From Candolleomyces eurysporus (taxonomy: Eukaryota > Basidiomycota > Agaricomycetes > Agaricales > Psathyrellaceae): DNA of 64,000 bases. The position numbers and the translations under genes are program-made. Positions 1 through 64,000 of this stretch are shown one piece after another; positions within the stretch are counted from its first letter, which is position 1, and every line of letters starts with the position of its first letter. The stretch is from the NCBI GenBank assembly GCA_027579435.1, contig JANBPK010001197.1, forward strand, positions 62,001-126,000, written 5' to 3'. The notes beneath the pieces are model-generated. The model did not search any database. It was given only the letters and a program-made list of their open reading frames with translations, and was not told the DNA's origin.

Positions 1-3000
1 CTTTTGAGCACGAGATGGGTGAGCTGCGTCGGGCAGAGGACGAAAGACGGAAAGCGAATAGCTTGCCTGTGGGTATTGATATCATTCATTAATTTCAAGT
101 CACAGTTTCCAGAGCATGCTAACGTATAACAGCTTTTAGCTGACAGCCCGGAAGAACTTCGAGCTTGGGAGCTTTCCATTCTCGACGAGCAGATTACGCT
201 GCCTCCCCAAGTCGTCGCAGCCCTCAATGATGGGGATGGCGAGGGTGGTAGCACTTCCGCTGCTCCGAGCATCCTCAGCCTCTATCAAAACGACCCGAAC
301 CAGAAATCGGACGTAGATTCACTCCATGCTATCGCTCCGTATCCAACTGTCCTAGGTGCGCTCCTTTTCCTCTGACGCGTTCATACAAAGGTGTGACGAT
401 GTTTTCTAGGCAACATACCACAGCTGCCTGCACGTATGTGCACAGTATCCCACTGTCACAAGATACTGCCGGGCTATTATCGATTTAAGCGCTGCGAAGA
501 ACACCGTTTGCAAAACCGACACCATAGCAAGCTCAAGCGTGTGCGAGAGAAAGAAGAAAAGGCTATGGGACCCAGGGAAGGCGCGAAAGTGGTGGAGATA
601 CCACCCGAAGCCACCGAATCTCATGCATCCAGGAAGAATACAAGCCAGGCGAAGTCGGTCTCAGATGGTCAGCAGGTCTCTGAGTCGAAAAGTAAACGAG
701 CCAAGGTCGGTCTTCCCTCTTCCTTCAGGAGTCTCATAGTGATGGTTTTGTGACGACAGAAAGGCACTCACTGCGCCACTGAGGGATGCGGAAATCCATT
801 GTCAGAGGAGAAGCGTTGGAGACACTGCGAGGCCTGTCGTTTGGCTGAACGCGAGAAGAAGCTTCAAGCAAAAGCTGCTGAGGGCAATCTTCAAGCAACG
901 GCTGACTCTCCCTCCGCTGAAGAGGACTCAGTTGAAGCGGCGGCCAACGACTCTGAACACACTACCAACGACCCACCAGATGCCAATGTCGATTCCCAGC
1001 AACTGCGACTCGTCAACATGTCAGCTAACAGCTTTGAAAACTCTGAATCCTTCAGATGGAATGTCGAGTCAGCACAGGTCTCCGGCACACCAATGCCTTC
1101 CATTGACCTTTCCCGACCACCGTCGCAGCAACCGCCGCTGACGATCAAACACTACGATCCAAATGGTGAAAAGGAGCCCATCATCCGTTCCACCCCGAAT
1201 CTTCAACCGTATGTCACCGTTGAGCAGTTTCCCTTCAAGGATGTCGCCACGACGCTGGCTGGGGAGAGTTCTGTTGGTATTGCGATTACCCCTGACCCAT
1301 CGGCTGCAGCGACGACGACGACCGTGACACTCACGATGCAGGACGACGCTGCCTTGACTAGTCATACACCTTATCCGGACGCAGGTGTTTTCCGACATTA
1401 TGTCGTTCCACCCAAAGACAAGGACGCGTCAGCTTCTCAACCAATACCGGAATCAACGCCCGTCCCCGTCGCAGATTCTGGGCCAAGTATAGCTTCTGCC
1501 ACCGATTCTCCACCTGCACCTCCAGCACCTTTACCTGCACCTCCGACTCAAAGTGCAACGCAACCTGTGGGCACCAGGGAGTCTGCCACACCTTCGGCAG
1601 AGAAGACTCTAGAAACCTCAGCTTCAACAGGAAAGAAGAAGGCCGCCTCGAGCACAAAGTCGAAGCCCAAGTCAAAAGGGAAAGGGAAAGCAGCTGACCC
1701 GCCTTCTAGCGCTGAAGCCCCGGCCCAGCCTCCTCTTCCTCCCCAACCCTCTCTATATCCCTATCATCCCTATTACCTTTTCCCCCCTGCCCAGTACGCA
1801 CAGTATGCCACCGCCAGTGCCTATGGCCTGATGTACCCTCCATTGCACCCATCTGCTCTCGTGCCCGAATCGATCAGCACCAGTAAGGCAAAAGGGAAAG
1901 GGACCAAAGGGAAAGGAGAGGCTTCTTCGATTTCGGCCCCTCCACATCCTGCCCCTCATATGCCCGTACACCCCTATCCGTACCCGCTTGCTCATCTACC
2001 CTATCCTTATTCTGCCCTCGTCCCTTCGCCTCACCCCCCCGAGTCGCCCCTGGTTCGTCGGCTGCAGGCCAGGCGATCCCTCCGGCACCAGCATTCTACT
2101 ACCCACCACCTTATCCCTACGCAGCCTCTGCACCCGTTCCGGGGCTCGGCGTGCCTCCTCCGCCCTCCTCTCTTGTTCATTCATACCACACTGTGAGTGG
2201 TGGGACTGTATCTGCGCCTGTTGATGGTCTTGCTCCCGGTACGGCCGCGGCGACGTCGATATCGGCTCCACCAGCAGCGGCACCCCCGCCACCACCACCG
2301 AAACCTAGACCATCGAAGAAACAGAAGGAGCCGAAATCGTTGTTTAATTATTATCATCCTGGGTATGGGACGACGGACTCGCCGGAGCTACCGGCTGGTG
2401 CTGAGGTGAGTGGAGCGTTTCTTCTGCCTGTTCTTGTGTTGCAATATGATTTAATGACCTTTTTTTTTTGGTTCGTTTTTCTTTGTAGCCTGGGAAGAGG
2501 AAGAGGAGGAAGATTGACCCTGCTTGGTTGGAGAAGATGAGGTTAAAGGCGGAGGAGGAGAAGAGGGCTGCGGCAGGGGATGCACCCGAAAGTGCCAGTG
2601 CCGGTCCTAGTACAGGCGCCGACGCCAGTGGGAGTGCAAGTGCAGTCGCGACCTCCGTTCCGTCAGCGCATGTTGGCACTGATGTTGACGCCGAACTCGT
2701 GTCCGCTGTATCCAGTGCCCACGAGTCCGAGGCAGAGGTGGAGCAATGCCTCGACCATGCGCAGGAGCAGGAGCAGGAACGGACTGGACTGGACAGTATC
2801 ATGGACGAGGACGATCCTCATGTTGATGAAACGAGGGCTCCGGAGGTGTCGTCATCTCGACTTTCGGAGCGGGGAGGACACGGATCTCCCCAAGGCAATG
2901 TGAGCTTACTTCCCCGCACCGTGCCCGCTTCCTCGTGCCCCAGCAAGCAATTTCCTGACCATTCATTTCGCAGGCGCAGTCGAAACCATGCTATAACAAG

Positions 3001-3180
3001 ACCTGCCGCCGGCGTGTTGTTAGCACGTCGGCTACGGGAGGCAGCACGTTTTGTGAGAAGTGCAAGGCGAAGTTTAAGAAACATGCGGAGAAGAGTAAGA
3101 GGAAGCACAATCTTGTCCCTTTCAAGCTCGTTTCTGCTACCTCGGTCGGCGTGGCCGTTCGAGGTTCGGGTGAAAGATGA
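1..3180 (+). CDS. Cys-module low-complexity protein (5' partial)
   Basis: Runs in from the left edge. Exons read in phase as 1-72, 140-355, 410-705, 760-2405, 2489-2899 and 2974-3180, each bounded by GT-AG. Three short Cys modules are visible: CTVSHC followed by RCEEH in exon 3, CATEGC followed by RHCEAC in exon 4, and CYNKTC followed by CEKC in the last exon. Between them lies a long Pro/Ser/Ala/Tyr-rich stretch with poly-Pro and KGKGK-type basic patches. The modules could bind zinc, and the basic tracts suggest a nuclear protein; both are inference. I do not recognise a named family. Oddity: exon 4 is open in one frame up to the C run at 2034-2040 and in another after it, so a one-base indel is needed to join the halves. 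Start codon is outside the window. Confidence 0.75.
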
Positions 3181-3570
3181 TGCTGCAACCTCCACAGTCG
3201 ACTCAATAGGGTTGATTGGCAGACCCCATTTCATTGGAATTGGATAAATTATTGCTTAATGTTATTTGTACGTCTTCTTGTTGCACCGTAGTACGCAGTC
3301 CTAATTTTATATGTATGCGATACTAGATGATGCCTGTATATATCGTGCCCCTGTCGGCTAATGCAGTAATCTAAATGCCACTGTATATTGGAACTGCGTG
3401 TATCCAGATCGTGTGCAGCGGATCGCAGCATCGGGAGTACATTCTGCACGTGTACGGGGTGAGGAGACATGCTCAAATGACCCCGGCACATTGACGATGT
3501 GCTTCTCTTTCGCTCCCTCTTCCACTCCCCACAACCTATAGCTACACACACATTCACAGACCGCGTCATT
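3181..3570. other. intergenic
   Basis: Spacer between two plus-strand genes. It should hold the 3' end of the first and the promoter of the second; no RNA gene or repeat seen. Confidence 0.6.
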
Positions 3571-4938
3571 ATGGATCCCCATGTCGATGACGACGTTGAG
3601 AAGGGGTCTCCTCGACAGAACGAGAAGGAGCTTCCTCCTGACCCAAGATTCGAGCAACGCACTGAAAGAGAGTCCGGGCTGATTGTCGAAGAACCCGAGG
3701 AAATTCAATCCCCCGGCCCTGCTGGTACGTTTCTGTTCTCTCTCTGAGGAGTGGCGGATAGAACTGACGTTTTGCAAAAGCCCAGGAGGTGAACACTCGG
3801 TTCCAAGAACAGGTGCAAGAGCTACAGCACGAACTGTCCGATTTCCTAGCACAACACGTTGCGAGGACATTGAATTTGCAGAACTCACTTCATAACGAAC
3901 CTCTCAAGTTCCGCAAGCATCTCTCTGGTGTCATGCATGAGAGGGATAACAGTGAGTATCTGTTTGTTTTGCTAGCACGATGACGGAGCCAAATTCTAGC
4001 TCTTTTCTGCGATTATCCAGTTAGTGTTGTGTCCCCTCCTTCATCCGGGAACATCGCGGTCTACCATCAAGATCCACGTCTGTCTCGCCTCGAGATCGGA
4101 AGTACGCGGCCAACTCCCCTGGATCTACACAACGATTCTTTAGCACGATTTCTGAGCATGCACATGAGCAATCTTCAGGCTCTGCAAAACTCTTTGCTTC
4201 GAACACATGGAAGTGCGTCTCTTTCGTATCATAATTCCGTTCGAGAGAAAAGGATCTCTAACGCCGAGCTATGAAATCATTTTCAGAACCTCCGACTCTG
4301 AGCATCGATGGAAGAGGGGGTGGTGAAAGCCTTTCTGCCGGGTCTAGTACGATGCAGGAATATGCCGATCTGGTGGCCACGGTCCGTCTTTCCCCCTCTT
4401 TTGTCACTCGCTTTTGATTTCACTGACTGAGCGTATTCAGTCTGCATTGGAGGCTATATTTATTATTGCGGTTCTGGCGTTCGCCTACTCGATCATCGGA
4501 CCCCAGAAACACCGCATTCCATTCAGCGTCGCCATGCTCTTCTCGTTCTTCTCGCTCTCTTTCCTCATGTTGTGCCTGTGTCTCTCCTTGTGGGGATTCC
4601 TATCAGCGTCGTGGCGCCGCCTGAAGCACGAACCCGAGAGCCAGGTCCAAGTCAACTTCTACCTCTTCCTTGGTAGACAGCTCCAATTCTGCGCTCTTTC
4701 AGCGTTCATGCTTCCGCTTATCATGCTGACATTTTACATTTTCTCGGGTATAGCATTCCCAATTGTTCATCTTGTGTTCTTGCTTGTTGCGTCCCTTCTT
4801 GTACTTGGGAGTGTAGTGTATCGAGTCCCGATTAGTTTGGAGAATGTCTCCTCTATAGTCCTCAGCACGAGGCACATGGAGAGACCTTCGTTAAGGCCTA
4901 TCAGTTGGAACATTGGTCGGCGGAGGAGTATTTACTGA
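3571..4938 (+). CDS. four-TM membrane protein of unknown function
   Basis: Five exons (3571-3724, 3781-3951, 4021-4212, 4287-4381, 4441-4938) give 369 residues. The N-terminal 200 or so residues are hydrophilic and acidic (start MDPHVDDDVEKG) with a possible helical segment rich in Gln and Leu. The last exon holds four hydrophobic segments: one starting ALEAIFII, one FSVAMLFSFF, one LQFCALSAFMLP and one PIVHLVFLLVA, followed by a short basic tail. This layout, a cytosolic N-terminus followed by a four-helix membrane block, is common in Agaricomycete hypothetical membrane proteins. I see no catalytic motif. The first intron acceptor is fixed by frame at 3780, not at the AG five bases later. 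Confidence 0.75.
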
Positions 4939-5017
4939 GATCGTCTGAACACATATGGGATTATTTAACGTTACAGGGACAGGATCACCAGAGACGACGC
5001 GCTTATACTATGGGATA

Positions 5018-6545
5018 TCAATTACTTTTAAATGAACCAGTGTACATGTAAATCATATCGGATCGCGGTGCGGAGGGGTGTGTCGAGGCGGAGGAAACGA
5101 CTAATCTAGTTCTTGAATTCTCGGTCGGATTTCGCCTCGAGCTCAGGGGCCCTTTCCATTTGCAAGAGACCCAAGCTTTCAAAAGGTCCTGTTGCGCCGA
5201 TGGTAGATAAGAATTTCGTCGAGATGGAGTAGGAGATTAGAAACTCACACTTTGAGTGCCGAATGTAATAACAGCGGCGACGGGAACTATGAAGAGGAGT
5301 TTAATGTGTCGGCGATGGCCGCAAGAGGTGCTCCACTCACCTATCGCAAGAATGATGTTAAAATCCGGATTTCTCTCCTCTCCCATGGTGGCAAAAACGA
5401 TGCCCAAGCTTCAAACAGGCGTCAGACTATTAAGGAGTATATCTGAGGAGAGAGAGAGATACCCGATACATAAAATCCCAATCAGAGTAAAAACCAGCAC
5501 ACGCAGGACGGTACCTATCGGCAATTCCCTGTGTCTTAGCATCGCCCAATTCTTGCGAAGTTGCAGAGCTGTGATAACTGAAAGTGGGTGTGAGCAGCTG
5601 GAAGATCCGTGAAAGCTACCAATTTTGATCGAACCTTCCAGTACGATGGTCGGAACCATGAGGGTTGCGACTGCGATTGAGGAGACTCGGGATCTGGGGC
5701 GGTTCGTTAGTCGTCGAGAAAAAACGGCTAAGTTTACTTACGGAAGACGTTGTACAAAATTACAGTATGTCCCATTGGAGGATCTTTGCACCGTCTCTGG
5801 ATTCTGGAGGCCAATCTAGGGAATAAGAATACGTTCAAGCACCTGCTCGGATTTATATACTGAAGATGGTTGCTTACAAGCAGGCATGCGATTGCCATGA
5901 CTGTGTGGAATGCGTAAGGAAAGGATAAAAGCTTTTTGAAGTGAGTGAGGGCTGCCGGTGTAGTAGACCGGAACTTACAAAAGTCGACCAAAGCCTCTGG
6001 CCTCGACTATTGGAATCCGTCATGATGAAACGGACATTAAAATATATCTACTGGACGCTGTGAGTTTGACCAATCGGTTACTCAATATTCACGCATTAAC
6101 GCACTTGAGCCACGAGAGCGACAGTCGTCCCAGCTGTTCTACACATATTGTCAGCGTAAGGTTTGGGCAAGAAGCAAAACGACTCACAGCGGTGGGGCGG
6201 CATATATCAAGGCAGCTTGAGTAAGGCAAAGAGCGTATGGGGGTCTTGGAGAATTAAGGTGGCCAGAAAAAAAGAGGAGGCAATACGACGTCGTCGATAC
6301 CATCCAGGAGAATACAAAGCTGAACCAGGTTGCATGTCGCGGAACGTCACGACCAAGTAAAGTGGTGAGTAGCATCAAGGTGCATCCGCATAGTCCAAAT
6401 AGCTGAAGTCCGACAAAGACCATGATATATGGCTCCAATCCAACCTCATAAATAGGATTGGAGCCTGTTTAGACGTTATTAATAACTTTTCGTGGAGGTT
6501 TGGAGGCGACTCACGGGCATCGAGACCACCATGAAGCGCTATCAT
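5018..6545 (-). CDS. seven-TM receptor-like protein, tandem copy A
   Basis: About ten short exons on the minus strand join into a seven-TM protein. Recognisable blocks in order: start MIALHGGLDA; a first TM with LQLFGLCGC; RHATWFSFVFSW; LCLTQAALIYAAPPL; TAGTTVALVAQ; RLWSTF; LLSFPYAFHTVMAIA; the loop IGLQNPETVQRSSNGTYC; SSIAVATLMVPTIVLE; LRKNW; TVLRVLVFTLIGIL; FNIILAI; PVAAVITFGTQ; then DLLKAW before a divergent tail. The order and the WYSF-like, GTYC and FGTQ-DLL blocks match a GPCR-like family expanded in mushroom-forming fungi; no member with known ligand comes to mind. It lies head-to-tail with copies B and C. The stop (5018-5020) was set by continuing the DLL frame that copies B and C also use. 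Confidence 0.75.
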
Positions 6546-7128
6546 GACCTGCAATGGAGACCGACAATCTTTGAGTGATGCCGCCTGGGGCAAAACATGT
6601 AGTCTTGGTCAACAAGCGTGGGGGATGGGAAGTGAAATAAGAGTGAGCGAGTTATAAAGGAAAGAAGGGCTTATGTGTCCAGTCGAGTGGTCTGAGCCCT
6701 GAGTTCCATGATTGCGTCGCGGGTGCTGATCCTCGAGAAATCAAAAGGACCGGGAGAAGGGAAATTCCCGAGTGTTCAGGTGATGCCCCTCCGCTACCAT
6801 CCGCGTGGGTGATGTTGACAGAAGTAACTTTGAAAAGGTGGGTATGTAGAGGTCAGATTGGAATGGAACGCTAATTATGGGCTACAGTGCAAATCGACTA
6901 ATGAGGAACAATAATGTACTTGTGTCACGAGGAAAACCTCTTCGAATAAGAGCACAACGCATGGGGTAGTGATGCAGATAGTAGGCCTAGGCCAGAACGT
7001 TGCTTCCCAAGGAGTGTCAGGTCGAGATCAGCAATCATACGCAGACATTGAGCATGGGTGGCATCTAAACTTATAAGGTCTGCGGGCCATACGATACATC
7101 TAAAAGTCGGAAGGCGGCGNTTTTTCTC
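6546..7128. other. intergenic
   Basis: Spacer between the start of copy A and the stop of copy B. It contains a lone N at 7120. Nothing else recognised. Confidence 0.55.
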
Positions 7129-8821
7129 TCAGGTCGTATTGTCCACATCTGAGGAGGGCCTGAAAGCGTAGGTGGCTAAGAGAGAATCAGGATCGGTGTC
7201 TCGGTAGAACTTATAACTCCAGAGAAGCCGTACCTTGATATTCGACGAGCCATCATACACCGGCACATCATGGAAATCGGGGAGCTGAGGTGCCTTAGGT
7301 GCTAGAGCTACGAGCCTAGTTCTGGAGTTAAGGTCATGCACACGCGGCCGACTCGTTGTCATGGATGCTGTAGGTTTCCATCCGCAGGAGGTCCAAACCC
7401 TCAAAAGGTCCTGAAGTTGTGGGATTGGGGATCAGCTCAGGCCATATGCCGTGGTTGGGTGAAGCGAGACTCACGGGTTGTGTACCAAAAATCAAAACCG
7501 CTGCCACTGGTACTGAATAAAAAGTACGATTAATCTGGTCAGCGCTAGGGAGAGGGGCGAACGATCAAACTTACCTATGGCAATAATGATATTGAGTCTG
7601 GGATCCGGCAGTTGCATAATAGCAAACACGACACCTAGACTGAACGGGCAGAAATGAGTGACGTTCGAGNAAAAAAACCCAGTCAAACGAAACTCACCCA
7701 ATCACTAATATACCGACCGCAGTAAACACCAAGATTCGTATAACGGTGTTAAGAGGAAAATGGTTTTGGTGTCTCAAGACCAGCCAATTCTTATGCAGCA
7801 TTCGGCCGATGCTAACTGGAATAGTGCAATACGCTAAGCATTCAGCCCAACAGCAGAGACGTCAGGAATTATGCACACCTTCCAGAGCAATGGTTGGGAG
7901 GAGAAGGACAGCAACCGTAATTGCTGAGATTTTCGCCCTTGAGATGCCGAAGAGGTGAGCGCTGAGAACTTCGAACATGTCAATAGCTCTAACTCACGGA
8001 GCTGGTACCCCCAAAAAGCAGTAGCTTCCTCCAAAGAAAGGCCCCAGGACGGCCGTTCGATGAGTGGAGCCGATCTGTGCGTAACGTTAACGAGAGGGTT
8101 TTTCCAGACGTCTACCGTTCATCTTGCATCAAAACAGGCACTCACCACCAGACAAGCAATGACCATAGCCCAGAAATAACAGTACGGGAAAACAAGGAGC
8201 TGTTACCAAACTCATAAGCTCACGCCACGCATCGAGTCTGAGAGCGAACAACGTACCAAGGTTGACCAAAACTTCTGAGCCCTATGCCTATGCTCCGCCA
8301 TTTGGTTATGGACGTTGAAGTACAGCTAGATCCAGTGGCGAGCCTCAGCCAGGACATTCCACTGCCGTTCCTGGTTTCGACGCACCTGTCCCACCAGGGC
8401 CAACGTGGTTCCCGCATTCCTGGTCAAGCCTAGTCAACGCAAGCATCAGAGTAAAGGTGAGACAACTCACAATGACGGGACAGCGTAAATCAACGCGGCT
8501 TGAGTGAGACAAAGGGGGTACGGTGGGGTCCGATTGAAAAGCTGGCCAGCGAAAAACAGAAGGCAATACGAGGTCGTGGAAACCAAGAAGGAAAACACGA
8601 AGCTGAACCACGTAATATGGCGCACGACATCTCGACCCAACAGGGAGGTGAAGAGCATTAGCGTACACCCGCATAGCCCAATCATCTGGAAAACGATAAA
8701 GGCCGTGGCATACGCATCCAGTGCGTTGGCATTGTCGGAACCTGGAACCAGCTTTAACGTCAGAAAGCGACTAGCGATAAGAAAAGTGCTTACGGGCACC
8801 CAGGCTACCGTGAAGTGCCAT
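7129..8821 (-). CDS. seven-TM receptor-like protein, tandem copy B
   Basis: Second of three minus-strand paralogues. Exon 1 is MALHGSLGA, split by an intron at the same place and phase as copy A. Further blocks: VFQMIGLCGCTLMLF; RHITWFSFVFSF; LCLTQAALIYAVP; ISAITVAVLLLPTIALE; LHKNWLVLRHQ; VIRILVFTAVGILVIG; LGVVFAIM and NIIIAI; VPVAAVLIFGTQ; then DLLRVWTSC. All intron positions I could check match copy A. The C-terminal tail is longer than in A or C, about 85 residues after DLL, ending at 7129. A lone N at 7670 falls in an intron. Probably plasma-membrane located, with a cytosolic tail; the ligand is unknown. Confidence 0.72.
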
Positions 8822-9536
8822 TGTAAGCTGGGGTGAACACGAACGGGCTGTTAACAAGGCAATCGCGGGCAAAACATTCGAACCCGCTCGATTCGTAAGT
8901 ATAAGTAGGAGAGAATAAAGAATGGAAAGGGAATTTGGTGGCGGCGCAATATTTGTCAAAAATTAATGCACCACCGTTTCAGCTCCTCTGAAACGGAGCG
9001 GAAGTGCGCAGCGCAGCTTTCGCGGATCATGGCAGGCTATAATAGGCAGCAACTCCTTTCCTTATCACCTTTGCCTGATCCTTTCATCCATCGGTGCTGG
9101 GAGATTGCTCCCTTGCTTAGTACCGGTGGCGTTGGTGATCGCCATTTGCAGAATCTTTCGGTACCGACATAAGCGCTCCACTGTGTGCCTTGTGAGGTTC
9201 CGAGTGGTGTTTCTGGCCGAACGTGCAAATAGCCGATTCAAACTCGATTGTCCTTCTCGTCGTCGGAGCCCCGAAGCGTTAAACTCTGAATAGTGCTCAA
9301 GGGCCATATCGCTATCTGAAACGAGGTCATAGAATGGACACTGGCCTGCAGGCCCGAAATCAAAGGAACCGGCTATTTTGATTTACCTATGGCCCAGACG
9401 TTGAATCGTGTGCCTCGTGTATTAACGAGCGTATTACAATGCTGGCAAAAATAGCACGGAATCGAGCTCTCAGGAACCAACTGAGTCCCAGGGGTAGAAT
9501 GCATAGAAAGTGAAGCGAACAGCGGGCTAGTTTATA
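8822..9536. other. intergenic
   Basis: Spacer between copies B and C. A minus-strand open frame beginning near 9307 has no family resemblance and was not called. Confidence 0.5.
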
Positions 9537-10940
9537 TTTTTCAAAGGGGCGTACGAAGGTCTGGATCTCCAGAAAGTCCATACTTCCAAAAGGTCCTGCC
9601 AAGGAATGTTACGACGGATCTGTCGACTGGAAAGGAAAATTGCTTACCGGTTGAGTACCAAAAATAAATAGCGCTAAAATAGGAACTGGAATCGCGATAC
9701 TGAGCTTAGTCGACTGAGGATGAAAGGAGAGGGCATTGTGACGCACATGTCGACAGAACAAGATCGAACCCCAGTTCGTGCGTTGGGCGAGACGAGTACA
9801 CGAGTGCTATACTGAGTAGAGGGGTCAGGGTATTTAAGTCAGGGCATCCGAATTGACATACCTGAGTGAAAGAATGCCTAAGGAAGTGAAGATGATTGCG
9901 CGTATAGCCGTAGCGAATACATGCTTGTTGTCGAGACATATGTCTCTATTGCGGTAGATGAAAAAGCCCAGGTACGCTGAAATTAATGTATAAGACCGGG
10001 TGCTTGATATTCTAGCCAGGGTATATACCTTGGATATGCACAATTGCAACGGAAACTATAATAACGACTGAAAACGACATTTGTACCCTATCGAGAAGTG
10101 GCATCAACGGTTTAAATCATGATGAGGGCTGAGGATGATACATACCAAACTGGATCAGTACAATTGCAATACGTTCCAGTTTCAGCTACCACGACCGTTT
10201 GCAGATTATGTACAGCGAACTGGGTATCGCCACCGTGAATCGTTGAGGCATTGATATTGATGAAGTAACGCTTACCAAGGAAAACCCGATCAGTACCACT
10301 GCCCATACACAGTACGGAGCCAGCAACAGCTGCTGTTCCTTTAAAATGCGATTCGCGAAGAGATGGAAGAAGGACTGACGACAAATCTGGTCACTTTCGC
10401 GGAGTCGACTGTTGAATCAGACTTGGCGAACCGTAGTCTCAAGAGGATCTGGTGTTTGATCAGTGGGCTAGTGGCATTCTTGGTAAATATAAACAGACGT
10501 TAATTGCAAGTGATAGTGTTGTGCAGGTTGTCCTGCAGCAAGACCCGTCCACATCAGTACTCGCTGGAATTTCATTGGGGAGAGCAACTCACAGAGGCGG
10601 AGCAGCGTAGATGGCAGCAGCTTGGATGAGGCATAGGGCCGTGTCAGGGGAAGATTGAAATTGTTGTCCGGCAATCGTAAGGAGCGAAAATGACAGGGAA
10701 GAGAGGATCCATGATATACAGAAGCTATACCAAGTCGGCCAGCGTTTGATATGTTTACAGAAAGCAGCGGTAGCGACCGTGATAAGCAGTCCACAAGCCC
10801 CAATGAGTTGCAATGCGATGAAGGCGTTTATGGCACGAGAGTCTTCTACGCGATAGGTTAGCTCGTGTGGCTACGAATGTCTTTGCTCTACGCACTCGTT
10901 GACCTGACACTGGACATTGGGTTAGCCCAAAGTCTACCAT
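9537..10940 (-). CDS. seven-TM receptor-like protein, tandem copy C
   Basis: Third and most divergent copy. Blocks seen: exon 1 MVDFGLTQCPVS (start chosen because it joins in phase to the next exon); FIALQLIGACGLLITVATAAF; RWPTWYSFCISWIL; LCLIQAAAIYAAPPL; a loop with VVVAETGTYCNC matching the GTYC loop of copy A; FATAIRAIIFTSLGILS; IPVPILALFIFGTQ; then DLLEVWTFWRSR and a short tail ending at 9537. The hallmark WYSF, GTYC and FGTQ-DLL blocks are all kept. It differs from A and B in lacking the MALHG start. Multi-exon structure with short introns throughout. Confidence 0.7.
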
Positions 10941-12305
10941 TCGCAGCTGTAGCGTTGCCAACGTGGTGTACGGTGGTGTCTGGCGATAGGGTGGGAAAAA
11001 CCTTTCGAGCTTGGTCGATAGAGCTACTGTATATAGCTGGCTTTCGAAGGAAGTCATTGCAGTGACAGGCATCGCATTGATCGTGATGCTCCTGCCCGCC
11101 TGCCTACCCTGCCACTCAAGAGCTGTGACGGCCAAGAGGAGAGCACTTTTCCGGACGGAGATTCCGAGGGTCATCTTCACTGTAGCAAAAGCACAAAGAC
11201 ATGGTTGGCAAGGCTTAATCCGAGTCACTTCCACGCTTCCACTGGCTCATCTGAGCTGAAGCTCGAAATGTGGGGCTCTTGAGAGCCTGTCTCCATGAGA
11301 AAGAGAAGCGTGATGGCAGGCGATGATCTCATTCGCGGTAACAGAACGCTGTAGATCCCGAGTCAAACCGAAGCCTATGTTTGACGGTAGGATTTTCTCA
11401 CCTGGTAACGACCTTGTAAGGCAGACTCAGCCTACTGAGACTTGATTTCGGTTCTGCTATGAGCACACTTTTGTCCAATATAGATTTCCGAGTCAACATT
11501 AGTTGACTCGCCGATTCGCAGCCGGTGTGGTCTGACCAGAATGCAGGTTATCGACCCGGAGATTTCAAAATTTCTCTAGATTTGGTTGATCATACGCATG
11601 ATAGCTCCAATGTCGAATGGCCTAATTGACAAGCCCTGGCAGGGGCCGTGAAATTAGCTCAAGACAGAAACAAGATCCACCGTAATCATTCACTTACCCA
11701 TCCCGAAGCCTTTCGAAAACGTAATTGGGGCCTTCTAACTCTCGTATATGGAGCATTCTCACACAATTCCTCAGGCAGATGTGACGAAGGCCGGCATGAA
11801 TGTTGGATAAAGTTGAGGTTCAAAGCGATGTGACGCGATTGGGTTGTCTGTCCCTGTTTGGTGTCGGACTTGGTCGGAGCTTTATTTGCCACATATCGTC
11901 GAGGCGCTCAGTTGCCGGCGCCGAACTTGGCCGAGCGCTTAGCATTGGTTCATCATGGACGAGTCCGGGTCTTTCTGGAGAGATGCTGCTGTAAATCCAG
12001 AGTGCCTGACCACTCAATGAGTCTACATGATGCGCACATTGCTTGATCTGCTGTTCTAGGGCTTTCTGCACAATTCCTTCCCGACCTTACAGGCTGCCCC
12101 TTTCGTCAAGGTGCTAGTGGAGCTGTGGAAGCGCTGAGTTGACAGAAACAACGAACAATGGGAGATGCATTGCACTGCTGTAATAGTGTGCCTTAACAAC
12201 AGAGGCTCGAGTATATAACCTCTCTGCACCGCTCGGGCTCTTAGCACCTCTCTCTTTCATCCCATCGCCCGCATCCCAATTCACTTCTTCCGCTTCGATT
12301 TGAAG
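10941..12305. other. intergenic
   Basis: About 1.4 kb with only short open frames on both strands, none with recognisable motifs. It should contain the promoter of copy C and that of the gene at 12306 (divergent pair). Confidence 0.5.
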
Positions 12306-13046
12306 ATGATGAACCCTACACTGGACGTAGAAGGCGCATATTCCGCCATCAGTAGCCTGTTGGCTGATTTAAAAGCCTCGTCTGATCAAGAGATCTCCGA
12401 CTTTGGGTATCCTAGTAGCCTTAATCCTTTCGATTCGGACAGTCTTGTTCTTCGTCGATCTGGGTGGGTCAAGGTTCCGAGTGGCACCACGTTTCAACCA
12501 GGGAATTCGATGAATGGTATCTTCAAGTACATGATCAAGTGTACTCCCGTTGAGCGCTCCAAGACGCGGCACCGAATTCCTGCTGAGTCTGATGACTCCG
12601 GAATGCCATCAGCCTTCACTGCCATGTTGCTCATTGGTAGGTTCCCGATCTTTCTCCTGAGACCAAGGCAGTTCTGAGGATTTTATTTCTTAGGATCTAA
12701 ACCTGTTGCATCGGTCGTCATCCCGCCCGTTACGATGGGCTTCCTTAAGCCCTATGCTCCATCCGACGGTCGGTTGCCACTTCGTGCAACCGTCATCGTC
12801 GACGCTCTGGAAATTGCACTTCGGGTAAAGAAGACTATCACTCTCAGTACAACTGTTGTTACAAGCGCTCATCTGGAGCACTGCCCGCGACTTCGCAAGG
12901 GTGACTGGATCTTTCAGGCAAGTCGTAGCGCTCGTGGCGCACCTACTTGCGAATCATCAGAAGTCGTGAAGACGTTCTACGAAGAGAGCGTCTCGGTACT
13001 GCCTTCTTGGGTGACCTTGCAACATATCATTTCCGATGAAAACTGA
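12306..13046 (+). CDS. hypothetical protein, two exons
   Basis: Exons 12306-12636 and 12694-13046 are joined by a 57-base GT-AG intron and encode 227 residues. Two adjacent ATGs (12306 and 12309) could start it. The product is soluble and mixed alpha/beta in composition, with no signal peptide or TM segment. The second exon begins GSKPVASVVIPPV and has a Val/Ile/Thr-rich stretch. Pyrimidine-rich sequence directly upstream (12240-12300) fits a fungal promoter. I do not recognise the family; called because both exons are open, in phase and well delimited. Confidence 0.6.
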
Positions 13047-13647
13047 GGAGCGCCGGTACCCTTGCCCTCAGGAGGATCGAAGATCGCTTTCTTATAATAA
13101 ACTATTCCTATTCAAAACGGCTGTAATTCGTTCTCTCTCTCAGCTTCTCCCCATGGCCACTCGGGATTCACTACCCACTTTATGCCCTCTTCTCCATAGA
13201 TAATTAGAGCTCTATTCTCATTCGCGTACTTAGATCAACTCACAAATGTCCTCTGCTGCGGGCTGTAAAAATCCAATCTTCCTTTCACGTCCAATTCAAA
13301 CCTCTTATCGTGGCCGCATTGCTTCATCGACGTACCAAAAGTTTTTGTACGAAGTAGGACAAAATTATAAATGTAGCCACATATCGAAGCTTGAATAGAA
13401 TTAAAACCCTAGCTACCATTAGCGTTTTCTTTGCTGGGTCGGTCCTCTGTCAACTACTAATAAAGAGATAGGTTATCGAGAACCTCCCACCCCATTCCGA
13501 GACAGTCTCCAAAAAGAACCACCACTGATACTTGTCAGTCATCGTCATTTCTGACGCCCATGCCTGTTAAGGACGTCTAAAATAAGGGCGCAACATAATT
13601 AGAGACCCGATCGAAAGGTAACGTAACATTGGTATGGCATTGCGAAC
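13047..13647. other. intergenic
   Basis: AT-richer spacer between convergent genes; no feature recognised. Confidence 0.5.
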
Positions 13648-14023
13648 TCACGGGCTTTCAGGTTGCGCGTTCAGTGCGTTCAGAAGCTCGAGCAAGAGAA
13701 ATTTCTTCGTGTCTATGGCACCCTGAAACTGCAGCACCCGTTCCTGCTGGTTGGGTGGAAGCTGTTCACCTCCCGGACCACCTTCGATTTGAATGGTGCG
13801 AATGGTGTTTTCGTCGTTCTGGATGGAGAGTCGAAGCGATGCGACACGCTCCTGTAGCTCCGGTATAGCGACTGGAAGACGCTGTTGAGTTCCTTGTTTC
13901 GATTCCATTGGTTTCGGTGGTGTAAAAGGTGGGAGTGGCAAAGCCCTTTGAAAGCCCTTTCAATTCCTTTCATATGTCCCCCTATGTCCCCATCATACTT
14001 ACTTCCAAACAAAGGCAAAGCAT
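13648..14023 (-). CDS. small Gln/Glu-rich helical protein
   Basis: Exon 1 (14003-14023) encodes MLCLCLE and joins in phase to exon 2 (13648-13956), giving 109 residues. The exon 1 donor is GTAAGT. The central part (IPELQERVASLRLSIQNDE, then QQERVLQFQGAIDTKKFLLLELLNAL) has heptad-like Leu/Ile spacing and is likely a helical hairpin or coiled coil. The stop codon overlaps a GTGAGT sequence at the 3' end, so an additional downstream exon cannot be excluded. Function unknown. Confidence 0.5.
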
Positions 14024-14637
14024 TGATGCGACTGCGCCGCGCCGCGTTCAGTGCTCACCGAGGGGCTGCCAGGCTAGCATTCCGAGCATGGCGACCCACG
14101 CAACCCCAAAAGGCAGGTGAACGTTTTGGTTTCGGGGTCCCTAGCCATAAGAAGAATGCCAGTGATGATATCATTCGGCCATCAATTCTATCGAAGCCAA
14201 AACAACCTTCCTGAGAGATGATATAGGTCGGATGAAGGAGTATTTGAAGCGGGACAGGTCTGCCTCCACTGTTAGTGCACACTTACTACCAAAGAAGCGG
14301 AGTTGCCCAAAGGCAAATGTGTAGTTCGAGTGTAGTTGGCGATTATCGAGGCAGAGCGAGTCGACAACTCGGTAAAGATTGCCGAGCCGGAGCCGTGAGG
14401 ACCCCACAAGATGTTTTGTGCAGGTGCCATGGGAAGTTGTCATACGTCGCTTGCTAACCTGGCACCCCCCTGGTGCTCACCGTCTTCATCCATCACCGAC
14501 AACCCGAGCGCCTTGTTAAAGCCAAATTATACGGAGTCCTTGGAATATTGGAGCAAAAGACTTGCAGCTGTGCGATCAAGAAGACATAGTGAGTCCGCAA
14601 TTCAAGTTGTCACGTATGTCATGGAGCGACGTATGTC

Positions 14638-14645
14638 TGACGTCA
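14638..14645. promoter_or_regulatory. CRE-like palindrome, distal copy
   Basis: TGACGTCA, the full 8-base ATF/CREB-type palindrome. The flanks TCTGACGTCAAT and AGTCGTTTCGT are repeated almost exactly 331 bases downstream. It lies about 380 bases upstream of the Mug190-like start. Binding is inferred from the motif only. Confidence 0.4.
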
Positions 14646-14968
14646 ATATCCAGTCGTTTCGTATCGGGCAAACTGGGCACTCAGTAATACAGGAATAGGG
14701 CCGCTGGTCATGGACCAGGGAATTGGCCAACCCTATCAGCTGTCGTACACGATGCTAGAAGAAAAATCTTCGCAGATGGGCCTATGGGTGAGCCAAAGTC
14801 GGAATGCACTTTGAACAGGAATTTGGATTCCGTACAGTTGAAGTCATTGCTGCTTCTGGGTGGAGCTATGCCCTCACCCTTCTGAAGCCCAAGAATCTTG
14901 GGTCTGTCGCTCGATCATGGATACAGTGAGTAAAGAGCCCGCTTCTTGTCGTGGAGTAAGGGAATATC

Positions 14969-14976
14969 TGACGTCA
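14969..14976. promoter_or_regulatory. CRE-like palindrome, proximal copy
   Basis: Second TGACGTCA, about 50 bases before the ATG at 15027, with flanks TCTGACGTCAAT and AGTCGTTTTGT matching the distal copy. Confidence 0.45.
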
Positions 14977-15026
14977 ATTTATAGTCGTTTTGTGTCTAGG
15001 AAATTGCGCATCTTTCTCTAACCGCC

Positions 15027-18000
15027 ATGTCGACAGCAACCAAGTACAAATTCGAGAGCGAGGTCGCGGAAGGAGGGAACGAACGAACAGTGACGGACCC
15101 CATTACCCACCTTCCAATCACCATCCACGATGCTTCGAAACTCGAGCTGGAACAAATTCCACCGCCACCGACGGACAAGCAGGAGAGGGAGGCTGCAATG
15201 CATCGTAACGACGCCGAGGTCTCTGACCGCAGGCACAGCCAAATGGAAGCCCTCATTCATGAGTTGACTCACAACAACTGGTGGGAGGATCCGTTGGGAG
15301 ACCAGCGTCGTGCGCGGGTTCAGACAGCCATTGTGGCGAGCGCAGCAGCAGGTGCTGGTGCCTTTGGAGGGATAATTCTCTATTGGGTGTTCAACACCAT
15401 CGTTGGAAGGAGGCATGGATCTTGGGGTCTCATCGACTTGGTCGCCGTGGTCACCGGCTGCGCCATCTTGACGGTGTGCGTCGGAGCAGCATCTCTTGCT
15501 CTCAGACTCTTTCAGCGGCCGGCACGATCTGTGCCCCATTTCCAAGGCAACGACGTATGTGGTTACTTTCTTTGCATTTCATCTATCTAAGCAAGGGCTG
15601 TAGCGCGAGGACATTCGCCGAATTTTCGAGCACGACGGAAAGTCAGATAGTCCGGAGACAGTCGCTTGGCTGAACTCGTTTCTCAAATCACTCTGGCCCA
15701 TCATCAACCCAGCGCTCTTCGTCGCCATCTCCGACATCGTCGAAGACTCTCTCCAAGCCACCCTCCCCAAATTCGTCTCTGGTGTTCGAGTCGCCGACAT
15801 AGGCCAAGGCTCCGAACCTATCCGGATTCTCGGTATTCGATGGCTCGACGCGGGAGCGGCAGCGCAAGAGGTGGACGGAATGCAAGCAGAAGAAGGCGAC
15901 TTCATCAACATGGAGGTGTCCATCGCCTACCGCGCCAGGCAAACCACCGGCAAAGGGCTACGCAGCCGGCAGGCCAACGCCCACGTCCTCATGCAGTTCT
16001 GGCTTGCAGGAGGCATTGTGCTCCCCGCCTGGGTCGAGCTCCAAGGTCTCCTCACCACTGCACGTATGCGTATCCAGCTCACGCCCAACCCGCCCTTCCT
16101 CTCGGTGATGACGTTGACGTTACTGGGCAAGCCGAAGCTTTCGCTCGAGTGCACGCCCCTCGCCAAGAATTTTCTGAACGTAATGGATGTTCCTGGGTTG
16201 TCGAGTTGGATTCAGAGCGCGATCGACGCGACGGTGACGGAATATGTCGCTCCGAGAAGCATCAACTTGGACCTTAAGGCAATGCTGGCTGGCCAGCCGA
16301 AGATGGACACCGATGCTGTCGGAGTGATTATCGTTACCATTCGCAGGGCGTACGATCTGGGAGTTGACAGGCCGAAGAGTGTGGTCAAGAATCCGATGGG
16401 AAAGGGTGCGGATATGTATGTTACTGTGGGCTGGAGTAAGTGGGGGAAGCCGCTGTGGTCGACGAGGTAAGCGTTCTGTTCGCGCGTAGGGATGTAGATT
16501 CTCACCACCGGTGCTGCAGAGTTATCCCAAAGGAGGGTGAACCTGTCTGGGAAGAGACTACTGCCTTGCTTGTTAGACCTTCCGAGCTCAACGCCGAAGA
16601 AGGTCTGAGGCTCCAGCTCTGGGACTCAGGTGAGTGCACCTTGCATGAGAAATTGACATTGTGCTCACCTATAGATAGATCGCTTCACGGTCGACGACTT
16701 GCACGGCAACGTTGAAGTACCACTCAAAGACATCATCTCTGACCCTGCGACTCATAACCGTTTCACGCGACGAGAGGATGGGATTATGACGGATCGAGGC
16801 GAACCCGCCGAGGGTAAAGTCATCTGGGAGCTGGGGTATTTCGAGAAGACCACGCTCGAGCAGCACCTCGTTAAGAAGCACAAGGATTACAACGAAGTCA
16901 AGGCCGATATTGAGCGAGAGTCGGAGGAAAAGTTGAGGGAGGCGATGGCTGCTGGCGATGAGAAGAAGGCCGAAGTCGATCAGCAGAAGAAGGAAGACTT
17001 GAAGGAAAAGGGCGACGAAATCATCTCTGCATCGGCCCCTACGAATGATTGGCCTAGCGGTATCCTCTCCATTAGGATTGAACAGATCTCAGGATTGGAG
17101 GTTCAGAAGGCGGGCGAGGTCAAGACGGATGCAGAAGAGGACGATTCGGATGACCTCCCCAGTGCTTATTGCACGATTATCATAAACCATCAGCGGCTCT
17201 ACAAGACTCGGGTTAAAATGAAAAGTAACAATCCTTATGTGCGTTCTCCCGTTCATTTCATTTCGCTTAGTATAGCTTGTTTGCTCACTTTGAAGTAGTT
17301 CGACGCGGGAACCGAGAAGTTCATTAGGAATTGGAGGAATACGACCGTTATAATCGCTGTACGGGACAACCGCTTCCACGAAACGGACCCACTTCTCGGC
17401 ATAGTTATACTTCCGCTGCACGAAGTCCTCAAGCACCGATCTCAATGGACAGGGTCCCTCCCCATTACCGGCGGTGTTGGACACGGTCGTATGCGCCTCG
17501 CGCTGATATTCAGGAGCATCCAGCTCCACCTTCCTAAACGGCTCCTTGGCTGGGACGTCGGGACGCTGGAAATCAGCTCCCCAGTCACAACAAAGGGACC
17601 TGTCCCAGCTGATATCGCATCGTGTTCGCTCGTGTTTCGGACCAAATCCAGTAAAGGGAAAATGAAAGTGCAACACGAGGGAGGATGGGTTGAGCGCCCG
17701 GGGCGCCCTGTTCGGTTAGCTGTGAAGAAGCGGTACGCGTCCGGTCTATTATTGCAGTTCCGCAAGGCCACTGTAGGTCCGGACGTTACTCCAGCCTATT
17801 GCACCCTATGGTTCAAGGACATACCCGACGACGAGGAGGTCTCCGTTTCACTTCCTATTTGTAGGGACGAGAACGGGAGTTTGGCCCGCGCGCGATCGAA
17901 TGCGACGATTGAGGTGAAGGAGGATTTGGGCCATGTCCAATTGACGCTTAGGTTTTGGTCGGGTTTGAGTGGGTATCACCATGCTACCGCTCAAAAGGAT

Positions 18001-18384
18001 CGGAATATGGCGGACGTGATGGAGGTGTTGGATTGTGCGGAGGGTGCAGAGCATATTTCGCAGGATGCTTTCCCTCAGGAAGATGTTGAGTACTCTGATT
18101 CGTCCAGCCCTTCGGAATGGAGTGGTTCAGAGGACGAGAGGGCCGACACTACCAAGGCGCCTGAGTTCAGAGTGACGAAGGAGCCGAAGGGAGCATTCAA
18201 GGACTTCCGGAAAGCGCAAGGCGAACTGGGCAGGAAGCACCGTGGGCTGATGCAGTGGAGGGCCGCAAGGAATGTGGCGTGGATCGGGCGGGGAGTGGAG
18301 GGTAAGGTGGGGAAGATTGGGGATCGGGTCTTGGGGCAGTTCAAACATCGTGATCGCGAGCCTCCCATCGAGAGAGAGGTTTGA
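15027..18384 (+). CDS. Mug190-like SMP/C2-domain membrane-contact protein
   Basis: Five exons (15027-15554, 15604-16466, 16520-16629, 16679-17238, 17299-18384) give 1048 residues, all in phase. The N-terminus is cytosolic; two hydrophobic segments follow (VQTAIVASAAAGAGAFGGII and LIDLVAVVTGCAILTVCVG). Next comes an SMP-type lipid-binding module (WLNSFLKSLWPIINPALF through NVMDVPGLSSWIQSAID), then C2-type modules (VGVIIVTIRRAYDLGVD; SGILSIRIEQISGLEV; a C-terminal beta-rich region) and a charged linker (EKLREAMAAGDEKKAEVDQQ). This order matches S. pombe Mug190 and the extended-synaptotagmin/tricalbin group, which tether the ER to other membranes and move lipids. Protein class is well supported; the cellular site is by analogy. 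Two CRE-like sites lie upstream. Confidence 0.85.
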
Positions 18385-19678
18385 TTATCTCGTTTGTGGC
18401 GGTAGACGGTGATTTCAGGAACGAATGGTCTCTACGACACTCCGTAGGGACACAATGAACGCGGTGTTAGCTTCTTGGGCGGTGTGTGTTTGTAATCTTT
18501 TTTTTAGCCTCTAAACTTTGGATCATTTTCTTTCAGAACCATCTGCCTTCCAGAGATGTAGAGATGTAATGATGTACAACAATCAAGTTCGACCCTCATG
18601 TGTGCATGTGTGCAACCAGTTTTTCTTCAGGGTATTACTTCGACTGCGAGGCTTTTGAACGCGGTGAGCTGAACCGTTACTTTATGCCGGCATGGGTTTG
18701 TTGTTCAAGTTCAGGGCTATCTTATTGAACTTCAATTCAGTAGACCACGGAAAGCATGAATGCATCGCGCCCATGGCACAGCGCTCCGACGCTAAAAATA
18801 CATTTGAATTGATCGAGATTCTCACAGTGTCAAGTGCGGAGCTGTTTTCCAGCACTTCAGACTTACAAGCATCAAAGTCCTATTGGTTGTGGCTGCTTGT
18901 TTGATACTCTAGTACGTGCGATGACAACGGTGAAGGATATTGACTCAAGACTCTTTGCAGTTCGTCACCCACCGTCACATACGCAGTATTGGAGCATCAA
19001 CCTAGGAAACCTATGCTATCAGTGGGCGTTGCTCTATTTTTAGATGATTCGGTGACCACATCATGGAACCCGTCAACTCGAGGCTCATGAATGTATTACG
19101 TTCCAAACATCCCAACAAAGAGTATGAATGAAGTGCATCGACGATTTATTACCATCTCTGGCAATTTATCATCCGTAATCTTCGGTTTGAACGCCTCTGA
19201 AACCCACGAGGTCACATTGGTCCCGAAATAGCGCAGACACGAGTGGAGAGTGTAACCCTCAATGGACGAGGCTCGGGCTTGGAGGTGTAATATGTCCCAA
19301 TATTTCAATTGCGCCAGGAGAGGGGTCGTGTTGAAGGTGTGTATTCTGTTTGTATTTTATGCTCAATATATCCAAATATCTGGCTTCAGCAGATCCCGAA
19401 GAGACCGTGCAAAAATGCTGATTGCTGGCAAGAGCTTACCCGAATGGGGAGGCTGTCGTGATTGCTTGACGGCAGGCAGGGTAACGAGGCGAGATGACTT
19501 TTCCAGGCAAACATCCTGACTAGCCTTTATAAGTCCGGGCTTCTCTGAGATCTGTACGTACACTTCGCCCCACCTTAAAACGAGTTTTTTCCTTCCTTCT
19601 CTCCTTCGTCATCCACTGTCGTTGCAGTGAGGCTATCCCCAGGCTCGTTCTATTCGTTGGCTCTCCTTGTTTTCAACG
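18385..19678. other. intergenic
   Basis: About 1.3 kb. Only short open frames; pyrimidine-rich leader just before 19679. Nothing else recognised. Confidence 0.55.
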
Positions 19679-21664
19679 ATGTCTATCAGCAAGGAGAAAC
19701 TCACCGTCGAGGTGGGCTCGGCGTCGCAGTCGGTCCTTGAAAAACCGCAGCGCTTGGATTCGCTCGAAGCAGGCTCTAAATTTACTGCGGCTGAGACGAA
19801 GCGCCTCCTGAGGAAAATGGACTGGAATCTCGTTCCTTTCCTTGCGCTTCTCTACCTGTAAGTAAACCTCTTTCTATGGAACTCATCCATCGCTAATGTA
19901 CCGCTACAGTCTGTCATTCCTCGATCGCACCAACATTGGAAATGCTCGATTGGCTGGCCTTGAGGCGGACTTGGGCATGAAGGGCCTCGACTACAACGTT
20001 TGTACATTTTTTCGATTGAATACTGAGCGACTGTTGACCCCCCATCTTTCACTCCCACAGATTGCCCTCGCTGTGTTCTTCCCATTCTATGTTGCTGCCG
20101 AAATCCCGAGCAATATCATGATGAAGCGAACAAGCCCATCTCTATGGCTCAGTATTATCATGATTGCCTGGGGTATCTGTATGTCGCTTCCCGCCCAATA
20201 GAGTTTTCATTTCAACTAATTTGTGTTTTCTCTAGGTATGACTCTCATGGGAGTCGTCACAACATTCCCCGGACTGCTCGTAGCGAGAATGTTCCTTGGG
20301 TTTGCTGAGGGTGGCCTTTTCCCCGGAGTTACCTGGTACATCACTCAATGGTACAGACGCCACGAGTGTGGTTTCCGCATGGCAATCTTCTTCTCTGCTG
20401 CTACTCTGGCAGGAGCATTCGGTGGTCTTCTTGCTCGAGGGCTCTCTGAGCTCAGGGGCAAGGGTGGTCGACCAGGATGGGCGTGGATTTTCATCATCGA
20501 AGGGCTTGCGACCATCGTTGTTGCAGTCTTCGCGAAGTTCATCATCCACGACAAGCCGGAGACGTACGTGCATACTTCATAGTGAAATGAATCCTCGACT
20601 GATACAAATCCCTCGGTAGAGCTCGCTTCTTGACCGAGGAGGAGAAGGCCGAGGTCAAAGCCCGTTTGAAGGAGGATCGCACCTCGCTTGCCGACGAGTA
20701 CGACACTAAGTATGTCAAGGCCGCATTGAAGGACTGGAAAATCTACGTTCACATGCTTATCACTATCGGTGGGTAGCCTTCCAAACATCATTACTTTGCG
20801 TCTCACATAATTCTCGACGCTGCACATTAGGAATCTACACTCCTTTATATTCTATTTCGCTCTTCCTCCCCACCATCGTCAAGAACATGGGCTACACCAA
20901 CGAGAAGTCTCAACTCATGAGCGTCCCTCCCTACGTTGCCGGCTGCATTGCTACTATTGCTGGTGGATACTTCGCTGATCGTGCCCAAAAGCGTGGTACT
21001 TTCATGATGGGCTTCTGCCTTGTCGCAATCATTGGCTTCGTTATGCTGATCTCCACCCATATCGCTGCTGTCCAATACGTTGGCACCTTCTTCGCCGTTT
21101 GCGGGTATGCCTCCATACATCCTTCCATCGTTTTGGCCTCGCTCACTCAGTGATATAATTAGGATCTACCCTAACGTACCCATGGGTGTCGCCTGGAATG
21201 GAAACAACATCGGTGGATCTACCAAGCGAGCTGTCGGTATTGCTATGCACGTCGGTCAGTGGCAATTTTTACCATGCATCAGGGATCTATCATCTCATGG
21301 AACTAACTCTTCCGGGCAGGCTTCGGGAATCTCGGAGGTGTCATCGCAGGCTTCGTCTACCGCTCCACCGACGCACCGCGGTACTTCCAGGGTCACGGCC
21401 TCCTGATCGGCACTGTTACTATGAGCTTCTTCTTGTGCCTCTTCATGCATATCCACCTCAAACGGGAGAATGACCGAAGGGAGGCTGAGATGAAAGCCCG
21501 TGGTCTCACAAGCCTCGATCAGTATACTGAAGACATGAAGACAGCTGAACGCGAAAAGGGTGACTACGCAAGCGTAAGCATACTCTTCCATCTTCATCAT
21601 GATTTGAACAGAACGCTAATCCATCTTTTCGTCTATCAATCAGTTCTTCCGCTACACAATCTAA
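19679..21664 (+). CDS. MFS permease, Dal5/allantoate-type (anion:cation symporter family)
   Basis: Nine exons (19679-19857, 19910-19997, 20061-20178, 20236-20563, 20620-20768, 20831-21104, 21163-21254, 21320-21573, 21644-21664) give exactly 500 residues. Diagnostic blocks: WNLVPFLALLYLLSFLDRTNIGNARL at TM1, EIPSNIMMKRTSPSLWL, WGICMTLMGVV, ARMFLGFAEGGLFPGVTWYI, YRRHECGFRMAIFFSAA, GWAWIFIIEGL, then the central loop starting FLTEEEKAEVK and PMGVAWNGNNIGG in the second half. The C-terminus FFRYTI is typical. The family imports carboxylates such as allantoate, nicotinate, pantothenate or biotin precursors, with protons, at the plasma membrane; the substrate cannot be assigned here. The next gene downstream is a convergent P450. 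Confidence 0.9.
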
Positions 21665-21934
21665 ATAGCATGTAGACGCCTGTGGAGCATAACTGATGTC
21701 CTTCATGATTCGTGATTTTCGCATTTTCTATCTCAGATGGCTTGCTAGCTTTGGGACTTTCGAACTTTTAGTTCACTAATACTATTGGGAACCAACTTCA
21801 GACAATCTCTACGAACTTCCGTTCTGCTGTTAGATATATATTCTATCCATTCATACCCTCGGGTACATATGTCATTGTTGTACACCTGCATATACTTTGC
21901 GACACCCCACAATCACAATGATTGATCTACGTTC

Positions 21935-24144
21935 CTAACTCTCCGGATCGAACAACGACGAATTGAAAAGTTCCCTTAGTTTCGAGTTACGAGGTGTGAT
22001 TGAGCACTTGAAAGGTAACGGCATGCTACGACCAATGAAAGGGTCAGTTTTTTTTTTGAAACNAAAAAAACACCGACGTGATGAATGAGCGACACCCACA
22101 AGACTAAAGCTGATGATGCTGGCTCATAGGCTGGCTCAATGACATCGCCTTCCGAGTCCGTCGGCTTGGAGATTTGGAATGCAGTCAGAATGCACGCAAA
22201 GGCTATCCACAACGAGTCGAGTGCCATGAACCTCCCGGGACATATCCTAACGTTACTCGAGGTCAGATGGGATCTGAGGTGGGCGTGAGGGTGAGCAGAA
22301 ATCGAACCTTCTCCCGAAACCGAATGCGATCCATGGGTCAGGACACGGCTCTTTCCCGTCCTCTTTCGAGTCGAGGAATCTCTCCGGCTTAAACTCCGAA
22401 GGATCGGGATATATCTTCTCGTCGTTAAGGATCGCCCTGGACCATTCGGTTTGGTTCCGCCTGTTACAAACGAGAGGACCAGAAGTAAACGCACCACGCA
22501 TTCCCAATCACCAACGAGCCCGCTGGGAGGTGGTACCCTTTATAGTTGTCATCCACATCAAGGACATGGGCAGCAGCTGCAAAGATAAACAAACGGTCAA
22601 AGGCATCGGCTTAACGAGATGCTGCCCAAGGACATACCCATAGGCGTGATAGGCTTCCACCGAAGCACTTCCTTGACCATCGCCGTAATATACGGGAGCG
22701 ACTCTCGATCTGCGAAGGTGGGCAGTTGACCTGGCGGTATGGCGGCGTCAAGTTCGGATTGGGCTCTCCTTTGGACCTCAGGGTGAGTCATCATGGCGAA
22801 TAAAAATCCACAGAGTGCGGCTATGATCTAGAGATTGGGTTACATTACTTTGGAGCTGGCAGGTAGGTGACTTGGTGCTTACTGTGTCGAACCCTCCAAC
22901 AAACATGGCAGATGCCGTGTTCATGACGACCTCTTCGTATGCCTTGACGTTGATGCCAGTAGTTGGGTCCATTTCCTCCAGGCGCTCCCTAACGAATGAC
23001 GTAGTAGATGCCTAGAAATCTAGGATTAGCTGAAAGACCCTGATACGCAACACTGGAAACCTTACATTGTGTTTGGCCTCTTCAAATGGCTTCTGGCGCA
23101 TCCGCTCAATGTGGCCACGACTAGTTTTTGCGAAGCGCTGAAAGTGGGCGAAAGGCATCCACTCGGGAATGTACTTCATTGCTGGAATTATGTCGACAAG
23201 AAATGCACCTGGAACTGCGGCCTCGACTAGGTAGTGAATGGCCTCTTCCGATATGCGAATATATGGGTCGTCTTCTGCTTTGGGCTCTATCCCGTAGGCG
23301 ATTGACAGTACGACGTAACCCGCCATACTAGGGTGAGAATGTCAGCTCTGCGAGCCCGATTCGTTTAAAGCAGGTTTACCGTCTGAAATGAGATATAAAG
23401 TCCTCCGGAGTCTCATGCAAAGAGCGAAGCAGCTGAGTCGCTGCCTTGATCTCTTGAGAATGGAAAGCAGATACTGCGCTCGCTTGAAACGACTGGTGGA
23501 ACATCTTGCGGTGATTGCGCCTGGAGGCACCCATTCAACGCAGGACCTTGTACAGTCAAGGAAAGGCCATACCATCGCTCGCCTGGCATGGGAAGAGTTT
23601 GGAATTTGCACTTCGAAGCGGGGTTATGAAAACAGACTCACCGTACGGCATCAAACCAATATTGAACTCCCATCCCATGAGTTCACATATCATGGGCAGG
23701 CGAGGCCTGTAGGCTCAATGGGTCTAGGTTTCTAGCCAATGGTTCGGGAATGACAACTTCACCTGTTAGAGTAGGTATGTGACCTTTTTTCAAGAAGCTC
23801 GCCTACCGCCTCTGCGCTGTCCAGGACGATGATAGTCATCCCGAGCGCCTCCAGAGCAATAATATCAGAGCCTGCAACCCCCAGTGGGCGGTCAATCGAA
23901 TGTGTGGTTATTCGAGCTTCGTGGACGACGTACCGATTTCTCGACACAGCTCATGATACTTTACCCATGCAATTTCGCGAGGAACATGCAAAAGATGTCC
24001 AAGAAGTGGGATACGACTCGGTCCAGGTGGTAATGCCTTTCGCTTCGCTCTCCGTTGTCGCCAAACCCAGGAAATCACCGTTAGGCTGACCACCGTCGCT
24101 GCGACAGTGAAAGGTGAGAGTAGGAGCAAACCCATAAGACCCAA
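21935..24144 (-). CDS. cytochrome P450, microsomal (copy 1)
   Basis: Multi-exon minus-strand gene of roughly 500 codons. N-terminal anchor GLMGLLLLSPFTVAATVV, then the proline hinge ALPPGPSRIPLLGHL; SDIIALEALGMTIIVLDSAE; I-helix block ASAMFVGGFDT (an unusual form of AGxDT); K-helix ExxR as EVLRW; PERF-type FKPERF; and haem signature FGFGRR-ICPGR split by an intron. The C-terminus PLPFKCSITPR ends at 21935. This is a class II fungal P450 with the ICPGR-type signature often annotated as O-methylsterigmatocystin oxidoreductase-like in basidiomycetes; actual substrate unknown. A lone N at 22063 lies in the last intron. Neighbours are a permease and two secreted-peptide genes. Confidence 0.85.
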
Positions 24145-25151
24145 TACAACTATTGAGGAAACAATAGACTAGATTCCACTCGGCTTTTAATATATGTTCT
24201 GTGGCGTCAGACCAAATACCCAAACAGGGCTGAATGTCAGCGCTCAGCCTTGAGACCTTCCAAAGGGCTGAGCGAAGTGGCGGTTGGGATTGGGAGGGCA
24301 CGGCCACGTCGGGATGACCTATCGCTTGTGACGCTCCGAATGTAAACAAATGTCGAGAGCGAGCGTAATGAAGCGGAATCTAGTCTGTCGTTTCCTCGGC
24401 AGCTGTGAGGTGAGCCTGCCAAGTGTCTGCCATGCCCATTATGCGGATCGGATTGAGGATAAGTTGGGGAGACCATAGTACTTGATCCTATTGGGTGAAC
24501 CCAATTTGGAAATCCTTGATGCATCCCGTTCGAATCCCACCACCGCCGTCTTTTCTGAGAAGACCGAGAACTGGACCTACATACGCTCCACCCCTTTGAC
24601 TTGCTTAATTCGACAACAAGACCAATTGAAGAGGCTTTAAAATGTTTTTGGAGTTGATAGATATTCTAAAATACATTGATAGGATGAGAGTGACCCGAAA
24701 ACACGAATGCCCAATGCAGATAGATAGAGTTGAAATAACCGAGTCCGCGAGGTGAAAGCGAATGGTTGTAGAGAATGTGATGGTTGAAGAGCAGAGCACA
24801 AGCAGGTGCCAGCAAATTGCTGCGCAAAAGACGTCTAGTGGATACAAACAGGCAGGAGTTTGCCAGGGGCCGAAAGTCGAAAATGGGGTTTGGCCGGAGA
24901 AGGAGTGGATAGGTTGTGAGGGAGAAGCAATCCAGGGAATGTTATGGATCGGAAACGGGCTTCGAAAGGTGTGTTTGGAGTTAGGCAAAGTCTAGCCTAG
25001 TGTGTTGGTGGTGGTGGTGGAGGCCGACCTGTGTGGTCTTTTGGGCGTCCTGGTGAGAGATCAAGGATGCAACCTGAAGTGGGTATATGAGTATCGGACT
25101 GAAGGAGGCGTATTAGAGCACACTCACCATCTGATCGCATGCAATAGGGAA
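24145..25151. other. intergenic
   Basis: No gene called. A tRNA B-box-like string near 24528 was checked and rejected. A GGT-rich tract lies at 25003-25022. Confidence 0.5.
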
Positions 25152-25370
25152 TTAGATGCAGCTGTTGACCATGCGGCATCCCTNGGGGGTCGGCTTCACG
25201 GGCGACAGGCTGAGCAGCGGCTTCGACACCCGGTTGTGGGACGGGAATTGGTGAAGCGGACACCAAGGTAGCAACTAAAAGTTGAGGAGTTAGACGGAAT
25301 CAAGTAGTTGGGAGAAGATGAACATACTGCAAAGAGCAGCGATGGAAGCGAAGGCAGTGGAGAATCGCAT
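25152..25370 (-). CDS. small secreted two-cysteine peptide precursor D1
   Basis: Exon 1 (25328-25370) encodes MRFSTAFASIAALC and ends in phase 1; exon 2 continues IATLVSASPIPVPQ. Signal peptide with cleavage likely after the SAS region. Reading the lone N at 25184 as an extra base gives a 54-residue protein ending VAREADPQGCRMVNSCI, stop at 25152-25154. If the N is kept, the frame runs on to 24997 through a Pro-rich tail. I prefer deletion, because the same treatment repairs two other genes here and because the resulting C-terminus matches D2 (CRxxxxC then Ile or Phe). The mature part would be short, with two Cys. Function unknown. Confidence 0.6.
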
Positions 25371-27799
25371 CTTGAAATCCGAAAAGATTGGAAGAGAAAG
25401 TGTGTGTGGTTGAGAATGAGCGATTCAAGGCAAGCCGTTGAAGCTGAGGAAAGCAGACGAAGATGAGACTGCGAGTTGGAGTATTCCATGAGAATTCACC
25501 TAGGATTATATACCGTTACCTTACGCTGCCGTTCGACTATCTGCGAGTCTCTGCAGCACAAAGGACCTCCCAAAAAGGGCATGTCAAGATCTGTATCCAA
25601 ATTAAAATATTTGGTACCGTCTCTCCGACAGGTCGACTTGAGGGAAGCCATCACGTCGGAGCAGCTGCCGCTGCACGTTGGGCCTGGGTGAGGAGATGAT
25701 GGTCGGAAACCAACAGCTTGACGACCATAAACGCCCTTCCTGAAATGGTTTCGACCTTGTCCTTCAAAAGTCCCACAGATCAAAGGGGTGTCCCGTTTAG
25801 GAAATGGCACCGTACTGACCGTCTACAAACAACCTAGAAAAGTCCTGGAATCACAGTAAGCAGCCATTAGAAATGGCTGTGAGGTTAGAAGACTTCTTCA
25901 GTTTTCTCCGAAGTACAGAAGTTGAGATGTAGATATGGCTCCATAATCCTGAATCCTCAGCCCGAGGGAGAAATTCGAATCAAGCCACCGGCCAGAGTTC
26001 ACTAACGGACTTCTAAACAGAGGCTACCCTTTGGGCAAAGCGTTTGTAGAGAGTATCTACGCCTCTTACGGAAGATTGAATGACACTAGGTATTGAATTA
26101 GCGGCTTGAGAAGCACGATTCCACCGAATCGCCTGCTCGCGTGGAGTGTTCCAAGGCTTGGCTTGCCAGTGCATGCCCTCATCATTAGTCGCCGATAGTA
26201 CGACATTGACAGTGTGCGAAGCGTCCAAATGACAGAGTTGTCTGTCATAGCTTGGTGCCTAGAGCACATTAGTACCGATAATCTAACTCATTTCTAGTAG
26301 ACGATTCCGCAGTCATAGCGGTGCTGCGGGCTTAGATGTGCAAGGAGCGCACGTCGTACTGGAGCTCGCGTTGAAAGTATGAGATGTAGTCTATCACAGG
26401 CAGTAGCGTTGTGCTTTGGAATACATTTATATATCTAGGTCTGGGTCAAGGTCCTAGATTCGAGAGAACCCACCAGAACTAGCCATGGCCAGACGACTGC
26501 CGAAGACCTAACGGAGCTGGGAATAAAGCAACTTCCTGGCTCGGGCAATTGCAAGGAAAAGGCACTACGAGCACCGGATCGCTTGACCTGCGCGTATCAC
26601 TGGTCCTCACCCGAGAGGCGTGTGTGTTGTATTCGAGGATTGGAGGAAAGCAAGGACCCTGCCTGCCCTTGTCCGATTGAATGAGTTGCTCGCGTGGGCC
26701 GTGTGGCCCGGCAAAGTTTGAATTTAATTTGATCGGTCATATCTGGGAAAGGCTCGAGGTCTACGCGAACGCTCCTAGAGCCGTATCGCCGACTTGCTGA
26801 GCTCGATACGTCGAGGAAACCTCTAAAATTAGGTTCTTGCACCCGACAAAGAACCAACCTTCCCTGATTATTTCGCGTCCGCACCATAATTGCTCACATC
26901 AAGAAGCTCTCAAGCTGAGGGATCATCGGCCATGTCACAGTTCCTGCAGACTGACTGATAGAAGGTCCAGCTCTCATTCAGTTACACATCGTCCCGACAC
27001 CTCGACTCAGGTTGAAACAGCTATTATAGTACTGACTACACCCATACCATTCGCAAACGAAGCGATCGTATTCCAGAAAACCGATCGCACCTCAACACTT
27101 TCCCGAATTCGATTCCTTCGTTTTGGTGTGCGATTGCGAATGTCTAGTAGTAGTACAATGGTGTGGAGGCCGATGAGATGAGACACGAGGAGATAGAGAT
27201 AGAGATAGCGAAAAGCGAACAGAAAGTACCCAGAAAATAATAAAACAAAGTGATAGAATAACGTGTAATACCCAGAGTTCCATGGATACAAATGAATTGT
27301 CCTACAAATCCAAGCAATCAAGCTATGGAGAGGGGAAGAAAAGGCAGAAGGGTAAGGCTACAGTGGATGATGCAATGATACAGACGGATTAGAAAAGATG
27401 GTAGATGAAAGAGGGCACCGAGCGAAACTTTGGTACGCAGGGCTGAAAGTCTAGCGAGAGGTGGGTACGAAGAGGACTGAAGGAAAAGAGCGTGTGGTAG
27501 CCATTGGAAAGGCTACGTTGATGGAGAGATTGAGTTGAGAAAGAGTGGTGACGGCAGCGAACGGAAGACTGGGATTCAAGGGCAGATGTATTCGCCAGTC
27601 GATGGAAAGTGGTGTTGTTGAAGGAGGTGTATGCGAGAGTACGGTCGGGATCTGAGAATAGATAGTTGGAGGAATTCAAGCCCACGCTGACGCTCGAGCC
27701 TTAGGTGTCCAGAAGTTCGAAGCGAAGCGGGGTGGGGTGAGGAGTCGAATCGGTGTGTGAGGGTATCACGGAACCGGAATGCTTTTCGGAGCCCAGTGT
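25371..27799. other. intergenic between the two secreted-peptide genes
   Basis: About 2.4 kb without recognisable genes. Contains a GAGATA-type short repeat near 27190-27210. Confidence 0.45.
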
Positions 27800-28032
27800 T
27801 CAGAAGCACATCCTCAGCAATCGGCAAGGCAGCGGCTCCCGTGCAACAGGAGCAGCAGCCACGGGTTGCGCAACTGCAACCGGTGCTGCTTCAGCAATTG
27901 GGATCGGTGAAGCAGAAACAGCAGCAGACACTACCAAAAACAGGTTAGGCTCCACGTTCAATTCAATTCGGAGAAAACGGAGAATCACGTACTGCAAGCA
28001 ACGATGGCGGTAGCGAAGATAGCGAAGCGCAT
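27800..28032 (-). CDS. small secreted two-cysteine peptide precursor D2
   Basis: Paralogue of D1. Exon 1 encodes MRFAIFATAIVAC and ends in phase 1 at the same place as D1; exon 2 continues MSAAVSASPIPIAEAAP, an Ala/Pro/Val-rich propeptide with QPVAAAPVARE, and ends EPLPCRLLRMCF. Total 56 residues. Shared with D1: the start MRF, SASPIP after the signal region, QPVA and VARE, and the terminal pattern C-R-x4-C-[Ile/Phe]. The VARE junction could be a processing site (single Arg). No N affects this coding sequence (the N at 28135 is upstream of the start). Function unknown. Confidence 0.6.
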
Positions 28033-31000
28033 GATGATGGGATTGATCTTTCGAAAAGGGACGGAATTCAACGAAGGGCAGTTGAGAGACAGTTAGGCTC
28101 GAGAGGAAACAGAGGAAAGCACAATTCGACTGATNGGGGGGAAAGCTGAGGGTTACGACGCTCGCCTTATAACATGTCAGATGCTTAGAGAACAACGACA
28201 AGGCTGGGCTTGACACCTTCGCAACTCAAGTATGGTTTGTTCATCTGTAAACCTGTTCCCCGAAGAGGGACAAGGATGTCGGGTGGTCGGCAAGATTTCG
28301 GCACGCGGTTCAGCGCCGTATGGGCACACAAAAGCCGCCAAACCCCGAGATGGTAGGTGCTACTTTGGGACGCACCTTGTTCCTCACCAAGACTTTACAC
28401 AAACGAATATCCGTTTTAGTGAGGGAGGTAGTACTCTTCAAGTTCCACAGAACGTTACGCGAGGCCGTGTCCTGTGTTGTAGGGATAGGTTCCAAGGCCT
28501 TCTCAGTCGGACTCGCAAACAACTTCTCCAGCTCTGCGGGCGTCTTCCCGCTTGTATATGGACGAGCGGATCAGAGCTCGAATGCCCGTTCAATAGAAAC
28601 GCTAAACTCGCGGGCGATTGAGGTCTGAATTGCACTGGAAATGGGAGCCCGTTGTTCGCTGCGGCAACGTGTTGGCTGGGACACCTGGTGGCTGAAGGTA
28701 CCATCGTGGACAATTTTCGACCATTCGAGAGGCCGGATTATCGCACAGACGTCAGCCGCGGGCCCATCAGAGGCATTGCGAAAGGATAAAGGGACCTCTC
28801 AGAGAGGAAATGTGTTTGGATGGACCTCTCATAATGGAAGTGCGAGCGAACATAGGGATGTTCAAATTTGGAAGCACCGCCGAAGCTTGATTCCGCGGAT
28901 TGCTGATGGGATCATCACTCACATCAGAAACTTGCCAGAGGTTCGAATCCCTTCGAATGCACAAATGGGAAGTTGGCTCTGTTCCATTGTTCGACTATAT
29001 CGTGGACTCATTGTACCTGAAAAGAGATAAGCATACTGTCAGTCAAAAGTTAGATATCTCCGTCCCAACATACAGCAAGCAAGTGGCCGATGTGGTGACT
29101 GTGTTGACAGCTGAATAGAAAGCTTGAACGCATCGCTAAAACCTTCAGAGTTCCGTCGTGGTTTTTACGATTCACATAGACCCTTGATTGAAATTTGAAA
29201 AGAGATGTACGGCTGCAGAACAACAGGAAGGACATACCTTGAAGAAAGCCATGTAATTGCTTTTGGCATCGTTTATTTCGATCGAGGTGAGTCTAAGCGA
29301 GCCTCCTTCAAAGTTTCGAAAGATGAGGAACCGTTTGCTATGCTTGTATGCTTCCGAGGATGGGTTGAAAGAACTGACGCGGACGCGCAAAACTACTGGA
29401 CCCGTAACGATCCCGAAATAGTGCACTCTCAATTTAGACCTGAAACAAAATAGAAAGGCATGATACCGTCAGACACCTTTGTTCATATCTGTTAGTTACA
29501 TACAAGAGTAAAATTATCACTCACAAGAATAGCGACCAGCACAGTCAAGCTAGGTTCTTCAAAACCCTTGAACCATCAAGGAAATCAGTCATGAAGTTTG
29601 AGAAGCGGTGAGTCAGATAACTAATGCAGATACGATGCAGGTCCGATGGTAACTTCGAGCGTACAAGGGTAGGTTGGATGGCACGGATTCCAGCATGTTG
29701 ATCATGCGAGATATCTGAGCCAGCCAGCGCTCAAACCCAGAAAGGAGTCGACATAGATGGCCAATAGTGACTGGCTGAACGATTGCCCCGAGCCGTGTCC
29801 TATGGAAGCGGCACAGGTCTCGGATTAAATTCTTATGCGACCCAGAAGTATAGTAGCCCGTTGAACCCGTGTTCCTTCGTAGTCGAGCCCGGGTTGTATT
29901 GATTGTATTGCCCGCCATTGACTGTATTGCCCGCGGGTGTGTAGGACGAAGCCGCCTAGGGTCGCCTAGATCAGTGCCAGAGAACAAGGTGGTCCACCGA
30001 CAGATTTTTCCGTTGCCTATACGACTGGCATCTGTGCTCCTTACTACATCAGTAGCGTAAGCGTTGGAGGGGAACAAGACAAGACTACCATCAATCAAAG
30101 CGCGCTAAAGGGCTCTTCCGGGAAACGGTCAGTAGTTCGAGTTAACGGAAGTTTATCTATGCGATGATGATGACGCAAACGGCCATCAAGGTGGGTTCCG
30201 AGCCAGCTAGCTTGAAGAGCTAAGGCGCATAACGAGGTTCGACAACCACCCCAGTTACCGAAAAGAGAGACTCAAAGGCGATCTGTAAGGTGAAGATCAG
30301 TTACTAAATCGCCTATACGGAGGCCGTGCTGTTCGACAGAGGGTCTACTCACCTCAAGTCCTCCTACGACACCACATCTATCGGAATCAGCGGGAGAGTC
30401 AGAGTTCCTAGTCCAGAGGCTATCCAAAGGCAAGGAAAGTGATCGACTCAATGGCTTCACGTTAGAACAAGGTAGCCCTCAGCACAGGTCTGTCGCCAGT
30501 GCCACCCTGGTGTCATACTACTGTTACGACGGTAGCGTAAGCGTCAAAGAAACCCCGGCTCAAAATCGAAAAATAGGTATCCTCGTCTTCGATGATTGCC
30601 CTTTGTTGTCCTTTGTGAAAGGGCCGAGAGTGCATGCTGTCCATTCAAGCGCGCGTCAGCCCTTTGACTGTTAGAAACGTCCTTCTGTCTAACCATGAGT
30701 CCATCTCGCTACTATACGCTGGTTGAAACGCACCTATTTTGCGCCAATGAGTGCGGGAGTAGGAGGGTGTGACGGTGGGGGAGGAGGGAAGAAGAAAGAA
30801 TTTGCAAAGAAACAGGGCAGAAAAAGAGCTAGCGCTTGAGGGTCGGTCTGATGCCTTAGTCAGCGACGATATCTGTGCATCCGACGAACTTACACCCACA
30901 CCACACCCACACCACACCCACACACCCACACACGGGCAACAAAGAGCGAGCCTTGTTCTGGATTGCAGAAAGACACGCCAGATAAGTTGAAAAAATCCTC

Positions 31001-31463
31001 CAGAGCTACTTGAAGTTCTTCCTGCAGGGTGTAAGGATGCCAACAGGAATATTATGACCCTCTCCATAGGCCTAACTTCGACAGCCGCTATCGAAGAGCG
31101 GTCAAAGTCGCATCGGCAACAGTGTCGACCGCGCTTGCATTTTCAAAGACACTATGCCAGGCTCTTATGGCCTTGATCTCTGTCTACGTCGTCCAAAATA
31201 TCACAGGATTATTAAGTGCCAGTCCAAGTTGATGGTAGGAACGCCACAAAGGCAGCGAGTGGGGTTTGGACGAAGTGTGATCATTGAAGTGCGGGAACCC
31301 AATGAATTGAACTGAAGTTCAACCGTCAAGAACAGGCTCCGTTCTGCGAGTTTCAATTGTACGCCGCTTGATTGTGATTGTGATTGAGTTGGAATGTAGT
31401 GATTACAATTTACAACATGCCCGATTAAAGTCCCGTTATTGAAATCGTTCGTTCGAAGCACCC
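28033..31463. other. gene-poor stretch
   Basis: 3.4 kb in which open frames overlap on both strands without recognisable domains or convincing splice-joined exons. An 11-base string AGCGTAAGCGT occurs near 30049 and again near 30530. It also holds a CA-rich microsatellite. Decayed mobile DNA is possible but no transposase motif was seen. Confidence 0.4.
30889..30937. repeat. CACACC-type microsatellite
   Basis: Imperfect repeats of CACACC and CACA units within the gene-poor stretch. Confidence 0.75.
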
Positions 31464-31956
31464 CTAATTCCTGGACTTCCCAGCCTTCTTCGCCGCAGCC
31501 CTCGCTCTCGTTATCTGTTTCTTCCATCCGTAACACTGCTTGCACTCTATACCCGTCCATCATCACGTCATTAGATCGTTGTCCGACATAAATTTAACAG
31601 CACACGAAGACTCACCCGTCGAAGCATGCTTCTTGCATTGGTACACGCCATCTTTGTTTAGAGTGGCCGGAGGACAATCAATCGGGTCTCGGTCGGTGGG
31701 ATCGAACTAGTAAAGTGGGAGGTAGTACGGCGTTCAAGGTCAGCACCCACTCGATGGCAGCCAGGTTTGGAAGAGGAGGCGTACCCCATAGAATGCATCG
31801 TTATCCTCCCTTCCATCAAAGCTGCAGTCGTCGCACTAGACAAGGTACATGTCAAAGTTACGAAGAAACCAAGTTGAACGGTCCACTCACCACCTCCTTG
31901 AAGTGAGTGCAGAAGATGGCGTCGGCAACCTCAATAGTAGATACTTCGGCAGACAT
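31464..31956 (-). CDS. conserved small CxxC protein (96 aa)
   Basis: Four short exons join in phase: MSAEVSTIEVADAIFCTHF up to EV; CDDCSFDGREDNDAFYG; FDPTDRDPIDCPPATLNKDG followed by VYQCKKHAST; and ECKQCYGWKKQITRARAAAK to the basic end. It has two CxxC pairs (CDDC, CKQC) plus further Cys and a CKKH, enough to bind one or two metal ions, and a Lys/Arg/Ala-rich C-terminal helix. I know this as a small protein conserved across Agaricomycetes with no assigned function. Nuclear or nucleic-acid binding is only a guess from the basic tail. Its promoter abuts the left end of the segmental duplication. Confidence 0.75.
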
Positions 31957-32478
31957 GTTGACTTATATAGACGCGAGACAACGAGGAACGATGTGCTTCG
32001 AAGCACTAGAACTCAGGGCTTAAACTGAACAGAAGAGAAAGAGTGGGGGTAGAAGGCCGTGAGACAAGAGTTCTAGACATGGTCAGGTATATATGAGAAA
32101 CCATAGAGTTCTATTGAGCTCCAGATTGATTCTCAGACCCCTCAGCTGACCACATAGACCGTAAGCACGCACGTCTCTAAATGAAGTGCGTCCGTGCGTA
32201 TCACAGGATTCACAGCCTGACAGTGCTTATTCCATTTTCGGAGGGAAATGTGGGGTAGATCAAAAGCTTGGCGACTGCAACCGAGCGCAGGCGCGAATTA
32301 CATGCACACATTGGGCAAGGGCCAGTATGTAGAGGCTGAGGACGAAGGAGGACGAGAGAAGAGAAAGGACAGTAATTAGTTTACATCTATTCAATAGCAA
32401 GATACACGAGACACAAAAATAAATAAAACCCATCTTCCGTAAAGTCTCCCTAACTGACGTTCCTCGAGCCTTAATTGC
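31957..32478. other. intergenic, left part of duplication unit 1
   Basis: From about 31967 the sequence is repeated, diverged, at 35089 onward. No gene seen. Confidence 0.6.
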
Positions 32479-35088
32479 TCACGCTTCCACTTCCGCATCA
32501 GGTTGAGTTAGACGCTTTCTAATGAGGTCAGCAACAAAGGGTCCATGTACTGGAATATGGTCTGAAAGCACCGTGGTCAGAGCCCGTGGATGACGCGAAA
32601 TATCCAACACCGAACGCACCTCCATGAAAGCCTTCGGGAACATCGAATCCCTTTAGACGATGGGTTTATTAATACACGCGACTTTGAAAGAGGGCGCGAA
32701 AAGCCGCTTACCCTGAACCAGTCCCCGGGTGCGAATGTAAGCATGGAATCATTCCTGACCATATAATGCTTATGCCCCATATTCCTCGCGAGGATTTCGT
32801 AGTCAAATATATATCCTGGGAGCCAGAATATATCAGGCCCACTGCGCGAAATACACGGACATTGCACGTACCGGGTGGCATGACAATCTCGAATACAGCT
32901 GAGCGAAGCGACGGTGGCATCCACAATTGGTGCGTCAGGCCGTTCCCATGAACGCCAACCAAGATCTAGGCGAAAGGCTTTGAATCAGATGGATTCAATG
33001 CCTTAGAGTAAAAGAGGGCTCACCGTGCTACTCGCTACTTCGGCCAGCTGGTCCCGTAAAGACATGTGTTCTAGAATCGGTATCCGCACAGTACAGATAC
33101 CTTCTTCCTCTAATTCTCTCAAAGCGGCTACAAGCCCCTGATGGGATTCGTCTGTCAACCGTCGGCCGGTGCTTTGCCTCGAGATATATGTTACGATGGG
33201 TCTGGACCCAGCATTTCCCTTGAAGGGCGGAGGGACTAGAGGCTTGCCATCGGACTTAACTTCCGGCACGTATCCAAACAAGTTTCTCGCGAGAGCGCTG
33301 CGAAGAGGCTCCCAAAAACCGGTGGGTGCGGTGACGTTCATAGTTCCAGAAATCATCTTAGGCCAGAGACTTCCGAGCGGCCTGTACCAGAATGTCATGC
33401 ATTGTACAGAAGAAGGGGTATGCAGTGACGTACGACTTGTGCGCGCTGACTCTGTTGACGATCATGGAACGTTCGAAAACAACGGTGGTGCCGGATTTCT
33501 TCCAATCTTTCCATTGGCCCGCCTGTTCCATCGTAGATCCGGGGAATGCAAGTCGCATCAAGGGACCGCTGATTTCGGCCTTGTCTCGCCAGCCAGAATC
33601 GTCATCCACGAACTGAAAGAAGTGTAAGGGTATCATACCAAAAAATTATGGAGATCTTACAGGCATGACCCATCGTGAGGGTAGTGGTAGGTGATCCAAG
33701 CCCAACGCCCCGAGACCCAATGTCGAGTATACCCGCCATGCACCTATTATGACTTCTCCCCAAAAGTGATAATAATGCTGAAGAGACCAATTAAGCGAAT
33801 ACGAGGAGAGGATAACGAAGATAGTCATCACTCACCGGAAGGAATTGGGCCGGGTCGTAGATGATAACAGAGGTATCCTTCACAACGGTAGCGAACTCGC
33901 CGAGGTACTCCTTCGCTTGCGAAGGGGAAATGAATTGCAGATCCTGTTTGCAATTAGCGGAAAAATCTTGAAAGGTGGTAAGTTGTCCCTACCTGGTCCG
34001 TTGCAGGTTCTTCGGACCACCCCTCTGCCCCAACTTTGGATAGGATCCTTTCTCTAGGGGGCATGCTTTTTAGATCCTTCGTCACTACGAAGAACGTCCC
34101 ATTCCGTAGGTACAGCTTGTCGAAAACCGTAAACCCGTATGCATGAGCGGAAACGCTCACGGACGGATCTGATGCCAATGATGTCGAAGGAATGGTAGTT
34201 TCTTCTTCGGTCGAGGCGAGGTAATTGGTATGTGGTAAGGACGAGGGGCTGGAGGGAACCTCCTCGCTGGCATAGTTCCCTGCATCCCCTGCCTCTAGTT
34301 CGAAGCTGTCGGTGTCTTGATTCACAGGAACCGGCAGGTCTTGCTGGACGGGTGTATGCCATGAACGGGCTTTGGGTGTAGGAATATGTTCACGCTCGGT
34401 AAAGAGGAAAAAGAAGAAAATTAATCCAATGGCTGAAAAGATGAGAAACCGAAGTTGGTCGCCGCGTCTCAGGAGGCCAGCCATGCCCTAGAAATAGAAT
34501 CGTTCAGAATTGTCACTTCATGATTCATGAATGAGGCGCTTGGGTACTTACTTCAGACCACCCGTATGCCCTTGCTGTCAGCTCCTAAGAAAAAAGAGTG
34601 GAATGGAAGAAAGAGAATGATGGAAGCGGCGCCACCAGCACGATCTCGGTCTGCCGGATGGGTGCGGAGCGGGATGTGCATAATTAAAAACGCATATGCC
34701 AACGGTGCATATCATATCGTATGCAAACCAATTTAATTGGCAACCTGGCCAATAAAAGTCGCGTTGTTATCATGGGGCCAGTTGCATTGCTGGGTCGTTC
34801 AACGCCGACTGCCAGCACCCAGTGCAAGCTCGGCCTCGGGCCAGGAGGAGAAGCATTCAAGCTGCCAAACGGTCCCTGGTACCTGATTAAAATTTGTGTC
34901 GTCAGATATATTTGCTTTCGGCGTTCGGAACAAACAAATCCTATCCTCAGTGCAAGGCTCCGGCGAGCTCCAAGGGGAGGAACTCGCCATCTTTGAGGGC
35001 GAAAGCCACGAACACTTCAATTCAAGAGTGTTTGTTAGAGGCTGTGATAGGTGCTTCTGTTGCTATTGGACTCACATGCAGCCCACGT
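31967..35088. repeat. segmental tandem duplication, unit 1
   Basis: Begins ATAGACGCGAGAC at 31967. Downstream flank, glycosyltransferase gene and upstream flank all align in order with 35089-38105. Length about 3.1 kb. Coding parts look roughly 90 percent or more alike by eye; flanks are more diverged, with indels. Confidence 0.8.
32479..34484 (-). pseudogene. GT61-like glycosyltransferase, copy E1, with frame-disrupting indels
   Basis: Type II membrane layout: a short basic N-terminus (MAGLLRRGDQ), one TM segment (FLIFSAIGLIFFFFLF), a Ser/Thr/Glu-rich stem, and a lumenal catalytic domain. Blocks: AYGFTVFDKLYLRNGTFFVV; FISPSQAKEYLGEFA; WRVYSTLGLGALGLDHLP; RPIVTYISRQ; VGVHGNGLTHQLWMPP. The last resembles the EOGT/DUF563 GT61 signature. 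Compared with copy E2, one base is missing near 32829, which moves the reading frame just after CNVRVFRAVGLI and meets a stop, and one base is extra near 32600. If these are real, the last part of the catalytic domain is lost; if they are consensus errors, the gene is intact. Confidence 0.65.
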
Positions 35089-35556
35089 GAATAGACGCGA
35101 GACGAAGAGGAAAGATATGCTTCGAAGCACTAGAAGCCAGGGCTAAAACTGTACGGAAGAGAAGCAGAAGGCCGTGAGACATGATTGAGCTCCAGATTGA
35201 TTCTCAGACCTTACAGCTGACCACATAGACTGTAAACACGTCTCTAAATGAGTTCTGTGCGTATCACAGGATTCACAGCCTGAGAGTGCTTATTCCATGT
35301 AGATCAAAGGTTTAAGCGCAAGCAATGCGTCGGATCCGAAGGCAGGGACGACCAGCCGAATTATATGTACGCAATGGATATACATGACAAGAACTAGTAC
35401 ATAGAGGCTGTGGACAAACAGGACAAATTTACATTTACAGAAAGACAGTAGTTAGTTTACATCTACCCAATGACCCAGCAAGATACCCAAGACACCAAAA
35501 GAAAACCCATCATCTCCCGTAAAATCCCCATACCGCGTTCCCCGAATCCCAACTCG
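34485..35556. other. intergenic spanning the duplication junction
   Basis: Upstream region of E1 (to 35088), then the downstream flank of unit 2. No gene recognised. Confidence 0.55.
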
Positions 35557-38105
35557 TCACTCTTCCACTTCCGCATCAGGCTGAGTCAGACGCTTTCGAA
35601 TGAGGTCGGCAACAAAGGGTCCATGTACTGGGATATGATCTGAAAGCGGCGTGGTCAGAGCCCGCGGGCAAAGTGAAATACCAACGCCGAACGCACCTCC
35701 ATGAAAGCCTTCGGGAATATCGTATCCCTGTAAACGATGGATTAGTACCCGCGACCTTGAACGAGAACGCGCAAAGCTGCTTACCTTGAACCAATCCCCG
35801 GGTGCGAATGTAAGCATGGAATCATTCCTGACCATATAATGCTTATGCCCCATATTTCTCGCGAGGATTTCGTAGTCAAATATATATCCTGGGAGCCAGT
35901 ATATTATTAGACCCACTGCGCGAAATCCACGGACGTTGCACGTACCGGGTGGCATTACGATCTCGAATACAGCTGAGCGAAGCGACGGTGGCATCCACAA
36001 TTGGTGCGTCAGGCCGTTCCCATGAACGCCAACCAAGATCTAGGCGAAAGGCTTTGAATCAGATGGGTTCGATGCCTTAGAGTAAAAGAGGGCTCACCGT
36101 GCTACTCGCTACTTCGGCCAGCTGGTCCCGTAAAGACATGTGTTCTAGAATCGGTATCCGCACAGTACAGATACCCTCTTCCTCTAATTCTCTCAGAGCG
36201 TCTACAAGCCCCCGATGAGATTCGTCTGTCAACCGTCGGCCAGTGCGTTGCCTCGAGATATATGTTACGATGGGTCTGGACCCAGCGTTCCCTTTGAAGG
36301 GCGGAGCAACTAGAGGCTTGCCATCGGACTTAACTTCCGGCACGTATCCAAACAGGTTTCTCGTGAGAGCGCTGCGAAGAGGCTCCCAAAAACCGGTGGG
36401 TGCAGTGACATTCATGGTTCCAGAAATCATCTTAAACCGGACACTTGCAAACGGCCTATACCAGAATGTCATGCATCTTACGGGAGAAGAGGTATGCAGT
36501 GACGTACGACTTGTGCGCGCTGACTCTGTTAACAATCATGGAACGTTCGAAAACGATGGTAGTGTCAGACTTCTTCCAGTCTGTCCATTGGCCCGCCTGT
36601 TCCATAGTAGATCCGGAGAATGCAAGCCTCATCAAGGGACCGCTTATCCCCGCCTTGTCTCGCCAGCCAGAATCGTCTTCCACCAACTGAAAGACGTGTA
36701 AGTAGATGATATCCGGAGAATTAGGAAGATCTCACAGGCATGACCCATCGTGAGGGTAGTGGGAGGCGATTCAAGCCCAACGCACCGAGACCCAACGTCG
36801 AATATACCCGCCACGCGCCCAATATGACTTCTCCCCAAAAGTGATAATAATGCTGAAGAGACCAATAAATACGAGGAGAGGATAACGGGGATGGTTATCA
36901 CTCACTGGGAGGAATTGGGGCGGGTCGTAGATAAACATAGTGGTATCCTTCATCACAGTAGCGAACTCGCCGAGGTACTCCTTCGCTTGCGAAGGGGAAA
37001 TGAACCGCAGATCCTGTTTGCAATTAGCGAACAAAAGCTCGAAAGGCGGCGGGTTGTCCCTACCTGGTCCGTTGCAGGTTCCTCTTTACTCCCCGGTGCC
37101 TCACCTTTGGATAATATCCTTTCTCTGGGGGGCATGCTTTGTAGATCCTTCGTCACTACGAAGAACGTCCCATTCCGTAGATAGAGCTTGTCGAAAACCG
37201 TAAACCCGTACGTATGGGCAGGAACGGTCACGGACGGGTCTGATGCCGATGCCGTTGAAGGGATGGTGGTTTCTTCGTCGGTCGAGGCGAGGTAATTGGT
37301 ATGCGGTAAGGACGAGTGGCTGGAGGGAACCTCTTCGCTGGCATAGCCCCCTGAATTGCCTGCGTCGGGTTCGAGCTCGCTGTTATGATTGACAGGGACC
37401 GGCAGGTCTTGTTGGGCAGGTTTATGCCATAAAATCGCTTTGCGTAAAGGAATATGTTCGCGCCCGGCCAAGAGGAAAACGAGGAAAACGAATCCAATGG
37501 CTGAGAAGATAAGGACCCGTACTTGGTCGCGGCGTCTCAGGGGGGCAGTCATGTCTTAAAAATCGGAGAATCGTTTAGAAATCCTATTCATGATGAATGA
37601 GACACGTGGAGACTTACCTCAGACCACCCTTAGGCTTCTTCTGTCAACTCTTGAGAAAGAGAGAGGAATGGGAGAAAGAGAGTGATGGAAGCGGCCCACC
37701 AGCACGATCTCAGTCTGCCGGATGGGTGCGAAGTGGCGATATGCATCATTCGAAACACATATGCCAGTGCATTTCATGTCGTATTGGTAGACCAGCCCAT
37801 AAAAGTCGCATTGCTGCCTTTGAGTCAGTTGCATGGCATTGCAGCGTCGTTCAACGCCGATTGCTGGCACCTGCAAGCTCAGGAGCCAGGAGGAGCATCA
37901 AGCTGCCAAATGATGGTGCCTTACTGATTAGATTTGACGGATATCATTTGTTTCGGCGTTCAGAACAAACAAAACCTATTAATATTATGTGCGAGAACTC
38001 ACCGTCTTTGAGGAAGGCGACAGGCGTGAACATTTCAATTCAAAAATGTTCCTCCAGGGTCGAGTTACTGTGGTAGGCGCTTCTATTGGACCACATTATG
38101 TAGCC
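35089..38105. repeat. segmental tandem duplication, unit 2
   Basis: Starts ATAGACGCGAGAC like unit 1 and contains E2 in the same orientation. The right end is blurred near 38100, where similarity to 35050-35088 fades. Confidence 0.8.
35557..37552 (-). CDS. GT61-like glycosyltransferase (EOGT/DUF563 type), copy E2
   Basis: Intact partner of E1, multi-exon. N-terminus MTAPLRRRDQ, a TM segment (VLIFSAIGFVFLVFLL), and a stem rich in Ser, Thr and Glu. Catalytic-domain blocks: TYGFTVFDKLYLRNGTFFVV; FISPSQAKEYLGEFATVM; SGWRDKAGISGPLMRLAF; TAPTGFWEPLRSAL; RPIVTYISRQ; ICTVRIPILEHMSL; VGVHGNGLTHQLWMPP; YWLPGYIFDYEILARNMGHK; ending QPDAEVEE. GT61 enzymes transfer sugars such as xylose or GlcNAc to glycans or proteins in the secretory pathway; donor and acceptor are not predictable here. 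First exon 37064-37552 ends with ATDQ before GTAGGG. Confidence 0.8.
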
Positions 38106-39099
38106 CATACCTCGATTCAGTACACCCTCGACAACGACTGCTTTGAGTCGCGAACTATGGCAACCGCGACATATGTGTCACAAGGACTCCATTGATTCAT
38201 TGGTAATGCCTTGCCTAGAGTTTCAATTAAAGCTGATATTAGTGTTCAGTGTCCTTTTCAGAGTACCTTTGCTGAGTTTGGGAGCAATAGAAAGAGATAG
38301 ACGCAGGACAGTGAACAAGATTTCGAGCGATTTCACTCCTTACCTGGGTCCGGGACGTGCCGATATTCGCGGGTGGGAAAATGACATTGACACACTCTCT
38401 TTTGCTCGTTTCTCGCTCGGTTTCTGAGAATAACCTGGACTATAAATGGTCTCCGAAGACAGCAATATACGTATGTTCTGAATTTGTCACGAGTTTAGGG
38501 AAATTTTGAAGGAACACAGTACCAGGTTTGCTTACGGTCACTGGCCCGAAAGAGCGCGCCTTTTCCAGGCTCTCTCCTCAACGGAGCGATCCTTGCTCTC
38601 CAAAAAAGCAAGCTATGATATTTCATGTAGGTCAGTCTCTGTGCCAAATTCAAGGCAGATCCAACGTCATTTGCGCCCAGGGTGCCCACTGTCCCAAGGA
38701 GTGATGGAATCCCATGGCCAAGAGTGATGGAATTGTGAGCCAACATGTTAGCCTTGAACCACCACCTTCTGTCAAATCCCCGGCCAGCCGTCACGTCTCT
38801 GGGATTTATTTTTCATCGGAGTAAGCTAAAAGCACGCTCTAGGAGGCTTTAGAACAGTGGAAGCTCGCCGATGTGTCACATCAGAATTAGTGTCCTCCCA
38901 AATGAAGCCTACCATGCATCACCATTCGGGCTTCTTTGCGACCTCGAGGCAGAGTTCTTCACGCATTGCCAAAGGCTTGGCTGATGGCGTCGAGGTCATC
39001 GTTGTCTGTTGGCCTGAACCTCGATATGCAGCCTGCAAAACGCACTGAAAATGCAGGTATGATTTAGCTTTGCCTCGTGGCTGGTCAAGTTGCTGATTT
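37553..39099. other. intergenic
   Basis: Upstream flank of E2 to about 38105, then about 1 kb with only short open frames. Nothing recognised. Confidence 0.5.
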
Positions 39100-42004
39100 A
39101 TGTCATCTGTCGTTGTATTGGCGACATTCTATATAGATCTGATACCACAACTATTCTTCTCCCCAACGTTCGACGACGTATCGAGTGGAGAACTCGCGCC
39201 ACGATTGCATTCACAACTAGTGGACCCTACTTCTTTACCGTCCAATCGCCCGAACCTTCTTAAGAAAAGCAGGCGAGGAAGCGGTCAAAGCCATCCAGGG
39301 AGTCCCAAGAGCCACGTTGAGATGGATCAAGAGGACACCTACGACCCCTACAAGTCGTCATCCATCTCCGGGATGCCTTCAACCCCCTTCGCGTCACACC
39401 AGTCCAAAGTTGGTCATGCTCCGGCCCCATCTTCAAACATCCGACAGGGAAACCAAGGCTTTTACGTCGTGAACGCGTATTCGCCTCACAAAGTTGAACC
39501 TTCTTCCCCTCCGAGTTGCCATTCTGCAGGAGCAGAAACCGAGTCAGCGGGGGCGAGCCCAGGAACTATTTCTGCGAAAGCCTTCCGGCGAAGCGTCCAG
39601 TCGGGAATGACGCAGCTGGGAAACGCGTCTTCCCAGTCGTTCCAATCGCCCACCCAACCTGCTCGACACAAGTCTCAATCGCACTCCCACGTTCCCCGCA
39701 CGAAGGACCGCAGAACAGCAAGCGACTCGTTTGTTGGCCATGGCGGGCCGCCAGAGACGTACCAGCATGCCTATGACGGGATTCAGCAAGGCCGCGACCA
39801 GAGCTCAACGGAAGGTTCGAACTTCTCGGACGTTGTTGACCAATCCTTCTTCCGCGATGCCATGGATAGCAGAAGGAATACCACAACCAGTGCGCTCACC
39901 GAAACGCAGCCATCCCTGAACGCACCTCGGCGACGTGAACGTCGTTCGGCACCTCCTTCATCTTCCAATGCGGCCTCGGCTACACACGTTCAATCCCCAG
40001 CCTCGAACGCTGACCATGGCGTAGTCCCAAAGCCGTCTACTAGTCCATCCGTCCAGTCAAGCAATTACGTTCGTATCTGTCGCCGGACTCGGTCTCCTCC
40101 CCCATCGGAATCAAAGTCCAAGGGTTCTTTGTGGCGCATTTTTTCAACCTCATCCAAGGCTAAATCAACCTCTAGCCAACAGCAACCCTCACCATCGTGG
40201 ATTACAGGAGCTTATACTATCGACCCGGCTCTTCGTGTTCCTGGCGGGATCTTACCGGGCTTGGACGAACCAACAGACAGCAACACGTGCCCTGGTGGCG
40301 CAAGGAAAAATCTGGTCCTGGAAGTGGAGAACGGTGGAATGGATGTCTCCATACGTCTCGTACCCACTGCGCAGGACAAGAAGCCGCCACGCTCAGAACT
40401 CAAGTATACCACAATCGACCTCAGGTTGCATGAACCTCAAAATCCAGGGCTTTCGCAGTCGAGAAAGGGGAAGGCGGCTAAGAAGGGAAAAATCCAGGAG
40501 CCGTTTCCCTTGATTGCTCGAATCGTATGTTTTCATTTCAACGATTTGATATTGGCTGAATGATGCCTCTCCACAGGACGCCCCACGGCCTCGGCCCCCA
40601 ATACATCTCTTCGCAACTACCTTGATACAGCCTTTGATACCAGAAGTGTCCCCGTCTCCTTCCAGTCCTCAAGAACGTCATTGCACTGTGGAACAAGAGA
40701 ATGCCAACTCGACTCCCTCTCCCAAATACAGACCAGCTTCAGAGGGTGGTGGCGGTGCCCCCCTTTCGAGGTCGTCTACAAGGACCCAAGGAACGACGAC
40801 AACGCGGCGTTTAACCAAGAGTACGACTGCAAGGCCATTCCACCTCCCATCCTCACTCGTTGTCACTTCTCAACAGCAGCAAAATGCTCAGCAAGCCTCA
40901 TCCCCCTCTTCCAGCGACCTAAATCACCAAAACCCAGCGTCAAACATAGCTGCCGCCCAGGTCCAGTCTTACCCTAATTCGACAAGCTCGAGTTCGCCAA
41001 CTCCTCTTTCGGCTCCTGCATTCCAAGCTTTGCTACCACCGCAGTCCCCTGAGTTGCTGTCCGACTCCCCGATCAAGCTGCATTTGCCACCGACGTTCCG
41101 CGGTCCACTGACCATCTCGGTTCTGGGTGTCGTCGAGCATGGCGGTGTGGGTGCGCACGTAAACTTGTCGCCTGGGGTCCAGAAGCAGGCAGTCATCCTG
41201 AGGGAGACGGATAATCGACAGGTTTATTTTATCGGTGGGCTGAAGCAGGATGATGGGACCGGAGATGGGGACGAGGACGTCGCTGAGGAAGACGATGGTC
41301 GTAGGGCCGGACTGGAGAACGACATGGATACTCGGGAGGATGAGCTATCGGAGGAGTACGATGTCGATGAAAGCACGCTACCGACGCCGTTCGGCGATGG
41401 GATCCGGGATAGCAGTAGTACGCTCCTACTACCGAGGACGGCGCAGAACCAACCATTGACGGCTCCTCCGCAATCCGTGAACGGTTGCGACACCATGCCA
41501 CTCAAACTCCTCTCCCCGTCCTCTCTGACCTCTTCCTCAACGTCCATCATATCCCCCTCAGTGCCAAGCGTACCCCGCACAAGCACCCGAGTGCCGAACG
41601 GCTCCACGAGCTTGGAAAGCATGGACAACGATGACGACGATGGTGCTGGCGCCAGCGTTACACATGTACTGTTGAACCAGTGGTCAAGCGGCTCTGTCTC
41701 ATTAGCGCAACGTTCTTCTTCAAGCGTGGTCACACCCACTCCTCGACGTTCCACGGAGAACTCAGATTTGCCGCCGCAGTTCCCTTTTCCCCCTCCTACT
41801 CAAAGGCCTCAGGCTCCTTCTCCTCCTACTGCCTCTCCTACCATTCAGGCCAATTCAAATCGAGGTGGAGGAGGAGGCGGTGGTGGTGGTGGTGATGGTG
41901 GTGGTGATGGTGGTGGTATCTGGAGAGGAGACCGGATCGACCTGGTTGTCGGTAGAGGGAAGGTATACCTAGAATATGTTGACGAATCGCGATTACCGTT
42001 GTAA
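39100..42004 (+). CDS. DUF7330-like Ser-rich protein
   Basis: Two exons (39100-40524, 40577-42004) with a 52-base intron give up to 950 residues. The N-terminal 370 residues are Ser/Pro/Gln-rich and disordered. A beta-rich domain then begins ITGAYTIDPALRVPGGILPGL and RKNLVLEVENGGMDVSIRLV; it resumes after a Ser/Thr/Pro-rich insert with LPPTFRGPLTISVLG, VYFIGGL and, after a second acidic and poly-Gly insert, GDRIDLVVGRGKVYLEYVDE at the C-terminus. This split pattern fits the basidiomycete DUF7330 domain, a repeat-like beta structure of unknown role, here opened by very long inserts. Start is uncertain: the ATG at 39100 is the first in frame, but MDQEDTYDPYKSSS (about 39322) is an equally natural start. 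Confidence 0.7.
41860..41921 (+). repeat. in-frame GGT/GGA triplet repeat (poly-Gly)
   Basis: Codes for a run of ten Gly followed by two DGGG units inside the DUF7330-like protein. Likely length-variable. Confidence 0.8.
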
Positions 42005-42123
42005 ACTTTATGTTTTCATCCTTATCTTGAACGTCTTGAACCCAAGCTCACTTTTGGTCCACCCGAACGCTGGATATCTGGAAGCTGGCAGCCCGCGAGC
42101 CCTTGATCCCCTTCTCCACCGAC

Positions 42124-42230
42124 GCCTTCTTGGCTCAGTTGGCTAGAGCGCAGGTCTCATATGAACAGTATGGTGAGCAAATTGGGCTCACGCAATCCTG
42201 AGGTCGCAAGTTCGAGCCTTGCAAGGGGCA
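42124..42230 (+). tRNA. tRNA-Met (CAT), intron-containing
   Basis: Exon 1 42124-42161 and exon 2 42195-42230 form a full cloverleaf. D stem GCTC/GAGC; anticodon loop CTCATAA with the T31-T39 mismatch usual in elongator tRNA-Met; T arm GCAAG-TTCGAGC-CTTGC; discriminator A at 42230. The 33-base intron sits after position 37 and contains an inverted repeat (GTGAGC and GCTCAC). The acceptor stem has one C-A mismatch at pair 6-67 plus two G-T pairs, which is slightly weak for a functional gene. Confidence 0.85.
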
Positions 42231-42967
42231 TTGACTTTTCCGCCGTTCCTCACCTGCCCCCCGACGCACCTGCTCGCGGGTTGTTCCTACTGCCCTGGAG
42301 TTGAAGTTTTGCCATGAATCATTACTGAATTGAATCAATGTAAAGTATCTATCTCCTAAACTCAGCTGTCCGTATGAATGGATATTCCGATTCCAATAGC
42401 AAATAAATGTGAACGGTTACTAAACCATAACGAAGATATATGTACCCCCGTAATCGTGTCCAAAACGGATAAATGAATGGTCAAGCACCTGCGGAGACCT
42501 TGCTCAACGTGCCGAAGCCTGGGTGGCAAGTATATATTCTACGTAGGTGGAAATGGCGATAGATGACTCGGACTGGCGGTAGCAAACGAGGATGGGTGTG
42601 TGGACATAACTTGAGTATTATCGCCAGGTGGTGTCCCAGCGTGGCATGCAGGGCCAAGATATCTGATAACATATCAACATCTTCCCTTTAAGCAGGCTGT
42701 GACCCGGGAGAGGGGTGAGGTATGGCCGTTATTCGCTTCGCTTGGAAGCGAGGGCTTACGGTATCTGTCGCGTGTTTTCAGCCTCCGAACAGGTCCTGAA
42801 GGTAAAGGTGGGGTGGGGAAGGAACGTCGTCGAGCTTCCTGGAAGTGCGACTCGGAGGGAAGGGTCCTGTGGTCTGTCATCATCAACGTCTCCCTGCGGG
42901 CATCCTGCCATCACGAAGAGAATATCCAGCCTTCCAGTACAAACATAGCATTCAACCCCGAGGTTCA
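42231..42967. other. intergenic
   Basis: Nothing recognised; 3' side of the UBL3-like gene. Confidence 0.55.
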
Positions 42968-43776
42968 TTAACAGATCACACATCCACAGCATCCCGTATT
43001 GGCGTTGTCCCCAGGATCAGTTTCTGTTCCAGCTAATGACAGACAATCTTAGAACAAGGGTCTCTCGCGAAGGACGATTACGCACCTCTCCCGAACCCAC
43101 GTGTGACTTTCTTGCCGGTGTCTTCTGGTGGAGGTGGGAATGGTCGAATGGAAAGATGCATAATCGTAGACACTGGTGCATGCTGTTGGCTCCCTCCAGG
43201 CGTAGGGGACGACGATGGAAGATGTGTAGGCAATTTGAGGTCTGTTGCGTGATATTAGTAAGAATGAAACCCTTGTTATAGAACAAGAAAACCGATACCT
43301 CGCAACGTCTCGTCATCCTGTAGCATCCTCCCTAGATACAAGACCCGCAAATATGATGGAGCAGGGGGCTGCTCTTCTATCTGGGCGTCGGTGGCGGCCG
43401 CACCGGGGCTCGTTGGTGTACTCCAGGCTGCCCAGACGAGCTCTTTGATTCGTCCAATGGTGGTGTCGGGTTCAAAGTGCATCAATTTCCGCCTCCCGCT
43501 GAGGAACAGAAAGTTGATATACGTCTGGTGCGTCTGCGGGACGAGCAGAGCAAGTGGGGCCGGTTTCGATTCGCCCTCGGGTTTGGGGCTAGATTCTGAC
43601 GGCTTTTCGCCCAAAGCGTGGTCCTTGGTGGATTCGGGTTCCTTGGAGTCCTTTGTGGTATCTTCGGTGCTGTTGGTATCATCCTTCCTGGTTTCGAGTT
43701 GCCCGGCAGTCGATGTGGATGTGCTGGCCTCGAGCATGTCGTCTTGCGGCGTCAGGGTATTGTCGTCGCCAGCCAT
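42968..43776 (-). CDS. UBL3/MUB-type membrane-anchored ubiquitin-like protein
   Basis: Three exons (43299-43776, 43086-43241, 42968-43023) give 229 residues. An acidic Ser/Thr-rich N-terminal extension (MAGDDNTLTPQDD on) precedes a ubiquitin-like fold: INFLFLSGRRKLMHFEPDTT, IGRIKELVWAAW, PSYLRVLYLGRMLQDDETL, then a loop and VSTIMHLSIRP as the last strand. The tail ends GCCGCVIC: two Cys for palmitoylation and a CVIC CaaX box for prenylation, as in UBL3/MUB proteins. It should be attached to the plasma membrane or endosomes; the animal homologue sorts cargo to extracellular vesicles and the plant ones recruit E2 enzymes. Splice phases and the conserved tail agree, so the model is firm. Confidence 0.88.
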
Positions 43777-46442
43777 GGATGGGTATCGAGTAAGCTTGAA
43801 GTTTAGGCTCTTAGAAGGCCTCTCCGCAATCCTCTTTTATAAAAAGCTTTGCAAGCTGAACGGTCGGTCGGTCAGCGTCTAGACTCCATCTCGCTAACTA
43901 GCCAAGCGTACCGTGTCCACTAGCTCCGCTGGTTGACCTTATCTTTGCAGCTCTAGGGCTGTCTAGCAGTCTTCTCGTCGTCAGACACTAGTCTTGGTCG
44001 TGGTCGTGGTGGTCCAGGATAAAGAGCCAAACTGCCAGCCGGTGCAGGCTGTAGATGGAATGCAGAAGCTGTCAGCTTAGTCAGCAGCCCCTGAGGCATC
44101 AACTCTGCGCCGAAATTCGCACCCTTCCCTTGTCTCGTTCCAACAATGTTAAGTCTGAAACTCCTTAGATCTGGCCGAAAATTTGCGAAATAAAAGGCCA
44201 GAAAAATCGCAACTTAAGAACGGATTCGCATAGTTGCAATCCCAGATTCTCAGAGAAACCCAAAGTAGAAACTCCAGATCTCAGCTGCCTTGGCAGATAT
44301 TACGATAAGTTACGGCCAAGAGGCCGAGAGTGTGTTTGCACCAACTACTAGTGTGGCTGAATAGAACTCCAGATAGCGATAAGTTGGACATCTGTCGTCA
44401 TAGACATAATGAGGATCCGGCTGGTCGATTAGGCCAGGGCTCCACATTCGAGTATATCCTCAACGCAACGCTCTATCATAGTACCCGTTGCTTCCGTAAC
44501 TCTATATGTCAACTACTCTCCCTGGTTTCGTTGTTATATATAAACGCTTCTGTCCTGGCAACATATTTAGTTCCAGATAGTCGACACGGTTATTTGCCTT
44601 GGATCAATTTGGGCACCGTGCGTGCTTAGCATCCGCAGGCGAACTTACTGAATCCAACTCACTCCTGTTGGCTGAAGGTCACTGGGGCGACTTCGAGATT
44701 TGTGATGGTGACCAGGATGCTAAGGGCTAGGCGTCGAAGTCACCGGCCAACGGAAGGTTTACAAGTTCACTGCCGTGCGAGCGGTTCACCTCATTTTAGG
44801 ATATCCATTATCCTACAATGGTAAAGGAATCGACTCTAATGTCGCGCATTTTGCCGGAGTTTGATAACGTCAACGACTCAGAAGCAAACAAATGTCTTGA
44901 TTGCACGAAATCCGGAGATTATGCGGAGTGTACGCATTTGAGTTTCGAAGGTTCAAGTTTGATATTTACATTTCTCGCAAAAACCCTCGTTGAGTAATGC
45001 ATACATACCTGCTCTTGCGTGCTCCTAGCTGAGCTGTTGAGCTTGAGTGGTAATCTAGTAGTTTTACTAGACCGCCATAGGCTCTCGGTCCCGCCACGGC
45101 CTTACTGTGTATCGTGGGTTTCTGTCATCATCATAGGTCCAAGGAAGTATTCTGGTTTTCTCGCTCCTCATCAAGTCGATCAACATGGGACCTGGGACCG
45201 AGAAATGCGGTGAACGATGCACACCGGGAATTAACGGGCCGTCTCCCTTCAATTCACCTAACGGAAACAAGTCTCCAAGGCGATCGGCGGGCCAGGGGGA
45301 CGCCCCGTAACCTTGTGGCAGTGGATCGTCCTGGCGGTGGCCGTACTAGCGTGCACTCTCGCAGCACTGGCAGGGTTAGAATGATGCCGATCCGCTTTTT
45401 TTCAAAGAACTGACTGCGGTGCACAACCCTGAAAAGCGAAAAATATTCTCAAGATGGTTGGAAGCGGAAGAACCTTATCCTGCAGTATGCAATGGCCGAC
45501 AAATGTATCTCCTGCAATATCTCACCGAAAGTGATAAAGAAAAAGGAGAAAACTTGGAAAAAAGCGGACCTCTCACAATTAGATTTTCAGTCGTAGACGA
45601 GGCACCGTTGCAAGATTGCCAGGGCACATGGATCAAGACATCATGATCCATGAGCCGACGATCAAGGTCAGGGATTGGTAGCGCTCGATCAATTGATCGA
45701 CGGCCATCAGCACCGAGGGGAGTATTAGCGCCTGTCTTAGGAAATCCGCTGACGCGGACCTCTGCCCGACACGCCGAGGAACNAAAAAAAATGTTTTCCT
45801 ACCCATTCATTGACCCTTTACTGGCTATAATCGCTGTAAATTCATCCACCGGTCACCAAAGGAAGGTTCCCGGCATTTACGATTTTCCATCGAGGACTGC
45901 GCTTCCGTTCTGCGCAGTTTCGTCGCAGGGCACGAATGCCACACGCACCACAGCCCTTGAAGATGGAGGAAAGATAGAACATTCTTCCAGAAATTGTCTT
46001 CTGTGTGAGGGGGGCATGAGGTATCCATGAGGTTCCTATAATTAACGATAGGCAGTGTTGGTATGTCGAATTTTTGTCCAACATGGGAAACTCAGAAAGG
46101 GAATGTTGTCGCCGCAGCAACGGCCTGGGTCCAGCTCGAAATCCCCTATCGAACACCTAATTTCTCGAGCTCAAAGACCTCCAAGTCATTTCTTTCGAAA
46201 GAGCGGATATTTACGCTTCTTTTTTGGTTGAAGATACAGTTATCGGTGCTCTCATTTTCATTCTTAATCTAAAAGAACACTTTTGTGCGACATTCCGTGA
46301 CTTCAGATGTTTAGCGGGGCCAACGCCATGTGGAACATAGCCCCGCCGGATCAGAAAGGCGAAAGCCTTGCGGCCCTCCTTAATCACTATATATACCAGG
46401 TCTCTTGTTCATGGCCTCCATCACTTTACGAACCCCCGCACA
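43777..46442. other. gene-poor stretch
   Basis: 2.7 kb with short open frames only, one lone N at 45783 beside an A run, and no recognisable domain. The 3' end holds the promoter of the RTA1-like gene. Confidence 0.45.
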
Positions 46443-47849
46443 ATGTCTTCCAATTCTACTTCTGGTGCGTCCAAACCGTCTCCTGCGATCCCGTTGGCAA
46501 CGCGCTAACCTTTCCTCCTCTCCTCGTTGTGATTAGCCTCTGGTGGCGCAGATGAACTCTCTGGCGCCTTCAACCCTTATTCTTACACCCCATCCCAGGG
46601 GGTCGCCATTGCTATGGTCGCTCTTTTCGCTTTCTCTACGAGTGAGTCTACCACCCGCTTAGAGGTCAACGATTTGGTTGCTGATTCTCCGCAGTAATAC
46701 ACACAGGCCAAATGGTCCGCCCCAAGCTGTGGTACCTCCTGCCTACCGTCGTATTCAGCGGCCTTCTAGAAGCCGTCGGGTGGGGAGGTCGTCTCTGGTC
46801 ACATTACGACGTGACAAATATGACTGCATATCAGATCCAGCAAGTATGCATCTTCTTACGACTCGAACGATAATTAATGAGTCACTTTTAGAGCACTTTG
46901 CACGGTTCTTGGCCCTACTCCCCTCTTAGCTGCCAACTTTATCATTTTCGGGAAAATCATCGAGGGGCTCGGTACCTGCTACAGTCGTCTGACACCCAAA
47001 TACTGTACGTCTTCTTTTGAATACCTTCAGCTTACCTCGTAGTTGACTTGCTCCCTGCAGATACCATCATATTTTGCTCATCGGTGCGTTCATAGCATGC
47101 GCCTCTTCCAATCGATCGAACTCACATTCACCCGCGTAGGATGTTATTTCCCTCTTTGTCCAAGGAGCGGGCGGTGGCATGGCTGCCGTCGCTAGCAAAA
47201 ACGGGAACAACATCGAAACGGTGAGGATATCAAGTCCTCCTGGGTGACCATCTTTTAACAGTCTTTTCACTGGGACATTCAGGGCTCCCATGTCATGCTC
47301 GTTGGCATCATATTCCAACTCGGTTCGTTACTGTTCACTTTCTATCGCTGCTTACAACCTCACTGAAACCGGGATTGTACAGCGGTCATCGTAATTTTCG
47401 CCGCGTTGGCGGCTGAATATTTGATTCGACAGGCTAAGAACCTACCTCTGCGACCTCGAGTCATCCAAATAGAGAAGCAAGATGAGGGAAGGGCTAGGAT
47501 GACCCCAGAGCTGAAAATTATGCTCGGCGGTTTGGCTTTTAACACACTTTGTTTGTTCATCCGGTGAGCCTACCGAACTCGTTGTGGCCAGCCGTTCAAG
47601 CCAAAGTTCTAAACACCTTTATTGCTTGTCACTAGTGCCATCTATCGTGTCGTTGAACTATCCGAGGGATGGGGAGGACCGATCATGAAGGTCGAACTTT
47701 ACTTCAGTGAGTGGCCCACGCCGTTTACGTTTATCTGAAAGGCTAACAATACCCGCCCCAACCAGACGTTCTTGAGGGAATGATGATTGTGCTCGCAATC
47801 TATACCATCAACTTCATCCACCCTGCGTACTTTCTTAAATTTTGCTAGA
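46443..47849 (+). CDS. RTA1-like lipid-translocating exporter family protein (possible frameshift)
   Basis: About ten exons on the plus strand. Blocks: MSSNSTS; YTPSQGVAIAMVALFAFST; IHTGQMVRPKLWYLLPT; VVFSGLLEAVGWGGRLWS; TPLLAANFIIFGKIIEGLG; DVISLFVQGAGGGMAA; GSHVMLVGIIFQL; AVIVIFAALAAEYLI; AIYRVVELSEGWGGPI; VLEGMMIVLAIYTINFIHP. This is the seven-TM RTA1/RSB1 family, linked to lipid or toxicant resistance at the plasma membrane. The C-terminus is short. Oddity: after the exon ending AYQIQQ the next exon is out of frame unless one T is removed from TTT at 46897-46899, which yields STCTVLGPTPLLAANF as the family expects. Either a consensus error or a recent null allele. Confidence 0.78.
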
Positions 47850-48793
47850 GACTATACTATAGAGGTGGAGGAACGGTTCCTTCTGCCGCGTCGTTTCATT
47901 TAATTAGCATATTGTCAAACATATATACCTGGCTGGTCCGCTAAGTTAGTAGGCACTATCAATTGTTGGACCTACTTATGCACTTTGGGAGTCACTGAAA
48001 GACGTTATTCAATCGATGAAGTTCTCACTAAGACGCCAGAGCATCGTGGTTGCCGCTGACTAAGTATCGAGACACAGCAACCCTCTCCTCTTTCATTCTT
48101 TCTGCTCACCACCCTCACGCCGCCCAGCCAATTGGGGCGACTATTCAATAGCTCATTACAGCAAGTACTTAACGAGGAAGTGGCTCTGGGAGAAGCTCGA
48201 CGTAATCTCATGAGTCTTGTGACGAAGGCAGATGAGCGGGCAGGGACTGGACAGGCTGCACTTTCGGTTCCTTCACAAAAGCTTCGTTATTTCTGACCCT
48301 AAACGTACGCTACCCGAACGACACTCCTAAAATCTCTTGCGCCATTAACCTTGTCTCTCATTGGGCGCATTTCCGCGGTCGTTACACCATTATGACGCCC
48401 GGTGGAACTGGAGACCGACTTCAAGTTGTGCTAGCTAGGAGCTTGTTTCAACGTTCTCGGGGATCCACTTGGGCTAAGAATCTAATATCCGGCCTCTTTC
48501 TTGAGCGGCCCAGCTGCTTGACCGACCGCATGATGGAACAACCACTGAAAAGAAACTTGTTGCTACACTTCCCCAGACTTGGACGTAATATGCGCATCCC
48601 TCTCGCTTGGGAACTTCCGATGGATGGCGATCCCGTCTTTCAATTAATCACATCGTCGGTCGGTGACCCCAATACACGCAAGAATGAGGGAAAATGTCTC
48701 TCACACCTGCCAGCTCCTCCGAGGCGCTATAAGTACGATGAAGCGTCGACTCTGTCCAGCACTTCTACCTCACTTCCCTCCTGACCCCATACG
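47850..48793. other. intergenic
   Basis: An open frame at 48392-48784 has no recognisable content and no splice support, so it was not called. Otherwise empty. Confidence 0.5.
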
Positions 48794-50676
<1,883 letters not shown>

Positions 50677-51043
50677 AGGCTAACCGCTACAAACCCTATG
50701 CGATATTCGATAGGCCCAAAATGTATTAATACACGCGTTTTTGNTTTTATATATGTGACACTCGGCTGACAAGTTGATGAACATCAATCTGTAAGACATG
50801 TGCCGTTCAAATCCACGGAATCGGTGCTCGCCGTGGCCTAGAAGGCATCTTGGGGAACTAGTCATCCAAAAATACAACGAAATAAAAAATATCTTCATAT
50901 GGAAGCGAGGATATTATAGCTTCGGGATCATGTACGACTATGACGGGAAGAAAACTGACTCGAGATGAGGAGGGCATACGAAAGCTCCGGCGCAAGGAAA
51001 CGGATAGTGATCGTATTGAGGTCGGTGCCCAAAGCGAGGCCGC
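50677..51043. other. intergenic between convergent genes
   Basis: 3' regions of the S-adenosylhomocysteinase-like gene and the second P450. Lone N at 50744. Confidence 0.6.
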
Positions 51044-53171
51044 TCAGGTCTGTTGAAACAACGACGCGTGCTTTGGCGATCTTGGCTTAAATTCGCACTG
51101 GTAAGGCAGTGGCGTCCTGTCGCCGAAAATTATTAGCCCACTGCTCAGGTTGATACAGCAGTGACTTACGAAACAACATCCGAAGATGGGTTGAACTTCA
51201 TCTCAATAGGGTTCCCCGACTCATCCTTGGGTGGAGAGATGTCGAAAACAGCCAACAATGACGCGGCCACAATGAAGATTGCGTCGTTGCTTAAATGACG
51301 ACCCGGACAAATGCTGTAAAACGCTATAATCAGCCTTTGCTGCAATTGATACGACCTGGAGAAATCCAACGCACCGACGACCGAAACCGAAAGCGGCGAC
51401 TTCCGGATCTCGCGGTCCAGGAACGAGCTTCCCATCCTTCAAGTATCTGTCAGGTATGAATTCCATAGGGTTCTCAAATACCTCGGGATCATGCATGAAT
51501 GCCCTATTCAATCATGTTAACAGACGCGTTTCCTGCGAAAACGGCGACATGAAGGCACCCGAGGACCGAACACTTACCAGGTATTCATCATGATGTAAGT
51601 TCCCTTGGGTATGAAATACCCGTTGTATACGGTGTCTTGGGCACTTGCCCTCGAAAGGCCTGCATATAGTAGCAACCCCGAGTGAGCACAAAGAAAGTTG
51701 AAGCGAACAAGGGCTTACCAAGAGGTACAACGGAGTGCCATCGGCTGATCTCCTTCACGACTGCTGCAACATACGGCAAGTTCTCTCGGTCAGAAAGGCA
51801 TGGTAAACGGTCGTGTCCGATAACGCGATCGATTTCTTCTTGAGCCTTCTTCTGCGCTCGGGGATGGGCAGCGAGGGCGAAGACCAGTGCCATTGACGAA
51901 CTGACAGTCTAGCTTACGGACGTTAGATCCAAGCCCCGAATTGATCAGACATAGGGTTTCACGTACAGTGTCAGCACCAGCTACGTAACGAGAGAAGGTT
52001 CAGATACCCTGTTCGACTTCAAGATTCGAGGGAAGACCTACTCAAATACGCAAGATTGCAGACATTTTTGGCCACATCTTCACTGCCAATCCAGCTNGGG
52101 GGGTTTCTCGTCCTGCAACTTGTCGACCAAGTCGGCGGCCATGCTTGGGTAGGCACTTGTCTTGCCCTCTCGCTGTAAATGATGTCCGTTAGAACAAGAT
52201 TGACATCCCGAGCTATTAAACCAGACCCACAGCGATGTTCTTTGCAGCTTCGAATGGTTCTGAGAGCATTTGTTTGTTCAATGCGTCAAGATCCCTTAAC
52301 CGCTGCTTGAAGCCCGCTCCAGGGAACCAATCAGGAATCTTCCCCAAGCTGGGGAAGGTGTTAACGAGATATCGACCGGGGACAATGGCTTCTGTAAACG
52401 TCTGAACAAGCGTTTCGGCGTCCGTCACTAAACGCCTATTGGTTTCGGTATCATCGAATCCGTACGCCACCCTCATGATGATGGATCCCAAAGTGCTACC
52501 AAAAGACAGTGAGAATGTTGAGGGGTTGTTAGACGAAGTCTAGAACGTACAACCGGACATGTTCTCGGAAGTCAGCAGGCGATTCTGTGAGTCTGCGCAA
52601 CAAATTAACAGATTCTTGCTCCATGATTGGGTGGTACTGCACAACGGCGTTGTGATTGAGGTATTGGTGAAACACTCGACGGTCGTGGCGCCATTCCTGG
52701 CCGTAGTTTCTCATGGCGAAGCTGAAGTCGAGATCAATGCTGCAAAGAATAGATTAGAACATGAAGCTAACTGTGGATCGATTACTACCAACGTACAACT
52801 GACTGGCAGGAAGCCAAGGTCTATCCGAGTACATTGTCGCGTGCTTCTCCATCAAGTCCTCAGTGCGGTCCAAGCTGCCAAGGATTAAGATGGGTTGGCC
52901 CATGACATCGAGGTAGACCATGTCGCCTACAAACAAGTCTTCAGCATGCTGAGCGAATCTAGCAACAAATATCATCCACCGTATTGCCTCGTCAATTCTT
53001 GATAGACTTTCCATTGTTCTGATTGAGGGAGTTGGAACATGTTGCCGAATACAGGCAAGCCCTTTGGGCCAGGTGGAAACGGCAATCCTTGAGGGTTCCT
53101 CTTCTTGTTGTCGGCCATGTTCTTCGCGGCCCAAAGCAGTCCCCCGCCTGCTAACAATGCTGCTGGGTGCA
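51044..53171 (-). CDS. cytochrome P450, microsomal (copy 2)
   Basis: Multi-exon minus-strand gene. Start MHPAALLAGGGLLWAA gives a short membrane anchor, followed by the hinge LPFPPGPKGLPVFGNM. Further blocks: VYLDVMGQPILILGSLD; WRHDRRVFHQYLN; SIIMRVAYGFDD; the I-helix motif AGADTV; ExxR as EISRW; PDRYLKDG; haem signature FGFGRR-ICPGRH with an intron inside it at the same place as copy 1; C-terminus LPYQCEFKPRSPKH. A lone N at 52097 disrupts the frame: dropping it gives EKPPSWIGSEDVAKNV, whereas keeping it runs into a stop. Substrate unknown. It is related to copy 1 in general build but only distantly in sequence. Confidence 0.85.
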
Positions 53172-54914
53172 TATCTATACAGCTGCTGAGAGAGTTTGAA
53201 AGTAATTGTCGGACGAGAATACGAAGAGGGAATCCGATAACGATTTTGAGGTTCTTTGGCCTCCTTTTAACAATTTCATGAAGGCTTGTAACGGTTGCTT
53301 CTATAGGCAATAAAATTTGTCATAGATGCTTACAAGGTATCCACCCAGACACCGAAGTGATAGGCCAATCATATCCTCCGCAGAGCAAACATTCCGTAAC
53401 ATCTAAAAAACCAAAAGATCTTTCAGGCTTTGCGCTAAATAAGCTTTGAAATCCTCGTACTCACCATCAAGAGAGGGTTACTACCTGCCGACAGCAATTT
53501 TGCCCCGCACACCGATGTCAGATTTTCAATCACTGGGTCAAAGCGCCCCATCACCGACCAAGCCAGTACACTTACGAAAGATTGGCTGGTTCTGATAAAT
53601 ATGAATCGTCGTCCAGCCGATGACAAAACCACGATCGACAGACCTCCGAGAGGGGGCGATCGAGCAATGGTTTGGTGATCCTGGCACGCCACTGTATTTC
53701 GGGCTGAATGACAACATGGACTTGGGACTCGGAAGGGTGTACCGTACGGATCTTCGATGTCGTGGTCGTACGCGCTCTCCCCGCAAGGCATAATATCGAG
53801 GCTGAGTTGCGTGTTTGCGATTGGAGGGCGTTGCGCTGGGGATGGCGAAATAGTTTGTGTTAGTAGATCGAGCCGTCCTCGGAGCCGAGCATGATACGCA
53901 CTTCATTTCTTCACCCTGACGAGGTGTAGATGCGGTAAACTAGTGGGGCTTCCCTCAATGAGCAATTACCAGAGGATATGCTCAATACAATCGGATTCCA
54001 GCTCGACACGTCCGAGATGGAACGCCAGCAGCATGAGAGTCCGCGTCCGAAGGACGTCGGCCTTCCGAGTACGGCGGGCGAGCGACTTGAGAGATTTGAA
54101 TTGAACACTGAGAACTCCGATAGCTCATGGCAGCAGCAGAATCACCGCTTTGGCCACCCTTTCTGCGGTCTTCCACAGGGTGTAAGCTAGATAGCACCAC
54201 TACCGAGCTTTCTATATGTGGCCCGAACCTCGAAGAAAACTGCGAGTACTCGGTTTCCAACATGGAAATTAACTGACCAGCGGATCGACTATTATCATCT
54301 GGTGTCGTTAGGTCAGCAACTGCCAAGGACCGCCGCTGAGTTTGACAGAAAACCCACCGAAATAGCCCCGGGATATATACAGTTGTTATCCCTTCAAAGG
54401 ATTTGAAGGTGATAGAAGAGACGATGTCATAGAAATTGGCTGAATTAAATCGGAGTTGGACATTGGTCGAACTGTTCTTCGGCACACATCGCCGTATCAG
54501 ATTGATTGAATAACCTTCCCACGGCCGGGCAAGCCGCTGGCTTGAAGCATTGCATTTGTTGGCTTCAAACCCTTGATCTCTGTACTATAAGACCTCCAAA
54601 CCGCCATCGAGAAGGAATTTAAACAGTGAAAATAACTGGCTAGTTCTTGAAACTATTCCAGGAAGCCTTATAATACCCCTGCCTGACCTAGTTTATCGAG
54701 CCTTCACAGAACCTGCATCTTCAAATTTTGTGGATGACAGGCATAGATGCCCAAGTTGACGAGCGCATGGCCTCTGGGTCGAGCTGCGAGGGATTTCCAA
54801 CGATCAGGAGCGATCAGGATTCTGAAAGCGTCAGGATAGCCCCAAAAGTTGATCCTTGCACCGGGGAGAGCACAAGTATCATGGATATTGGTACGTCGCC
54901 CTACACCTTGCGAG
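53172..54914. other. no gene called; several open frames
   Basis: 1.7 kb between divergent genes. A minus-strand stretch around 53570-53830 is open in all three frames and ends at a GTAAGT donor, so an exon is possible, but I could not join it to others. A plus-strand frame at 53978-54190 (MLNTIGFQLDTSEMERQQ) has a protein-like composition without family match. Confidence 0.35.
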
Positions 54915-55540
54915 ATGGAAGACATTTTGACGCATCTGGACATAGAAACCCCCGAACATATACCAGGAATGGACTCACCTAGCCTGGGCTCGTCATCCAT
55001 CTGGGATGAGGACGACCTGCGAAGTAAGTACCATTACACCCGGTGTAGCACGATCTAGACCATGATGGGATGCAACTGACCACAGGCTAATTCTCACTCT
55101 CGTTCTTAGAGACTCCCCCAAGTTGCGATCTGAACGACTATGATCCAGAGTTGGAGTTGTACTACGAGAGGTCTCCCTCTCCAACTCCAAGCTATGTCGG
55201 GGTATTCGGAGCTATCCCTTGCACTTGCCCAGACTGCATGGAACGAAGAGAAGGCAGCATACCTTACCCACCGCCCATCCGCGAGGAAAAACTCAGGCTT
55301 TATCGACAGTGGCAGGAAAGGCAATATCAGAAACTACAAGAACGGCAGTACCGAGAGAAACTTGCCTTGGTCAGGGACCAGATCCACTACCGAGATCGCG
55401 CAATTCTCGTTGTCTCTCGCGCTCTCGATCTTTCAGAACACGAAACCGAGGCATGGAAAGGGCAAAGTTACTCCAGATGGCACAACCGAATGATGAAGAA
55501 ACTCGATGGTCGCTATCCCGGATTTGAGTACCAGGATTGA
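54915..55540 (+). CDS. hypothetical protein with CxCPxC motif
   Basis: Exons 54915-55023 and 55110-55540, with an 86-base intron, give 179 residues. Start MEDILTHLDIETPEHIPGMD; acidic Ser-rich N-terminal third; then YYERSPSPTPSYVGVFGAIP, the motif CTCPDCMERRE, and a long charged helix rich in Gln, Arg and Glu (LYRQWQERQYQKLQERQYRE). No signal peptide or TM. The join is in phase with a consensus GTAAGT donor. An in-frame upstream ATG at about 54849 could extend it. Family not recognised. Confidence 0.6.
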
Positions 55541-55873
55541 TACAGCATGCTCCATATACCCTTCACCTTCGTTCGCTTCGTACTCATCGAGCCAATTCTG
55601 CTCTCAATTGCCAGATGTAATGTCTCGTAGAAGTTATCGAACTCTCTTCGTCCCTCCTCTCAGGCGACTGTACAAACAGACTCCTTGGCTTCATTTCCGT
55701 CCTGTTACCTTGAATCAAGCCTCAGGCTTCGCCATTTTACCGTGCTAACAAGTTCCCTACTACTCAGGGTCATGAATCTTTATTATCCAAGAGAACGACC
55801 GGCCCACTGATAAATGATCTACCCAAACAGGTTTAAATTCGTCCCCAGCCTGCTCAACTTTCTTCAACGCCGG
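55541..55873. other. intergenic between convergent genes
   Basis: Nothing recognised. Confidence 0.5.
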
Positions 55874-56111
55874 TCATATGCAGACCTCTGGACCCCCCTC
55901 CTTATTCTGAACGGGGCAAGAATCCTGGCGCTTCACCTCTACGTGGGATCATTGATTGCCATGAGTAACGCTGGATATGGATAGAACGCCCATCATAACG
56001 GTAACTCTTACCGTGCGTATAACCGCCAACAGGGGCAGCTCGAGTTCCCAAAGCGGCCGACACCGCAAGTACGAGTGCAAAGAGCCTTGCGGCAGAGATG
56101 TTCACAATCAT
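55874..56111 (-). CDS. secreted two-cysteine peptide precursor K1
   Basis: Exon 1 starts MIVNISAARLFALVLAVSAA, a clear signal peptide, followed by APVGGYTH; it ends in phase 1 at a GTAAGA donor. Exon 2 gives VKRQDSCPVQNKEGGPEVCI and a stop at 55874-55876. Total 54 residues. Lys-Arg before QDSC is a Kex2-type site, so the released peptide would be QDSCPVQNKEGGPEVCI with two Cys. The acceptor was chosen over one two bases later because only this frame matches paralogue K2 (KRQxSCP[VI]Q and VCI at the end). It is followed head-to-tail by K2, K3 and L on the same strand. Confidence 0.72.
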
Positions 56112-56338
56112 ATGAACTTTGCTGGCTTTCTGGGAGTTGAACAGGGGCCCGAATGCGAAGTCCAAGGCTGGAATATACACCCTCGAACATAGACCAGCTT
56201 AAATACTCGTCTCTATTATATATGTGAGAGAGGAAACCTAATTTGAGACGACACAGGGGATGGAAGCAGTTGATGAGTACTACGGCTCATTGAAAGACAA
56301 TCTTTGCCATATCTATCGACTTCGGTCTTTTCCATCGG

Positions 56339-56608
56339 TCAGATGCAAACTACTGGCCCGCTGTCGTATTCCTTTCCGCCACGGTTCTGCTTTTGAATTG
56401 GGCAGCTTGCCTGGCGCTTCTGAACTGTTTCCGCATTCATGGACCGGCCGCTGACTGCCCGAGTGTCAAAAGAGAAAGCCTAGAATTACAATTAGGAATC
56501 GTAGCGCTTACCATCAACGTAGTCGACCGGGGCGGCCGTGGCGACCAGAGTGGCCGACATCGCAATGGCGAGCGCCAGAAGCTTCGTTACAGAGAGCTTT
56601 ACAGTCAT
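56339..56608 (-). CDS. secreted two-cysteine peptide precursor K2
   Basis: Paralogue of K1. Signal peptide MTVKLSVTKLLALAIAMSAT, then AAPVDYVD, phase-1 donor GTAAGC at the same point as K1, acceptor GAAACAG. Exon 2 reads VQKRQASCPIQKQNRGGK then EYDSGPVVCI and a stop at 56339-56341; 60 residues in all. Shared with K1: APV after the signal peptide, Lys-Arg followed by Gln-x-Ser-Cys-Pro, and Val-Cys-Ile at the end. K2 adds a short insert containing one Tyr. The retained-intron reading gives only two codons past KRYDS before a stop, so splicing is needed to make the peptide. Confidence 0.72.
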
Positions 56609-57025
56609 TTGGAGCTTTACTCGGTGTGGCTGGCTTAACACGGGGGCCGAAAGGATGAGATAAACCAAAATGAAATGGGGATTGATTAAATAGAAATTCC
56701 GCTGAATATGGCTTCTCATAACATTTAGAAGGCACAAAACAATACAGCCACCGCAACGTGCGTTTCTACGCGAAGAAAAGAGAATAGTTTCCGAAGTTAC
56801 TCAGAAGTAGTAGTCATGAATAGGAGATGGAATAACGATAAGAACGATAATTACAGAAAGAGTTGTTGGCGGCTTCCTCAAGAAAGCTGGGAAGGTAGAT
56901 ATCCATCCAAATTCCGAGCCGCGTCTATCGCGAGAAAAAAAGGCTGTATTGTGCCCTGCAAGACCCGCTTGTGAGCCCCAGAAGAAACGAAGAAGCAAGC
57001 GCAGATACTTACCTTGGTCGATGGA

Positions 57026-57262
57026 TCAGATACAAATGCCCAACGAACCGGCAGTGCCCTTGACTCTGGCATCAGGATCAGTGACTGCAACAGCGCAGGC
57101 AGCATCGTCACTGGCAGCCACCGCTGTCATCGCGTGTCATCATGAGTTTGATTGACAAGTTGAACGAAAGAAAAGCTGCCCACCAGGTACCGGGAGAGCC
57201 AGAATCGAGCTTGATTCCAGTATCACCGTGAGCAAAACCATCAAATAACGCGAGGCACGCAT
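57026..57262 (-). CDS. secreted two-cysteine peptide precursor K3
   Basis: Exon 1 (57184-57262) encodes the signal peptide MRASRYLMVLLTVILE then SSSILALPVP and ends in phase 1; a 60-base GT-AG intron follows; exon 2 (57026-57123) encodes AVAASDDAACAVAVTDPDAR then VKGTAGSLGICI. Total 58 residues. It has the same build as K1 and K2: signal exon, phase-1 intron, two Cys in the mature part, C-terminal Cys-Ile. There is no Lys-Arg; Arg-Val-Lys is the only basic cluster. A consensus GTAAGT donor 13 bases past the stop hints at a 3' UTR intron. Confidence 0.62.
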
Positions 57263-58154
57263 CGTCTGGTTGAATAGACCTTGACACAATGTCAATCAAA
57301 AGTCATTTTAAGTGGCTCGATGATGACAGGGATCGTTGAACCAACCTGTAAAGATTGCTTGGAGTGGTTGGGGACAGAAGAAACCAGAGTGTCTCTCGGG
57401 CAAAACTTCGTTGCTATAAAGGCCCGGGCAGAGCGTTGCCCGGCTCCCTAGTATGCGCTCAAGGCGCCACGCTTGAGATATCATCGCAGCTCGCCCACCC
57501 GCTTCTTTGCTTCTCGAGTGGAGAAAGCTCTCATTGTCCTCGGCCGCCAGGAGTCGTCTCAGATGGTAACAGCGGTGGGGTGAGTGTCTAAAAGACACCA
57601 AGCCTACAAATTCTCATGTCAATAAGTCGCCATGCGGCCAGTCGAAGCACGGTTCATACCAAGACACTAAATCAATGTACACGAAATCAGGAGCCGTAGT
57701 GTTCTTTCCCATTGGCGTTCCGGTGAAGGTAGATGGCAAAGGAAGCACTCTGTTGGCGGATCTCAGGCAGATCTCAGGCGGAGATACGACTCTTTGGAAT
57801 AGTCCAGGCAAGGGAGCCTGCAGACCAGCCATTGCAGTTTCTTTCCAACGCGGGTACGAATCCGTGCGCTGCCAATAGTATATCCACCTAGAAATTCCAA
57901 TCAAGCGCGGCAGTTAAGTGAAGTAGCTTGTCAACGGGAGGGGGCCCGGATAGGAGTAGAATTCAAATAGAGCTTCGGCCTTGCGAACCTCATAACTTGT
58001 TTGACAGTCCAACTATACAGATGTATTTGAATAGACTGATGCCACATCTGTTCAATCTACGACGATAACGATCAGGAGGAAATTTGAATTAGTGTTCGCC
58101 GAGATTCATCAGGAGGATGATACTCACGCGTAGCTGCTGGGACAGGCTGCGGTT
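57263..58154. other. intergenic between K3 and L
   Basis: Open frames at 57308-57601 and 57614-57904 on the minus strand look protein-like in places but could not be assigned or spliced. No further peptide gene of the same type found. Confidence 0.4.
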
Positions 58155-58380
58155 TCAGATACAGATGTCAGGTGTGCAACCTGGATCCCCTGGGCCCCAT
58201 ATCGGTGGTATGGATGGGGCNGCCTTCGGCACTTGATATAAATCCTGTATTCGCTTCACAGCACGCGCAGCAAATGGGCGGAGCCTTACCAGGAAGATTG
58301 GTACTGGGTGGGATGGTGGCGCTTTCGACCGCCACGATTAATCCGAATATCAACGTCGTTGCAAGCCGGAGAGAATGCAT
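58155..58380 (-). CDS. secreted peptide precursor L, C-terminal Cys-Ile
   Basis: Signal peptide MHSLRLATTLIFGLIVAVES, then ATIPPSTNLP. A GTAAGG donor in phase 1 follows at the same relative place as in K1-K3; the 45-base intron is a multiple of three, so the spliced form is 59 residues and the unspliced form, which contains ICCACCE, is 74. With the lone N at 58221 removed the protein ends SIPPIWGPGDPGCTPDICI (stop 58155-58157). With the N kept it ends at 58168 in RLHT. The two-Cys, Cys-Ile end matches K1-K3, which favours removal. The spliced mature part has no Lys or Arg, so Kex2 cleavage is not expected. Confidence 0.58.
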
Positions 58381-58754
58381 TGGGTAGGGGTGGTAAAGAA
58401 TAACGCCAAGTGGCGAGCGAGCCAAGCATTGCTTTCTTTCAATATAACATCCAATTTGGGTGGAGAAACCCCGGGAGAATCTCCAGCTCGGGGGAAGGCT
58501 ATAGTAAAACGGCTAGGTCTAGAGGCCGATTGATACAACTTAATGGGTCATGCCCGTCAAGCCTATCCCGAGGTTTCGATCGGGCTGGGTCTCTGAGAAG
58601 GTCAGATAAGGCAAAGGATTGTGACGAACCAAGCACTCAATGACGATTTCACGACAGTAGAGATGGGAAGCAAGGGGAAAGAGGTTCTAATTATCGTACA
58701 ACGACCTAAGGAGGGTCAAAATTAAGCTTTGTGGAGAACGTTGGGGAACGCACA
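58381..58754. other. intergenic
   Basis: Spacer between L and the UstYa-like gene; holds the L promoter. Nothing else seen. Confidence 0.5.
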
Positions 58755-59425
58755 CTAAGACACTTTGTGGGTCTTGTTGGTCCACAAGGCGTGTTTCTCA
58801 TCGATGAAGTCGAACACCTTGGACCAATCTCGACAAACGTGAGTCGCACCAACCCTTTGGAGCGAGAAATTTCGAGACATAAAATCGCCCTTCTCCAACG
58901 TAAGATCCGAAGCACAAAGGGCGACTTGGCGTAGATAGTTGAGGCAATGAGTGTTATGATCATGGGTCGCGAATATCCTGTATCTCCCCTCAAATTGAGG
59001 ATCGAAAGCCCAGTTGAAGAATCGCAGGCAGTGGATTTGATGGAACATAGAGACGAGGAGGAAGCGATCGTTGGGTCCAAGACGGATGAATCCTCCCGAT
59101 GTTGGGGTCAAACTCTCCCAAAATGCGTCGCTGGCATGGCCCAAAAGAGAATAGTGATCACTTTCTTCTACTGTCATCAGCACATTGCCTAGTGGCTCAG
59201 GGAGCGGGAGGAGGTGGGGAAGGTCATGGCCAAGGTATGCTAAGTTTTTGACCCGTTAGCATTCTGGGCGTTACGTGTACGAGTCAGACACTCACAAGGA
59301 TTACTCGAGTTTGTCAGTGGGCTACGAGAGTTACCCCCTACCAAAAGTAATACTATCACCAGGTTGATGACGCTCGTTACTGCGAGAAGACGAGCTGTAC
59401 GTCTGGGGAGCAGCGCCGGCGACAT
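58755..59425 (-). CDS. UstYa-family (DUF3328) oxidase-like protein, canonical motifs
   Basis: Exons 59296-59425 and 58755-59239 give 204 residues. Short cytosolic start MSPALLPRRTAR, one TM (LLAVTSVINLVIVLLLVGG), then the lumenal domain: YLGHDLPHLLPLPEP, VLMTVEESDHYSL, FHQIHCLRFFNW and HNTHCLNYLRQVALC, followed by RVGATHVCRDWSKVFDF. Both HXXHC motifs (HQIHC and HNTHC) that define UstYa proteins are intact. In ustiloxin, phomopsin and related ascomycete pathways, members carry out oxidative cyclisation or other oxidation of secreted peptide cores. It sits about 375 bases from precursor gene L on the same strand. A role on those peptides is inference from neighbourhood. Confidence 0.85.
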
Positions 59426-60025
59426 AGCTGAATATGAAGAGTAGCAGAAAACGTGCTCCACCAATGCAGTGACCAGAGAAGCCGAAGTGACCTGTTTCAA
59501 GAAGCCTTGAAGAAGCGCAACTCCTGGGAGAACTGATTTGATACATCCTGTTAAGACGGTGAAGTTTAGATATATGGGACATGTTGGCCGTTTGCGAGAT
59601 CCTAGATAGCGCGAAGATCGCAACCTTAATGAACTCAAGGAAACAATGGATGTTGAGCGCTGAGCGCCGACTCGGTGCTCCGCAGTGCTCGGTGCACTAT
59701 TTGTGCGTATTTAAGATGCAAGCCGTAGCCTTTCGGTTAGGACGAGGAGCCTTGCAGGCGGTTCTACCTTGGACCTCTACCTCTGCTCTCCACTCTATTC
59801 TACAGGCAAAGCCCAAAGCAAAGGTCGTTATATGAAGGAAACAGGATAGAAGAATGCCGAACCCAAAGAGGTAAGCTTCCCTCAGACTGGCTCCTAGTCC
59901 CAAATACAAACACATCATCTTCTGCCGATTTCACACAGGCCCAGAATCACGGATGAAATTATTTATGTGCTTCCTGGTCACATAACGGGACGAGGGGCTA
60001 CGCTTCTACCATTCCTAAAGCTATC
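59426..60025. other. intergenic, divergent promoter region
   Basis: Separates the minus-strand UstYa-like gene from the plus-strand membrane protein at 60026, so a shared promoter is possible. No feature seen. Confidence 0.5.
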
Positions 60026-60973
60026 ATGGCGGACTACGCACCTTTGCCATCTTCACCAGACGAAGTGCCAGAACGAGTGGCCCTTTCGAAACCATCTTCA
60101 TGTTCGTGCCCGTCCTCTTCATCCGGTGCAGAATTGAGAATTTTTACATAAGGGGACAAATGGCTGACTACATCGGCCCTGATAATGACGATATTAACGA
60201 CGTTGCTCTCGTTCTCGATATATTTGACTGGGGCTAATCCATTGGACATGCCGGTCGCGGGGCTGAAAAGACCGAATCCGTATCCAAACCTCCAATTCCC
60301 TCTCTCGTCGAACGCAAGCACCGCGCCGTTTGCGCCAATATACTCCCTATCCCAAGTTCTATTGCAGCTCAGAAACGATGATCGCAGCAGAGCTATGTAT
60401 GAAGACGCCTCGCGCCAGCGACTCACAACGGAAGGAACAGTGTTCCCTGACGACAGACACTTCGTTGTTAATCGTGAAGTCAGCCCGTTCACTCCTACAT
60501 AGACCTTTGACTGATATGAGAATCAGCTCTCGACGATCATCCAACTCAAGACTCTGGACTGGGGCATGGAGCGCTGCGTCTTGAATGCCGTACTTCCGAA
60601 CAGGACGTCGGAGCTAGACCCTGCCATTCATATGGAAGGTGCCAACGTCTTGGATATATGGAGGCTCGACTTTGACGAAGAAATCACTGTCTATGATCCT
60701 CAGACCTGGTCGAAGGCACCGAAACGTCGATCCCATTTCGCTCAGTTTGTATTCCCACCTCGCAACGGATGGTCATCGGTCGAGTTCCATTGTCCCTCTT
60801 TGACATGGAACACGTTCGAGTTTGCATGTGCTCCAACAGCCGGTGCTTGCCACGTCGAATTCTGGCAAGACAGGGCCTCGCCAAACGGTATGTCTGTCGC
60901 CCTTGGCGGTTTAGAATCGTCTAACCCTTTTACAGGGATCTATTTACAGCAGTTCGATTCAGTCCATGTTTAG
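60026..60973 (+). CDS. type II membrane protein with conserved C-terminal Cys domain
   Basis: Four exons (60026-60101, 60153-60478, 60521-60887, 60936-60973) give 268 residues. Start MADYAPLPSSPDEVPERVAL, then a TM segment (ALIMTILTTLLSFSIYLTG) and a lumenal or extracellular domain: IIQLKTLDWGMERCVLNAVL, ANVLDIWRLD, APKRRSHFAQF, VEFHCPSL, FEFACAPTAGACHVEFWQD, ending GIYLQQFDSVHV. This Cys-bearing domain recurs in Agaricomycete proteins of the same size; I know no function. Its layout mirrors the UstYa-like proteins that flank it (58755 and 60994), and it ends 20 bases from the convergent second UstYa-like gene, so it may act with them. Confidence 0.75.
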
Positions 60974-60993
60974 TCGCAGTCGCATCAATATAT

Positions 60994-61696
60994 TTATGTT
61001 ACATGACGGTAGTGCTTGTAGTTCTCCTCTGCGGCCTTATATACCTCCGTCCAGTCCTTGCAGGTCCTGTGAGCAATGTCCGAGACAACGATACCCCTCC
61101 TCAGATGCCTAGCGTGCTCCAGCTGCAAGTCCGACCGGCACAAGACCATCTGTCGCAAATAATTCATGCAATGATGAACCAAGGCATCCGGCTTGACGGC
61201 CCTTCCGCTCTGCTCAAAGTCGACAAAGCCCTGCCTGACGACGTCCAGGCATCGAAGCTCGTGAAATAGAGAGATGCTGTAGGGCTCGAGATCTTCTCCG
61301 AGATGCAGCATGCCTCCTCCGAGTGGCAGCGAGTTTTTCCACTCGATTGCTCCGCGCGATGTGTTGTACGCAAAATGGACTGAGTTTTCCATCGTTATTC
61401 TCGCCCTTTTGAGAGGAGGTATGTCCCATTCTCGCGGAAGGTCCGAACCTCGGTATGCTAATCGAATCTTTAGCAACCCCTCGCCTGCAGTCAGAGACAC
61501 TGGCTACTCACTATACGTCTTAACGGGTGGATCATTTCTTGTCTTTATCGTGACAACGGCTAGCAGCGTACTACTGGAGAAGAATAGGAGCAGAACAAGC
61601 CCATCGATCGAGAATAGGTCTGTCGCGAGTGCTATTCTCACTTGGCATGAGTCCGTCGAGCGTTGAGCAGTCAGTCCTCTTACCTTTCAGCTTCAT
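60994..61696 (-). CDS. UstYa-family (DUF3328) protein with altered HXXHC motif
   Basis: Three exons (61684-61696, 61512-61619, 60994-61457) give 194 residues. A 13-base first exon supplies MKLK; exon 2 adds DLFSIDGLVLLLFFSSSTLL, the TM segment; exon 3 carries YRGSDLPREWDIPP, VHFAYNTSRGAIEW, GGGMLHLG, then FHELRCLDVVRQGF and LVHHCMNYLRQMVLCRSDL, and HRTCKDWTEVYKA. The first HXXHC is HELRC, so its second His is Arg, and the second motif reads LVHHC, keeping HC but with the first His displaced. The YLG, CMNYLRQ and CxDW blocks are otherwise typical. Known UstYa pairs often contain one more divergent member, so this could be the partner of the canonical copy at 58755. Confidence 0.8.
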
Positions 61697-62613
61697 GCTA
61701 ACGTGAGTCTGCTTGATAGGAGCCACAGTCTTTGCCACTCTGATAACACGTATCCGTGGACATTCAGTCCATCTGTGTGAGAACTCGACGAAGGCACTGC
61801 TCGACCTCGGTATCTAAAATCTCCGCTATTGTCACCTTGTCTCAATTTGGCCATCCCAGCGGCTTCTCGAAGCAGTTCTGTATTGTAACAAGCGCAAACC
61901 AGAACCCACGACGCAGCTTCTCCTTCTTCAAGTCGGCGATTGACCGATCGAAGAGCTCTTCGCTATCGCAGGGAGCCGTGAGCACATGGACTGTAAGTGG
62001 GTTTTACCGCGATGATTATCATTCTCTTGCGGGCACCTCGTCGAAACCAACTATCAGTATGTCGCTCTTACAAAACTCGATTTCCATACGCGAAAGGAAG
62101 TTATACTAACTTTGGATGTGACAGGACGGATAGTTGGTAGCATGGTGGTGGTATCAATACCGTCTTTTACTGACACCCATCTCCGTCATGATCTCAGTTT
62201 AGCCGCTGGTCTCCCAATTGAGGAGCCATGAAGATTTCGGCGATGAGTCAAGCTGCTGTTTCAACGACCGGCCAAACAATTCATATATCTTTGTCTGGAT
62301 TATCGCGCGCCAAGTCGTCAAGCCAAGCCACGAGAAAATAGATTGTCAAGGATCTCGCTTGACTTTGGACGGGGCTTCTTGTGATCCTGATGAAGATTTT
62401 CCCTCTCCAAATACAACAGGCACATCCCTCTCAAATCCGCTGTATTCTTCTCCAGGCACACGCTCGGGTATGACTATCACCACTTCCACTGCGCGCCGTA
62501 TAAGTAGACGTCCATGAGGCTAGCGGCTTCTTCTCCCAGAGCCGAGCTTTTACCCCAGCTTCGCCCCTGACCATCATCTCTCCTCTGGGTTCCCTGTCTT
62601 TGATCATCTACAG
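61697..62613. other. intergenic with a gene remnant
   Basis: Holds the remnant listed at 61764-62087 and the promoter of the gene at 62614. Confidence 0.45.
61764..62087 (-). pseudogene. remnant of an unidentified protein gene
   Basis: On the minus strand, 61990 down to 61764 reads like real protein (VHVLTAPCDSEELFDRSIAD, LKKEKLRRGFWFALVTIQN, then TIAEILDTEVEQCLRRVLTQ) but has one stop codon at 61842-61844. A preceding exon-like stretch, 62087 to 62037 (MEIEFCKSDILIVGFDE), ends at a GT donor, yet its phase does not fit the acceptor at 61991. One stop and one phase clash suggest decay. Family not recognised. Confidence 0.35.
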
Positions 62614-64000
62614 ATGGCTCCCCCACCACTCCAACCTGAATGGGCCACTGATGAGCCCCCAGAGCTGCTCTTCCTCGAACGGGTCATCCATGCTGCCGTA
62701 AACATGGGTGCTGTCGCATTCGGTGAGTGATCCCGACGTCACTTTCTCCTTGAGACCACAGGGACCGATAAGCTAATCCTTTGCGTTTCTGTTTTGTCGA
62801 TGGGCGGTTACCTCTACAGGTATCCATGTAGCCATTTTCGCCATCTGCACGTACCAATTCACGAAGGCGAAGAAATTCCCATATTTGCAGCAACTGTATA
62901 TCACCACGATCTTTCTCCTGGCTCTCGTCACGATTACATGTAATATTCGTCACAATCAGTTGAGCTGGATCGACAATCGAAACTACCCTGGAGGTGTGTT
63001 TCAGTGCTTGCTAGATGACCCTCGTGCACTGTCTAATGAAATACTGTCTACGTCTAGGCCCGCTCGGGTTCATCCTCGAGCAGCAACCAAACGTCGTGAA
63101 TACCGTTGGAAACTCTGCTGGCCTCATACTCGCTTTTATGGTCGACTCTCTTTTGGTACGTCACCCTATTGATTTCGACAATGCATGTTCTTATGGTTTA
63201 CGGCCAGATCTACCGATGCTATGTCGTCTGGAATAGCAACTACTATGTTATTATTCTCCCTATTCTGACCCTAATCGCTTCCACAGGTAAGCCTTCGGCT
63301 CGGACCACGATGTGATCACATCTCGTCAGAAGTCTCGCATCACTGACTCTCATTTCTCATACCCATAGTCATGGCATGTTTCCAGACCATCGCCGCTTCC
63401 GAGCCAATGGGGAGTCTCTGGGCCGAGCGTGCCGTGCTGTACGGCTTGCCATACTTCTGCCTCTCCATGTCGGTGAACATGCTCGTCACAGCGATCATCA
63501 TCACTCGTCTGTTGCTAGCCCGAAGGAGCATTCAGTCTGTTATGGGCAAGGATCATGGTAAAGAGTATACGGGTGTGGCGGCTATGCTGATTGAGTCGGC
63601 TTTACCACCGGCTCTTGTCAGTGCGGTGCTCATTGCGCTGTACGCTCAAGCAAATACGGCACAGATACTCTTTTTCCCACTCCTTCCTCAGGTCCAGGTA
63701 TGTGTGATAATTATCCTAGTCTGTGTGCTTGTTTTAACGCATGGTTTCCTTCCTTTTCTCTTATTGAATGGGATGTGATCGTAATAGGCTATGGCACCGC
63801 AGCTTATCTTCATTCGGGTGATGCGAGGAAGGGGTTGGTCTAAGGATACGATGTCGCGTCGTGGCCAGACCGTGACGGAAGTCGAGTTCAACTCTAATCC
63901 AGTCTTGTCGTCGAATAAAGGTTCGACGACGATTGGTTCCGTGGCTTGGCGAAGCGAACATTCACATTTGGAGAAGGATGATTCGACGATTCACTTGTCT
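62614..64000 (+). CDS. multi-TM protein of Agaricomycete 7TM type (3' partial)
   Basis: Runs off the right edge. Exons 62614-62722, 62820-62993, 63058-63155, 63208-63286, 63369-63697 and 63788 onward, all in phase. Start MAPPPLQPEWATDEPPELLF, then TM helices with HVAIFAICTYQF, YITTIFLLALVTITCNI, the loop SWIDNRNYPGGP, NSAGLILAFMVDSLLIYRCY, VVWNSNYYVIILPILTLIAS, YGLPYFCLSMSVNMLVTAII, and the conserved block GKDHGKEYTGVAAMLIESAL; it ends in a Ser/Thr-rich cytosolic tail (WSKDTMSRRG on). The DNRNYPGGP loop and HGKEYTGVAAMLIESA block are hallmarks of a large mushroom-specific family of likely seven-TM proteins without known ligand. It is unrelated in sequence to the three receptor-like copies at 5-11 kb. 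Confidence 0.85.

Follow-up and report, generated by a model that had tools for sequence, protein, structure and literature searches.

Dikaritins (ustiloxin, phomopsin and asperipin-2a) combine a secreted-type precursor and a Kex2 site with adjoining genes of the UstYa family (DUF3328), of which two are described for ustiloxin (PMC7329392). KEPs are defined in the same account by at least three tandem repeats of at least eight residues, and 103 of the 1680 KEPs reported there for Basidiomycota lie near DUF3328 genes (PMC7329392). On the enzyme side, the DUF3328 enzyme CctR is reported to bind two copper ions per monomer, with its HxxHC(x)nHxxHC motif as the proposed site, to work as a dimer and to be inactive when motif residues are mutated to alanine (PMC12435403). 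In lichen-forming Lecanoromycetes, the precursor candidates of Clans R1 and R2 lie near DUF3328 genes and carry a signal peptide and a Kex2 site and no repeated motifs, and there is no Cys-pair precursor among those described (PMC12048977); the lichen signature genes described all have both HxxHC motifs.

The locus analysed here (C202) lies in a window, the whole stretch of DNA under study, of 64,000 nt from Candolleomyces eurysporus (contig JANBPK010001197.1, positions 62,001 to 126,000). Four two-exon genes for short secreted-type precursors ending in Cys-Ile occupy 55874-58380 of the minus strand and adjoin two UstYa-family genes (Table 1), an arrangement reminiscent of the dikaritins in its secreted-type precursors, putative Kex2 sites and, as for ustiloxin, pair of UstYa genes. 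Unlike the dikaritins, it comprises four precursor genes, each with a single core and two conserved Cys, one UstYa protein without the full motif and a But2-like gene, and it lies in a mushroom-type genome. The precursors resemble those of Agaricomycetes KEPs in a predicted signal peptide and, for K1 and K2, predicted Lys-Arg cutting; they share these putative features and the absence of repeats with the candidates of Clans R1 and R2, and that absence sets them apart from KEPs. As two surveys of Kex2-processed fungal peptides are described as beginning from repeated cores, single-core precursors adjoining mushroom UstYa genes, such as those reported here, would escape them. We consider it about an even chance (probability near 0.5) that this locus belongs to a set of repeated cassettes, each for a secreted, oxidatively modified peptide.

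Table 1. Genes of the C202 locus, in coordinates of the window.
Feature	Length	Position	Strand	Basis
K1 precursor	54 aa	exons 56111-56012 + 55938-55874	-	splice models, paralogue alignment
K2 precursor	60 aa	exons 56608-56512 + 56424-56339	-	splice models, paralogue alignment
Third precursor-like gene (57026)	58 aa	exons 57262-57184 + 57123-57026	-	splice models
Fourth precursor-like gene (58155)	55 aa	exons 58380-58290 + 58231-58155	-	splice models, AAG acceptor
UstYa-A	204 aa	58755..59425; exons 59425-59296 + 59239-58755	-	PF11807, gene model, alignment
Membrane-type gene, But2-like C-terminal domain		60152..60973	+	sub-threshold But2 match, between A and B
UstYa-B		60994..61696; domain exon 61457-60994	-	PF11807, gene model

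The four precursor genes proposed by a first-pass annotation are reproduced by splice models at the positions and lengths listed, and each encodes, as had been described, a hydrophobic N-terminus followed by a phase-1 intron, two Cys and the end Cys-Ile-stop; signal peptides were judged by hydropathy alone, a filter that all four pass. K1 and K2 share the motif KRQxSCP[VI]Q, and their putative cores are QDSCPVQNKEGGPEVCI behind the Lys-Arg site of K1, with no Tyr or any other aromatic residue, and QASCPIQKQNRGGKEYDSGPVVCI in K2. An alternative acceptor in K2 would start exon 2 at 56454 and give 70 aa; the acceptor of the 60-aa form lies one to three codons ahead of Lys-Arg, matching the paralogues. 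The genes at 57026 and 58155 are weaker models: neither has a Lys-Arg site, the best donor of the former is a weak GTGGGC, and the 55-aa form of the latter has an N at 58221 within exon 2, a standard CAG acceptor offering an alternative (exon 2 from 58189, 41 aa) with the same GCTPDICI end. Elsewhere in the genome each has one weak match only (E 1.51 for 57026 and 0.765 for 58155). The reservations already voiced in the annotation, namely single-copy cores, the lack of an aromatic residue in K1 and of a clear Kex2 site in these two genes, are all seen in the gene models.

Both strands were scanned for two-exon, phase-1, secreted-type peptides with a Cys-Ile end. The window yields four candidates, all at this locus (58155 being able to pass through its shorter form), and the same scan returns none in positions 1-55000 of the window, none in 103,219 bases from 13 other loci and none in 400 random sequences of 2.8 kb that match the window in dinucleotide composition. 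A looser scan of L009-L020 and the window, in which the intron could be in any phase and the peptide could end in C[IVL], adds one weak candidate, at L015, with a Cys-Leu end.

K-like sequence occurs at six places in this genome: at C202, at C64, three times on C1164 and at C62. Five of the six lie downstream of UstYa-A-like sequence, while the sixth, at C62, is a degenerate remnant with no UstYa-A-like sequence in the 7.4 kb examined there. This is the outcome, within this one genome, of the annotation's own refuting condition, a wide occurrence of such peptide genes away from UstYa neighbours. Searches of a protein collection for precursor relatives outside this genome found none. In the alignment, five precursors (K1, K2, C64, C1164a and C1164b) have in common AAP, a single Lys-Arg, one core, two Cys, Gly and Cys-Ile, and a Tyr is present in all of these cores except that of K1. 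The intron is supported by the comparison of C64 with C1164b, as their two-base length difference falls inside it and the exons are free of indels. The earlier reading of the locus as a source of secreted modified peptides is supported in its association of precursor and UstYa genes; its view of Cys-Ile as the terminus does not extend to three paralogues, in which a CIW[L/T]RED tail follows.

Both UstYa assignments hold, the PF11807 domains scoring 59.2 bits (UstYa-A) and 52.4 bits (UstYa-B) against a Pfam cut-off of 25. UstYa-A has one N-terminal hydrophobic stretch and intact motifs HQIHC and HNTHC, both of the HxxHC form, and resembles CctR and other copper DUF3328 enzymes in its HxxHC(x)nHxxHC motif, membrane anchor and conserved Cys (PMC12435403). 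Relatives of UstYa-A include CC1G_09584. In UstYa-B, the domain exon is preceded by an exon that ends at 61512 and carries a hydrophobic stretch, and a short first exon was placed by eye from the ATG at 61696. Its motifs read HELRC and LVHHC, so that two of the four motif His are missing and the HxxHC pair is incomplete, unlike in the lichen signature genes described; it is the only motif deviant among 61 aligned sequences, namely A, B and 59 of 113 homologues of A, a set chosen by similarity to A and therefore favouring canonical members. Since UstYa-B lacks two motif His and is nevertheless conserved, it may be a non-catalytic partner of A; CctR, by comparison, is described as a homodimer acting on a non-ribosomal peptide (PMC12435403). 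The neighbour annotated as a membrane protein is indeed a membrane-type gene, and its But2-like domain stays below threshold (23.1 bits against a cut-off of 24.2); 60152 is a provisional start, preceded by an in-frame stop.

Gene structures, conserved layout, motif states and selection on the enzyme genes are read directly from the sequence. From them we infer splicing in the cell, use of the signal peptide and cleavage by Kex2: the K precursors would enter the ER through their signal peptides, and Kex2 would cut behind the single Lys-Arg of K1, K2, C64, C1164a and C1164b, freeing a single core, 17-28 residues long, whose first Cys lies close to the start and whose second belongs to the Cys-Ile that ends the core or nearly does so. 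UstYa-A, anchored in the membrane and exposed to the lumen, would then oxidise this core in a copper- and oxygen-dependent reaction. UstYa-B, in which the canonical binuclear copper site is short of two His, would pair with UstYa-A in a structural or substrate-binding role. A ring of 13-20 residues might be closed between the two Cys through a disulfide or an oxidase-made link, and the product would presumably function outside the cell. The monoisotopic masses computed for the linear cores are 1801.7975 (K1) and 2576.2475 (K2); removal of 2 H would give 1799.7818 and 2574.2319, and an N-terminal pyroglutamate would lower each value by a further 17.0265.

Of the copies of the cassette (UstYa-B, But2-like gene, UstYa-A, precursor) in this genome, two are intact and two are broken. 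UstYa-A-like sequence (about 60% identity or more) is found at four places, one at C202, one at C64 and two on C1164, with identity falling to 34% in the match that ranks next, and at all four a Lys-Arg-type precursor lies downstream on the same strand, at 0.8-0.9 kb at C64 and C1164 and at 2.1-2.6 kb at C202, where the gene nearest UstYa-A is 58155 (0.4 kb). A rival explanation, which we regard as rather less probable than the cassette, is that these are plain secreted disulfide peptides of a defence, signalling or effector type, freed by signal peptidase and Kex2, and that the UstYa pair is a mere neighbour with another substrate. Two conserved Cys are enough to form a disulfide, not every core has a Tyr, Lys-Arg is missing from two of the four window genes, and the peptides detected in C. 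cinerea and other agaricomycetes, which stem from repeat precursors, were linear and minimally modified (PMC9769878). Against this explanation, C64 retains the whole unit, and the enzyme-side genes at C202 and C64 are under purifying selection (dN/dS between window and C64 of 0.19 for A, 0.15 for B, and 0.16 and 0.21 for the But2-like gene; dS 0.73-1.19); moreover, a search of the genome with the But2-like domain gives two matches at E <= 0.001, each located between an A and a B gene.

Several points speak against the cassette. Neighbouring genes are copied jointly when a segment duplicates, so their recurrence does not by itself establish that they work together. Truncations or frameshifts affect the A- and B-like genes of C1164, where two precursors can nevertheless be read through their exons, so that retention of the precursor does not strictly follow that of the enzyme. 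In the C64 stretch one precursor was found, as against four in the window; K1 has no aromatic residue in its core, 57026 and 58155 lack Lys-Arg, and the protein collection yielded no precursor relative. Another rival is that the segment was duplicated several times, with the precursor-like genes as decaying, functionless passengers. In its favour are the degenerate precursor copies at C1164c and C62, the broken enzymes of C1164, the weak splice sites in 57026 and in the 55-aa form of 58155, and the AAG acceptors in the C64 and C1164b precursors. Such hitch-hiking is nonetheless improbable in our view, given that AAP, Lys-Arg and Cys-Ile are kept in five precursors despite strong divergence of the cores and that selection constrains the enzymes of both C202 and C64. 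A dikaritin or KEP locus of the classical kind, in which repeated cores are cyclised through Tyr and for which the UstYa homologues, the signal-peptide-like start, the Kex2 site and the Tyr of most Lys-Arg-type cores could be cited, is very improbable, as the models show one core per precursor, K1 has no Tyr, and cores that are not repeated do not make dikaritin or KEP precursors as defined.

To return to the cassette for an oxidatively modified peptide, this small gene set suggests, on sequence grounds, that fungi may make a type of modified peptide not described before. If active, it would provide a defined enzyme-substrate set for asking how DUF3328 copper enzymes choose peptides and whether motif-degenerate members serve as partner subunits, and a UstYa pair with a But2-like gene and a small two-exon gene ending in Cys-Ile or Cys-Ile-Trp is offered as a search rule. 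The more ambitious proposal of a new mushroom RiPP class is unlikely as a whole. Under it, a copper UstYa oxidase and a catalytically dead UstYa would form an obligate heterodimer that macrocyclises single-core two-Cys precursors, possibly by way of a thioether derived from Cys, and such fungi would, as a general rule, pair a canonical UstYa with a motif-degenerate one. Among contigs with two or more UstYa genes, with C1164 (broken copies) and C1094 (two matches that look like one gene) set aside, C202, C64, C1151 and C1034 each carry a canonical and a motif-degenerate UstYa.

The gene structures at this locus, their repetition as a cassette elsewhere in the genome, the constraint on the enzymes and the state of their motifs are read directly, and they are most simply explained by a cassette for secreted peptides that undergo oxidative tailoring. 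Judging from the families involved, the precursors would enter the ER and be cut by Kex2, and the peptide would then undergo copper oxidation and ring closure. The argument is carried by K1 and K2, the two Lys-Arg-type (KR-type) precursor genes of the window, and by the copy on contig C64. All four precursor genes proposed in the first-pass annotation were located in the sequence. Scanning both strands for two-exon genes with a phase-1 intron, a hydrophobic N-terminus, two Cys and a Cys-Ile end returned four candidates in the window, every one inside the cluster, and none in window positions 1-55000, in 103,219 bases from 13 other loci (a set excluding the paralogous stretches L012, L015, L024, L026, L028 and L040) or in 400 random 2.8-kb sequences; a looser scan of L009-L020 and the window gave a single weak candidate, on L015, with a Cys-Leu end. 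K1 and K2 are the solid models among the four, since the 73-base intron of K1 (product 54 aa) is not divisible by three and unspliced K2 (60 aa, lengthened to 70 aa if another acceptor is used) runs into a stop. In the 57026 gene the donor (GTGGGC) is weak, and the 58155 gene reads either as a 55-aa form with an AAG acceptor and an N at 58221 within exon 2 or as a 41-aa form with a standard CAG acceptor, both ending in GCTPDICI. These two genes weigh less because both are without a Lys-Arg site and neither has a convincing paralogue in this genome (outside the locus the top match has E 1.51 for the first and E 0.765 for the second).

Features of the locus (window: C202 62001-126000, within a 65.85-Mb genome) and related sequences on other contigs
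Feature	Sequence	Position	Strand	UstYa gene nearby
P450-like gene	window	~51000-53300	minus	
K1	window	55874-56111	minus	
K2	window	56339-56608	minus	
Third precursor-like gene	window	57026	minus	
Fourth precursor-like gene	window	58155	minus	
UstYa-A	window	58755-59425	minus	
But2-like gene, region of in-frame stop	window	60019-60152	plus	
UstYa-B	window	60994-61696	minus	
Multi-exon membrane gene	window	62600-63900	plus	
Cassette copy	C64 (L012)	32001-42000		
Reduced set	C1164	~42-45 kb		
Reduced set	C1164	~58-60 kb		
Degenerate precursor	C1164	~60.4 kb		
Precursor paralogue	L012	7210-7485		
Precursor paralogue	L015	6068-6340		
Precursor paralogue	L024	1501-1774		
Membrane gene match	C1151	81259		82109
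Membrane gene match	C1151	58505		54739
Membrane gene match	C1151	91477		93277
Stretch similar to P450-like gene	C1151	near 102-104 kb		
Further UstYa genes	C1151	54-94 kb		
Further UstYa genes	C1034	10-14 kb		
Further UstYa gene	C993	13.8 kb		

UstYa-A and UstYa-B each have a PF11807 match over the cut-off and an N-terminal hydrophobic stretch; the top named relatives of UstYa-A among 113 matches come from Coprinopsis marcescibilis (62%), Coprinopsis cinerea (57%) and Laccaria amethystina (54%), which makes an agaricomycete origin of the DNA very probable. The membrane-type gene between them carries a But2-like domain at 23.1 bits (19.5 in the C64 copy) against a Pfam cut-off of 24.2. Its N-terminus and first exon are tentative, since an in-frame stop precedes its membrane stretch, where the C64 copy reads otherwise. 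On C64, B, the opposite-strand But2-like gene, A and one K-like precursor keep the order and orientation of the window, with about 74% DNA identity over the enzyme block and nothing in common beyond it but short translated matches. Two more sets lie on C1164, with B reduced to its first piece, A to a part (interrupted in one copy by a frame break and a stop) and, downstream, a precursor that can still be read. The But2-like domain search found no match at these sets and, at E <= 0.001, only two places in the genome, C202 and C64. In a search with UstYa-A, four places have pieces that each reach at least 59% identity, namely C64, two on C1164 and the C202 query itself; the next best reaches 34%. 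By coordinates, A lies 0.8-0.9 kb from the KR-type precursor on C64 and C1164, and 2.1-2.6 kb in the window. Degenerate precursors occur on C1164 and on C62, the latter with no A or B sequence found in 7.4 kb of C62 (L026, L039). Duplication alone also accounts in part for the joint copying of blocks. On C1164 precursors outlive their enzymes, which argues against close coupling of the two; these precursors may depend on enzymes supplied in trans from C64 or C202, or may be decaying.

In our own Nei-Gojobori counts on single exons, window against C64, dS and dN/dS are 0.85 and 0.19 for UstYa-A, 0.93 and 0.15 for UstYa-B, and 1.19 and 0.16 and 0.73 and 0.21 for two But2-like exons; such low ratios at this dS indicate that all three genes, B included, have been constrained over a long separation. 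Five KR-type precursors share M1, S6, L10, L13, S18, A19, AAP25-27, KR36-37, G49 and Cys-Ile 53-54 (K1 numbering). The first core Cys, split over MAFFT columns, lies within four residues after Lys-Arg in each core, and a Tyr precedes the second Cys in K2, C64, C1164a and C1164b but not in K1. The Cys-Ile-stop end described earlier holds in the four window genes but not in the three C64/C1164 precursors, which run on W-L/T-R-E-D; the paralogues on L012, L015 and L024, with a short tail of this form, have TGG (Trp) at exactly the position of the window genes' TGA behind Cys-Ile. The C64 and C1164b precursors, whose acceptor would be AAG, differ by 2 bases in intron length and by none in exon lengths, the pattern expected of a spliced intron, if not explained by decay of the C1164b copy.

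When A and B are aligned with 59 of the 113 homologues, 60 of the 61 rows carry H,H,C,H,H,C at the six motif positions. The sole exception is UstYa-B, in which R replaces the second His and L the third; its C64 copy has the same losses (HELRC and LVYHC). CctR is described as a dimer with two copper ions per monomer, the motif being the proposed binding site and motif mutants inactive (PMC12435403). Together, these points lead us to infer a partner role for UstYa-B instead of that of a second canonical enzyme, although it may hold a different metal site. Genome-wide, 15 of 16 Pfam matches were inspected (the sixteenth being an upstream piece at C1094). Of these 15, both motifs are present in six, one in two and none in seven, and full and degenerate members occur together on each of C202, C64, C1151 and C1034. 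Degenerate members are thus not rare in this genome, which fits the partner idea and equally means that B is not unique. The further UstYa genes on C1151, C1034 and C993 (L009-L011, L013, L016) include several with degenerate motifs, e.g., YNQLWC with VHRC, or HQLRC; on C1151 and C1034 these stand among canonical members.

Repeated cores are a feature of KEPs and of dikaritin precursors as described: a survey of 1461 assemblies set its threshold at three or more repeats, each eight or more residues long (PMC7329392), and repeats are likewise the stated search target in a C. cinerea study (PMC9769878). The window precursors have no repeats and are therefore not filed under either label, even if they may function similarly. 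The nearest precedent found is that of lichen DUF3328 clusters, whose reported precursor candidates include ones without repeats (PMC12048977).

The multi-exon membrane gene adjoining UstYa-B belongs to a family with at least 150 matches in the genome (150 of 254 candidates scored). Three of the five best matches outside the window are on C1151, 0.5-3.5 kb from UstYa genes. The P450-like gene was judged by eye, two of its exon pieces giving nothing over the Pfam cut-off (best 12 bits). In translation it resembles a stretch of C1151, with 34-58% similarity in each main aligned piece; that contig also bears five UstYa genes.
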